From: Diphasiastrum complanatum
Taxonomy: Eukaryota > Streptophyta > Lycopodiopsida > Lycopodiales > Lycopodiaceae
Assembly (NCBI GenBank): GCA_029204225.1
Contig: CM055102.1
Coordinates: forward strand, 43,933,840-43,997,839
Direction: 5' to 3'
DNA: 64,000 bases
The notes beneath the pieces are model-generated. The model was given only the letters and a program-made list of their open reading frames with translations, ran no database searches and was not told the DNA's origin. The number at the start of each line of letters is the position of its first letter. Positions within the stretch are counted from its first letter, which is position 1. This document shows positions 1 through 64,000 of the stretch, in pieces. A program made the position numbers and the translations under genes.

Positions 1-2
1 GG

Positions 3-698
3 GCACCCTTCGAGATAAGCAATGGTCGGCTACCGATTGTTCCAAGCTCTTTTCTTACAGGCGTGCAGGAAACACCAGTACCCACTGTGGAGGAATTCAT
101 CAATGAGTGGCACACAAAGTTGACCGAGGTGAAGGCGTTTTTAGAGCAGTCACAAAGGAGTATGGCAGCTGACGTAAACCCACATCGACGAGAACTGGAA
201 TTTGAGGAAGGTGATCAAGTATGGCTGAACACAAAGAACATTGCGCTACCAAAAGGTTTTTCTCATAAGTTTGCTCGACCTTATGCGGGACCATATTATG
301 TCACCAAGAAGATCAACCCAGTGGCTTATCGATTAGCGTTGCCATCCAGCTTGGATATACACAATGTGTTCCATATCTCATTACTCAAACGGTACAAACC
401 AGATGAGCGATTTGATCGGCAACACGAACTCCGTCACCCACCAACGACACTTGATGATACGAAGAGGCAGCTTGTACCAGAACAAATATTGACACATAGA
501 AAGCGAACTGGCGTTCAACGTGAATATCTAGTGAAGTGGCTACGAGCTCCACTTATTGAGGCTTCTTGGGAGTACGAAGACAAACTTAAGGAGGGAGCCC
601 CTGAAGTACTAGCAGATTATCTGCAGAAGAACCAACGCAATAGCCGTTTTCCCAGATCGGCACACAAAGCACTACCTGGCGGCATGCCTCTTACATAA
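3..698 (+). CDS. Chromovirus Pol, C-terminal part (integrase tail and chromodomain), partial
   Basis: The frame is open from position 3 and continues upstream of the window; the first Met at 63 is internal, not a start. It matches the last ~230 residues of the complete Pol at 37100-40582 almost residue for residue. Visible parts are the end of the integrase core ([12 protein letters not shown]), the GPY/F module ([17 protein letters not shown]), and a C-terminal chromodomain ([20 protein letters not shown]). In this family the integrase inserts the cDNA, and the chromodomain is thought to steer insertion to particular chromatin. There is no frameshift or stop before the TAA at 696-698. One visible difference from the other copy is Pro for Ser near the end (RFPRSAHK against RFSRSAHK). 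Confidence 0.9.
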   Translation, partial: APFEISNGRLPIVPSSFLTGVQETPVPTVEEFINEWHTKLTEVKAFLEQSQRSMAADVNPHRRELEFEEGDQVWLNTKNIALPKGFSHKFARPYAGPYYVTKKINPVAYRLALPSSLDIHNVFHISLLKRYKPDERFDRQHELRHPPTTLDDTKRQLVPEQILTHRKRTGVQREYLVKWLRAPLIEASWEYEDKLKEGAPEVLADYLQKNQRNSRFPRSAHKALPGGMPLT

Positions 699-902
699 AC
701 ATTCATGGCCATTCTGAAGTTCAAGGAACTTTCCGGTATTTTTCTTAAGTTTGCCAATAAATCACTTGCAGCTTTACACAGGTTTTACGTAAGTGAACTT
801 TATCTACACTTTTCCTGTGCTACTGCCAATGTATTTTGTAATTCAAAGTTGCTAAGGCCGGTGAATTAAGCCCGTGCCATACGTCCTAGGTCTAGTTTGG
901 CC

Positions 903-939
903 CTGATGAGGACATCAGCTTTTTCAAACGAGGGGAGGA
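903..939 (+). promoter_or_regulatory. Hairpin plus polypurine tract before 3' LTR-B
   Basis: CTGATG-AGGA-CATCAG (903-918) is a perfect six-pair stem with a four-base loop. It is followed by the purine-rich AAACGAGGGGAGGA (926-939), which touches the LTR start at 940. The purine tract is the expected plus-strand primer site for reverse transcription. The same hairpin and spacing recur in the gag-only and LTR-A elements. Confidence 0.8.
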
Positions 940-1858
940 TGTTGTAAAGCTGACTCAGGTGCACCCAACGTGCCCTGTAAGACTCTAAGGGGTGACACTC
1001 TCTAAAGTCCCAGAGCAAGTTAGAACGTCAAGGACTGAGCCTCCGACCTGTGGTGAGCCGGTCAAGTAGTCACAAGTCATGAGCTAGCTCTGGAGCTCGA
1101 GTCATGGCCTAGTCAGGAAGCAAGTTGATTCTGCCACCGGAACGGCTCCCGGGACCCATGTTCGGGAGCCAGACTGATTCTGCCAGGCTTGCCAGGCTTA
1201 ATCAGCAAAATAAAAACTAAGTCCCAAAAAGCGTGCTTTACCAGAAAGCACTATGTTTCAGAACAGAGGGGGTGCGCCGAATCACAGCAGAACTATAGGG
1301 GGAGTCCGGCAGACAGAAACTTGGGCAGCTCAACCAGCGCCAGGAATCCAGTCGCCAGGTCTCAGCTCCCTCTACCAGCACGAGCCAGGCACAATGCCCA
1401 GCACGTGTTGGTGGCCCCGAGACCGGTCAGTCTATGTATGAATGTAACCTCTTCCAAATCTAATAAAGTTGATCCTTGGGGATGATTACCATTTCGGTTT
1501 CGCCTCCGGGACTGGTCCAAGTGGAAGGACCCTTTACTACAACCTTTTTGCGTCGCTGGCGCCTAAGGGTCCCTGTCATCGACATGGGGCTTGCCGCTAT
1601 GCCAATTGGTCAGTTTGGCGACCACTATGCCTTGGGTTTCATGTGTGGCTTGTCTTTGCCTTTGGTTACCTTTTGGGGACGGATTCTGAGTTGGCTTTCG
1701 GGTTGGTTGGGATTCCAGTTTTCTTAAGTCTGAATGGTTAAGCTTGTTACGATTCTGAGTTGGCTTTTACGTAAGTGCATGATGGATGAATGTTAGACTT
1801 AAGCGCGTGTTGGGGAAACCGCTCAAGTCCCAGCGCCCTTTGAGGCGCCGGCGCAACA
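940..1858 (+). repeat. LTR-B, 3' LTR of E4
   Basis: 919 bp, TG...CA ends (TGTTGTAAAGCTGACTC ... GCGCAACA). It holds a hairpin GTGCTTT-accag-AAAGCAC near 1232-1250, a conserved block ACTATAGGGGGAGT near 1293 that is also present in LTR-A, a poly(A) signal AATAAA at 1462-1467, and the palindrome TTACGTAA within TTTTACGTAAGTG near 1766. Small ORFs here recur in every LTR copy and are not genes. Confidence 0.9.
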
Positions 1859-2108
1859 CACCTCCCTAGGCAGCACTTTGCCTCATCCGTCCTACGTGCA
1901 GACAGCGCCAGGCCCGAACCGCGAGAACTGACCGTGCTTACACCTCAAGGGCAGCACTTTGACTCATCAAGTCCCCCGTTCTGCCGACCACCCCGACCGT
2001 GGACGCACCCGTGCTTACACTGTGGGCAGCACCTTGCACAACAGTTGTCTTGATGAACCCCAAACCGTGGCCATTTCCGTGAGATCCGCATAGCTGACCG
2101 GCCAGTCG

Positions 2109-2120
2109 GCTCTGATACCA
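2109..2120 (-). promoter_or_regulatory. tRNA-iMet primer binding site of U
   Basis: GCTCTGATACCA on the plus strand, i.e. TGGTATCAGAGC in element orientation, complementary to the 3' end of plant initiator-Met tRNA. It lies two bases from the LTR end. Confidence 0.85.
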
Positions 2121-2122
2121 CA

Positions 2123-3329
2123 TATAGCGCAGGCATCCCAAAGGGAGCCGGGAACCACGACTTAGCTTCCCAGCCTTCAACGCTTGCCATCCGAACCCAC
2201 TTGACATACTCGCCAACAACGATCAGACTTAACCAACTTGAAGTTCCGAGGATCAACATTGAGATCCAACCTGGCGCCATGCCAGATCGGGGGTCCCGAT
2301 GTGGGTGACTTCCCTCCAAGCAAGCCGCCCGACATACATCAAACTTAACCAACTCGAAGCTTCGTTACAAACGAGTAACATCCATTCCAAGCAAGCGGTC
2401 TGACTTACATCAGACTTAACCAACTGAAAGCTTCGTCACGAGCGCTGGAAGCCAACCTGGCGCCACGCCAGACTGGACAGCCATAAACAGGTAACATCCA
2501 CCCAAGCAAGCCATCCAACTCAGCCGACAGGTTAGAGCCCGTTCCCCAAGAGCTTAACCCATTCACGTTCATGCAAGGAACACTCAGAACCACAAGCCGC
2601 GACAGATATGGAAACAACCAGTTCTTGGACCAAATGGTCCCGACAGCATACCGCTGGCGCCACGGACCGAATGGTCCCGACGGCATACCGCTGGCGTCCC
2701 GGGATACGACCCTCAGCTATGTGCCAAGTTAAAAATTTTGAAAGCGGCCTTACAACTGGCGCTTTTACCGAACACTGAAACCCAGAAGGTAATCAGAGTC
2801 AGTTTGAGGAAAATCCCACTTTATTGATAAATCTGAGAAGGTTACATTTCAAGTGTGTGACCGACCCTAGTCTCCGGGGCGCTAGCATGCCAAGGCGAGA
2901 GCCATGACAACATTCCAGCAAGGGAGGCTGAGATTTGGTTGGAGCTCGTCCTGAGTCGCAACCCGCACTCCCCTATAGTATTGGTGTGATTCGGCACCCC
3001 CCCTCATACCAAGCACTCTACCCAAGCTGGTAAAGCACGTTTTTCTCTCTCTAGGATTTTCTCTATCTAGAAAGTCATTTTCTCTCTCTAGATTTTATTG
3101 ATCCTCAGGCTTCCTTTAATCATGCCTAGATCGTGTGAGGTGATTGCACATCGATCTGAGCTCTCTGGACTTCGCTAGAACCGATCAAAGATTTTCAGCC
3201 ATAGGAACTTGGCGCCGGCTGGATTCTGGTCACAGTGGCGCCGGGAGCAGCAGTGGCGCTGCTGGCGCCGGTGACATAGCTGGCGCCGATGGCGCCGCAA
3301 GTAAAGCTTGTAAAGGTAGCTTTACAACA
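2123..3329 (-). repeat. LTR-A, 5' LTR of U
   Basis: 1207 bp in reverse orientation. It carries the GGCGCC-rich cluster near 3190-3300, the GAGA-rich tract near 3040-3090, and the poly(A) signal AATAAA as its complement near 2822. The last LTR bases are mutated (TATAGCGC in place of TGTAGCGC), so this copy is older than those of X or Z. Confidence 0.85.
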
Positions 3330-3504
3330 CGACTGGCCGGTCAGCTATGCGGATCTCACGGAAATGGCCACGGTTTGGGGTTCATCAAGACAACTGTTGT
3401 GCGTCCACGGTCGGGGTGGTCGGCAGAATGGGAGACTTGATGAGTCAAAGTGCTGCCCTTGAGGTGTAAGCACGGTCAGTTCTCGCGGTTCGGGCCTGGC
3501 GCTG
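3330..3504 (+). other. Leader segment of V
   Basis: Starts exactly after the primer-site sequence of intact copies (CGACTGGCCGGTCAGC). It carries leader hairpins of the GTGCT...AGCAC type near 3450, then stops at GGCGCTG where Y's LTR begins. Confidence 0.75.
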
Positions 3505-4687
3505 TGTTGTAAAGCTACCTTTACAAGCTTTACTTGCGGCGCCATCGGCGCCAGCTATGTCCCCGGCTCCAGCAGCGCCACTGCTGCTCCCGGCGCCAGC
3601 AGCGCCACTGCTGCTCCCGGCGCCAACGGGCCGCTCCCGGCGTTACTGTGACCAGAATCCAGCCGGCGCCAAGTTCCTATGGCTGAAAATCTTTGATCGG
3701 TTCTAGCGAAGTCCAGAGAGCTCAGATCGATGTGCAATCACCTCACACGATCTAGGCATGATTAAAGGAAGCCTGGGGATCAATAAAATCTAGAGAGAGA
3801 AAATGACTTTCTAGAAAGAGAAAATCCTAGAGAGAGAAAAACGTGCTTTACCAGCTTGGGTAGAGTGCTTGGTATGAGGGGGGGTGCCGAATCACACCAA
3901 TACTATAGGGGAGTGCGGGTTGCGACTCAGGGCGAGCTCCAACCAAGTCTCAGCCTCCCTTGCTGGAATGTTGTCATGGCTCTCGCCTTGGCATGCTAGC
4001 TCCCCGGAGACTAGGGTCGGTCACACTCTTGAAATGTAACCTTCTCAGATTTATCAATAAAGTGGGATTTTCCTCAAACTGACTCTGATTACCTTCTGGG
4101 TTTCAGTGTTCGGTAAAAGTGCCAGTTGTAAGGCCGCTTTCAAAATTTTTAACTTGGCACATAGCTGAGGGTCGTATCCCGGGACGCCAGCGGTATGCCG
4201 TCGGGACCATTCGGTCCGTGGCGCCAGCGGTATGCTGTCGGGACCATTTGGTCCAGGAACTGGTTGTTTCCATATCTGTCGCGGCTTGTGGTTCTGAGTG
4301 TTCCTTGCATGAACGTGAATGGGTTAAGCTCTTGGGGAACGGGCTCTAACCTGTCGGCTGAGTTGGATGGCTTGCTTTGGTGGATGTTACCTGTTTATGG
4401 CTGTCCAGTCTGGCGTGGCGCCAGGTTGGCTTCCAGCGCTCGTGACGAAGCTTTCAGTTGGTTAAGTCTGATGTAAGTCAGACCGCTTGCTTGGAATGGA
4501 TGTTACTCGTTTGTAACGAAGCTTCGAGTTGGTTAAGTTTGATGTATGTCGGGCGGCTTGCTTGGAGGGAAGTCACCCACGTCGGGACCCCCGATCTGGC
4601 ATGGCGCCAGGTTGGATCTCAATGTTGGTTTTCGGAACTTCAAGTTGGTTAAGTCTGATCGTTGTTGGCGAGTTGGCTGCTTGTATG
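3505..4687 (+). repeat. LTR-A, first part of Y's 5' LTR
   Basis: LTR-A interrupted 86 bp before its end by element X. The GTATG at 4683-4687 is the left target duplication of X. The remainder of this LTR is found intact at 9912-9993. The GGCGCC-rich tract here has a different unit order from that in X, showing that it varies between copies. Confidence 0.9.
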
Positions 4688-5932
4688 TGTTGTAAAGCTA
4701 CCTTTACAAGCTTTACTTCCGGCGCCATTGGCGCCAGCTATGTCCCCGGCGCCAGCAGCGCCCCTGCTGCTCCCGGCGCCAACGGCGCCGGCGCCGCTCC
4801 CGGCGCCACTGTGACCAGAATCCAGCCGGCGCCAAGTTCCTATGGCTGAAAATCTTTGATCGGTTCTAGCGGAGTCCAGAGAGCTCAGATCGATGTGCAA
4901 TCACCTCACACGATCTAGGCATGATTAAAGGAAGCCTGGGGATCAATAAAATCTAGAGAGAGAAAATGACTTTCTAGAAAGAGAAAATCCTAGAGAGAGA
5001 AAAACGTGCTTTACCAGCTTAGGTAGAGTGCTTGTTATGAGGGGAGGTGCCGAATCACACCAATACTATAGGGGAGTGCGGGTTGCGACTCAGGGCGAGC
5101 TCCAACCAAGTCTCAGCCTCCCTTGCTGGAATGTTGTCATGGCTCTCGCCTTGGCATGCTAGCGCCCCGGAGACTAGGGTCGGTCACACACTTGAAATGT
5201 AACCTTCTCAAATTTATCAATAAAGTGGGATTTTCCTCAAACTGACTCTGATTACCTTCTGGGTTTCAGTGTTCGGTAAAAGCGCCAGTTGTAAGGCCGC
5301 TTTCAAAATTTTTAACTTGGCACATAGCTGAGGGTCGTATCCCGGGACGCCAGCGGTATGCCGTCGGGACCATTCGGTCCGTGGCGCCAGCGGTATGCTG
5401 TCGGGACCATTTGGTCCAAGAACTGGTTGTTTCCATATCTGTCGCGGCTTGTGGTTCTGAGTGTTCCTTGCATGAACGTGAATGGGTTAAGCTCTTGGGG
5501 AACGGGCTCTAACCTGTCGGCTGAGTTGGATGGCTTGCTTTGGTGGATGTTACCTGTTTATGGCTGTCCAGTCTGGCGTGGCGCCAGGTTGGCTTCCAGC
5601 GCTCGTGACGAAGCTTTCAGTTGGTTAAGTCTGATGTAAGTCAGACCGCTTGCTTGGAATGGATGTTACTCGTTTGTAACGAAGCTTCGAGTTGGTTAAG
5701 TTTGATGTATGTCGGGCGGCTTGCTTGGAGGGAAGTCACCCACGTCGGGACCCCCGATCTGGCATGGCGCCAGGTTGGATCTCAATGTTGGTTTTCGGAA
5801 CTTCAAGTTGGTTAAGTCTGATCGTTGTTGGTGAGTTGGCTGCTTGTATGTCAAGTGGGTTTGGATGGCAAGAGTTGAAGGCTGGGAAGCTAAGTCGTGG
5901 TTCCCGGCTCCCTTTGGGATGCCTGCGCTACA
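4688..5932 (+). repeat. LTR-A, 5' LTR of X
   Basis: TGTTGTAAAGCTACC ... GCGCTACA. Contains the GGCGCC cluster (about 4722-4840), GAGA-rich tract (about 4950-5005), the ACTATAGGGGAGT block shared with LTR-B (near 5066), and AATAAA at 5219-5224. Same length as the 3' copy. Confidence 0.93.
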
Positions 5933-5934
5933 TG

Positions 5935-5946
5935 TGGTATCAGAGC
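5935..5946 (+). promoter_or_regulatory. tRNA-iMet primer binding site of X
   Basis: TGGTATCAGAGC, two bases after the LTR end. It is identical in E2, Y, Z and, on the minus strand, E1, E3 and U. Confidence 0.92.
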
Positions 5947-6840
5947 CGACTGGCCGGTCAGCTATGCGGATCTCACAGAAATGGCCACGGTTTGGGGTTC
6001 ATCAAGACAACTGTTGTGCAAGGTGCTGCCCACAGTGTAAGCACGGGTGCGTCCACGGTCGGGGTGGTTGGCAGGACGGGGGCTTGATGAGTCAAAGTGC
6101 TGCCCTTGAGGTGTAAGCACGGTCAGTTTCCGCGGTTCGGGCCTGGCGCCGTCTGCACGTAGGACAGATGAGGCAGTGTGCTGCCATTAGGATGGTGTAA
6201 GCACGGTCTGTGCCTTGTGGGGTGCGGGGTGACATATTCGCGATGGCCACCGTTCGTTTAGCTATAAGGGCTATCGACCAAATTTGGTGGGGGCGTTACT
6301 GAGGCAATGTGCTGCCTAACGGTGAAAGCACGGGTGCGTCCACGATTTGGGTGGTATGCTGCCGATCGTTTAGCTATAAGGGCTATCGACTAAATTTGGT
6401 GGGGGCGTTACTGAGGCAATGTGCTGCCTAACGGTGAAAGCACGGGTGCGTCCATGGGGGCGGTATATTCAAGGATAGCTGCCATTCGTTTAGCTATAAG
6501 GGCTATCGACCAAATTTGGTGGGGGCGTTACTGAGGCAATGTGCTGCCTAACGGTGAAAGCACGGGTGCGTCCACGATTGGGGGGGTATGCTGCCGATCG
6601 TTTAGCTATAAGGGCTATCGACTAGATTTGGTGGGGGCGTTACTGAGGCAATGTGCTGCCTGACGGTGAAAGCACGGGTGCGTCCACGGGGGTGGTATAT
6701 TCAAGGATAGCTGCCGATCGTTTAGCTATAAGGGCTATCGACCAAAAAGTGGTGGGGCGTGACTGAGGCAATGTGCTGCTTAATGGTGAAAGCACGGATG
6801 GTTGGAGGGGTGTCCTATGTGGGCTGATTCTGTGATCGAT
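5947..6840 (+). other. Structured leader of X with eight hairpins and five tandem repeats
   Basis: Eight short inverted repeats of the form GTGCT...AGCAC start at 6023, 6097, 6178, 6309, 6421, 6541, 6653 and 6773. Most loops contain GCC...GGTG, which can pair inside the loop. Five copies of a unit beginning GTTTAGCTATAAGGGCTATC start at 6256, 6368, 6488, 6600 and 6720; the spacing alternates 112 and 120 bp, i.e. a 232-bp dimer repeat. The gag-only and pol-only elements carry the same leader with a single unit. Position and conservation fit an RNA packaging or dimerisation region, but that is inference. Confidence 0.75.
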
Positions 6841-8661
6841 TTGTATGGGCGCGGCCAGGCAAAGGTCCGTTGGCAGGACCATCTCAAAGGGGGACCTTGT
6901 CTTTGTTACTTGTTAGTAAACCTGCCTGAGTGTCTTACTTGTACGTATTCGTGGTGAGTCTTAGTACTCGTGCTTTGCCTGGTTTGCATGATTGCTTGTG
7001 ATACAAGGAGCTGATGGCTCGAGAAGGAACCTTTTCTTTTGAAGGCTGATACCATCAAACAAAGAGGACTACAGAATCTGTGGGGCGGATTTGCAGTTCA
7101 AGTACTCACACGTGAACGACAACGAAACGACTCAATGTTTGCAAAGGATGGATGGCTAGCCTGTTTCTTAGGTTAGTTTCATTTGCGACAACGCCCACCA
7201 GACGCAAGCAGGAAGTCCAAAGTTGGAAAGGGCAATTTCAGGGGAGATCTTCTATGGAGCAGTTGGTCTTCATTTTGGGACGGCCACCTTCGGAACTGAA
7301 ACTCACTGAGCATGGGTGATATCCAGTATCAGTTGGGTTTTTCCTCAAAGGGGAAAAGACTAGGATCCTCTTCAGAGATTGGCAACAAGTTGGATCGAGC
7401 CATAATCCTAGCAGATGGGAAGCAAAGTGTTGGAAAGGCTTTTTGTCCGAAGAATTCTACTCTAAGTCCGATCAGCTAATTTATTAAGTGGAGGGGAACT
7501 ATCACACACACCTCTCTCTTGGGGCAAATTTTGAATGAAAGTTGATCAAAATGGGGGCAAATTCAAGGTGACCTAGCCATACTCACACGAGGAGACTGGC
7601 GAACTTTGGACCTAATAAGTTGACAAGTTTTTGTTGTGGAAAGGAAAGTTTGTTATAGGCTTTCTCTGGACCAGCAATGATGAGGAGACATATGAGTACG
7701 CTGGCTTGTGTTACGTGTAAGGCAGCTGATCAATGAAGGAACTGTGAAAGTTGAGTCTTGCATAGAGACTTGGTATTTCGAACGGACGCTAAGGGATAGT
7801 TCGCGTTGAGATCGGACTAGTGCAAACTCTGGGTGCATGTTTCTGATTCAAAGAGAGCTACTTGAAGCTAAGCTCGATGTACACTTCTTGTTTTGACTGT
7901 GAGGCAACTAACCAGTGATGGAATTGTGAAAGTCAAGTTTTGCGCGACGGACATGGTGCTTCAAAACAAACGCGAAGAGATAGTTCGGATGCGGATCAAA
8001 CTGGTGCGACCCTTTGGCTTTCCACGAGGTCAATGGTTACATTTGGGCTGATTCAAAGAGCTACTTCAAGCTAAGTGAGAGGTGCATTGCGGAGTACTCA
8101 ATCTTTGCCTACCTTAAAGAGCCAAGATGGAAAAGTATCAAGATCAGGCTGGGACAAGGAGAGAAATCAAGGTGCAGAAGCAACAAGGCACGGAGTGGAC
8201 CAATAAGTGGGCAATCAAACGATAAATCCTTCGGCTCAGGGAGCCTTGATACCTGTGCGGAACCGAACAAATCTGGAGCTCAGGGAGCTCAACACAAAGT
8301 GCATCAAAGACAAATCAGGAGCTCAAAGGAGTTCCAAAAAGTCGAAAGTCAGAAGCGACAGGGGCGAACATTTCAAAGAAAGGCCTCTGTCACCAGTTAA
8401 TAAGGCTCTTGGGTTTTACGAAAGCGATATCAAATCTACGCTTTTCCCAGACAAAGATATTTGTTTCAAGTTATGTAATTTTTCAGTACAAAGAGCTGAG
8501 CCTCCGACTTGTGGTGTGCCAGCTTCAATGTTAATAAAAAGTGGCCAGTAAATTGAGTACTGTGCCAAGTAGCATAAATGTATAGTCATTTTAATTGGGA
8601 GACACCTTTACTTTAATCTGACATCTGATGAGGACATCAGATTTTATAAAGGTGGGGTGGA
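6841..8661 (+). other. Non-coding internal region and purine tract of X
   Basis: About 1.8 kb conserved in X, Y, Z and V but without long shared ORFs. It ends with an internal AATAAA (near 8531), an eight-pair hairpin ATCTGATG-AGGA-CATCAGAT (8623-8642) and the purine tract AAAGGTGGGGTGGA (8648-8661). The motif GAGCCTCCGAC.TGTGGTG near 8504 also occurs in LTR-B near 1039. Confidence 0.7.
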
Positions 8662-9906
8662 TGTTGTAAAGCTACCTTTACAAGCTTTACTTCCGGCGCC
8701 ATTGGCGCCAGCTATGTCCCCGGCGCCAGCAGCGCCCCTGCTGCTCCCGGCGCCAACGGCGCCGGCGCCGCTCCCGGCGCCACTGTGACCAGAATCCAGC
8801 CGGCGCCAAGTTCCTATGGCTGAAAATCTTTGATCGGTTCTAGCGGAGTCCAGAGAGCTCAGATCGATGTGCAATCACCTCACACGATCTAGGCATGATT
8901 AAAGGAAGCCTGGGGATCAATAAAATCTAGAGAGAGAAAATGACTTTCTAGAAAGAGAAAATCCTAGAGAGAGAAAAACGTGCTTTACCAGCTTAGGTAG
9001 AGTGCTTGTTATGAGGGGAGGTGCCGAATCACACCAATACTATAGGGGAGTGCGGGTTGCGACTCAGGGCGAGCTCCAACCAAGTCTCAGCCTCCCTTGC
9101 TGGAATGTTGTCATGGCTCTCGCCTTGGCATGCTAGCGCCCCGGAGACTAGGGTCGGTCACACACTTGAAATGTAACCTTCTCAAATTTATCAATAAAGT
9201 GGGATTTTCCTCAAACTGACTCTGATTACCTTCTGGGTTTCAGTGTTCGGTAAAAGCGCCAGTTGTAAGGCCGCTTTCAAAATTTTTAACTTGGCACATA
9301 GCTGAGGGTCGTATCCCGGGACGCCAGCGGTATGCCGTCGGGACCATTCGGTCCGTGGCGCCAGCGGTATGCTGTCGGGACCATTTGGTCCAAGAACTGG
9401 TTGTTTCCATATCTGTCGCGGCTTGTGGTTCTGAGTGTTCCTTGCATGAACGTGAATGGGTTAAGCTCTTGGGGAACGGGCTCTAACCTGTCGGCTGAGT
9501 TGGATGGCTTGCTTTGGTGGATGTTACCTGTTTATGGCTGTCCAGTCTGGCGTGGCGCCAGGTTGGCTTCCAGCGCTCGTGACGAAGCTTTCAGTTGGTT
9601 AAGTCTGATGTAAGTCAGACCGCTTGCTTGGAATGGATGTTACTCGTTTGTAACGAAGCTTCGAGTTGGTTAAGTTTGATGTATGTCGGGCGGCTTGCTT
9701 GGAGGGAAGTCACCCACGTCGGGACCCCCGATCTGGCATGGCGCCAGGTTGGATCTCAATGTTGGTTTTCGGAACTTCAAGTTGGTTAAGTCTGATCGTT
9801 GTTGGTGAGTTGGCTGCTTGTATGTCAAGTGGGTTTGGATGGCAAGAGTTGAAGGCTGGGAAGCTAAGTCGTGGTTCCCGGCTCCCTTTGGGATGCCTGC
9901 GCTACA
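8662..9906 (+). repeat. LTR-A, 3' LTR of X
   Basis: 1245 bp, apparently identical to the 5' LTR. Followed by GTATG, the right target duplication. Confidence 0.93.
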
Positions 9907-9911
9907 GTATG

Positions 9912-9993
9912 TCAAGTGGGTTTGGATGGCAAGAGTTGAAGGCTGGGAAGCTAAGTCGTGGTTCCCGGCTCCCTTTGGGATGCCTGCGCTACA
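9912..9993 (+). repeat. LTR-A, end of Y's 5' LTR
   Basis: The last part of the LTR broken by X at 4687. It ends in GCGCTACA and is followed by Y's primer site TGGTATCAGAGC at 9996-10007. Confidence 0.9.
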
Positions 9994-12627
9994 TGTGGTA
10001 TCAGAGCCGACTGGCCGGTCAGCTATGCGAATCTCACGGAAATGGCCACGGTTTGGGGTTCATCAAGACAACTGTTGTGCAAGGTGCTGCCCACAGTGTA
10101 AGCACGGGTGCGTCCACGGTCGGGGTGGTTGGTAGGACGGGGGCTTGATGAGTCAAAGTGCTGCCCTTGAGGTGTAAGCACGGTCAGTTTCCGCGGTTCG
10201 GACCTGGCGCCGTCTGCACGTAGGACAGATGAGGCAATGTGCTGCCATTAGGATGGTGTAAGCACGGTCTGTGCCTTGTGGGGTGCGGGGTGACATATTC
10301 ACGATGACCACCGTTCGTTTACCTATAAGGGCTATCGACCAAATTTGGTGGGGGCGTTACTGAGGCAATGTGCTGCCTAACGGTGAAAGCACGGGTGTGT
10401 CCACAATTTGGGTGGTATGCTGCCGATCGTTTAGCTATAAGGGCTATCGACTAAATTTGGTGGGGGCGTTACTGAGGCAATGTGCTGCCTAACGGTGAAA
10501 GCACGGGTGCGTCCACGGGGGTGGTATATTCAAGGATAGCTGCCATTCGTTTAGCTATAAGGGCTATCGACCAAATTTTGTGGGGGCGTTACTGAGGCAA
10601 TGTGCTGCCTAACGGTGAAAGCACGGGTGCGTCCACGATTGGGGGGTACGCTGCCGATCGTTTAGCTATAAGGGCTATCGACTAGATTTGGTGGGGGCGT
10701 TACTGAGGCAATGTGCTGCCTGACGGTGAAAGCACGGGTGCGTCCACGGGGGTGGTATATTCAAGGATAGCTGCCGATCGTTTAGCTATAAGGGCTATCG
10801 ACCGAAAAGTGGTGGGGCGTGACTGAGGCAATGTGCTGCTTAATGGTGAAAGCACGGATGGTTGGAGGGGTGTCCTATGTGGGCTGATTCCGTGATCGAT
10901 TTGTATGGGCGCGGCCAGGCAAAGGTCCGTTGGCAGGACCATCTCAAAGGGGGACCTTGTCTTTGTTACTTGTTAGTAAACCTGCCTGAGTGTCTTACTT
11001 GTATGTATTCGTGGTGAGTCTTAGTACTCGTGCTTTGCCTGGTTTGCATGATTGCTTGTGATACAAGGAGCTGATGGCTCGAGAAGGAACCTTTTCTTTT
11101 GAAGGCTGATACCATCAAACAAAGAGGACTACAGAATCTGTGGGGCGGATTTGCAGTTCAAGTACTCACACGTGAACGACAACGAAACGACTCAATGTTT
11201 GCAAAGGATGGATGGCTAGCCTATTTCTTGGGTTAGTTTCATTTGCGACAACGCCCACCAGACGCAAGCAGGAAGTCAAAAGTTGGAAAGGGCAATTTCA
11301 GGGGAGATCTTCTATGGAGCAGTTGGTCTTCATTTTGGGACGGCCACCTTCGGAACTGAAACTCACTGAGCATGGGTGATATCCAGTATCAATTGGGTTT
11401 TTCCTCAAAGGGGAAAAGACTAGGATCCTCTTCAGAGATTGGCAACAAGTTGGATCGAGCCATAATCCTAGCAGATGAGAAGCAAAGTGTTGGAAAGGCT
11501 TTTTGTCCGAAGAACTCTACTCTAAAGTCCGATCAGCTGATTTATTAAGTGGAGGGGAACTATCACACACACCTCTATCTTGGGGCAAATTTTGAATTAA
11601 AGTTGATCAAAATGGGGGCAAATTCAAGGTGACCTAGCCATACTCACACGAGGAGACTGGCGAACTTTGGACCTAATAAGTTGACAAGTTTTTGTTGGGA
11701 AAGGAAAGCTTGTTATAGGCTTTCTCTGGACCAGCAATGATGAGGAAACATATGAGTACGCTGGCTTGTGTTACGTGTAAGGCAGCTGATCAATGAAGGA
11801 ACTGAGAAAGTTGAGTCTTGCATGAGAGACTTGGTATTTCGAACAGACGCTAAGGGACAGTTCGCGTTGAGATCGGACTAGTGCAAACTCTGGGTGGATG
11901 TGTCTGATTCAAAGAGAGCTACTTGAAGCCAAGCTCGATGTACACTTCTTGTTTTGACTGTGAGGCAACTGACCAGTGATGGAATTGTGAAAGTCAAGTT
12001 TTGCGCGACGGACATGGTGCTTCAAACAAACGCGAAGAGATAGTTCGGATGCGGATCAAACTGGTGCGACCCTTTGGCTTTTCACGAGGTCAATGGTTAC
12101 ATTTGGGCTGATTCAAAGAGCTACTTCAAGCTAAGTGAGAGGTGCATTGCGGAGTACTCAATCTTTGCCTACCTTAAAGAGCCAAGATGGAAAAGTATCA
12201 AGATCAGGCTGGGACAAGGAGAGAAATCAAGGTGCAAAAGCAACAAGGCACGGAGTGGACCATAAAGTGGGCAATCAAACGATAAATCCTTCGGCTCAGG
12301 GAGCCTCGATACCTGTGCGGAACTGAACAAACCTGGAGCTCAGGGAGCTCAACACAAAGTGCATCAAGGACAAATCAGGAGCTCAAAGGAGTTCCAAAGT
12401 CGAAAGTCAGAAGCGACAGGGGCGAACATTTTCAAAGAAAGGCCTCTGTCACCAGTTAATAAGGTTCTCGGATTTTACGAAAGCGATATCAAATCTACGC
12501 TTTTCCCAGACAAAGATATATTTTCAAGTTATGTAATTTTTCAGTACAAAGAGCTGAGCCTCCGACTTGTGGTGTGCCAGCTTCAATGTTAATAAAAAGT
12601 GGCCAGTAAATTGAGTACTGTGCCTAG
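9994..12627 (+). other. Internal region of Y (primer site, leader, non-coding body)
   Basis: Primer site 9996-10007, then the hairpin leader with five repeats starting at 10317, 10429, 10549, 10660 and 10780, the same alternating 112/120-type spacing as X. The non-coding body follows that of X with scattered substitutions and small indels. It is interrupted at CCTAG (12623-12627) by Z and resumes at 17408. Confidence 0.8.
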
Positions 12628-13845
12628 TGTTGTAAAGCTACCTTTACAAGCTTTACTTGCGGCGCCATCGGCGCCAGCTATGTCCCCGGCGCCAGCAGCG
12701 CCCCTGCTGCTCCCGGCGCCACTGTGACCAGAATCCAGCCGGCGCCAAGTTCCTATGGCTGAAAATCTTTGATCGGTTCTAGCGAAGTCCAGAGAGCTCA
12801 GATCGATGTGCAATCACCTCACACGATCTAGGCATGATTAAAGGAAGCCTGGGGATCAATAAAATCTAGAGAGAGAAAATGACTTTCTAGAAAGAGAAAA
12901 TCCTAGAGAGAGAAAAACGTGCTTTACCAGCTTGGGTAGAGTGCTTGGTATGAGGGGGGGTGCCGAATCACACCAATACTATAGGGGAGTGCGGGTTGCG
13001 ACTCAGGGCGAGCTCCAACCAAGTCTCAGCCTCCCTTGCTGGAATGTTGTCATGGCTCTCGCCTTGGCATGCTAGCGCCCCGGAGACTAGGGTCGGTCAC
13101 ACACTTGAAATGTAACCTTCTCAGATTTATCAATAAAGTGGGATTTTCCTCAAACTGACTCTGATTACCTTCTGGGTTTCAGTGTTCGGTAAAAGCGCCA
13201 GTTGTAAGGCCGCTTTCCAAATTTTTAATTTGGCACATAGCTGAGGGTCGTATCCCGGGACGCCAGCGGTATGCCGTCGGGACCATTCGGTCCGTGGCGC
13301 CAGCGGTATGCTGTCGGGACCATTTGGTCCAGGAACTGGTTGTTTCCATATCTGTCGCGGCTTGTGGTTCTGAGTGTTCCTTGCATGAACGTGAATGGGT
13401 TAAGCTCTTGGGGAACGGGCTCTAACCTGTCGGCTGAGTTGGATGGCTTGCTTGGGTGGATGTTACCTGTTTATGGCCGTCCAGTCTGGCGTGGCGCCAG
13501 GTTGGCTTCCAGCGCTCGTGACGAAGCTTTCAGTTGGTTAAGTCTGATGTAAGTCAGACCGCTTGCTTGGAATGGATGTTACTCGTTTGTAACGAAGCTT
13601 CGAGTTGGTTAAGTTTGATGTATGTCGGGCGGCTTGCTTGGAGGGAAGTCACCCACATCGGGACCCCCGATCTGGCATGGCGCCAGGTTGGATCTCAATG
13701 TTGGTTTTCGGAACTTCATGTTGGTTAAGTCTGATCGTTGTTGGCGAGTTGGCTGCTTGTATGTCAAGTGGGTTTGGATGGCAAGAGTTGAAGGCTGGGA
13801 AGCTAAGTCGTGGTTCCCGGCTCCCTTTGGGATGCCTGCGCTACA
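12628..13845 (+). repeat. LTR-A, 5' LTR of Z
   Basis: TG...CA LTR of 1218 bp. The GGCGCC cluster is shorter than in X. Confidence 0.92.
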
Positions 13846-13847
13846 TG

Positions 13848-13859
13848 TGGTATCAGAGC
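13848..13859 (+). promoter_or_regulatory. tRNA-iMet primer binding site of Z
   Basis: TGGTATCAGAGC two bases after the 5' LTR. Confidence 0.92.
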
Positions 13860-16184
13860 CGACTGGCCGGTCAGCTATGCGGATCTCACGGAAATGGCCA
13901 CGATTTGGGGTTCATCAAGACAACTGTTGTGCAAGGTGCTGCCCACAGTGTAAGCACGGGTGCGTCCACGGTCGGGGTGGTCGGCAGAACGGGGGACTTG
14001 ATGAGTCAAAGTGCTGCCCTTGAGGTGTAAGCACGGTCAGTTCTCGCGGTTCGGGCCTGGCGCTGTCTGCACGTAGGACGGATGAGGCAAAGTGCTGCCT
14101 AGGGAGGTGAAAGCACGGTCTGTACCTTGTGGGGTGCGGGGCGACATATTCGAACTGTACGGGTTAACCATTGATACAGAGATGCTGCTCGAATTCGGGT
14201 GTAAAGCACGGGTGGTTAGTTGCCGGTGCGGGATAGCTGCCGATCGTTTAGCTATAAGGGCTATCGACCAAAAAGTGGTGGGGCGTGACTGAGGCAATGT
14301 GCTGCTTAATGGTGAAAGCACGGATAGTTGGAGGGGTGTCCTATGTGGGCTGATTCTGTGATCGATTTGTATGGGCGCGGCCAGGCAAAGGTCCGTTGGC
14401 AGGACCATCTCAAAGGGGGACCTTGTCTTTGTTACTTGTTAGTAAACCTGCCTGAGTGTCTTACTTGTACGTATTCGTGGTGAGTCTTAGTACTCGTGCT
14501 TTGCCTGGTTTGCATGATTGCTTGTGATACAAGGAGCTGATGGCTCGAGAAGGAACCTTTTCTTTTGAAGGCTGATACCATCAAACAAAGAGGACTACAG
14601 AATCTGTGGGGCGGATTTGCAGTTCAAGTACTCGCACGTGAACGACAACGAAATGACTCAATGTTTGCAAAGGATGGATGGCTAGCCTGTTTCTTGGGTT
14701 AGTTTCATTTGCGACAACGCCCACCAGACGCAAGCAGGAAGTCAAAAGTTGGAAAGGGCAATTTCAGGGGAGATCTTCTATAGCAGTTGGTCTTCATTTT
14801 GGGACGGCCACCTTCGGAACTGAAACTCACTGAGCATGGGTGATATCCAGTATCAGTTGGGTTTTTCCTCAAAGGGGAAAAGACTAGGATCCTCTTCAGA
14901 GATTGGCAACAAGTTGGATCGAGCCATAATCCTAGCCGATGGGAAGCAAAGTGTTGGAAAGGCTTTTTGTCCGAAGAACTCTACTCTAAAGTCCGATCAG
15001 CTGATTTATTAAGTGGAGGGGAACTATCACACACACCTCTCTCTTGGGGCAAATTTTGAATTAAAGTTGATCAAAATGGGGGCAAATTCAAGGTGACCTA
15101 GCCATACTCACACGAGGAGACTGGCGAACTTTGGACCTAATAAGTTGACAAGTTTTTGTTGTGGAAAGGAAAGTTTGTTATAGGCTTTCTCTAGACCAGC
15201 AATGATGAGGAAACATATGAGTACGCTGGCTTGTGTTACGTGTAAAGGCAGCTGATCAATGAAGGAACTGAGAAAGTTGAGTCTTGCATGAGAGACTTGG
15301 TATTTCGAACGAACGCTAAGGGACAGTTCGCGTTGAGATCGGACTAGTGCAAACTCTGGGTGCATGTGTCTGATTCAAAGAGAGCTACTTGAAGCCAAGC
15401 TCGATATACACTTCTTGTTTTGACTGTGAGGCAACTGACCAGTGATGGAATTGTGAAAGTCAAGTTTTGCGCGACGGACATGGTGCTTCAAACAAACGCG
15501 AAGAGATAGTTCGGATGCGGATCAAACTGGTGCGACACTTTGGCTTTCCACGAGGTCAATGGTTACATTTGGGCTGATTCAAAGAGCTACTTCAAGCTAA
15601 GTGAGAGGTGCATTGCGGAGTACTCAATCTTTGCCTACCTTAAAGAGCCAAGATGGAAAAGTATCAAGATCAGGCTTGGACAAGGAGAGAAATCAAGGTG
15701 CAGAAGCAACAAGGCACGGAGTGGACCATAAAGTGGGCAATCAAACGATAAATCCTTCGGCTCAGGGAGCCTTGATACCTGTGCGGAACTGAACAAACCT
15801 GGAGCTCAGGGAGCTCAACACAAAGTGCATCAAGGACAAATCAGGAGCTCAAAGGAGTTCCAAAGTCGAAAGTCAGAAGCGACAGGGGCGAACATTTCAA
15901 AGAAAGGCCTCTGTCACCAATTAATAAGGTTCTCGGGTTTTACGAAAGCGATATCAAATCTACGCTTTTCCCAGACAAAGATATATTTTCAAGTTATGTA
16001 ATTTTTCAGTACAAAGAGCTGAGCCTCCGACTTGTGGTGTGCCAGCTTCAATGTTAATAAAAAGTGGCCAGTAAATTGAGTACTGTGCCTAGTAGCTTAA
16101 ATGTATAGTCATTTTAATTGGGAGACACCTTTACTTTAATCTGACATCTGATGAGGACATCAGATTTTATAAAGGTGGGGTGGA

Positions 16185-17402
16185 TGTTGTAAAGCTACCT
16201 TTACAAGCTTTACTTGCGGCGCCATCGGCGCCAGCTATGTCCCCGGCGCCAGCAGCGCCCCTGCTGCTCCCGGCGCCACTGTGACCAGAATCCAGCCGGC
16301 GCCAAGTTCCTATGGCTGAAAATCTTTGATCGGTTCTAGCGAAGTCCAGAGAGCTCAGATCGATGTGCAATCACCTCACACGATCTAGGCATGATTAAAG
16401 GAAGCCTGGGGATCAATAAAATCTAGAGAGAGAAAATGACTTTCTAGAAAGAGAAAATCCTAGAGAGAGAAAAACGTGCTTTACCAGCTTGGGTAGAGTG
16501 CTTGGTATGAGGGGGGGTGCCGAATCACACCAATACTATAGGGGAGTGCGGGTTGCGACTCAGGGCGAGCTCCAACCAAGTCTCAGCCTCCCTTGCTGGA
16601 ATGTTGTCATGGCTCTCGCCTTGGCATGCTAGCGCCCCGGAGACTAGGGTCGGTCACACACTTGAAATGTAACCTTCTCAGATTTATCAATAAAGTGGGA
16701 TTTTCCTCAAACTGACTCTGATTACCTTCTGGGTTTCAGTGTTCGGTAAAAGCGCCAGTTGTAAGGCCGCTTTCCAAATTTTTAATTTGGCACATAGCTG
16801 AGGGTCGTATCCCGGGACGCCAGCGGTATGCCGTCGGGACCATTCGGTCCGTGGCGCCAGCGGTATGCTGTCGGGACCATTTGGTCCAGGAACTGGTTGT
16901 TTCCATATCTGTCGCGGCTTGTGGTTCTGAGTGTTCCTTGCATGAACGTGAATGGGTTAAGCTCTTGGGGAACGGGCTCTAACCTGTCGGCTGAGTTGGA
17001 TGGCTTGCTTGGGTGGATGTTACCTGTTTATGGCCGTCCAGTCTGGCGTGGCGCCAGGTTGGCTTCCAGCGCTCGTGACGAAGCTTTCAGTTGGTTAAGT
17101 CTGATGTAAGTCAGACCGCTTGCTTGGAATGGATGTTACTCGTTTGTAACGAAGCTTCGAGTTGGTTAAGTTTGATGTATGTCGGGCGGCTTGCTTGGAG
17201 GGAAGTCACCCACATCGGGACCCCCGATCTGGCATGGCGCCAGGTTGGATCTCAATGTTGGTTTTCGGAACTTCATGTTGGTTAAGTCTGATCGTTGTTG
17301 GCGAGTTGGCTGCTTGTATGTCAAGTGGGTTTGGATGGCAAGAGTTGAAGGCTGGGAAGCTAAGTCGTGGTTCCCGGCTCCCTTTGGGATGCCTGCGCTA
17401 CA
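16185..17402 (+). repeat. LTR-A, 3' LTR of Z
   Basis: 1218 bp, preceded by AAAGGTGGGGTGGA and followed by CCTAG. Confidence 0.92.
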
Positions 17403-17407
17403 CCTAG

Positions 17408-17499
17408 TAGCTTAAATGTTTAGTCATTTTAATTGGGAGACACCTTTACTTTAATCTGACATCTAATGAGGACATCAGATTTTATAAAGGTGGGGTGGA
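17408..17499 (+). other. End of Y's internal region with purine tract
   Basis: Continues Y's sequence broken at 12627. The pre-tract hairpin is mutated (CTAATG for CTGATG). The purine tract touches the LTR start at 17500. Confidence 0.85.
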
Positions 17500-18716
17500 T
17501 GTTGTAAAGCTACCTTTACAAGCTTTACTTGCGGCGCCATCGGCGCCAGCTATGTCACCGGCGCCAGCAGCGCCACTGCTGCTCCCGGCGCCACTATGAC
17601 CAGAATCCAGCCGGCGCCAAGTTCCTATGGCTGAAAATCTTTGATCGGTTCTAGCGAAGTCCAGAGAGCTCAGATCGATGTGCAATCACCTCACACGATC
17701 TAGGCATGATTAAAGGAAGCCTGAGGATCAATAAAATCTAGAGAGAGAAAATGACTTTCTAGAAAGAGAAAATCCTAGAGAGAGAAAAACGTGCTTTACC
17801 AGCTTGGGTAGAGTGCTTGGTATGAGGGGGGGTGCCGAATCACACCAATACTATAGGGGAGTGCGGGTTGCGACTCAGGGCGAGCTCCAACCAAGTCTCA
17901 GCCTCCCTTGCTGGAATGTTGTCATGGCTCTCGCCTTGGCATGCTAGCGCCCCGGAGACTAGGGTCGGTCACACACTTGAAATGTAACCTTCTCAGATTT
18001 ATCAATAAAGTGGGATTTTCCTCAAACTGACTCTGATTACCTTCTGGGTTTCAGTGTTCGGTAAAAGCGCCAGTTGTAAGGCCGCTTTCAAAATTTTTAA
18101 CTTGGCACATAGCTGAGGGTCGTATCCCGGGACGCCAGCGGTATGCCGTCAGGACCATTCGGTCCGTGGCGCCAGCGGTATGCTGTCGGGACCATTTGGT
18201 CCAAGAACTGGTTGTTTCCATATCTGTCGCGGCTTGTGGTTCTGAGTGTTCCTTGCATGAACGTGAATGGGTTAAGCTCTTGGGGAACGGGCTCTAACCT
18301 GTCGGCTGAGTTGGATGGCTTGCTTGGGTGGATGTTACCTGTTTATGGTTGTCCAGTCTGGCGTGGCGCCAGGTTGGCTTCCAACGCTCGTGACGAAGCT
18401 TTCAGTTGGTTAAGTCTGATGTAAGTCAGACCGCTTGCTTGGAATGGATGTTACTCGTTTGTAACAAAGCTTCGAGTTGGTTAAGTTTGATGTATGTCGG
18501 GCGGCTTGCTTGGAGGGAAGTCACCCACATCGGGACCCCGATCTGGCATGGCGCCAGCTTGAATCTCAATGTTGGTCTTCGGAACTTCAAGTTGGTTAAG
18601 TCTGATCGTTGTTGGCGAGTTGGCTGCTTGTATGTTAAGTGGGTTCGGATGGCAAGAATTGAAGGCTGGGAAGCTAAGTCGTGGTTCCCGGCTCCCTTTG
18701 GGATGCCTGCGCTACA
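17500..18716 (+). repeat. LTR-A, original 3' LTR start of Y
   Basis: 1217 bp. Its left side is Y's purine tract, but its right side is CCCTT followed by antisense leader of an LTR-B element, not CGCTG. The same right junction occurs at 26464, so this LTR is probably a recombinant of Y's 3' LTR with the solo LTR at 25281-26464. Confidence 0.85.
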
Positions 18717-19356
18717 CCCTTATAGCTAAACGATCGGCAGCTATCCCGCACCGGCAGCTAACCACCCGTGCTTTACACCCGAATTCGAGCAGCATCTCTG
18801 AATCAATGGTTAACCCGTACAGTTCGAATATGTCGCCCCGCACCCCACAAGGTACAGACCGTGCTTTCACCTACCTAGGCAGCACTTTGCCTCATCCGTC
18901 CTACGTGCAGACAACGCCAGGCCCGAACCGCGAGAACTGACCGTGCTTACACCTCGAGGGCAGCACTTTGACTCATCAAGTCCCACATTCTGCCGACCAC
19001 CTGTGCTTACACTGTGGGCAGCACCTTGCGCAACGTTTGTCCTGACAGATCCCAAAACGTGGCCATCCCTGTGAGACTTGCGTAGCTGATCGGCTAGTCG
19101 GCTCTGATACCACATGTTGCGCCGGCGCCTCAAAGGGCGCTGGGACTTGAGCGGTTTCCCCAACACGCGCTTAAGTCTAACATTCATCCATCATGCACTT
19201 ACATAAAAGCCAACTCAGAAACGTAACAAGCTTAACCATTCAGACTTAAGAAAACTGGAATCCCAACCAACCCGAAAGCCAACTCAGAATCCGTCCCCAA
19301 AAGGTTACCAAAGGCAAAGACAAGCCACACATGAAACCCAAGGCATAGTGGTCGCC
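18717..19356 (-). other. 640-bp cassette: antisense leader, primer site and LTR-B end (copy 1)
   Basis: On the minus strand: the last 242 bp of LTR-B (19115-19356), primer site (19101-19112), then about 380 bp of leader with the typical hairpins. It lies between two LTR-A copies. An equally long, nearly identical cassette with the same two breakpoints is at 26465-27104, inside the inverted gag element. The location here, inside Y, is therefore secondary. Confidence 0.85.
19101..19112 (-). promoter_or_regulatory. tRNA-iMet primer binding site in cassette copy 1
   Basis: GCTCTGATACCA on the plus strand, two bases from the LTR-B end. Confidence 0.85.
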
Positions 19357-20573
19357 TGTTGTAAAGCTACCTTCACAAGCTTTACTTTCGGCGCCATCGG
19401 CGCCAGCTATGTCGCGGCGCCAGCTGCGCCCCGCTGCTCCCGGCGCCACTGTGACCAGAATCCAACCGGCGCCAAGTTCCTATGGCTGAAAATCTTTGAT
19501 CGGTTCTAGCGAAGTCCAGAGAGCTCAGATCGATGTGCAATCACCTCACACGATCTAGGCATGATTAAAGGAAGCCTGGGGATCAATAAAATCTAGAGAG
19601 AGAAAATGACTTTCTAGAAAGAGAAAATCCTAGAGAGAGAAAAAACGTGCTTTACCAGCTTTGGTAGAGTGCTTGGTATGAGGGGGGGTGCCGAATCACA
19701 CCAATACTATAGGGGAGTGCGGGTTGCGACTCAGGACGAGCTCCAACCAAGTCTCAGCCTCCCTTGCTGGAATGTTGTCATGGCTCTCGCCTTGGCATGC
19801 TAGCGTCCCGGAGACTAGGGTCGGTCACACACTTGATATGTAACCTTCTCAGATTTATCAATAAAGTGGGATTTTCCTCAAACTGACTCTGATTACCTTC
19901 TGGGTTTCAGTGTTCGGTAAAAGTGCCAGTTGTAAGGCCGCTTTCAAAATTTTTAACTTGGCACATAGCTGAGGGTCGTATCCCGGGACGCCAGCGGTAT
20001 GCCGTCGGGACCATTCGGTCCGTGGCGCCAGCGGTATGCTGTCGGGACCATTTGGTCCAGGAACTGGTTGTTTCCATATCTGTCGCGGCTTGTGGTTCTG
20101 AGTGTTCCTTGCATGAACGTGAATGGGTTAAGCTCTTGGGGAACGAGCTCTAACCTGTCGGCTGAGTTGGATGGCTTGCTTTGGTGGATGTTACCTGTTT
20201 ATGGCTGTCCAGTCTGGCGTGGCGCCAGGTTGGCTTCCAGCGCTCGTGACGAAGCTTTCAGTTGGTTAAGTCTGATGTAAGTCAGACCGCTTGCTTGGAA
20301 TGGATGTTACTCGTTTGTAACGAAGCTTCGAGTTGGTTAAGTGTGATGTATGTCGGGCGGCTTGCTTGGAGGGAAGTCACCCACGTCGGGACCCCCGATC
20401 TGGCATGGCGCCAGGTTGGATCTCAATGTTGATCCTCGGAACTTCAAGTTGGTTAAGTCTGATCGTTGTTGGCGAGTTGGCTGCTTGTATGTCAAGTGGG
20501 TTTGGATGGCAAGAGTTGAAGGCTGGGAAGCTAAGTCGTGGTTCCCGGCTCCCTTTGGGATGCCTGCGCTACA
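19357..20573 (+). repeat. LTR-A, recombinant LTR at the right end of Y
   Basis: 1217 bp. Its left junction (GGTCGCC then TGTTGT) is shared with the LTR at 27105; its right junction is Y's target duplication CGCTG. It therefore combines two ancestries. Confidence 0.85.
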
Positions 20574-20578
20574 CGCTG

Positions 20579-21820
20579 TCTGCACGTAGGACGGATGAGG
20601 CAAAGTGCGGCCTAGGGAGGTGAAAGCACGGTCTGTACCTTGTGGGGTGCGGGGCGACATATTCGAACTGTACGAGTTAACCATTGATACAGAGATGTTG
20701 CTCGAATTCGGGTGTAAAGCACGGGTGGTTAGCTGCCGGTGCGGGATAGCTGCCGATCGTTTAGCTATAAGGGCTATCGACCAAAAAGTGGTGGGGCGTG
20801 ACTGAGGCAATGTGCTGCTTAATGGTGAAAGCACGGATAGTTGGAGGGGTGTCCTATGTGGGCTAATTCCGTGATCGATTTGTATGGGCGCGGCCAGGCA
20901 AAGGTCCGTTGGCAGGACCATCTCAAAGGGGGACCTTGTCTTTGTTACTTGTTAGTAAACTTGCCTGAGTGTCTTACTTGTACGTATTCGTGGTGAGTCT
21001 TAGTACTCGTGCTTTGCCTGGTTTGCATGATTGCTTGTGATACAAGGAGCTGATGGCTCGAGAAGGAACCTTTTCTTTTGAAGGCTGATACCATCAAACA
21101 AAGAGGACTACAGAATCTGTGGGGCGGATTTGCAGTTCAAGTACTCACACATGAACGACAACGAAACGACTCAATGTTTGCAAAGGATGGATGGCTAGCC
21201 TGTTTCTTGGGTTAGTTTCATTTGCGACAACGCCCACCAGACGCAAGCAGGAAGTCGAAAGTTGGAAAGGGTAATTTCAGGGGAGATCTTCTATAGCAGT
21301 TGGTCTTCATTTTGGGATTGCCACCTTCGGAGCTGAAACTCACTGAGCATGGGTGATATCCAGTATCAGTTGGGTTTTTCCTCAAAGGGGAAAAGACTAG
21401 GATCCTCTTCAGAGATTGGCAACAAGTTGGATCGAGCCATAATCCTAGCAGATGGGAAGCAAAGTGTTGGAAAGGCTTTTTGTCCGAAGAACTCTACTCT
21501 AAGTCCGATCAGCTGATTTATTAAGTGGAGGGGAACTATCACACACAGCTCTCTCTTGGGGCAAATTTTAGATGAAAGTTGATCAAAATGGGGGCAAATT
21601 CAAGGTGACCTAGCCATACTCACACGAGGAGACTGGCGAACTTTGGACCTAATAAGTTGACAAGTTTTTGTTGTGGAAAGGAAAGTTTGTTATAGGCTTT
21701 CTCTGGACCAGCAATGATGAGAAAACATATGAGTACGCTGGCTTGTGTTACGTGTAAGGCAGCTGATCAATGAAGGAACTGTGAAAGTTGAGTCTTGCAT
21801 GAGAGACTTGGTATTTCGAA
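20579..21820 (+). other. Leader and internal region of V, after Y
   Basis: Resumes at TCTGCACGTAGG exactly where the leader stopped at 3504. Leader hairpins and one GTTTAGC unit (near 20760) are present. The internal body stops at about 21820, where it is fused to the middle of LTR-A with a two-base overlap (AC), a deletion scar. Confidence 0.8.
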
Positions 21821-22346
21821 CCATTTGGTCCAGGAACTGGTTGTTTCCATATCTGTCGCGGCTTGTGGTTCTGAGTGTTCCTTGCATGAACGTGAATGGG
21901 TTAAGCTCTTGGGGAACGGGCTCTAACCTGTCGGCTGAGTTGGATGGCTTGCTTGGGTGGATGTTACCTGTTTATGGCTGTCCAGTCTGGCGTGGCGCCA
22001 GGTTGGCTTCCAGCGCTCGTGACGAAGCTATCAGTTGGTTAAGTCTGATGTAAGTCAGACCGCTTGCTTGGAATGGATGTTACTCGTTTGTAACGAAGCT
22101 TCGAGTTGGTTAAGTTTGATGTATGTCGGGCGGCTTGCTTGGAGGGAAGTCACCCACGTCGGGACCCCCGATCTGGCATGGCGCCAGGTTGGATCTCAAT
22201 GTTGGTTTGCGGAACTTCAAGTTGGTTAAGTCTGATCGTTGTTGGCGAGTTGGCTGCTTGTATGTCAAGTGGGTTTGGATGGCAATAGTTGAAGGCTGGA
22301 AAGCTAAGTCGTGGTTCCCGGCTCCCTTTGGGATGCCTGCGCTACA
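21821..22346 (+). repeat. LTR-A, truncated 3' LTR of V
   Basis: Only the last 526 bp of LTR-A remain, ending in GCGCTACA. Confidence 0.85.
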
Positions 22347-22375
22347 GTAAAGCTTGTGAAGGTAGCTTTACAACA
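22347..22375 (-). repeat. First 29 bp of an inverted LTR-A (T)
   Basis: Minus-strand LTR-A start (TGTTGTAAAGCTACC...), broken after 29 bp by V. It is followed by CATAT (22376-22380), i.e. ATATG in element orientation. The matching ATATG with the continuing trailer is at 28321, so T inserted into the trailer of gag element E1 before the inversion. Confidence 0.8.
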
Positions 22376-22645
22376 CATATACAAGGGCACGGGCTTGATT
22401 CACCGGCCAAAGGAAACCAACTGTAAAGCCGAGTAATGATATTGTGTTTTACACCCAGCACAGGAAAAGTGTGGATCTAGTTCACTTACGTAAAACCTGT
22501 GTGAAGCTGCTGCACTTAGACATCAAACTGAAGCTCACTCCTCAATGAGAAATGCGGCTTACTTTATTAGCATGAAAGAAAAAGGTACTCACGGCTCCCT
22601 TAAGACTCAGATATGTCGTTGTCGTCGCACATCTGGATGAGTCCC

Positions 22646-24859
22646 CTATGACTCTAGATATTTCTTTTGGTCGTCCAGGTTGAGCTCCTTGAGCTCTGCA
22701 TCGGCACTTAGATTCACCTTTGACGTAGAAACTGCAGGCAATGTTGGCTCCATTTGAACTCGCGTCAGCTGGTTTGTCACTGTTGGATGTCTTTTGTTAA
22801 AAAAGTGAGCTTTCGCTTGGTCACACAAGGTGTGCTCCTTTAGCTCTGCATCGGCACTTGAATTCACCTTTGATGTAGAAACTATAGGCAATGTTGGCTC
22901 CATTTGTTCCCGTGTCAGCTGGTCTGTCACTGTTGGTTGTCCTTCGTTAAATAGGTGAATGAGATTGGGAGGAATGGTTGGCTCAGGTTCATTTGTGTCG
23001 TTCTTTTCTAGTTGGTCCCCTGGCACAGCTTTGACGACACAAGGTCTCCTGCCATTATATAATAACACAAGGTTAACCCCTTTTGCCAAGAAGGCCACCA
23101 CATGTTCGTTAAACCAGCTTAATCCCAAAATAGCGTCGAAGGCATCCATCTTCAAGATTGTGAACGTTAGTCGATTCTTCCAGGCTCCCAGAGAGATTGT
23201 TAAGTTGGTTGCCAATCTACAAGTGGTCATTGTACCTTTCGCGGTCTCCACACAAATAGGAGTCACATTTTCTTCACATTGGATGTCCAATTCTCCTGTC
23301 AGTTTTTCTGACAAGTAGTTATGTGACGCCCCCAGGTCTACCATGAAGTAAATGATCCTGTCTTGAATACAGCCTTTCAGGTACAATAACTTGGATCCTC
23401 TTGCAGGAGTCGCCATAAGATGTTCACGATAAGCCGCAAGTGCCCCTATCTGTTGCAAGGCATTCAGGTCAGACTCCGTCAAATCCGTTTCTGGGTCCTC
23501 TTCATCATCTTGTTCACCATCTTCTTGATCAAATGCCTCTCTCTCCATCCTATCAAATCCTTCAATGGCAGCCATGATTTGCTTATTCAATGGTTTGGGG
23601 CATGACCCCCAAGAGTGACCTTGCTGATGACAGTTGAAGCAACGCATGGAACTGCCCATTGTTGGTGAGCTGTTGTTGTGACTAGCTGAAGGTCCAACAT
23701 TGTTTCTTCTCTGGAACATGTTCCCTCCATTGTTGCCTTGGTTGCCAAACCCTGTTTTTGTTGGGAATTTATTCACGCTACTCGAGGCTTGGTTGCCATT
23801 TGGAGCTGAGTCCCCCCTTGAAAAGAAGCTCGGACTCGGTCTGGATCCACTAAATACTCTTGTTGAGGTTGCGGGAGCAGCTGGTGCCAATGTGCTCTCA
23901 TAATCACAAACCATTTTAGCCGCTCGAATAGTTGAATTGAAATCATGGGGCATGTAGCTGTCTATCGCACGCCGGGTCCAGGATTGCATTCTAGACAATA
24001 GGTAATGAGTTTTGTCCGCCTCGGACATATCTTCAATAACCCATACACTCTGTCTGAATCTATTGAGGTACTCTCGCAATGACCCTTTCTGTTTGAGCCC
24101 TGATAATTCTGTCCTCAATCTCATGTGTGAATCCTTCGGTATGAACTCCTCTCGTAACGCGGCTTTGAATGCGTCCCATGTTTGAAAATGCATTCCTGCC
24201 ATCCGGTACCAATTTGTAGTGTAGCCCTCAAAATATGCTAATGCCAAGTCAGTTCTTTCTTCCTCAGGAGTGTTCATCAGACGGAAGTAATGGTCCATGT
24301 GAAACAACCAATCTTTCACAACTCGAATGTCACGCTCTCCTTTTAAAGTAGGTGGTGCTTTCACTTTGGCAGTCTTTCTTGGGCCCTCCGTGGTTCGCGC
24401 TCGTGGTTCTCTTGGTATCTGTGGAGGAGGCGCCACTGCATTCTCCCTAGTTGCTTCCAACCCTTCAAACCTGGCTTCAAGCTGTGTTAGCCCGTCTATC
24501 ATTTCTCTAGCAAGGTTAATTTGAGTAAGATTCATGGCTCGCAAGGATGTTTGCCATTCTTTCCTTTCGGTTTCTCTATCCTTCTTCACCTCGCTAAGCA
24601 TAGCCGTCATTGCGCTTGATAAGTATTGTCACATCTTCACTTCAAAGAGGTCCTGTTGCGCCTCTGGCAAGGGTTCATCTCTTGGTGTAGGTTCAGAAGG
24701 GCCACCCATCTCTTCATGGAGGGGTGCCACTGTGGAGTGCATACGCTCTTTTTTTCTCGACTTGGACCTGGTGCCATCTCGATGTATGCGAGAGCTGTAT
24801 TCTCGAGTTAGCTCTTCTCCGTCCGTCACTGCTCGTAACTCTTCAAGATGGTCCTCCAT
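22646..24859 (-). pseudogene. Gag polyprotein with protease-like tail, one premature stop
   Basis: The start is the ATG at 24857-24859 (MEDHLEEL...), the same start as in E2. The frame is open to 22646 except for one TGA at 24629-24631, where E2 has Trp (TGG). About 737 codons. Domains in order: basic N-terminal linker, retrotransposon gag domain (from KAPPTLKGERDIRVVKDWLF to about IRAAKMVCDYES), Ser/Asn-rich linker, CCHC knuckle (CFNCHQQGHSWGSC), acidic linker, and a Ty3-type aspartic protease-like domain. Where active enzymes have D-S/T-G, this has D-L-G (VDLGASHNY), so cleavage activity is doubtful. The C-terminus has two tandem ~50-residue repeats (FNEGQPTVTDQLT and FNKRHPTVTNQLT). Gag forms the particle that packages element RNA. 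No pol follows. Confidence 0.88.
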
Positions 24860-25280
24860 TATAGTCAGAGGTGTACTTCCAACAGATTATCGCCTCAATC
24901 CTTTTTATATTTGAAGCTCTCCCTTCTGTCAGCCGGGCCCCACAGCTCTCTTTTCTTCTTTATTAAATCAGCTTCAATGAAAATATCCCTACCTCAAACT
25001 TAGCACGCCCACATCACCTGAGAGCCAAGTAGGAACCAGGTCATTTGTGTCCAAGCAAGCACACAACAAACGGAACATACCAACCAAAGCAAACACAGAG
25101 GATCCCTCTCAAGCCACAAACCCCCCTGAGACCGGACGTAGGACCTTTGCCTAGCCGGGCCCACACAAATCTATCACAGAATTAGCCCACGGGGAAACAT
25201 CCATCCAACCATCCGTGCTTTCACCATTAAGCAGCACATTGCCTCAGTCACGCCCCACCACTTTCTGGTCGATAGTCGTT
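24860..25280 (-). other. Leader of E1 upstream of gag
   Basis: Matches the E2 leader. It includes a TATA-like stretch (complement of CCTTTTTATATTTG near 24900) about 50 bp upstream of the gag start, and an AATAAA-like site. It is interrupted at 25281 by a solo LTR-A. Confidence 0.75.
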
Positions 25281-26464
25281 TGTTGTAAAGCTACCTTTAC
25301 AAGCTTTACTTCCAGCGCCATCGGCGCCAGCTATGTCCCCGGCGCCAACGGCGCCGGGGCCGCTCCCGGCGCCACTGTGACCAGAATCCAGCCGGCGCCA
25401 ACTTCTTATGGCTGAAAATTTTTGATCGGTTCTAGCGAAGTCCAGAGAGCTCAGATCGATGTGCAATCACCTCACACGATCTAGGCATGATTAAAGGAAG
25501 CCTGGGGATCAATAAAATCTAGAGAGAGAAAATGACTTTCTAGAAAGAGAAAATCCTAGAGAGAGAAAAACGTGCTTTACCAGCTTGGGTAGAGTGCTTG
25601 GTATGAGGGGGGGTGCCGAATCACACCAATACTATAGGGGAGTGCGGGTTGCGACTCAGGGCGAGCTCCAACCAAGTCTCAGCCTCCCTTGTTGGATTGT
25701 TGTCATGGCTCTCGCCTTGGCATGCTAGCGCCCCGGAGACTAGGGTCGGTCACACACTTGAAATGTAACCTTCTCAGATTTATCAATAAAGTGGGATTTT
25801 CCTCAAACTCACTCTGATTACCTTCTGGGTTTCAGTGTTCGGTAAAAGCGCCAGTTGTAAGGCCGCTTTCAAAATTTTTAACTTGGCACATAGCTGAGGG
25901 TCGTATCCCGGGACGCCAGCGGTATGTCGTCGGGACCATTCGGTCCGTGGCGCCAGCGGTATGCTGTCGGGACCATGTGGTCCAGGAACTGGTTGTTTCC
26001 ATATCTGTCGCGGCTTGTGGTTCTGAGTGTTCCTTGCATGAACGTGGATGGGTTAAGCTCCTGGGGAACGGGCTCTAACTTGTTACCTGTTTATGGTTGT
26101 CCAGTCTGGCGTGGCGCCAGGTTGACTTCCAACGCTCGTGACGAAGCTTTCAGTTGGTTAAGTCTGATGTAAGTCAGACCGCTTGCTTGGAATGGATGTT
26201 ACTCGTTTGTAACAAAGCTTCGAGTTGGTTAAGTTTGATGTATGTCGGGCGGCTTGCTTGGAGGGAAGTCACCCACATCGGGACCCCGATCTGGCATGGC
26301 GCCAGCTTGAATCTCAATGTTGGTCTTCGGAACTTCAAGTTGGTTAAGTCTGATCGTTGTTGGCGAGTTGGCTGCTTGTATGTCAAGTGGGTTCGGATGG
26401 CAAGAATTGAAGGCTGGGAAGCTAAGTCGTGGTTCCCGGCTCCCTTTGGGATGCCTGCGCTACA
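25281..26464 (+). repeat. Solo LTR-A in the E1 leader
   Basis: 1184 bp, complete ends, with a short internal deletion near 26080. The flanks are TCGTT on the left and CCCTT on the right. Intact leaders read ...GATAG-CCCTT-ATAGC here, so CCCTT is the target duplication and the left copy has two substitutions. A full element must once have been here and recombined to a solo LTR. Confidence 0.85.
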
Positions 26465-27104
26465 CCCTTATAGCTAAACGATCGGCAGCTATCCCGCACC
26501 GGCAGCTAACCACCCGTGCTTTACACCCGAATTCGAGCAGCATCTCTGAATCAATGGTTAACCCGTACAGTTCGAATATGTCGCCCCGCACCCCACAAGG
26601 TACAGACCGTGCTTTCACCTACCTAGGCAGCACTTTGCCTCATCCGTCCTACGTGCAGACAACGCCAGGCCCGAACCGCGAGAACTGACCGTGCTTACAC
26701 CTCGAGGGCAGCACTTTGACTCATCAAGTCCCACATTCTGCCGACCACCCGTGCTTACAGTGTGGGCAGCACCTTGCGCAACGTTTGTCCTGACAGATCC
26801 CAAAACGTGGCCATCCCTGTGAGACTTGCGTAGCTGATCGGCTAGTCGGCTCTGATACCACATGTTGCGCCGGCGCCTCAAAGGGCGCTGGGACTTGAGC
26901 GGTTTCCCCAACACGCGCTTAAGTCTAACATTCATCCATCATGCACTTACATAAAAGCCAACTCAGAAACGTAACAAGCTTAACCATTCAGACTTAAGAA
27001 AACTGGAATCCCAACCAACCCGAAAGCCAACTCAGAATCCGTCCCCAAAAGGTTACCAAAGGCAAAGACAAGCCACACATGAAACCCAAGGCATAGTGGT
27101 CGCC
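26465..27104 (-). other. Antisense leader, primer site and LTR-B end of E1 (cassette copy 2)
   Basis: Leader 26465-26848, primer site 26849-26860, LTR-B end 26863-27104. The LTR-B is cut at GGTCGCC by the LTR-A at 27105. This is the natural location of the cassette, because it continues E1's own leader from 25275; the copy at 18717-19356 lacks that context. Confidence 0.85.
26849..26860 (-). promoter_or_regulatory. tRNA-iMet primer binding site of E1
   Basis: GCTCTGATACCA on the plus strand. Confidence 0.88.
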
Positions 27105-28320
27105 TGTTGTAAAGCTACCTTCACAAGCTTTACTTCCGGCGCCATCGGCGCCAGCTATGTCGCGGCACCAGCTGCGCCCCGCTGGTCCCGGCGCCACTGT
27201 GACCAGAATCCAACCGGCGCCAAGTTCCTATGGCTGAAAATCTTTGATCGGTTCTAGCGAAGTCCAGAGAGCTCAGATCGATGTGCAATCACCTCACACG
27301 ATCTAGGCATGATTAAAGGAAGCCTGGGGATCAATAAAATCTAGAGAGAGAAAATGACTTTCTAGAAAGAGAAAATCCTAGAGAGAGAAAAAACGTGCTT
27401 TACCAGCTTTGGTAGAGTGCTTGGTATGAGGGGGGTGCCGAATCACACCAATACTATAGGGGAGTGCGGGTTGCGACTCAGGGCGAGCTCCAACCAAGTC
27501 TCAGCCTCCCTTGCTGGAATGTTGTCATGGCTCTCGCCTTGGCATGCTAGCGCCCCGAAGACTAGCGTCGGTGACACACTTGAAATGTAACCTTCTGAGA
27601 TTTATCAATAAAGTGGGATTTTCCTCAAACTGACTCTGATCACCTTCTGGGTTTCAGTGTTCGGTAAAAGCGAGAGTTGTAAGGCCGCTTTCAAAATTTT
27701 TAACTTGGCACATAGCTGAGGGTCGTATCCCGGGACGCCAGCGGTATGCCGTCGGGACCATTCGGTCCGTGGCGCCAGCGGTATGCTGTCGGGACCATTT
27801 GGTCCAGGAACTGGTTGTTTCCATATCTGTCGCGGCTTGTGGTTCTGAGTGTTCCTTGCATGAACGTGAATGGGTTAAGCTCTTGGGGAACGAGCTCTAA
27901 CCTGTCGGCTGAGTTGGATGGCTTGCTTTGGTGGATGTTACCTGTTTATGGCTGTCCAGTCTGGCGTGGCGCCAGGTTGGCTTCCAGCGCTCGTGACGAA
28001 GCTTTCAGTTGGTTAAGTCTGATGTAAGTCAGACCACTTGCTTGGAATGGATGTTACTCGTTTGTAACGAAGCTTCGAGTTGGTTAAGTGTGATGTATGT
28101 CGGGCGGCTTGCTTGGAGGGAAGTCACCCACGTCGGGACCCCCGATCTGGCATGGCGCCAGGTTGGATCTCAATGTTGGTTTTCGGAACTTCAAGTTGGT
28201 TAAGTCTGATCGTTGTTGGCGAGTTGGCTGCTTGTATGTCAAGTGGGTTTGGATGGCAAGAGTTGAAGGCTGGGAAGCTAAGTCGTGGTTCCCGGCTCCC
28301 TTTGGGATGCCTGCGCTACA
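27105..28320 (+). repeat. LTR-A at the E1 inversion breakpoint
   Basis: 1216 bp. The left flank is antisense LTR-B of E1; the right flank is ATATG plus sense trailer of E1. The two flanks are different sites of the same element in opposite orientation, so this LTR is the product of recombination between two LTR-A insertions. Confidence 0.85.
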
Positions 28321-28422
28321 ATATGTGACTAAAGTCTGGCCGGTGAATTAAGCCCGTGCCATGAGTCTTAGGTTCTAGTTTGGCCTTGATGAGGACATCA
28401 GCTTTCTCAAACGAGAGGAGGA
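28321..28422 (+). promoter_or_regulatory. Trailer end, hairpin and polypurine tract of E1
   Basis: Matches the trailer at 33340-33442 of E2. The hairpin is slightly decayed (TTGATGAGGACATCAG) and the purine tract ends AAACGAGAGGAGGA next to the LTR-B start. Confidence 0.85.
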
Positions 28423-29343
28423 TGTTGTAAAGCTGACTCGGGTGCACCCAGCGTGCCCTGTAAGACTCAAAGGGGTGACACTCCCTAAGGTCCCAGAGCA
28501 AGTTAGAACGTCAAGGACTGAGCCTCCGACCTGTGGTGAGCAAGTCAAGTAGTCACAAAGTCATGAGCTAGCTCTGGAGCTTGAGTCATGGCCTAGTCAG
28601 AAAAGCAGGTTGATTCGGCCGCCGGGACGGCTCCCGGGACCCATGTCCGGGAGCCAGACTGATTCTGCCAGGCTTGCCAGGCTTAATCAGCAAAATAAAA
28701 ACTAAGTCCTAAAAAGCGTGCTTTACCAGAAAGCACTATGTTTCAAACCAGAGGGGGTGCGCCGAATCACAGCAGAACTATAGGGGGAGTCCGGCAGACA
28801 GAAACTTGGGCAGCTCAACCAGCGCCAAGAATCCAGTCGCCAGGTCTCAGCTCCCTCTACCAGCACGAGCCAGGCACAATGCCCAGCACGTGTTGGTGGC
28901 CCCGAGACCGGTCAGTTTATGTATGAATGTAACCTCTTCCAAATCTAATAAAGTTGATCCTTGGGGATGATTACCATTTCGGTTTCGCCTCCGGGACTGG
29001 TCCAAGTGGAAGGACCCTTACTACAACCTTTTTTGCGTCGCTGGCGCCTAAGGGTCCCTGTCATCGACATGGGGCTTGCCGCTATGCCATTTGGTCAGTT
29101 TGGCGACCACTATGCCTTGGGTTTCATGTGTGGCTTGTCTTTGCCTTTGGTAACCTTTTGGGGACGGATTCTGAGTTGGCTTTCGGGTTGGTTGGGATTC
29201 CAGTTTTCTTAAGTCTGAATGGTTAAGCTTGTTACGTTTCTGAGTTGGCTTTTATGTAAGTGCATGATGGATGAATGTTAGACTTAAGCACGTGTTGGGG
29301 AAACCGCTCAAGTCCCAGCGCCCTTTGAGGCGCCGACGCAACA
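28423..29343 (+). repeat. LTR-B, 3' LTR of E1
   Basis: 921 bp. The right flank GCATG belongs to LTR-A 'R' and is the presumed target duplication. Confidence 0.88.
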
Positions 29344-29376
29344 GCATGCTAGCGCCCCGGAATTAGTGTCGCTCAC
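29344..29376 (+). repeat. 33-bp piece of LTR-A 'R' between E1 and E2
   Basis: GCATGCTAGCGCCCCGG... is the middle of LTR-A. It separates the two gag-only elements and continues at 34368, so E1 and E2 inserted independently 30 bp apart in the same LTR. Confidence 0.85.
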
Positions 29377-30296
29377 TGTTGTAAAGCTGACTCGGGTGCA
29401 CCCAGCGTGCCCTGTAAGACTCAAAGGGGTGACACTCTCTAAGGTCCCAGAGCAAGTTAGAACGTCAAGGACTGAGTCTCCGACCTATGGTGAGCCAGTC
29501 AAGTAGTCACAAAGTCATTAACTAGCTCTGGAGCTCGAGTCATGGCCTAGTCAGAAAAGCAGGTTGATTCGACCGCCGGGACGGCTCCCGAGACCCATGT
29601 CCGGGAGCCAGACTGATTCTGCCAGGCTTGCCAAGCTTAATCAGCAAAATAAAAACTAAGTCCTAGAAAGCGTGCTTTACCAGAAAGCACTATGTTTCAA
29701 ACCAGAGGGGGTGCGCCGAATCACAGCAGAACTATAGGGGGAGTCCGGAAAACAGAAACTTGGGCAGCTCAACCAGCGCTAGGAATCCAGTCGCCAGGTC
29801 TCAGCTCCCTCTCCCACCACGAGCCAGGCACAATGCCCAGCACGTGTTGGTGGCCCCGAGACCGGTCAGTCTATGTATGAATGTAACCTCTTCCAAATCT
29901 AATAAAGTTGATCCATGGGGATGATTATCATTTTGGTTTCGCATGTGGGACTGGTCTAAGTGGAAGGACCCTTACTACAACCTTTTTGCGTCGCTGGCGC
30001 CTAAGGGTCCCTGTCATCGACATGGGGCTTGCCGCTATGCCAATTGGTCAGTTTGGCGACCACTATGCCTTGGGTTTCATGTGTGGCTTGTCTTTGCCTT
30101 TGGTTACCTTTTGGGGACGGATTCTGAGTTGGCTTTCGGGTTGGTTGGGATTCCAGTTTTCTTAAGTCTGAATGGTTAAACTTGTTACGTTTCTGAGTTG
30201 GCTTTTACGTAAGTGCATGATGGATGAATGTTAGACTTAAGCGCGTGTTGGGGAAACCGCTCAAGTCCCAGTGCCCTTTGAGACGTCGGCGCAACA
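29377..30296 (+). repeat. LTR-B, 5' LTR of E2
   Basis: TGTTGTAAAGCTGACTC ... GCGCAACA. Confidence 0.9.
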
Positions 30297-30298
30297 TG

Positions 30299-30310
30299 TG
30301 GTATCAGAGC
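30299..30310 (+). promoter_or_regulatory. tRNA-iMet primer binding site of E2
   Basis: TGGTATCAGAGC two bases after the LTR. Confidence 0.92.
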
Positions 30311-31127
30311 CGACTAGCTGGTCAGCTACGCAAGTCTCACAGGGATGGCCACGTTTTGGGATTTGTCAGGACAACCGTTGCGCAAGGTGCTGCCCATAGT
30401 GTAAGCACGGGTGAGTCCACGGTCGGGGTTGTCGGCAGAACGGGGGACTTGATGAGTCAAAGTGCTGCCCTCGAGGTGTAAGCACGATCAGTTCTCGCGG
30501 TTCGGGCCTGGCGCTGTCTGCACGTAGGACGGATGAGGCAAAGTGCTGTCTAGGTAGGTGAAAGCACGGTCTGTACCTTGTGGGGTGCGGGGCGACATAT
30601 TTGAACTGTACGGGTTAATCATTGATACAGAGATGCTGCTCGAATTCGGGTGTAAAGCACGGGTGGTTAGCTGCCGGTGTGGGATAGCTGCCGATCGTTT
30701 AGCTATAAGGGCTATCGACCAAAAAGTGGTGGGGCGTGACTGAGGCAATGTGCTGCTTAATGGTGAAAGCACAGATGGTTGGATGGATGTTTCCCCGTGC
30801 GCTAATTCTGTGATAGATTTGTGTGGGCGCGGCTAGGCAAAGGTTCTACGTCCGGTCTCAGGGGGGTTTGTGGCTTGAGAGGGATCCTCTGTGTTTGCTT
30901 TGGTTGGTATGTTCCGTTTGTTGTGTGCTTGCTTGGACACAAATGACCTGGTTCCTACTTGGCTCCTAGGTGATGTGGGCGTGCTAAGTTTGAGGAAGGG
31001 ATATTTTCATTGAAGCTGATTTAATAAAGAAGAAAAGAGAGCTGTGTGGCCCGGCCGACAGAAGGGAGAGCTTGAAATATAAAAAGGATTGAGGCGATAA
31101 TCTGTTGGAAGTACACCTTTGACTATA
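30311..31127 (+). other. Structured leader of E2
   Basis: Hairpins of the GTGCT...AGCAC type start near 30387, 30462, 30543, 30633 (ATGCT variant) and 30750, with one GTTTAGCTATAAGG unit near 30697. The last 150 bp before gag are unique to gag elements. They contain AATAAA near 31024 and a TATA-like ATATAAAAAG near 31077, about 50 bp before the gag ATG. Confidence 0.75.
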
Positions 31128-33075
31128 ATGGAGGACCATCTTGAAGAGTTATGAGCATTGACGGACGGAGAAGAGCTGACTTGAGAATACAGCTCTCGCA
31201 TGCATCGAGATGGCACCAGGTCCAAGTCGAGAAAGAAAGAGCGTATGCAGTCCACAGTGGCGCCTCTCCAAGAAGAGATGGGTGGCCCTTCTGAACCTAC
31301 ACCAAGAGATGAACCCTTGCCAGAGGCGCAACAGGACCTCTTTGAAGTGAAGATGTGGCAATACTTATCAAGCGCAATGACGGCTATGCTTAGCGAGGTG
31401 AAGAAGGATAGACAAACTGAAAGGAAAGAATGGCAAACATCCTTGCGAGCCATGAATCTTACTCAAATTAACCTTGCTAGAGAAATGAGAGACGGGCTAA
31501 CACAGCTCGAAGCCAGGTTTGAAGAGTTGGAAGCAACTAGGGGGAATGCAGTGGCGCCTCCTCCACAGATACCAAGAGAACCACGAGCGCGAAACACGAA
31601 GGGCCCAAGAAAGACTGCCAAAGTGAAAGCACCACCTACTTTCAAAGGAGAGCGTGACATTCGAGTTGTGGAAGATTGGTTGTTTCACATGGACCATTAC
31701 TTCCGTCTGATGAACACTCCTGAGGAAGAAAGAACTGACTTGGCATTAGCATATTTTGAGGGCTACACTACAAATTGGTACCGGATGGCAGGAATGCATT
31801 TTCAAACATGGGACGCATTCAAAGCCGCGTTACGAGAGGAGTTCATACCGAAGGATTCACACATGAGATTGAGGACAAAATTATCGGGGCTCAAACAGAA
31901 AGGGTCATTGCGAGAGTACCTCAATAAATTCAGACAGAGTGTATGGGTTATTGAAGATATGTCCGAGGCGGACAAAACTCATTACCTATTGTCTGGAATG
32001 CAATCTTGGACCCGGCGTGCGATAGACAGCTACATGCCCCATGATTTCAATTCAACTATTCGAGCGGCTGAGATGGTTTGTGATTATGAGAGCACATTGG
32101 CACCAGCTGCTCCCGCAACCTCAACAAGAGTATTTCGTGGATCCAGACCGAGTCCGAGCTTCTTTTCAAGGGGGGACTCAGCTCCAAATGGCAACTAAGC
32201 CTCGAATAGCGTGAACAAATTTCCAACAAAAACAGGGTTTGGCAACCAAGGCAACAATGGAGGGAACATGTTCCAGAGAAGAAACAATGTTGGACCTTCA
32301 GCTAGTCACAGCAACAGCTCACCAACAGTGGGCAGTTCCATGCGTTGCTTCAACTGTCATCAGCAAGGTCACTCTTGGAGGTCATGCCCCAAACCATTGA
32401 ATAAGCAAATCATGGCTGCCATTGAAGGATTTGATAGGATGGAGAGAGAGGCATTTGATCAAGAAGATGGTGAACAAGATGATTGTTACAATGACCACTT
32501 GTAGATTGGCAACCAACTTACCAATCTCTCTGGGAGCCTGGAAGAATCGACTAACGTTCACAATCTTGAAGATGGATGCTTTCGACGCTATTTTGGGATT
32601 AAGCTGGTTTAACAAACATGTGGTGGCCTTCTTGGCAAAAGGGGTTTATTTTGTGTTATTATATAATGGCAGGAGACCTTGTGTCGTTAGAGCTGTGCCA
32701 GGGGACCAACTTTAAAAGAACGACACAAATGAACCTGAGCCAACCATTCCTCCCAATCTCATTCACCTATTTAACGAAGGACAGCCAACAGTGACAGACC
32801 AGCTGACACGGGAACAAATGGAGCCAACATTGCCTATAGTCTCTACATCAAAGGTGAAATCAAGTGCCGATGCAGAGCTCAAGGAGCTCACCTTGTGTGA
32901 CCAAGCGAAAGCTCACTTCTTTAACGAAGGACATCCAACAGTGACAAACCAGCTGACGCGAGGTCAAATGGAACCAACATTGCCTGTAGTTTCTACATCA
33001 AAGGTGAATCTAAGTGCCGATGTAGAGCTCAAGGAGCTCAACCTGGACGACCAAACGAAATATCTAGAGTCCTAG
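31128..33075 (+). pseudogene. Gag polyprotein, several stops and a protease deletion
   Basis: Homologous to the E1 gag over its whole length. Stops: TGA at 31152-31154 and 31182-31184 (both CGA in E1), TAA at 32196-32198 (CAA in E1), and TAA at 32713-32715. The first three are C-to-T changes. The gag domain (about 31620-32100) and the CCHC knuckle (CFNCHQQGHSWRSC, about 32347) are otherwise intact. About 260 bp are missing near 32483, removing the protease active-site region and shifting the frame. The C-terminal tandem repeats (32770-33070) are retained. The sequence keeps Trp where E1 has its stop, so the two copies decayed independently. Confidence 0.88.
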
Positions 33076-33442
33076 GGGACTCATCCAGATGTGCGACGAA
33101 AACGACATATCTGAGGCTTAAGGGAGCCGTAAGTACCTTTTTCTTTCATGTTAATAAAGTAAGCCGCATTTCTCATCGAGGAGTGAGCTTCAGTCTAATG
33201 TCTAAGTGCAGCAGCTTCACACAGGTTTTACGTAAGTGAACTAGATCCACACTTTTCCTGTGCTGGGTGTAAAACACAATATCATTACTCCGCTTTACAT
33301 TTGGTTTCCTTTGGCCGGTGAATCAAGCCCGTGCCCTTGTATATGTGACTAAAGTCTGGCCGGTGAATTAAGCCCGTGCCATGAGTCTGAGGTTATAGTT
33401 TGGCCCTGATGAGGACATCAGCTTTCTCAAACGAGGGGAGGA
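33076..33442 (+). promoter_or_regulatory. Trailer of E2 with AATAAA, hairpin and polypurine tract
   Basis: AATAAA near 33152, the palindrome TTACGTAA within TTTTACGTAAGTG near 33227, the hairpin CTGATG-AGGA-CATCAG at 33406-33421, and the purine tract AAACGAGGGGAGGA at 33429-33442. The order is the same in the pol-only trailer at 699-939. Confidence 0.8.
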
Positions 33443-34362
33443 TGTTGTAAAGCTGACTCGGGTGCACCCAACGTGCCCTGTAAGACTCAAAGGGGTGACA
33501 CTCTCTAAGGTCCCAGAGCAAGTTAGAACGTCAAGGACTGAGCCTCCGACCTGTGGTGAGCCAGTCAAGTAGTCACAAAGTCATGAGCTAGCTCTGGAGC
33601 TCGAGTCATGGCCTAGTCAAAAAAGCAGGTTGATTCGGCCGCCGGGACGGCTCCCAGGACCCATGTCCGGGAGCCAGACTGATTCTGCCATGCTTGCCAG
33701 GCTTAATCAGCAAAATAAAAACTAAGTCCTAGAAAGCGTGCTTTACCAGAAAGCACTATGTTTCAAACCAGAGGGGGTGCGCCGAATCACAGCAGAACTA
33801 TAGGGGGAGTCCGGCAGACAAAAACTTGGGCAGCTCAACCAGCGCCAGGAATCCAGTCGCCAGGTCTCAACTCCCTCTACCACCACGAGTCAGGCACAAT
33901 GCCCAACACGTGTTGGTGGCCCCGAGACCGGTCAGTCTATGTATGAATGTAATATCTTCCAAATCTAATAAAGTTGAGCCTTGATGATGATTACCATTTT
34001 GGTTTCGCCTCCGGGACTGGTCCAAGTGGAAGGACCCTTACTACAACCTTTTTGCGTCGTTGGCGCCTAAGGGTCCCTGTCATCGACATGGGGCTTGCCG
34101 CTATGCCAATTGGTCAGTTTGGCGACCACTATGCCTTGGGTTTCATGTGTGGCTTGTGTTTGCCTTTGGTTACCTTTTGGGGACGGATTCTGAGTTGGCT
34201 TTCGGGTTGGTTGGGATTCCAGTTTTCTTAAGTCTAAATGGTTAAGCTTGTTACGTTTCTGAGTTGGCTTTTACGTAAGTGCATGATGGATGAATGTTAG
34301 ACTTAAGCGCGTGTTGGGGAAACCGCTCAAGTCCCAGCGTCCTTTGAGGCGCTGGCGCAACG
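33443..34362 (+). repeat. LTR-B, 3' LTR of E2
   Basis: 920 bp, same length as the 5' LTR; final CA mutated to CG. Confidence 0.88.
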
Positions 34363-34367
34363 GTCAC

Positions 34368-35112
34368 ACACTTGAAATGTAACCTTCTCAGATTTATCAA
34401 TAAAGTGGGATTTTTCTCAAATTGACTTTGATTACCTTCTGGGTTTCAGTGTTCGGTAAAAGCGCCAGTTGTAAGGCCGCTTTCAAAAATTTTATCTTGG
34501 CACATAGTTGAGGGTCGTATCCCGGGACGCCAGCGGTATGCCGTCGGGACCATTCGGTCCGTGGCGCCAGCGGTATGCTGTCGGGACCATTTGGTCCAGG
34601 AACTGGTTGTTTCCATATCTGTCGCGGCTTGTGGTTATGAGTGTTCCTTGCATGAACGTGAATGGGTTAAGCTCTTGGGGAACGGGCTCTAACCTGTCGG
34701 CTGAGTTGGATGGCTTGCTTGGGTGGATGTTACTTGTTTATGGCTGTCCAGTCTGGCGTGGCGCCAGGTTGGCTTCCAGCGCTCGTGACGAAGCTTTCAG
34801 TTGATTAAGTCTGATGTAAGTCAGACCGCTTGCTTGGAATGAATGTTACTCGTTTGTAACGAAGCTTCGAGTTGGTTAAGTTTGATGTATGTCGGGCGGC
34901 TTGCTTGGAGGAAAGTCACCCACATCGGGACCCCCGATCCGGCATGGCGCCAGGTTGGATCTCAATGTTGGTTTTCGGAACTTCAAGTTGGTTAAGTCTG
35001 ATCGTTGTTGGCGAGTTGGCTGCTTGTATGTCAAGTGGGTTTGGATGGCAAGAATTGAAGGCTGGGAAGCTAAGTCGTGGTTCCCGGCTCCCTTTGGGAT
35101 GCCTGCGCTACA
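34368..35112 (+). repeat. LTR-A 'R', right part
   Basis: Continues the LTR-A interrupted at 29376, including AATAAA near 34401, and ends in GCGCTACA. No primer site follows, so R is a solo or 3' LTR; the next bases GCCCA may be its target duplication. Confidence 0.85.
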
Positions 35113-35131
35113 GCCCACCTGCCTGGCGCCG

Positions 35132-35940
35132 TGTTGTTAAGCTATCTTCATAAGCTTTACTTTCGGCGCCACTGGGGCCAGCATTGTCCCCGGCGCCAGC
35201 AGTGCCGGCGCCACTCCCGGCGCCACTGTGACCAGAATCCAACCGGCGCCAAGTTTCTATGGCTGAAAATCTTTGATCGGTTTTAGTGAAGTCTAGAGAG
35301 CTCAGATCGATGTGCAGTCACCTCACACGGTCTAGGCATGATTAAAGGAAGCCTCAAGGTCAAAAAAATCTAGAGAGAGAAAATGACTTTCTAGAAAAAG
35401 AAAATCCTAGAGAGAGAAAAACGTGCTTTACCAGCTTGGGTAGAGTGCTTGTTATGAGGGGGGGCGCCGAATCACACCAATACTATAGGGGAGTGCGGGT
35501 TGCGACTCAGGGCGAGCTCCAACCAAGTCTCAGCCTCCCTTGCTGGAATGTTGTCATGGCTCTCGCCTTGGCATGCTAGCGCCCCGGAGACTAGGGTCGG
35601 TCACACACTTGAAATGTAACCTTCTTAGATTTATGAATAAATTGGAATTTTCCTCAAACTGACTCTGATTACCTTCTGGGTTTCAGTGTTCGGTAAAACC
35701 GCCAGTTGTAAGGCCGCTTCAAAATTTTTAAGTTGACACATAGCTGAGGGTCGTATCTAGGGACGCCAGCGGTATGCCGTCGGGATCATTTGGTCCGTGG
35801 CGCCAACGGTATGCTGTCGGGACCATTTGGTCCAGGAACTGGTTGTCTCCATATCTGTCGCGGCGTGTGGTTCTGAGTGTTCCTTGCAATGGGTTAAGCT
35901 CTTAGGGAACGGGCTCTAACCTGTCGACTGAGTTGGATGG
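35132..35940 (+). repeat. LTR-A 'Q', left part (older copy)
   Basis: Begins TGTTGTTAAGCTATC, more diverged than the other copies, with small deletions. Interrupted at GATGG (35936-35940) by E3; it continues at 42221. Confidence 0.85.
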
Positions 35941-36858
35941 TGTTGCGCCGGCGCCTCAAAGGGCGCTGGGACTTGAGCGGTTTCCCCAACACGCGCTTAA
36001 GTCTAACATTCATCCATCATGCACTTACGTAAAAGCCAACTCAGAATCGTAACAAGCTTAACCATTCAGACTTAAGAAAACTGGAATCCCAACCAACCCG
36101 AAAGCCAACTCAGAATCCGTCCCCAAAAGGTAACCAAAGGCAAAGACAAGCCACACATGAAACCCAAGGCATAGTGGTCGCCAAACTGACCAATTGGCAT
36201 AGCGGCAAGCCCCATGTCGATGACAGGGACCCTTAGGCGCCAGCGACGCAAAAAGGTTGTAGTAAGGGTCCTTCCACTTGGACCAGACCCAGAGGCGAAA
36301 CCGAAATGGTAATCATCCCCAAGGATCAACTTTATTAGATTTGGAAGAGGTTACATTCATACATAGACTGACCGGTCTCGGGGCCACCAACACGTGCTGA
36401 GCATTGTGGCTGGCTCGTGCTGGTAGAGGGAGCTGAGACCTGGCGACTGGATTCCTGGCGCTGGTTGAGCTGCCCAAGTTTCTGTCTGCCGGACTCCCCC
36501 TATAGTTCTGCTGTGATTCGGTGCACCCCCTCTGTTCTGAAACATAGTGCTTTCTGGTAAAGCACGCTTTTTGGGACTTAGTTTTTATTTTGCTGATTAA
36601 GCCTGGCAAGCCTGGCAGAATCAGTCTGGCTCCCGGACATGGGTCCCGGGAGCCGTTCCGGTGGCAGAATCAACTTGCTTCCTGACTAGGCCATGAATCG
36701 AGCTCCAGAGCTAGCTCATGACTTGTGACTACTTGACTGGCTCACCACAGGTCGGAGGCTCAGTCCTTGATGTTCTAACTTGCTCTGGGACTTTAGGGAG
36801 TGTCACCCCTTAGAGTCTTACAGGGCACGTTGGGTGCACCTGAGTCAGCTTTACAACA
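35941..36858 (-). repeat. LTR-B, 3' LTR of E3
   Basis: 918 bp. About 8-10 visible differences from the 5' LTR. Confidence 0.92.
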
Positions 36859-37099
36859 TCCTCCCCTCGTTTGAAAAAGCTGATGTCCTCATCAGGGCCA
36901 AACTAGACCTAGGACGTATGGCACGGGCTTAATTCACCGGCCTTAGCAACTTTGAATTACAAAATACATTGGCAGTAGCACAGGAAAAGTGTAGATAAAG
37001 TTCACTTACGTAAAACCTGTGTAAAGCTGCAAGTGATTTATTGGCAAACTTAAGAAAAATACCGGAAAGTTCCTTGAACTTCAGAATGGCCATGAATGT
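36859..37099 (-). promoter_or_regulatory. Trailer, hairpin and polypurine tract of E3
   Basis: Purine tract at 36859-36872 (AAACGAGGGGAGGA in element orientation), hairpin just upstream, TTACGTAA near 37007 and AATAAA near 37040, as in E4 and E2. Confidence 0.82.
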
Positions 37100-40000
37100 T
37101 TATGTAAGAGGCATGCCGCCAGGTAGTGCTTTGTGTGCCGATCTGGAAAAACGGCTATTGCGTTGGTTCTTCTGCAGATAATCTGCTAGTACTTCAGGGG
37201 CTCCCTCCTTAAGTTTGTCTTCGTACTCCCAAGAAGCCTCAATAAGTGGAGCCCGTAGCCACTTCACTAGATATTCACGTTGAACGCCAGTTCGCTTTCT
37301 ATGTGTCAGTATTTGTTCTGGTACAAGCTGCCTCTTCGTATCATCAAGTGTCGTTGGTGGGTGACGGAGTTCGTGTTGCCGATCAAATCGCTCATCTGGT
37401 TTGTACCGTTTGAGTAATGAGATATGAAACACATTGTGTATATCCAAGCTGGATGGCAACGCTAATCGATAAGCCACTGGGTTGATCTTCTTGGTGACAT
37501 AATATGGTCCCGCATAAGGTCGAGCAAACTTATGAGAAAAACCTTTTGGTAGCACAATGTTCTTTGTGTTCAGCCATACTTGATCACCTTCCTCAAATTC
37601 CAGTTCTCGTCGATGTGGGTTTACGTCAGCTGCCATACTCCTTTGTGACTGCTCTAAAAACGCCTTCACCTCGGTCAGCTTTGTGTGCCACTCATTGATG
37701 AATTCCTCCACAGTGGGTACTGGTGTTTCCTGCACGCCTGTAAGAAAAGAGCTTGGAACAATCGGTAGCCGACCATTGCTTATCTCGAAGGGTGCCCTTC
37801 CAGTAGATCTGTTCACTTGGTTGTTATGTGCAAACTCGAGAATATCCAAGTAGTTGACCCAATCGGATTGGTCCCAAGCGACATAATTTCGTAAATATTG
37901 TTCAATCTGTCGATTGACTCGCTCCGTTTGCCCATCTGTCTGAGGATGATATGCAGTACTGAAATTCAATCCGGTTCCCACGAGGCGAAATAGACAAGTC
38001 CAAAACTTTCCGACGAACTTGGTGTCTCGGTCAGAAATAATCGTTCTAGGCAGGCCGTGGTATTTGAAAACACATTTGAAAAATAACCTTGCCACTTCTT
38101 CAGCTGTCACTGAACTTTTAGTTGGTACTAGATGAACTTGCTTTGAAAAGCGGTCAACCACCACATAAATTGAGTCGAATCCTTGGCACCGTGGTAGTTG
38201 AACAATAAAATCCATGCTCACCGAATCCCATGGGTATGCTGGTACCGGTAATGGTTGGAGTAGTCCAGCCGGAGCTAGCGGTTCCACCTTCACTTGTTGA
38301 CATGTCGGGCATGTTTGTACATAAGATTCAACGTCTGCCCACATACTTGGCCAATAGAAGCCTCTTTTGAGAAGTTCATACATGCGATTCACCCCTGGAT
38401 GCCCGGCGGCTAGTACGTCATGATGTTCTCGCAAGACTTTCTTCCTCAGGATGATGTTGTCTGGGACATATACTCTGCGTTGTTTATAAACAACCATTTG
38501 ATCTTTCCAAGTGAAATGTTTATGAGGCTTTCCCAGCTGGAATTCGATCATTAAGTCCTTCGCCAACGCATCTACACCATAATTCTCTCTGATTTCTTGG
38601 AGTAGGTCAGTCACCTGAGTTGTCACTGTTGCCATCAAGTGTTCTTGTCTACTTAGTGCGTCCGCCACCACATTGTTCTTTCCCACCGTGTGTAAAATGT
38701 CTATATTGAATTTTGAGAGAAAGTTTTGCCATCGCATTTGCTTTGGCGTGAGCATACCTTGGGATGAGAAGTACTTGAGTGATACATTATCAGTGAACGC
38801 CTTAAAGGGTTTTCCTGCCACATAATGTCTCCAATGCTCCACTGCTTGGACTACTGCGACCATTTCTTTTTCATGAGTTGGCCATCGTCGCTCTACGTCA
38901 CTCAATTTCTTTGAAAAATATGCAACAGGTTTTCCGTCTTGCATCAGCACGGCCCCAATAGCAAAGTTCGACGCATCTGTATGTATTTCAAAAGGTTTGC
39001 TAAAGTCCGGTAAGGCAAGGATGGGTTCTTGAGTGATCCGTCGTTTTAGTTCCTGGAACGCTGCTTCACATTCCGGTGTCCATGTCATCTTCAGATGAGT
39101 CTTGGTCTGCTCCAACAGTGGTGCCACAATTTTGCTAAATGCCTCAATGAATCTCCTGTAAAAGTTACATAAGCCCACAAAGGATTTGATGCCATGAACA
39201 GTTTTAGGTGCTAGCCAATCCAAGATAGCCTTGATCTTCTTAGGATCCATTCGAATCCGTCCGTGGCCTATAACATGTCCAAGGAAGTCAACTTCCTCCA
39301 CCACAAACTCACATTTCTCTCTTTTCGCGAACAAGCAGTTCCTCCTCAGTCGTTGGAGAACTGTCCTTAAATGTTGAATGTGATCTTTAAGGTTCCGGCT
39401 AAATACTAATATGTCATCAATGTACACAATGACAAATTCATCCAGGCAGTCTTGAAATATATTGTTCATCAACGTGCAAAAAGTGGCTGGTGCGTTTGTT
39501 AGACCGAATGGCATCACTAGGAACTCGTGACTTCCGTACCGCGTTCGAAACGCCGTTTTGTGCTCATCACCTTTAGCTATTCGAATTTGATGATATCCAT
39601 ATCTGAGATCTATTCGGCTAAAGTATTTGGCATGTTTGAGTTGGTCGAATAGGTCATCAATTCTAGGCATGGGGTACTTGTTCTTGATGGTACTCTTGTT
39701 AAGCATGCGATAATCCACACACATTCGAAGAGTTTTGTCTGCCTTTTCCACGAACAACACTGGGGCTCCAAAAGGTGAAGCGCTAGGTCTAATAAAACCT
39801 TTGTCTATCAATTCACCAAGTTGTCGTTTCAGTTCCGCCAACTCTTCTTGTGACATTCTGTAGGGTGCTCGTGAAGTTGGCTCTGTTCCTGGTACCAACT
39901 CAATTTTATGGTCCACTGGTCTTCGAGGAGGTAGCTTAGCTGGGAGTTCCTCCGGGAACACATCGCTAAATTCTTCTAACAGATCTGCCACTTCTTTTGG

Positions 40001-40582
40001 CAAGTTTTCTTGTCGCACGCTTTTCCCTTCTGGGACTTCTCGACAGATGCAAAGAAAGCACTTTGACCTTTTCCCTTTCGCCATTCTTTTCATCGCTAAT
40101 GCTGCAACCAGATTTTGTTCAATATCGGTATCCTTAGCATTTCCTCCGGGCAGGGCTTTTGTCACGCAGATTTGTCCCTTATAATCCAAGAGGACCAAGT
40201 TTGAGCTCCTACCCAAAACTGCGATACAGTGTTCATTTAACCAAGGGAGGCCCAAAATCACATCAAAGGCATCCATCTCTAAAATCACGAAGCTAAGTTT
40301 AGCCTTCCATCTTCCAATCTGCACCGGGATGTTCAATGTCGCTTTGTCTGCATCTAGTGCTCCCTTCGCTGTTTCTACCTTGAGAGTAGATGTAACATTC
40401 CTGGTCGGCAAGCTGAATTGTTCTACTACGCTCCTTGAGATATAGTTATGTGAAGCTCCGGAGTCGATCATGAAATCTGACTTCCTCCCCGCGATCTTTC
40501 CTGATAAGAATAACAATCTTGAACCAATCTTGGGGGTTGCCCCATGGAAGTTCCTTTCCATACTTGTGCGTCGTCCACTCAT
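37100..40582 (-). CDS. pol: Chromovirus Pol polyprotein (PR-RT-RH-IN-chromodomain), intact, without gag
   Basis: 1160 residues, no stop or frameshift. In order: aspartic protease with intact D-S-G ([12 protein letters not shown], residues ~36-47); reverse transcriptase with the catalytic box YIDDILVF (~395); RNase H ([13 protein letters not shown], ~535); integrase with the HHCC finger (H..H..CPTCQQ, ~720-770), the D,D,E core ([24 protein letters not shown]) and GPY/F module; and a C-terminal chromodomain ([10 protein letters not shown]...SWEYED, ~1100). The first Met lies shortly upstream of the protease, and no gag or CCHC knuckle precedes it. Usual Ty3/gypsy elements encode Gag-Pol together at about 1500 residues. 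The protein can make and insert cDNA but needs Gag from another source. The chromodomain type places it among chromoviruses; the clade is not determined. Confidence 0.95.
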
Positions 40583-41283
40583 AAATGTAAGCTCCTCTCA
40601 CAACTCCCAACTAGATCAGATCACCTGGATCAAAAGAAGTAGTCAGGGATAATTCAGGTCCAGGCAAGCACACCACAAACGAACATACCAACCAAAGCTA
40701 AACAGAGGATCCCTCTCAAGTCACATTCCCCTTGAGACCGGACGTAGGATCTTTGCCTAGCCGCGCCCACACAAATCTATCACAGAATTAGCCCACGGGG
40801 AAACATCCATCCAACCATCCGTGCTTTCACCATTAAGCAGCACATTGCCTCAGTCACGCCCCACCACTTTTTGGTCGATAGCCCTTATAGCTAAACGATC
40901 GGCAGCTATCCCGCACCGGCAGCTAACCACCCGTGCTTTACACCCGAATTCGAGCAGCATCTCTGTATCAATGGTTAACCCGTACAGTTCGAATATGTCG
41001 CCCCGCACCCCACAAGGTACAGACCGTGCTTTCACCTACCTAGGCAGCACTTTGCCTCATCCGTCCTACGTGCAGACAGCGCCAGGCCCGAACCGCGAGA
41101 ACTGACCGTGCTTACACCTCGAGGGCAGCACTTTGACTCATCAAGTCCCCCGTTCTGCCGACCACCCCGACCGTGGACGCACCCGTGCTTACACTGTGGG
41201 CAGCACCTTGCGCAACGGTTGTCCTGACAAATCCCAAAAACGTGGCCATCCCTGTGAGACTTGCGTAGCTGACCGACTAGTCG
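40583..41283 (-). other. Leader of E3 upstream of pol
   Basis: Shares the hairpin leader with E1, E2 and the LTR-A elements, with one GTTTAGCTATAAGG unit. The shared part ends near 40655; the last ~70 bp before the pol ATG are unique to pol elements. No gag remnant is visible. Confidence 0.8.
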
Positions 41284-41295
41284 GCTCTGATACCA
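41284..41295 (-). promoter_or_regulatory. tRNA-iMet primer binding site of E3
   Basis: GCTCTGATACCA on the plus strand, two bases from the LTR. Confidence 0.92.
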
Positions 41296-41297
41296 CA

Positions 41298-42215
41298 TGT
41301 TGCGCCGGTGCCTCAAAGGGCGCTGGGACTTGAGCGGTTTCCCCAACACGCGCTTAAGTCTAACATTCATCCATCATGCACTTACGTAAAAGCCAACTCA
41401 GAATCGTAACAAGCTTAACCATTCAAACTTAAGAAAACTGGAATCCCAACCAACCCGAAAGCCAACTCAGAATCCGTCCCCAAAAGGTAACCAAAGGCAA
41501 AGACAAGCCACACATGAAACCCAAGGCATAGTGGTCGCCAAACTGACCAATTGGCATAGCGGCAAGCCCCATGTCGATGACAGGGACCCTTAGGCGCCAG
41601 CGACGCAAAAAGGTTGTAGTAAGGGTCCTTCCACTTGGACCAGTCCCGGAGGCGAAACCGAAATGGTAATCATCCCCAAGGATCAACTTTATTAGATTTG
41701 GAAGAGGTTACATTCATACATAGACTGACCGGTCTCGGGGCCACCAACACGTGCTGGGCATTGTGCCTGGCTCGTGCTGGTAGAGGGAGCTGAGACCTGG
41801 CGACTGGATTCCTGGCGCTGGTTGAGCTGCCCAAGTTTCTGTCTGCCGGACTCCCCCTATAGTTCTGCTGTGATTCGGCGCACCCCCTCTGTTCTGAAAC
41901 ATAGTGCTTTCTGGTAAAGCACGCTTTTTGGGACTTAGTTTTTATTTTGCTGATTAAGCCTGGCAAGCCTGGCAGAATCAGTCTGGCTCCCGGACATGGG
42001 TCCCGGGAGCCGTTCCGGTGGCAGAATCAACTTGCTTCCTGACTAGGCCATGACTCGAGCTCCAGAGCTAGCTCATGACTTGTGACTACTTGACTGGCTC
42101 ACCACAGGTCGGAGGCTCAGTCCTTGACGTTCTAACTTGCTCTGGGACTTTAGGGAGTGTCACCCCTTAGAGTCTTACAGGGCACGTTGGGTGCACCTGA
42201 GTCAGCTTTACAACA
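41298..42215 (-). repeat. LTR-B, 5' LTR of E3
   Basis: 918 bp, ends TGTTGT...CAACA in element orientation; hairpin GTGCTTT-accag-AAAGCAC and AATAAA present. Confidence 0.92.
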
Positions 42216-42616
42216 GATGGCTTGCTTGGGTGGAAGTTACATGTTTATGGCTGTCCAGTCTGGGGTGGCGCCAGGTTGGCTTCTCGCGCTCGTGACGAAG
42301 CTTTCAGTTGGTTAAGTCTGATGTAAGTCAGACCGCTTGCTTGGAATAAATGTTACTCGTTTGTAACGAAGCTTTGAGTTGGTTAAGTTTGATGTATGTC
42401 GGCCGACTTGCTTGGAGGGAATTCACCCACATCGGGACCCCCGATCTGGCATGGCGCCATGTTGGATCTCAATGTTGGTTTTCGGAACTTCAAGTTGGTT
42501 AAGTCTGATCGTTGTTGGTGAGTTGGCTGCTTGTATGTCAAGTGGGTTTGGATGACAAGAGTTGAAGGCTGGAAAGCTAAGTCGTGGTTCCTGGCTCCCT
42601 TTGAGATGCCTGCGCT
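42216..42616 (+). repeat. LTR-A 'Q', right part; edge of the nest
   Basis: Continues Q from GATGG. It ends at GATGCCTGCGCT with the last bases lost and then passes into unrelated DNA. This is the right border of the retrotransposon nest. Confidence 0.82.
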
Positions 42617-42830
42617 TGACGTCGCCCTAGTGCCTGCTCGTCTGCCCGAGACCCGCCCGACAAAATTAGACATACGTTGATTTTTGATGGGCACTGCGCG
42701 ACTGACACGCGTCAAGTGTGGGAGGGCGCCGGGGGGCAAACCCCTCCCACGCGCGGACAGTGCTCCCAGCTCGGGCCATAGCCACGGGCCCGAGCTTCCC
42801 CCTTCTCATTAGCTCGAACAACAAGCGCCC

Positions 42831-42878
<48 letters not shown>

Positions 42879-45680
42879 TTCTGTGTGCAGGTTCTGGAGG
42901 GCGAGAAAACGTGCGTAGGTGGAGGTTCCAGAGGCGCACGTAGAGGAGGATGTTTCTCTGTTATTTGTTTTGTTTTACTTGCCATAAAACCTTGTATAGG
43001 CAGAATGAAAGAACACGTTCAGATTCAAGCAGAAATCGTGTTCTTTAATTTTTTTTTACGCCCATAACAGATTTAGAGCCAAATCAGAGGATGTAGATTT
43101 GTAAAGAGCTGAAACTGATGCTCAGAGTTGAAACCTGAAAGTTTCTACTCTGATACTAGACTTTTATTTATCCTATGAAGAAGCTTGCGGTTATGGCTTC
43201 ACTAATTCCAGTTTTGAAGCAAGTTTTTTGAAAATGCTCTTCTATGGCTATGATTCCATTATCGATGCTAAGAATTAGTATGAATTCATTAGTATTTCCA
43301 GATTTCTTGATAAAGCTTTTAAGTGTTGTAGAAGGATCTGTTTGAATGGATCCAATTGCTTGTTTCAGGGCTGTATTCTGTTTTGTTAATAATTTGGATG
43401 CATGCATAACCCATAATGTTCTGAATCGTGTTCCTAGTTATGTTCAGTGGTAGATTGAAGTAAAACAATTTATCCAGTTTGTATGGACTGGTGATAACTA
43501 AGAGCATGATTCGAGTAAATGCATATGAGGATTAGTGTTTTACTTGTAATCCTCTTGTTAATCTGCATGTTCAAGAACATTGATGGGAATTGCAGTTACA
43601 TTCCTATTATTTGGTGGAGCAGAATATTGGTCTGCTTTGTGATAGAGATTAACCAATTCCCTGAGGAAGCTTGTTGAGCCTAGAAGGGTCAGTAACCTGT
43701 TTGAATGAACCTGTAATTGACACGGTTCCCTCTGCCTTCTAATTTCCGTGACACAATGGTATGATAGTAGATGATTTCTGACTTGTCAGAGATCCAAAAA
43801 ACTCTGCTACTAATGCTGATTCCTTGCTACTGTTCTATTGCTGAGGGCCGAAGGAAGACAACGGTGGGTTTAGTAGGATGTAGCACAGTAGTTGGCTAGC
43901 GGGGTCTGAATCACGGATTTTTTGATTCAGAGATGGGGGACAGATCCTAGTTGGTGATGGCTGAACTCGCTAAGCCTGCAATCTTCCATTAACATGCTAT
44001 TTTTGCCCTTCAGAGAGTTAATAGAACCCGTGATGTAGCTATGAAAAGTGCAGATACCATTGGGGAATCGTGGAGTAGAAGCCAAGTTTGGTATTGGTTG
44101 TTGGAAAGCGCCATATGACTTGGAATTAGCATGGATTGGCTTTGAAGCTCTATTCCACAGTCCTGCCTGTGACAAAAAATTTGCTGTCTCTCTCGCAATG
44201 GAGGATCGGGGCTTGAAGGCTCGATGGGTGGTAACTTACTTTCTCTCTCTATCTCGTTTGTGATGGCTGCGCTGTCAAAATGAGGGAGCCTGCCCTAAGT
44301 TTTTTCTCTTTGGAAAAAATAGGTTTGATTTTTTTGGAGGGGCCCATGGCCTTTTGTAATTTTTTTTTTAAACCTTACTTTTGGGCTTTTGGCATGCATG
44401 GGCAAGGTGTTCAAAGGAAGTTTGATGCGTAGTGAGTGGTCGGCAATTCGGTTAATTGAGTGACTATCTGCATCGATGTTGTTACATGCCGATCTATCAA
44501 GGCTCAATGAGAATTTTGACATTTGGTAGCTTTGAGTTGGCATGAAATCGAGTTTCTAAATCAACTCTGGGAGTCCAAATTACTAACCCCCAGTTATAGA
44601 AACTTCGGTTTCTTGGTGTCAGATTGTCAAAGTTTGACCTTGATTTCAGTATTGCTTCCCATATAGGGAGTTGAAGGAATTTGGATTTCCTTTCTCTAGG
44701 GACAATATGCATGTTTTTGGGCTTTATCACTTTGACATTCTGCTAAGCCAATTTATATTGGAACTTGAAGTACGGTTGAATCCTAAGTCAAGCTATATTA
44801 ATCGGTTTTTTTGGAATGAATTTTTTGAGCCGATCTTGACAGAAAGGTAAGAATGTATGGTTTTCAGGCATATACCCAATATAGGAATTCGATTTTTTTG
44901 GTACGATGCTCTTTAAACTATTTAACTTTGGAGTATTGGTACTCCCAGTAAATGGAGTTAAATCGTGTTTTTTGAATTTTGTCCTATTCAAATCTGTGGA
45001 ACACTTATGGCCCTTGGTTATTGTGTTCTTGATGATTTTGATCATTAGGATTGAACAAATCGAAGCTTTTGAGATAGTTTTCAAAGTGATTAATTGGAAT
45101 AAGTGGATATTACTGGAAGTAGTTCTTTATTCGACAAAAAAAGAAGTTTGTATTGAATACAAGAAAAGAAGTACCCGAATGCAAGTTGATGGAGTTTCCA
45201 TTAATTACAGACAACTTTAACGAAATATTGCTTAAAAAAAATTAATGAAAAGGAAAAACAATCCAATTTTATTGGAAAAATTGTAATTGATAAGAACTGA
45301 TCAAAAGTCAAACTGATTTCATTTACAGTTAAAATCCCGTGGTGGTTTGTATATCGATAATGCTACCCAGGTATAGGATAAAAATGAAATTGTTTCAAAC
45401 TTTTTTCCTACAGTCATTCATTTTTTACATTTACTAATGTCTTTAGTTCTTCATTATGAATTAGTTGAAAGATTTTTAGTGGACTAAAAAATTCTAAGGA
45501 GGGAAGAATAGTGGACATCAGAGGTAGTAAGTGTGATCGAGAAATATATTTCGCAGTTAGGATTTTGTTAATCCCGGTAAATAATTGCTTAATCTCCGAT
45601 ATTATTTTCCTAGATAGAATTCATTTAGTTGAATTCGTAAATGATATCTTTGTAACCTTTGAGTTATCCGTAGGTTTTGA
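42617..45680. other. Intergenic, no gene recognised
   Basis: First about 300 bp GC-rich, then a (GA)n run at 42834-42875, then AT-rich DNA with short ORFs only. None shows a domain I recognise. A stretch at about 44790-45680 is very AT-rich with minus-strand codon-like runs (e.g. SYIGYMPENHTFLPFCQDRLKKF at about 44810-44890, split by stops elsewhere). It could be organelle-derived or decayed, which cannot be settled by eye. Confidence 0.5.
42834..42875 (+). repeat. (GA)n microsatellite
   Basis: About 21 uninterrupted GA units between a GC-rich block and the AT-rich region. Confidence 0.95.
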
Positions 45681-46064
45681 TGAGAATCAGTCGCAATTCG
45701 CGAAGGCGTTCGGATGGAGCTCAGATGCGACCGTTGGGCACTGCCAGCTGAATCGCTCCTACAGTCCTCCAGAGTGTAGTCAGATAATACTGATCTATGT
45801 TCATACAATTAATACAGCATTCGACATAATTTCAACCAAAGTGCGGAATTCAAAAGAACAAGAAAACTCAGACATACGAAATAAGCGGCATATGCATTCC
45901 ACATTCAAGATCAGATACCGTAAGAAAATCGTCTATATTGATTCCTCTTTAGAATTTCTTCAAGCACTGCATGCGAATCCACGCAGTGCATTGGCGTGAG
46001 AGAAACACGGTTCTCTCATGAGTAATAGTCTCGCTTCACTAGCGGACAGTTGGATCTTCTGATC
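45681..46064 (-). repeat. 3' LTR of the Copia-type element
   Basis: Shares long blocks with 47421-47764, e.g. CATAATTTCAACCAAAGTGC and GAGAGAAACACGGTTCTCTC. Confidence 0.75.
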
Positions 46065-46599
46065 CTATTACTATATATGGTTGTGTTCGAGACATGACCC
46101 ATTAGGATATATTGATCGGGCACTGATCCCGTAGATGGCTACTTGGGTTAGCCGGGTAGCCACACGTAGGAAGAAATTAGCCTGTACAGTGATTTTGAGC
46201 TCATTATGCTATACTCAGGGGCATGTCCTGGGTTTGTCAGTATATGTGGCCATATTGGGCCTAACTCTAGTTTGGCAGGTGGTAGGCCAGTTTAGTGACA
46301 CCTATTGAGTCCATGCAATTTGGGGCTTTGCTATATGTACAATGTTTCTTCATAATAGACTTAACTTTTGTTGTGCCATCTTTGAGAGCTTGTGAGGAGT
46401 GGCTATGGTGATTGTGTGATGTGATCTGGATAATGCACTAGATCCGAACAGAATTTCAACTATTGAGCCAGCAGGTATCTACTGTATGTCTGTCTCTTCT
46501 ACATCTCACGGAGGTCTTCTTGTCTGTATCTTGTCATTTCGACCTCCCTTTGGTCTTCCAGTTGCTCTTACTGGTACCTTCTGCTTGCTGGTCGCGATC

Positions 46600-47290
46600 C
46601 TACCTCTGATTCGACTCCCTCTTAGGCTTGAATTGTTTCTTGGATTTTTCTCTGTTGCCGTAGGGGGCCTGGTTAGAACCATCTTTGTGATCCAGATGTT
46701 CTCTGGCCTCGACTTCTTCTCGAGTCTCGACAATCACCTTTTTGAGGTTCATGGCGGGATCTTTCACGAGCAGGGTTTGTGTCGTCTGGAAAGATCTGGG
46801 TAAGGCGCTCAATAGGCACGTGAGTTGCTTCTCAGTTGACACTGCATTCTTTGCTCCAGAGTTATGTAGTGATAGAAACAGATCCTTCATCTTTCTCACG
46901 AAAGAGGTGAGGTCTTTTCCATCCCACTATAGGTTCGTCAGCTGATCTTCCAGCATCATGATCTGACTTCTTGATTTCGTCTGAAATCTGGTGAGCAATG
47001 CATCACATATCTCCTTGGCTTTGGAGAGTGTAGCCAGGTCAAGTGTAAGGCTATCTTCGATGGAAGATGATAGCAAGGCTACTGCCTTGTTATTTTTCTC
47101 CCTCCATTCGTGTAGCTCCTCGCCTGTTGTCGTAGGCATTTCTTCTGTGCCATCCACCCAGGGGAAGAGTCCTTCACCCTTGAGTATCAAAGATGTCTTA
47201 ACTTTCCAGGCTAGAAAGTTAGATCCTGAAGAATCAAGTTAGATCCTGAAGAATCAAGTATAGTGCAGATCTTGCTCTGCATGCTGTTGA
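46600..47290 (-). pseudogene. Copia-type Gag fragment
   Basis: The minus-strand frame reads FLAWKVKTSLILKGEGLFPWVDG, then KAKEICDALLTRFQ, MMLEDQLTNL, a TAG stop at 46927-46929, and continues in frame WDGKDLTSFVRKMKDLFLSLHNSG and LLSALPRSFQ to the stop before 46600. This is the pattern of UBN2/Retrotran_gag-type Copia Gag, which forms the particle. The C-terminal part is basic; no zinc knuckle was seen. One nonsense codon and no pol make it non-functional on its own. Confidence 0.75.
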
Positions 47291-47404
47291 TTGAAGCCAT
47301 TGCTTCTTGAAATCTATTTCCTTGTTGATGGTTGATTGTCTGAATGCTAGGTCTCCTGGATCTGCTAGCTTCTTGGCTATGTCAGAATATGACAAGATAA
47401 CGGG

Positions 47405-47416
47405 GCTCTGATACCA
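47405..47416 (-). promoter_or_regulatory. tRNA-iMet primer binding site of the Copia-type element
   Basis: GCTCTGATACCA, four bases from the LTR copy at 47421. Confidence 0.8.
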
Positions 47417-47420
47417 CTAA

Positions 47421-47764
47421 TGAGAATCAGTCGTGATTCGCGAAGGCGAATTAGACACGACTCTCTCTGTCTGCTCGGATGGAGCTCAGATGTGACCGCT
47501 GGGCACTGTACAACATTTGACATAATTTCAACCAAAGTGCGAAATTCAAAAGAACAAGAAAACTCAGACATATGAAATAAGCGGCATATGCATTCCACAT
47601 TCAAGATCAGATACAGTAAGAAAATCATCTATATTGAGTTCTCTTCTGAATTTCTTCAAGCACTGCATGCAAATCCACGCAATGCGTTGGCGTGAGAGAA
47701 ACACGGTTCTCTCACGAGTAATAGTCTCGTTTCACTAGCAAACAGTTGGATCTTCTGGTCCTAG
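47421..47764 (-). repeat. 5' LTR of the Copia-type element
   Basis: Adjacent to the primer site; diverged from the left copy by several indels. Confidence 0.75.
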
Positions 47765-50700
47765 ACACAGAGCTCTTCTCGCACACAGGCGGAGTTGCTA
47801 TCTGTATTTCGTCTTGATTGCTTACTAGCATCAGATTTCTATGTATTACACACTGTGTATACTGGTTTGATATATGTCAAGTATAATTCAGTAAGTATGG
47901 TCTCTTTGTGTAAATCTAAGATTAGATTGATTAAGCATCTACAACTAACCAGAGAACTACAAGAGTGGCAGATTAGCCACGACCTAGGGAGTATCTGCTG
48001 ACGTCATGCCATCGGATCATATTACTGTACTTCTGGGTACTTGCGTGATCTTTGGTGGTACTCCTTGGAGCGTGAGCGCTGAACGGGTTTCGTTTACCTC
48101 GTCTGCCTTCTTCCGTACTGGACCACGAAGGAATCTCATTCATGGATCTTTTGTGTTCGCGAACAGTTCGTCTTCGTCTCCGTTGACTTTCGCATTCGTG
48201 AAACTCTTCGTGTTTCGTGTCTCCAAATGTTCGAGTTCGCAAATATCTTCGTCAAGCGAAGGGCTGAAAGCTAGCAAGCCTTTGTAATCATAAACATTTT
48301 GTTTCTTCAGTTTTGCATGTCAATTGTGATGTTAAAAGAGGAATCTGATACATGGATTACATTGGATTTGTTAATTGATTGAAGCTTATCATTAATCAGA
48401 AAGGATCAGAATGTAATAGTGAACCATGTTAATTCTTTGGTTTAGATCACTGGATCAAGTGTGGATTTGTGGTATCCATCTGATAGGCATGCAAGTCATC
48501 CAAATAAATGGATTCTTGAGTGTTTCGGGAACAAGAGATAATATCCTATATGGATTATAGGACAACTAGAGTTGATATCTAGAATATCAGATGAGGCAGT
48601 TAAGGGTTTTCTGAAAGGAAAAGCTGATGGTATGGGACATCAATAATTTTTGGAAAGGAAATTCTAGAACTGTAAAAATCTGATAATTAATGGTGTGTTT
48701 TAGTACCTAGTCGCGATATGGGAAAAAGAAAAACATTGATCAAATGTGGGATATTTTGGGAAATCTTGAGGTTTAATCTAGATCCCAATGTGGTAGCTCA
48801 TTATTTACAAAATCGGAGGCCCTCAAATCTATTTCTTCTTTGATAAATGTGGTTGATCCTTTCATAACTTGAAACACAAGAGCTCTGATACCATGTGAGG
48901 CATTTCATATCATTTAGATCCAAAATGTGTCCCTTGATTTTTGGTTAGAAAGACAACACAATCTACAACATTGCCAATGTAGAAAAATCAACATCCACTT
49001 AATGAAAGAGACCTAGTAAAGCCTAGATCTAGTCATTGAATCACGCACTATTTATTTGGACTAGTGGAAAATTGTGGACCGCACCTAGTCAAAGCTGGAT
49101 TAACATGCAGAAGAAGGCGTGACATTGTCTTTTGATGATAGGAGTTGTATTAGTAGTTCATCACAATATTTAGTGATGAAGTCAGTTTCACAAATTGTAA
49201 TTGAGTCATGTCCTAGTAGAACTTTCCCATGAAAACATAGTGACTAGCAGCACACCAGTTAGGGTTAACATTACGACATATCTAAGGATGAAATGCATGA
49301 GCATACCAGCAATCTACGATTAGTGCGACTATGCAGCAGGACTACTACCGAATCGCAGATGGCCTAACTAGTAATACTAAGTTGAAAGCGATAGGTTTAG
49401 TAAAGTATTTAGATTTATTCCAAACAATAACTAGACAAAAGCATTATGGTTCTATTGGTTGTACACCATGTCAACAAATATTTTTTGAGAAGCTATGAGT
49501 AAGAAATGTAGTTAGATTCGAAGAGCAAGAGAAAATGATTGCCAAAAAGGTCAATCAAGAATTGATGATCCGAGTCTAGCAAATGTGGATGTTTTAGAGT
49601 TTAATCGTAAATTGACATTGAGTAACCATTTTTGAAACCTAAAGAATGACCTAGGTTAGTTGGACAAGCATTGTTTTCAATTCATCATCAGCAGCAGAAG
49701 ATCAACTTAGAAGCTTTTTTTGTCAACAATAGAAGTCGATTTAAAGATATGTCAGTTGATTTTGATGAAGAAGACGAGTCTTCAACTTCATCATATTCTA
49801 AAAAAGAAAGCATTGATAATATATCAAGTCTATACATAATTTTGGGCCCTATTATTTTTTTTTATGGAATTTGGCTTCTGAAATACCATGTGTTGTTTTA
49901 AGATGATGTTTATTTTTCGTTATGATGGTTTTATCAAATTTTTAAAATTTTTTAGCTATGATCTACTGTCAAAATACAATTTTTTATGAAATTTAGAGAT
50001 TGACTCATAAAAAGACATGATTTTGGACTAAAAGTAGATGATTTGAAAAATAACAAAAGAGGGTTACTCTTTTTTAGGTCAAAGCTCCAAAACAAATGTC
50101 ATTGAGTTCTTCCAAGAAAGTGCAAGCAAAAAGAAAAAATTAAGCACCTTAAGTGGTGTGAAATTTCCACGTGTTGTGCCTAGAGAAGCAACGTCTAAAA
50201 AGAACTAAAATTTGATTATATGGAGTAGTTCACTTTGGTTATAAGTCAAAGTGTAAGCAATTTCCAGAGTTACAAGGGTGACACAAACCGGCCTCCTGCA
50301 TGGTGTGCCACCTTTCTTTTTTGGGGGGTTAGTTTCGATATTTTGTAAGGTGGTGAAAGCTTTAGAAGCTATATAGCTAATCAATGGCAAAATGCCTTTG
50401 AAAGGGTTGGATGTTCAGAGGCATTCAGTTGCAGCCAGAATTTTGTACACATGCCTGTAATTGCTTTGTATATTTGTGTGTAGAGCTTTTAATCTCAAGA
50501 CCAAAAAATAAGTATTACTGATTCCTAGTCATTTCAAGACTAGATTTACAATACCTCGACTATCAGTAAGTATTGAGCAGTTATAATATATTCAGCTAAG
50601 AGCGATACAAAAAAGTCTTGATATGTCTATTTTTACATACTTTTATATTTGTCCATGTGCGGAAATTTTGATTTCAGAGAAGAATAACCAGATGTATAGG

Positions 50701-50793
50701 CTGTCCTTTGATCTTTTTAGTTCTCGCACTCTTCAACTAAAATCCGTTGCTGTAAGGATGCTTGCAATTAGATTGAGCGCTTTAGTGTCAAGC
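47765..50793. other. Intergenic; orphan primer site, no gene recognised
   Basis: Short ORFs only. GCTCTGATACCATGTGAGG at 48882-48900 is a good minus-strand primer site with an adjacent possible LTR start, but no second LTR or coding remnant was found around it. Confidence 0.5.
48882..48893 (-). promoter_or_regulatory. Orphan tRNA-iMet primer binding site
   Basis: Exact 12-base match followed by TG. It suggests a decayed LTR element reading leftward; the partner LTR is not found. Confidence 0.5.
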
Positions 50794-52311
50794 TTACACT
50801 GTAGATCTTCCTTTTGTAGATAGAGGTCGCTGCTTCATTTCTCTTCCCTGCTTTCGCATGCCAATGGTTGGGTAATCACGATGATCTACTCGAGACTTGC
50901 GAGATTTTGCTGAGAAATCTATAACTGGGACAAGCCTGAGTCCAGATTTGGTTTTTACAAGAGCAAATACCTCTTCGGATTCATCATCTGAATAGGGATA
51001 GGACTCTTCTGTCACAGTATTCAAGACGTTTTTAGTCTCCGGTACGAAAAGAGAAACTTTTCCGGGTCCATTATCATTGTAATCACATCCATAACTCTGG
51101 GAATTCCTTGCTTTATCACTCCTTACAGCTGCTGGAGATAGATGAGTCTCGTAGCCCACGCGCCGACTGTGATGAAGATCTAGATGAGAGTGGTTGCCTG
51201 GCAACCCAGGTAATGTATTTAAATTCCTTCGCCTTGTAGACCTCTGAAATCTTGATGTATGTGGAAATTTATCAGCTTCAGAGTAATACTCTCCAAGTTT
51301 TATTAGAGTGTTTCTGTCAGCCTTTGATCCAGACGGAGGTAGGTCGTACAAAGAACTTATTCCCAAGGGATAGTATCTGTTTAGTGGCTCATAATTCGGA
51401 TCCTGGTACTCGGCATCAAGTGCAACGTAACTCTTGAGTTTCAGTTTCTTCAAAAACGGAGACATCTTCACAGGTGGGTTTTGTTGTTCTTGGATGGCTG
51501 CTAGAGGCTCTACAGGACAATCTAACATCTGAAAGGAATTTTCTGCTTGCTCTCTTTCAGCTTCTGATTCTGCCTTATGTTCTGATTCTGCCTTATGCTC
51601 TTCCTGAGCTGAGCAAAATTCCACTTTTTTTCCTGTTCCTTTTATTGTCTTGAGGACCTTCCAAGGATCTGCATAGCCACTAACAGCCACTTTTTCCAGC
51701 TTTGTGGATATGTCGATTTTTTTGACCCCTGGTATTTCAAAATGGAGAACGATAGCTAAGCTGTGATAAGTACTAGTTTTACTAAGCTTCGCGAAAGAAA
51801 TCTGCAACAAGCTCAGTCAAGCTGAAAGTTGAAAATACCTTGCAGTGTGCAAAGCGCTTTAACAACCTTCCGCTTGCATCCTTCACAGTTTAATGCTACC
51901 TTCAATTCCACAGTCTGCAAGTGTAACACCGGTTGTTACTCTCTAGAATCCAGAAACCAAAACACAGATATGTTCCACGTACAACTTCAAAGGAATAGAC
52001 AACTATTCTTTGCTAATTGCAAGGAAGCACTTAACGTCTTAATGGCACTTATTCAAGACAGATTTTACAGGAAAAACGTTTGTAAAAGCTTTCTCATCTG
52101 TACTTCAATTCACATATGGAACACGGAAATTAGAAACTTTACACAAACTCACAGTATAAGGCAGCTGTTGAGGGTTGTCATTGTCAGACTTATGCTGGGT
52201 TTGATCTGTCCCCATCGAATGTTCACATCCTCCTGCACTTTCTAAAAGCTTTTCTTCTTTACTGGCAGGAGTCACAGTGTTAGAGCGCCTAAAGAAACGA
52301 CAACAATTCAT
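50794..52311 (-). CDS. Heavy-metal-associated (HMA) domain protein, three exons
   Basis: Exons on the minus strand: 52311-52153, 51914-51839 and 51728-50794; introns of 238 and 110 bp with GT...AG ends. Joined length 1170 nt, 389 residues, start MNCCRFFRRS. Exon 2 and the start of exon 3 encode an HMA fold (ELKVALNCEGCKRKVVKAL, then GVKKIDISTKLEKVAVSGY). Cys63 and Cys66 form the CXXC metal site, and intron 2 splits a Gly codon inside the domain. The remainder is a long low-complexity tail with Glu-rich repeats (EHKAESEHKAESE), a basic region, and SDDESEEVFALVKTKSGL near the end. There is no C-terminal CaaX box, so it belongs with the HPP rather than the prenylated HIPP group of plant proteins that bind and shuttle Cu, Zn or Cd. 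It is the only gene here with clean introns. Splice sites are predicted by eye. Confidence 0.85.
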
Positions 52312-53098
52312 AGAAACGTATAAATCAAAGCGGAGTGTCGCTGTTACGCAAAGCTATATGCTGCATGGAGAATGCTCGGGAAATTTCCTGCCGCCATTGC
52401 CCCTCTAACAATACGAATATACAACAAAGTGGATCGGGACGAGATGAGTGCGCTGAGCCGACGTGGAAAGAGCCCACCAAAATCATTCGATTTTGATGAC
52501 CTGGTGTATGTAGTGCTACCCGGATCTAAGTGCCACCTCCACTTGTCATCTCTTAAGGATCTTAGTGATTCCACTTTTAGATTTTGTCACGTCATCATGA
52601 TGAACCATCCAAAAGTTTAGTTTAGTTAAGACGAGTGTTTCGGAAACCTCTTTGGAGTTATCCTATATTTTCTGATACACAGGTTCATGTATCGGTTTTT
52701 TGAGATCCTATTAAAACAAAATGTTTAAGGTACAAAACTGTGAAATTTTGTACTTGTCCTCCACCCAAAAATAAGACATAAAATAAAACCTTAGCATTCA
52801 ACTTACAACTTAAAGTAGCATGATTGATTCAACTACAAATATGTTACTATAACCATGGCCAACAAAATTTTCATGCAAAAGAAAAAGTTAAACAATGTCG
52901 TGAAAGGTTCAAAATGAGGTATATCAAAAAAAATTTGCTCATTACCATAAAATTCACCATAGATAACAATATCAAATTGAAAAGCAGCAAGTACATCAGA
53001 GGTCCCCAACAAAGACATCCAAACTTTAGTCGTCCATCATTTTCATTGTCTCAAGAGATGGTGCCATGCCAATGATGAAGTCCAAAGCTACGTGGAAT
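52312..53098. other. Upstream region of the HMA gene, no gene recognised
   Basis: Expected to hold the promoter and 5' UTR of the minus-strand HMA gene. A weak TATA-like sequence (TGTATATTCG in gene orientation, near 52416) lies about 105 bp before the start codon. Small ORFs on both strands have no recognisable domain. Confidence 0.4.
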
Positions 53099-53921
53099 TG
53101 AGGAAAAAGTACAAAAAGGACCAAGAGTGGATCTTAATCTGATCCTCAAGAGGGATTGGTTGTCAGATTACTTGATCTATCAATCTACTTGAGATTAAGA
53201 TCAATCTAGATCAATTCTAGACACAAAATCTTAACAAGAACAATCATTAATTGAAGGTAGGTGTACTTTCTAGTTTCCCACGTGTGAAACCCTGTATGAG
53301 TACGGACTCCAACCTGAAAATCAAGTACACATTGATAGCACCTCAAAACAATCAAAACAAATGTAGAGAATCACTCAAAATTGCTTCCAAAACCAAGATT
53401 GGTGTCTCACAATGATTATGGCCAAATGTGGCTCTATCTATACAATAAGTGGGAGCTCGTGGTACTGATCATCCCTCTGATCCCACATGTGTGAAGGTGC
53501 TTTGTCATATGATGATTCATCATGCAAAACTGACACTTGGACAAAACCTTCTATTTTGAGCACTTTTGGTCCATTTTCCTTCTATATGGAGATCTACTTG
53601 GAAATCTTCTAGAAGTCCAAATTCGCCTACATCAGCTTATTCCACACGTGTGAGCTGTCCTCTACACATGGGATGTGACACCTAACCAAAATATTTGGCT
53701 CATGCAATCAATAGATTGATGTCATGTGTCATATATCTAGAAAACTAGTTTTTGGCCTTTTTAGCCACTAGAACTTGAATTAAATCATATGTACAACCTA
53801 TATGATTATGGTACATGACAAGTACATTATTTTCACACGTGGGAACAGGCTCCACACATGTGTAATCATACTATATACATGATTTTTGGCCTCTATCAAG
53901 CTTATTTTTGCATTTTTCACA
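53099..53921 (-). repeat. 3' LTR of the 53-58 kb element
   Basis: Preceded in element orientation by a short purine-rich TTGAGGAG. Repeated CACGTGTG-type motifs occur inside. Confidence 0.85.
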
Positions 53922-54058
53922 CTCCTCAAAAATCTAGCTTGGTAAATCTAGCTTGATGGAAAACATGATGATCTTGAACTTGACTCCATGGGCTGAATTG
54001 GTCTTTGCTGGTTCAAAAGGTGTGAAGATCAGCCAATGAGCTTGACGTTGATCTGAAA

Positions 54059-54367
54059 TCACCATATCCATGATAGTGTTTCTTTGATGTTGACATCTTT
54101 GATGAACTTGAGAGCTTTGCGCCATCCTAGCATCTTCGAAATTGATTCCTTCCAAATTTCATGTAGATGCTTGACTTTGAGGCTTGCTCCTTCTTCATGT
54201 GCATGCTCCTCCATGAGAAAATAAAGATTTCTTCTTGACTTATTAGGATCACAAAGATCTAACATCATGTTACCATGATCTAGAGAATTAGACTTATCCA
54301 AATTGGCAAGACTATGCATGCTATAATAACAAAGTGTTTGCATCATATCTTCATGTTTGTTTACCAT
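54059..54367 (-). CDS. Unidentified ORF inside the LTR element
   Basis: 102 codons (MVNKHEDMMQTLCYYSMHSLANL...). No family recognised. It lies downstream of the zinc-knuckle-like ORF in element orientation and may be the decayed end of the same coding region or chance. Confidence 0.3.
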   Translation of the reverse strand: MVNKHEDMMQTLCYYSMHSLANLDKSNSLDHGNMMLDLCDPNKSRRNLYFLMEEHAHEEGASLKVKHLHEIWKESISKMLGWRKALKFIKDVNIKETLSWIW

Positions 54368-54440
54368 GCTAATCTCAGATCCAATGAGCTAAATACTTTA
54401 TTATGGAGATAAGTGTCTTTAGAAGATGATTCACTTACTC

Positions 54441-55280
54441 TCATAAAGAGTTTGCCTTTAAGATTGAAAACTTACAATTTTCATCTTTATGAATGAACAC
54501 ATCATTCATGATTTTATTGAAGCCAAAAGATCCTACATTATGAAGATATTTCCATTTCCTTGCCTTCATAACTAATGTAAGCTTACAAGGAAAACATGCT
54601 TTGCTATACTTAAAAGCATCACACTCAACTAGTATTGCCTTAAGCCACCTTTGAGATACAAAACTCCCTTCAAAGCAAAATAGATCTTCATAAGTTGACA
54701 TGAGAGCATAAATGAAACTATTTTCATTCTGTGATTGCTCCTTATTCTTGATTGATTTCCCTTGGATAATGACAATAAGTTTCAACTTGTCCAAAGTTCC
54801 AAGCAAAATACTTTCCAAGGACATAAAATAGATCCAAGTTACTTTCATGAAAGTGACATCTATCTTTGCATCTTGAACCAAACAATGCACTTCCAAATGA
54901 AAAATTTCAAAAGATTTGACATGTGTTGTGATGGACTCTTGAAGACAAATCTTGCAAGTCCTTGTGAGACTCCAAGTCTCATTCACCTTTCCACAAAGGA
55001 AACACCTTTCCTTGGACTTGTCCTTCTTGTATTTGAATTTTGAACTTGAAGCTCCATCCTTCACCTCGGCCCCCTTGCTTTGGTTCTCCTTGGATGGATT
55101 GGTCTTCTTTTTGTAGCATCTTGAGAAAAAATATCCTCCCTTGCCACAAAGGTTGCACTCAGGATCCTTTCTTTCCTTCACTAGGATGTCACCTATTGAT
55201 GCCATGTGAATAAAAACCTGTGATATGGTTCTACAGATGTAATTTGTGACTTTCAAGAGACTAGATTTGAACATCTTCAA
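54441..55280 (-). CDS. Zinc-knuckle-like ORF inside the LTR element
   Basis: 279 codons. MASIGDILVKERKDPECNLCGKGGYFFSRCYKKK contains CX2CX4YX4C, a CCHC knuckle with His replaced by Tyr. A second Cys cluster (CFLCGKVNETWSLTRTCKIC) follows a Lys/Ser-rich linker. The C-terminal 150 residues resemble no family I know. It could be a decayed gag tail or captured host sequence. The second Met (MASIGDIL) near 55203 is the likelier start, because the preceding residues have no domain character. Confidence 0.45.
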   Translation of the reverse strand: MKMFKSSLLKVTNYICRTISQVFIHMASIGDILVKERKDPECNLCGKGGYFFSRCYKKKTNPSKENQSKGAEVKDGASSSKFKYKKDKSKERCFLCGKVNETWSLTRTCKICLQESITTHVKSFEIFHLEVHCLVQDAKIDVTFMKVTWIYFMSLESILLGTLDKLKLIVIIQGKSIKNKEQSQNENSFIYALMSTYEDLFCFEGSFVSQRWLKAILVECDAFKYSKACFPCKLTLVMKARKWKYLHNVGSFGFNKIMNDVFIHKDENCKFSILKANSL

Positions 55281-56830
55281 TAATCTAGAATGATCTACAA
55301 AAGATCTAGCTCACAAACCTAAGAATCAATCTTCACACTAATGACTAGTCACTTGGAAACTTTGCTTTGATCACTAAGACAAAAGCACACAATCTTTGAA
55401 TCAAATCACAAAAGAAATCAGATCCAATCTCCTATTGGACTCATCAAATACCAATGACTCTTTCTTTTGAAAGTTGAAATAGATATGAAAAAGATTTGAC
55501 AGCTAGATTTTCCTTTTCACTTGACTAGTTCTCTCAACACTTGAGATTCTTGAACAAAAGATGGGTTTTGTTTCAAATTCATGAAAATCAATCTTAATCA
55601 CTTCTTTTGGACTCACTCTTGACCCAAATAATCTCACTCTTGAGATTTAGAATGAATTTGATTTGATGAAAACAAACTATACCACCAATTTTTCACAAAG
55701 CTTAAAAATTAGACAACTAGAGATTCACAAAGATCTCAACCATACATGAATACTCAAATATGGACTCCTCCTCATTCTAGACATCAAATGGGATCACAAA
55801 TTGACCCTCACACTCTCACAAAGAAAGTTGAATAGAAATAATTTGAGTTTCATACATACTATGTCAATTTTTGCTCAATAAATTGAATTCAATCACTCCT
55901 ATTGGATTCCACCAATTACTTTACCTTTTAAGACTTGGAATGAAATTCAAAATCAAACGTTGTGATTTTTCTCACTAAGATATTGTGCTTCAAAGAGCTA
56001 ATGCCACTTAGATTTGATCACCTAGGAGAATACAAATTCTCCACCAATAACAACACAAAATGAGCTTCTAGATCTTGCCTTCTACAAAGGAAGGAACTCT
56101 TAGAAAATTGGATCTCTCTCTACACATTTGCCATAGACACCTTAATGACTCTTTTCAAACCTCACAAACACTCAAACAAATTGAGTAGGATTGAATAATG
56201 TGACTTGGATCTCAATCTCTTTTCTAGAACTCTCAATTTAAGCCAATCTATGTCAAATTCTACAAAAGATTTGCATAGATGCTCTATATGCACTAGAAAC
56301 TCTCAAAGGTTTCACTTGGAGGACAGATCCAAGGATGTTTTTTAGCAAATTGATGCTTCTAAACTTGACCCTATCACTCTTGAACAAATCTAGAGTGATG
56401 GTACAATGGATTTCAACCTCTCACCTTGCATATCACTCCTTAATCTATGATTTTTAGCAAAATCTCTCTCAACTTCAACATGCACTTAAAAAATCAGAGA
56501 TGATCAATTAATGCACCTATTTCAAGCTTGAAATTTAATTTCTTGGCTGATCTAATCCAAGAACTAATCAAGGGATTAGATTCTCTATAGAAAATGCTTG
56601 ATTTTGCACCAAAAATATCTCAATGAATTTTCTTAGCCAAAACCGGAGCTGTACGGCCTCACACGTGTGAAAAGGGTTCCTATAGCCCACAACAAGTTCT
56701 GGTCCAGAAATTTTGAGAATATCTATCAAATCCAACTCGCTACCCAAAATTTGACTAGTCTCCAAAAACTGCTAATTTTGGCTTTGATATGGATTAACCC
56801 TATCAATTTCAACAAAACCTCTTGTACTAG

Positions 56831-56842
56831 GCTCTGATACCA
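56831..56842 (-). promoter_or_regulatory. tRNA-iMet primer binding site of the 53-58 kb element
   Basis: GCTCTGATACCA next to the 5' LTR. Confidence 0.88.
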
Positions 56843-57663
56843 TGTGCAAAAAGTACAAAAAGGACCAAGAGAGGCTCTGATCCTCAAGAGGGATTGGTTG
56901 TCAGATTACTTGATCTATCAATCTACTTGAGATTAAGATCAATCTAGATCAATTCTAGACACAAAATCATAACAAGAACAATCATTAATTGAAGGTAGGT
57001 GTACTTTCTGGTTTCCCACGTGTGAAAACCTGTATGAGTACGGACTCCAACCTGAAAATCAAGTACACATTGATAGCACCTCAAAACAATCAAAACAAAT
57101 GTAGACAAATGGAGAGAATCACTCAAAATTGCTTCCAAAACCAAGATTGGTGTCTCACAATGATTATGGCCAAATGTGGCTCTATATATACAATAAGTGG
57201 GAGCTCGTGGTACTGATCATCCCTCTGATCCCACATGTGTGCTTTGTCATATGATGATTCATCATGCAAAATTGACACTTGGACAAAACCTTCTATTTTG
57301 AGCACTTTTGGTCCATTTTCCTTCTATATGGAGATGTACTTGGAAATCTTCTAGAAGTCCAAATTTGCCTACTTCAGCTTATTCCACACGTGTGAGCTGT
57401 CCTCTACACATGGGATGTGACACCTAACCAAAATATTTGGCTCATGCAATCAATAGATTGATGCCATGTGTCATATATCTAGAAAACTAGTTTTTGGCCT
57501 TTTTAGCCACTAGAACTTGAATTAAATCATATGTACAACCTATATGATTATGGTACATGACAAGTACATTATTTTCACACATGGAAACAGGCTCCACACA
57601 TGTGTAATCATCCTATATACATGATTTTTGGCCTCTACCAAGCTTATTTTTGCATTTTTCACA
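56843..57663 (-). repeat. 5' LTR of the 53-58 kb element
   Basis: Begins TGTGAAAAATGCA in element orientation and ends next to the primer site. Confidence 0.85.
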
Positions 57664-57894
57664 GAATGTGAATTGTAATAAGAAACCAAATCAGTCAGAC
57701 TTCACACTAAATCAACATCAAATTTTCTCAAATTGAAGTTCTTCATGACCACAAGAGTTGATCATCCTAGCAATGCTTAAAATTTTCAACTATACTCATT
57801 AACAATGGAGCTCTGTTGATCTTAACTATTGCAACAGAGGATAATCTGTATCTGCCTTTTCAAAGCAATTGTTAAAACCTAAAAGCCACAACTT

Positions 57895-58107
57895 TTATTC
57901 TACATATGCCTTCTTGGTTTCTTGGTATGCGACCACAGATGGTTGCTTTCCCCGTGAACTCAGAACCCATCTCGTGATTCCATCATCCTTTTCAACCTTA
58001 TTCCATACCAGTTCAAAATGCAATGAATCATGAATAGTTTTGTTCATATTTGCTACCGTGGTCTCTTGTTTGTGCATTGAGCAAAAATCCATCAACTGAG
58101 ATACAGG
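57895..58107 (-). CDS. Unidentified coding-like exon
   Basis: In the minus-strand frame a splice-acceptor-like CCCCCACCTGTATCTCAG is followed by LMDFCSMHKQETTVANM..., ending SVVAYQETKKAYVE and a stop at 57895. Amino acid composition and the acceptor suggest a real terminal exon, but I do not recognise the family. It lies about 160 bp downstream of the P450-like fragment on the same strand; P450 C-termini do not look like this, so the two need not belong together. Confidence 0.35.
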   Translation of the reverse strand, partial: PVSQLMDFCSMHKQETTVANMNKTIHDSLHFELVWNKVEKDDGITRWVLSSRGKQPSVVAYQETKKAYVE

Positions 58108-58291
58108 TGGGGGGATTAATACCAAAAATGACAATTATTGCATAGCTATTGAAAATTTGACAGCTTTTGGAGTGGACATGACAATAGTAGAATTTTCCAT
58201 CAAGTGATCATATCTGTCAAATTACAGAGCTTCATGCTTCAAATCAGAGTGAATTAATCATGTTGCTGAACAAAAATCTATAGTAAAGTAG

Positions 58292-58543
58292 CTATAATAT
58301 TGATAATAAAGGGAAAAAGAGAGCGAGCATAGACTTGGGGATGTGCTGGGAGTAGAATTGGTATGGACCCTGGATGTAGAAAGTGAAGCTTTCGCCTATC
58401 CATGGCAGAGACAAGCTTTCCTTTTGCAGCTGTGCTCCATGCAACCTATTGATCTGCACAATATTACTGTTCTTTCTCCAACGAGCAGCAATGGAGGCGA
58501 TAAACAACATTACTGTAGCAATGATAACAACAATCTGTAACAT
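58292..58543 (-). pseudogene. Cytochrome P450-like N-terminal fragment
   Basis: MLQIVVIIATVMLFIASIA is a hydrophobic membrane anchor followed by basic WRKN. Then SLPWIGESFTFYIQGPYQFYSQHIPK resembles the N-terminal 'LP-IGE-F--Y---P--F' signature of plant CYP85-clan P450s, such as the CYP707 type. The frame then enters MLALFFPLLSIL and a stop. No K-helix ExxR, heme-binding loop or other P450 exons are seen within the window. Either exon 1 with a distant partner or, more likely, a truncated relic. Confidence 0.45.
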
Positions 58544-60263
58544 CTTCCCTGGAAGAAGAAGAGCTAGTTGTTTGTGCGGAGTGCGGACAATGGAGCGTGG
58601 AGAGTTGAGACTGATAAAACATTAAACTGATATTGATTCTAAAGAACTGACACAATCATACTCTAGTTTTTATTATCAGCTCCAAAACCAGATTTTCCCA
58701 ACTCCAATATAAAACTCAATATAAATTTCCCATTATGTAACTCCTGTACTAAAGGGATCATTAAGAAGTACAAACAACACATACAAAGAAAGCATAACAT
58801 ATTTGTAAAGGCACCATTAAGAGTTGTAAACAACACATACAAAGGAAGCAACATCTGTAAATTCGTAACAACAAAGTGAGACTTGAAGTCATGTGAATCC
58901 TTCAAAAGCTCATAAGAAAAGTGTGTATCATAAACTAAAGCCCTACTTAATGGAGTTAGACTTGAAGACAAGTTTAATTAACTAAAGCTGGTGTTATAAA
59001 ACACCATTTTAACTTAAAAGCTTGCCTCCAAAACCATAAAGAGTTTTTTCTTTTCTCTTTAAACCATAGACAACACACATGTTGGAGCTTGATCTCTTTG
59101 GCTTGCACTTTCTCCCTCACGAAATGATGAGCAATACCCAGCATGCTCTGTGTACGTCATTGCATCTTTGATCACATTCTAGAGAAAGATCTTCAACACG
59201 CCTCTTGTTTCCTTATAAATGAGGCCATTGATATGCTTCACAATGTACCCATACTATATGGTCCCCCAACTGCAACCTTAAGAAGTAGGACTTCATAGTT
59301 GATTTTGTGACATGCCTCAAGAAACCTATCAAAATTATGAATGACTCCAAAGTTAAGTTATCTTTAAAAATATTTGCTAACATTATAACACATGCAATAA
59401 AACCGCCAACCACTACAATCATGCAAATATTTCTTTAAAAATATCAACAAAGCTTTGCAAAAGACTTATGCAGACACACAAAATTGCAATTAAAAGCTAA
59501 TTGTGTTCAAGATTTAATGTGATTTCAACAATTATTTCATGCAGGAAGCATTTAATCTTATGACACCAATTATGCGTCAACACGAGAACACATGCTAGTA
59601 AGGACAAAAACGAAAGCCACCAATAGACATAACACCTAGTGTAAAATATTCGCATTGAAATTTCTAAAGCTTGCAAAAAAATCTCACAAAAGCCTGAAAA
59701 CTTACCAAAAAAGCACATTGTCGGCTAAAATAGTGCTTTGAATCATCGAATGAACATGCAAAATTCTATCTGTATTGGACACATTTTTGTCACATCTACT
59801 CTACATATTTGTCACATTTTTGTCACATCTACTCTACATTGACTTAATACATTCTCATCACAAAGAAGGTACATGAGCTTGTACCCATGTTTCAGCATTA
59901 AAACATCTACAAACAATATATAATCAACTCTAAAACATCTTCTCAAGACAAGGGAGTCAACAGAGGTCAACATGCAAAATTTGCGGTTGACATGAGAATA
60001 CATGCTATCAAACTACTAACGATAGATATGAAGCCACCAACATGGACATAATACTAAGTCCAAAATTGCCTCACTCAAAATACTAAAGCTTGCAGAAAAA
60101 TCACACAAGAGGCTAGGAACTTACCAAAAAAGAACATTGTCGGCTGAGTAGTGCTTTGAATCATTGCAATAATATGCAAAATTATGGCTGTATTTGGCTT
60201 GTCGTTACATCTATTCACATCACTTGATACACAAACAAGTGCATGAGTTTGAATCAACATTTC
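58544..60263. other. Intergenic with a diverged duplication, no gene recognised
   Basis: Two diverged copies of one segment lie head to tail, about 59571-59900 and 59990-60260, offset about 415 bp. They share e.g. ACTTACCAAAAAAG.ACATTGTCGG and TAGTGCTTTGAATCAT. A short internal repeat ATTTTTGTCACATCTACTCT occurs twice near 59785-59835. Function unknown. Confidence 0.55.
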
Positions 60264-60746
60264 TCAATAGGTCTTGCTGCAATACATGATCATAAGTTTG
60301 AGTATTGCCTTCTTCTCAGCTTCAATCCTATCTCTATATATATCTCTATGGACTTTGGACCTACCATGATCCAACCATGAACTAGCGCAAATGTTAGTTC
60401 TCCCCAAAGTTCCAAATACATTGTTGAAATGGTTTGGCTGTTGCTTGCATACTTTACAGTACACCCTTCCTAATTTTTTGTTGAACTCTAGCCACGGGTA
60501 AGCAATGATCCATCGATCTTGCCACATGTTACAAGCTTCTGCAATTCTAAGAGCTTCTAGATTCTTTTGAAGGTTGGCTGATTGAATCTTTTCTTGTTTT
60601 GCATCAACTTTTTCCTCCTCATTGCACCCATCACAACTATATTTCTCGGTGTGCTTTTTCTTGTTAGCTCCAAACATTACAAAAATGCTAGATTGCTTTA
60701 TCTTAGTGTATTTAAAGTACATGTTTTTCACTTGTTTCACCAACAT
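60264..60746 (-). CDS. TTF-type zinc-finger domain protein fragment (transposase-related)
   Basis: 160 residues. The segment NMWQDRWIIAYPWLEFNKKLGRVYCKVCKQQPNHFNNVFGT...CASSWLDHGRSKVHRD has the C-X2-C...H-X4-H-like spacing of TTF/BED-related fingers found at the N-terminus of hAT-derived and zinc-finger-862-like proteins. The catalytic and dimerisation parts of a hAT transposase are missing. The start Met may not be the real one. Probably a relic of a domesticated or dead DNA transposon. Confidence 0.5.
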   Translation of the reverse strand: MLVKQVKNMYFKYTKIKQSSIFVMFGANKKKHTEKYSCDGCNEEEKVDAKQEKIQSANLQKNLEALRIAEACNMWQDRWIIAYPWLEFNKKLGRVYCKVCKQQPNHFNNVFGTLGRTNICASSWLDHGRSKVHRDIYRDRIEAEKKAILKLMIMYCSKTY

Positions 60747-61330
60747 CTTTGGAAGTTTTCATTGATGCTTGTGAGTACACACCTCCTGCAATAACTGACT
60801 ATAGAGACAATATTGAGGCAACAAAAAGCTTCAAAATTGCAATAGTAAAAAATCTATTTTTTTGTAAGAGTGCACACACACAACAGTCCCATATAATTTA
60901 GTGAAAAGCTAGCTAATATAGAAACTATGATTCATGAATGCATATTGCCAAAATTTGTCTACAACTCCTACAACTATACTAGTAATACATCCACACTGTC
61001 ACAATAATGAAAGTTATTTGTTTAAACAAAAGACCAATACTTAAAAGTCCAAAAGTTTTTGAAAATGGAGTAAGTTGAAATATTGAACTTTATGTAATTG
61101 GCCATGATAATCACCAAGATATACTATGCCAATCATTGTTTATAAGAAATATTTTGAAGGGAGGTAAGAGCATTTGGCATGTAAGGTATTTTCATAGCAG
61201 AAGACCCTGACCAAGTTTGGTCCCCCACCCCTTCTACCGATTTCAAGTCGGCCCTCCAATTCTAGCTTTTAGGTCCAAAACTTGCTAAAAATGGATTGTA
61301 CATTTGATCAATGATTAACTCTTCTACTTG
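60747..61330. other. Intergenic, nothing recognised
   Basis: AT-rich; may be the remaining interior of the LTR element whose primer site is at 61331. Confidence 0.4.
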
Positions 61331-61950
61331 GCTCTGATACCATGTTGAAGTACTGTTCTTTGGACCTTAAATGAGCCTAATAATGACTCCCAAGAGAGAT
61401 TGATTGATTGATTATCAATTGAATGCAAATTAGACATCGAAAACCAAGATCTAGATTGGCCACACATCAACCAAGAGCAATCATAAATCATTGATCTACT
61501 TGAAGATCTGACCCCACACGTGTGGTACGACCTCCAGTACGGCCTGAAACCATAAATTATTGGAGAACAAGTTATCTTATCATTTGGATCACAAAAAAAA
61601 TACAAGTATCATAATGAAGAAGCCAAGATTGCCAATGAGCTCTCAAAAATTCTAAGGCATTACTATGAGAGATGGATTGTATGTACAAAAAAGCACTTCT
61701 CCACCTCAAGTTAGGTGAAAATACGTGTAATAAGGAAGATGATTGACCATTTTTGCCCTAATTTCTCAATTTTACCTAACCCTGGAGTTTTGCCAAGTTG
61801 GTGGCTAGGTCCACCTCCACGATTCAAGGAATTTGGCCCTATAATCTAAGAATTATGACTAAACAAGCCTAACTAACCTTATGAATGAGATCTAAACTAC
61901 TCTCACCTCACACGCGTGATATCCAAATTTATTCAAAAAGCATCAGTCCT
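61331..61950 (-). mobile_element. Primer site and 5' LTR fragment related to the 53-58 kb element
   Basis: GCTCTGATACCA (61331-61342) is followed by TGTTGAAGTAC.... Sequence order and short blocks (GGACC, CAAGAG.GATTG.TTG, CAAGA.CAATCAT.AAT, CACACGTGTG, CCAAGATTG) parallel the LTR at 56843, so this is a diverged relative. The right edge is approximate and no second LTR was found. Confidence 0.5.
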
Positions 61951-63084
61951 AAGTAAAGGTCAATGGGTGATCAAGAAGTGGATCGATGTTTGAATTTAAG
62001 AGAAGACACTAATTAACATGACATCATTGTTTCATAGAATTACCTAAAAGAGAATTTGTTGTGAAAGGTGAGCATGAGGTTAGAGAGAATGATAATCTTG
62101 ATAATGTGGAAGGTTTGAAAGAACATGGATGAGGATGAGTGATTGGAAGAGATGATGGATTCCGAGATGGAAATGATCAACATATTGGAGACTATATTGA
62201 TTTGGATCAAGTGGATGACACAATGCATACAACAATTGTTTTCAATGAGCTAGTATGAAAATGTTTCCATTTTGTTTCTATTGAAGTTGATAACTTTGCA
62301 ATTTATGCAGATTCGAATGTCATAATGCCAATATGTAACCTCAATGACTATTATGAGAAGAGTATTTAGCAAAATAAACTCTTGCATCATTAGTTGGTGC
62401 TCCCCATATAAATTCATTTGCAAAAAACACGTGCAATAACTTTATTCAACATTGCAAAGAAGCAAATTGAGTATGATCAACTTCATGAGCAATATCAGTA
62501 GGAGTGTTAGGATAACAAAAATTTCAGTGTTGCCCATGGATAAAAGTTTGTATGAAAATAGAAATAGTACTCTTTTTTTTTTTTTTTTTCTGGCCAAATT
62601 GTAGCATTTGCAAAAAATTTAAGATAAGAATCAAGTTCTTTTGGATAAGCACGCTCAAGAGAAAGTAACTTGGGATGTGGAAAAGCGAAGGTTGTTAGCA
62701 AAAGGACAATTGCAAGTTGTATGTTGTTGTAATCAAGAATGTGAGCAAGAAATAAGTCTAAGCAATGTGGGAGTATGAGGACTACTTTTCATACCCATTA
62801 ATGATTGTTTAAGAAGAAAAAATCAGTTTATTACAGAAAAGACACGTTATTGGATACATAAAAAAAGACCTAATGGCCTTACAAAAGATTTTATTTGACA
62901 AACCAAAGCAATATGAGAACCATAACAACATGGAGACATGGTTCATTGATGTCAAACATCTCCAATGCCATTCACAACCAATACAAATGATACTTGATGC
63001 TTGAAAAAAAGTCCAGTGGTAAAGCACAAGACATTGAGGGGTTACAAATTGAACTTTTTAAATAGGCAAAGAGGTTCTTATTTA
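61951..63084. other. Intergenic, nothing recognised
   Basis: AT-rich with a T19 run near 62571. No coding pattern or repeats recognised. Confidence 0.4.
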
Positions 63085-63870
63085 ATCATGCTTTCTAAGG
63101 GGGTTTTTGTTATATTTGGTCCCAAAGCATTATCTTGCCTTTATTCAAAAGCGGCGACAAGGAGCTTTTCTCAAACTCTATAGCTATCATTATAGGCCAT
63201 TTGTGTGGCAAAATTTTTAGGAGGTTGCATCGTGCTATGGAACAAGATGGCTTTAGAAAAATACACTCTAGTATTAAAAATTCGTTTACACTAAGGGCTA
63301 CCATCAAAGACCAAACGTAGGAGGCTAAAAATTAATGGACGTCATGCTATGGAATAAATTGGTATTAGAGCAGGGCACTTTACTCTTGACCATTGGTTAC
63401 TCTTAGGGTTGTCATTGAGGAAATTTTAAAGAAAGCAAACTTTGTCCTCCAATAAGTAGTTTCGACCTCCTTTCCTCTCTATAAGTTGTAGGGTTCAACT
63501 CCATTCTGCCAACACATGAGGACATGCAAGAATAAAAAGTAGAAAACTCTTTACTATTGTTTTGTTGAATTTCTCAAGGTGTTTGATATGAATACAACAC
63601 CACTACAAAGATTATAGGAGATATTGGAAGAAAATTGGACTATAATCTACTTGAGACATGCATTGGAATACCTTTATAATAAGATGATACTAAAAGTCCG
63701 ACCTATAAATCGTTGTACTATTAAAATTCTCAGTAATATTGAAGTAAGACAACATTCTCCTCTGTCGCCCATTTTATATGGAGATAAGCTAAAGGTTGTT
63801 CTGATGACAAAGGAGGAGATGGTGCAAAATATCTACATTATATCATCGATTTATTGTTTTATTGAATGAT
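63085..63870 (+). pseudogene. RTE-like LINE reverse transcriptase relic
   Basis: Pieces of the RT domain occur in the right order but in changing frames: PLFKSGDKELFSNSIAIIIGHLCGKIF (63138-), FTLRATIKD (near 63280), a second GIRAGHFTLDH...TLRVVIEE-like segment (63350-63420), KVFDM (63577-, the KAFD catalytic block with the Asp kept), LYNKMILKVR (63673-), and VRQHSPLSPILYGDKL (63740-, equivalent to the family's VKQGCPLSPTLFG). The YxDD box is not seen. It is non-functional. The family copies RNA at a nicked target site. Confidence 0.65.
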
Positions 63871-63923
63871 GTGGTTTATCTTTGGCAATAAGATACAGTA
63901 ATCTGTTTCTCCACAACAGCATA

Positions 63924-63925
<2 letters not shown>

Positions 63926-63969
<44 letters not shown>
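63926..63969 (+). repeat. (TC)n microsatellite
   Basis: About 22 TC units near the right edge of the window. Confidence 0.95.
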
Positions 63970-63972
<3 letters not shown>

Positions 63973-64000
63973 CTTCAAAGCAGTTAAAGCCTGAAATATT

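Follow-up and report, generated by a model that had tools for sequence, protein, structure and literature searches.

The LTR-B family of Diphasiastrum complanatum is probably one retrotransposon in two parts, a gag-only and a pol-only half that would complement each other in trans; judging from the sequences, the split is likely to be old, and the ends appear to have been exchanged by template switching. The split arrangement was confirmed in a window of 64,000 nucleotides (the whole stretch of DNA that was analysed), and it extends genome-wide. Each class occupies hundreds of places in the assembly, and none of the copies checked carries both genes. The two halves are thus most likely interdependent.

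Elements in the window

E3 (35941-42215, minus strand, as are all its parts) is a complete pol-only Ty3/gypsy chromovirus, recognized by its LTR pair, target duplication and domains. The 5' LTR-B (41298-42215) and the 3' LTR-B (35941-36858), both delimited by LTR comparison, are 99.02% identical (9 of 918 positions differ), and GATGG is present at both flanks. The primer site (TGGTATCAGAGCC) and the 698-bp leader (40600-41297), common to the gag elements down to about 40658, are followed by the pol frame (37100-40597), where domain matches identify a protease with the motif DSG, RT, RNase H, integrase, SH3 and a chromodomain. The order protease-RT-RNase H-integrase-chromodomain is that of Ty3/gypsy chromoviruses. 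The first ATG, near 40582, lies immediately ahead of the protease domain. A preliminary description of this DNA had claimed that the frame is intact and lacks gag; it is indeed open, with no match to a gag domain. The trailer (36859-37099) contains the polypurine tract and two blocks in common with E2. When eight integrase loci of the assembly were compared with E3 pol, one gave a weak match and seven gave none at 1e-5.

The 3' part of E4 (pol 3' end, trailer and LTR; 1-1858, plus strand) had been described as pol. The upstream DNA (locus L009, G000:C11:43926500-43936000) completes E4 as a second pol-only copy, whose leader|pol junction is that of E3. Its LTRs differ by one mismatch and one gap column in 918, the target duplication is CACCT/CACCT, and pol has one in-frame stop.

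E2 (29377-34361, plus strand) is an older gag-only element with a broken frame. Its two copies of LTR-B (29377-30295 and 33443-34361, by LTR comparison) are 95.76% identical (39 of 919 positions differ), and the target duplication CTCAC/GTCAC matches at 4 of 5 bases. The primer site and the leader common to E3 (30296-30938, by alignment) precede the gag frame (31185-32198; domain matches to Retrotrans_gag and Ty3_capsid). Nucleocapsid, a decayed protease-like domain and a tail with 150-bp repeats follow at 32199-33075, with frames broken. About 269 bp present in most other gag loci are missing from E2.

E1 (minus strand) is incomplete. Its gag-protease frame of 660 codons (22646-24628) matches Retrotrans_gag and RVP_2, the latter with the motif DLG. 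The leader is split by a solo LTR-A, a second LTR type, at 25281-26464; the 3' part lies at 25049-25275, and the 5' part together with the last 242 bp of the 5' LTR-B (26863-27104), which are all that is left of it, at 26465-27104. The match to E2 stops near 22374. The trailer and LTR-B of another element of the family are at 28321-29343 (plus strand).

E1 and E2 had been described as gag plus a protease remnant, without pol. The gag-only assignment stands, but the term remnant does not, as the protease of intact gag copies is a conserved DLG-type domain. The LTR-B, primer site, leader and trailer said to be common to E2 and E3 were found to be so: 643 leader columns are alike at 96.1%, and the trailers have blocks of 54 and 85 bp in common. 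No other long DNA match was found between the E2 and E3 interiors. As claimed, gag and pol never occur together in one element of the window.

Genome-wide distribution

Exact 36-mers were used as tags and counted in the assembly, with reversed tags as a control. The leader|pol junction tag was found at 287 places, the pol protease tag at 212 and the gag tag at 390; these are places in the assembly rather than independent insertions, and certain small contigs appear to repeat chromosome places, with equal scores. The tags read backwards had no matches in the same assembly, and the counts are thus well above chance. The numbers contradict the possibility that each class was found once. First-look candidates outnumber the tag counts (1329 for pol, 1069 for gag).

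No gag was present at the 5' side of pol in any of 76 pol copies checked. The junction is exact in 59 of them; of the 17 without an exact junction, 16 show it in slightly changed form and one has an internal deletion, again with no gag (equal identity values were obtained for L087/L088 and for L089/L090 within these 17). None of 94 gag tags has a pol tag within 3 kb downstream. Reading of 30 gag and 30 pol loci, E2, E3 and E4 included, likewise yielded no copy with both genes. In 29 of the 30 pol loci the leader passes straight into pol via one common junction, and the remaining locus has no leader. Every codon in view (960-961) is open in 23 pol loci, E3 being the only one read to the 3' end with an open frame. 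On the gag side, 25 of 30 loci continue into the gag-type trailer. The whole 746-codon frame is present in only three of these 30, a sample picked by likeness to the old copy E2. The frame of L039 matches gag and protease families only, that is, GAG-Pro in one frame without RT or integrase. Among scored places, 35 of 40 for gag show no difference from the young probe copy along 901 bp (the probe itself included), and all 40 for pol were listed at 100% (rounded).

One possibility is that an autonomous gag+pol element with the same ends, rare, diverged or unassembled, drives both classes as non-autonomous followers. This is the arrangement proposed, in the parts of the reports available to us, for the wheat elements RLG_Wilma and RLG_Cereba (PMC9744471, PMC11302176). 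The assembly is in 5176 contigs, the searches rank by similarity and the tags detect only near-identical copies, so that diverged full-length copies would escape. However, the young full-length elements, with gag and pol together as is usual for a Ty3/gypsy chromovirus, were sought as counter-evidence in all the sets listed above and none was seen, and one of the two probes should resemble any driver that is no older than its followers. Thus we consider such a driver unlikely.

Young insertions

Eight complete copies were chosen for analysis of the flanks. All eight have LTRs, the polypurine tract and identical 5-bp target duplications at both flanks: GAAAC, CCGAG, CTTGG and CTTGG in the four gag copies, and GGTTT, CTCAT, CAAGC and CTTGG in the four pol copies. 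Spread by segmental duplication alone is unsupported by these eight. Two gag copies, L034 and L022, have both CTTGG and eight LTR mismatches, and duplication is possible for this pair.

The LTRs have 0, 11, 8 and 8 mismatches per approximately 920 positions in the gag copies and 1, 1, 1 and 0 in the pol copies; the LTRs of the gag copy with no mismatches also differ in length by 47 bases. As pol-only copies with LTR pairs 0-1 base apart must have obtained Gag in trans, the earlier suggestion of recent trans supply is supported.

Two proteases under common ends

At the protein level, the protease of the gag side and that of the pol side are 44% identical (128 bits). Among 122 collected proteins, the best score for the gag-side protease is 70 bits (35.7%); 120 of these proteins were gathered with E3 pol and two with E1 gag. 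The search with E1 gag yielded these two distant proteins among 8000 candidates scored. The 120 proteins listed for E3 pol are at most about 50% identical to it, and so the host's own copies seem to be absent from the protein database searched. The motif is DLG in all 28 readable gag-side copies and DSG in all 29 pol-side ones. With LTRs nearly identical in the two classes, such different proteases imply that the halves parted long ago and that the partners have persisted together.

The ratio N/S in gag is 0.37 for shared variants versus 0.77 for singletons (Fisher p 0.0019); as judged from this variation, gag is under purifying selection. The same contrast is not significant for pol (p 0.15), and comparison with singletons gives no significant difference for the gag-side protease either (p 0.29).

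The LTR termini, an initiator-tRNA-type primer site, the first approximately 540 nt of the leader and the polypurine tract are common to both classes, and thus one enzyme set could serve both RNAs. One gag copy and eight pol copies have the same sequence throughout 800 bp of LTR end and leader. Only one class-diagnostic column lies in the first 546 leader columns, and many lie beyond. The class labels nevertheless cluster on LTR-leader sequences (four changes versus 14.8 in shuffles; none of 500 shuffles was as low), and so the exchange of ends is not free mixing.

An improbable alternative is a one-off chimera: in a single template switch onto LTR-B ends, one interior (pol or gag) would recently have taken the place of the other, and the product would have been amplified without any lasting partnership between the classes. 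Pol copies in the sample differ very little, with a mean pairwise difference of 0.23% (28 copies) versus 1.7% in the gag sample (30 copies), and thus the sampled pol copies have a recent common ancestor. The protease tree does not recover the two proteases as sisters and places E1 and E3 at an open fork, with a clade of 37 relatives to one side and one of 39 to the other. However, the uniformity may only reflect the probe E3 picking the youngest burst, and leader divergence climbs over about 150 columns beside the junction rather than at a single point. In similarity, each of the two proteases is closer to the other than to any of the 122 collected proteins; a foreign origin of pol is therefore not required, and its capture from elsewhere is not favoured.

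It is quite improbable that the pol-only elements borrow Gag from an unrelated full-length family and the gag-only elements likewise borrow Pol, the similar ends reflecting common origin only. The genome is rich in other gag sequences that could provide Gag (25,871 first-look candidates), and rice Tos17 is active without gag (PMC3977881). However, common origin alone does not make ends identical across classes whose proteases are 44% identical, the Gag of the gag-only class is under selection, and both classes include copies with 0-1 LTR mismatches.

Derivation of E2 and E3 from one recent full-length parent, by internal deletions that complement each other, is hardly credible and was rejected: LTR, leader and trailer are indeed in common, but deletion derivatives should have unrelated breakpoints, whereas a single fixed junction recurs at the tagged places, both classes keep a protease domain that has diverged to 44% identity, and the parent was not seen among the copies checked.

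Possible mechanism

In the two-part reading, gag-only elements would make a Gag with a protease-like domain at its end, in which the motif is altered to DLG, and pol-only elements would begin translation of protease-RT-RNase H-integrase-chromodomain at a start codon of their own, beside the protease. Transcripts of both classes would meet in Gag particles via the common leader, and the pol-encoded enzymes would copy and integrate both RNAs. Co-packaging would let the reverse transcriptase switch templates in the common ends, so that the ends stay alike and the coding interiors apart. Trans supply and the co-packaging of the two classes are what we infer from the sequences.

Proteases of this kind act as dimers. 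Foamy viruses make Pol apart from Gag, so that Pol can be packaged without being fused to Gag, but there both genes are on one genome, whereas the LTR-B family has them on two elements. A more specific scheme is put forward tentatively, as possible rather than probable: an obligately two-part element without a full-length driver, in which Gag RNA and Pol RNA share one particle, template switching in the ends maintains compatibility, and a cleavage-dead gag-side DLG domain docks the protease of Pol, bringing Pol in without a Gag-Pol fusion.

Related systems and implications

TR-GAG elements are LTR elements coding for Gag alone; to our knowledge, no pol-only partner with identical ends has been reported for them. 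The comparisons below rest on the parts of the cited reports available to us. The wheat elements RLG_WHAM and RLG_Sabrina_SA are high-copy, encode only Gag-protease and need RT and integrase from elsewhere (PMC9744471), and the GAG-Pro frame of the LTR-B gag-only class, with no RT or integrase, is similar. However, RLG_Wilma, the presumed pol donor, has a GAG of its own and almost no sequence in common with its partners (PMC9744471), whereas gag is absent from the LTR-B pol donor, and the two LTR-B classes can have identical ends; no full-length partner with its own gag was found among the LTR-B copies checked. RLG_Quinta of Einkorn wheat is a gag-only partner of RLG_Cereba, with LTR parts in common and a proposed exchange by template switching; Cereba is a full gag-pol element and Quinta encodes GAG and an unknown domain (PMC11302176), whereas the LTR-B gag-only class has a protease-like domain and its pol partner no gag.

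Rice Tos17, a Copia-type element with two copies, resembles the LTR-B pol-only class in having pol and no gag; its Gag is presumed to come from the full-length Lullaby, and no matching gag-only partner is reported in the portions available (PMC3977881). Barley BARE-2 is gag-deficient and presumed to use Gag in trans from BARE-1 (cited in PMC3977881, PMC9744471), but its own gag is disrupted, not absent as in the LTR-B pol-only class. No full-length relative with LTR-B ends that could be such a Gag donor was seen among the copies checked. Non-autonomous Athila elements of Arabidopsis have intact frames under purifying selection and recombine among distant lineages, but the available text of PMC2410132 describes no reciprocal gag-only/pol-only pair with identical ends, such as the LTR-B family has. 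In the published plant systems found, either a complete element is followed by a gag-only one, or an element without gag is presumed to have a complete helper. A family of pol-only and gag-only elements with no full-length member was not found in the literature searched, from which subscription papers are mostly absent.

In the LTR-B family, by contrast, gag and pol are divided between two classes, each missing the part present in the other; very young copies exist of both, and the copies checked include no complete element. Essential genes sit on separately propagated units with common ends, as in segmented genomes. The comparison with a segmented virus made in the preliminary description is thereby supported, with the gag-only class as the probable source of Gag and a putative shared particle. 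If confirmed, this would be a retroelement counterpart of segmented viruses, and it would mean that a retrotransposon can be stably split. The Gag:Pol ratio could then be set by copy or transcript number, and the family would provide a natural system for studying cis- versus trans-packaging, cooperation between transposons and the origin of segmented genomes.

Results

The preliminary map of the elements was borne out by self-comparison and domain scans of the window, which belongs to a genome of 1.74 Gb. The pol element E3 has a 918-bp LTR-B at both ends, is flanked by GATGG on either side, and in the domain scan contains a single frame encoding protease, RT, RNase H, integrase, SH3 and chromodomain. 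The gag element E2 has a gag interior, and its LTR, primer site, leader and trailer blocks are those of E3 in the self-comparison; the primer site corresponds to the initiator-tRNA site that is usual in plants. E1 has a gag-protease interior and lacks a complete LTR. A tandem 150-bp repeat lies within the part of the gag frame that encodes the C-terminal tail (22684-22958 in E1, 32763-33060 in E2) and is present in other gag loci too. E4, whose 3' part opens the window (1-1858) and had been described as pol, forms a complete pol-only copy once the upstream DNA (locus L009) is added. Its leader and pol are 99.86% and 99.5% identical to those of E3, its LTR pair has one mismatch and one gap column in 918, the target duplication CACCT is found on both sides, and pol contains one in-frame stop.

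A 901-bp RT probe yielded 1329 first-look candidates, of which the best 40 were scored, all at 100% (rounded); 30 loci, including E3 (L040) and E4 (L051), were read. In 29 of the 30, LTR-B is followed by a 698-bp leader and pol with one common junction. In the thirtieth, L061, the 3' end of a gag element and LTR-B are fused to pol from nucleotide 267. The frame is stop-free over the 960-961 codons in view in 23/30 loci. Exact 36-mer tags from the pol protease part and the leader-pol junction match 212 and 287 places in the assembly, respectively; these and all other tag and probe counts refer to places, and small contigs may repeat chromosome places, as pairs of equal score found in the searches indicate. 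The same tags read backwards have no matches in the assembly. The first 100 places were listed for each tag, and the stretch common to both lists (contigs C1 to C8) contains 76 protease tags. The exact junction lies 300-520 bp upstream of 59 of them; the remaining 17 loci were fetched, and in 16 the junction is the same apart from small changes, while one joins leader nucleotide 171 to pol nucleotide 125. Thus none of these 76 pol copies has gag between leader and pol. Contig C6 (75.6 Mb) is almost devoid of pol-only copies, with no protease tag and one junction tag among the matches listed (9.2 and 12.4 expected). It does hold gag tags, six among the last matches listed.

An 851-bp gag probe from E2 yielded 1069 candidates; the best 40 were scored and 30 read, including E2 itself (L010). 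Gag is present in all 30, and none has a pol match longer than 60 bp over its 3.85 kb. The exact gag-type trailer tag was observed in 25/30. In one locus (L016) the leader and gag are preceded by the other LTR type, LTR-A. With a probe taken from a young gag copy, 35 of the 40 scored places, source copy included, reached the full 901-bp score. The exact gag tag occurs at 390 places in the assembly. The list for contigs C1 to C5 contains 94 of these. No pol tag follows any of the 94 on the same strand within 3 kb, and at two of them a pol element lies downstream at a distance of about 4 kb. In one of the two, L103 (G000:C2:72253300-72255200), a single LTR-B is common to the gag and the pol element; in the other, L104, the elements are separated by one partial and one whole LTR. 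L061 resembles L103, its pol lacking the first 266 nucleotides.

Outer LTR parts were fetched for four gag-only and four pol-only copies picked from the loci read, and identical 5-bp duplications were found in all eight. The LTR mismatches are 0/915, 11/927, 8/925 and 8/925 in the gag copies and 1/922, 1/922, 1/925 and 0/924 in the pol copies, where the two LTR pieces compared overlap by a few bases (by 42 in the first gag case, L039, whose LTRs also differ by 47 bases in length). At a rate that may not suit the host, one mismatch corresponds to about 42,000 years, and the estimated ages of E3 and E2 are about 0.4 and 1.6 million years. Both classes transpose and are young.

The two protease domains, one from the gag side and one from the pol side, show 44% identity over 142 residues (128 bits). 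Among 122 collected proteins, the best-scoring match has 70 bits (35.7%) for the gag-side domain and 69 bits for the pol-side domain. In a tree of 78 rows, E1 and E3 branch from a single open fork that lies between a clade of 37 relatives and one of 39. Given these scores and the fork, the two proteases are probably mutual nearest kin among those compared, the tree leaving their sister status open. In blastn, the two protease regions have short matches only, none longer than 49 bp (78%).

Over 300 bp of the LTR end and 500 bp of the leader, eight pol copies do not differ from the gag copy L039. In the LTR-end and leader tree of the 51 of 60 loci with a usable primer site, class labels cluster (4 changes versus 14.8 in shuffles). 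The leader profile has 26 pol and 19 gag rows, with L012, L016, L037, L042, L049, L069 and the loci lacking the primer site left out; within its first 546 columns, the classes are told apart by column 56 alone. Identity between the classes is 0.96-0.99 to column 550, and then 0.93, 0.85 and 0.57 in the following three 50-column blocks. A profile of this kind would be expected from repeated exchange within the shared part. Judged from these sequences, the split of the gag and pol halves is old and the ends are young.

In 30 gag copies N/S is 0.37 for variants present in at least two copies and 0.77 for singletons (52 S and 68 N shared versus 66 S and 181 N; Fisher p 0.0019). For the protease-like portion of gag the shared N/S is 0.29, with p 0.004 against the site expectation and p 0.29 against singletons. 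The pol contrast (6 S and 3 N shared versus 32 S and 55 N) is not significant (p 0.15). The 746-codon gag frame is wholly open in 3/30 gag loci, an E2-like sample, and one of the three matches gag and protease families only. Retroviral-type proteases generally carry D-S/T-G. The pol side has DSG in 29/29 readable copies (one of 30 unreadable), and the gag side has DLG in 28/28 (two of 30 unreadable). With this substitution, the gag-side domain probably cleaves less or not at all, yet it is still kept.

LTR-A, of about 1.2 kb, starts like LTR-B (TGTTGTAAAGC); this second LTR type occurs in the stretch 12628-17402 and in related stretches within 1858-22349 and 25281-28320. LTR-A elements have the same primer site and leader as LTR-B elements, and the interior at 13846-16184 has no frame longer than 133 codons; the LTR-A element may be a non-coding third member. 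By eye, a hairpin-like CTGATGAGGACATCAG directly precedes the polypurine tract in the trailer of each of the three element types (E3, 36859-37099; E2, 33060-33442; LTR-A, 16080-16184). Nested LTR-A stretches form large direct duplications at 5846-8570 and 9907-12628 (97.9%) and at 17500-20573 and 25281-28320 (97.4%), the second including a piece of the E1 leader. The AT-rich side of the window contains a 164-codon frame matching zf-C17orf113 (60264-60758, minus strand) and a 0.8-kb direct repeat (53104-53921 and 56848-57663, 95.5%).

Discussion

In the nearest systems, the Gag-protease-only elements WHAM and Sabrina_SA go with Wilma, and the Gag-only element Quinta goes with Cereba. They differ from the elements considered here in that the pol donor has a gag of its own, according to the reports on Wilma (PMC9744471) and Cereba (PMC11302176). 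Tos17 is described in PMC3977881 as an active pol element without gag, present in two copies. No reciprocal gag/pol split without a full-length member was found in the literature searched, with subscription papers mostly outside it.

Two other sources of Gag are conceivable. The gag+pol searches yield best matches and exact tags, and there may be a gag+pol element that is rare, diverged or missing from the assembly. The genome also contains many other gag sequences, and Gag may come from one of these.

The primer site, the LTR termini, the polypurine tract and the greater part of the leader are common to the two classes, which encode different proteins. If the classes complement each other, Gag from the gag-only elements would build particles, and the common leader would cause both RNAs to be packaged. 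Pol would be made from its own start codon and enter particles without a Gag-Pol fusion; foamy viruses are a precedent for Pol made separately. Pairing of the DLG domain with the protease of Pol would perhaps bring Pol into the particles. Template switching between the co-packaged RNAs would even out the ends.
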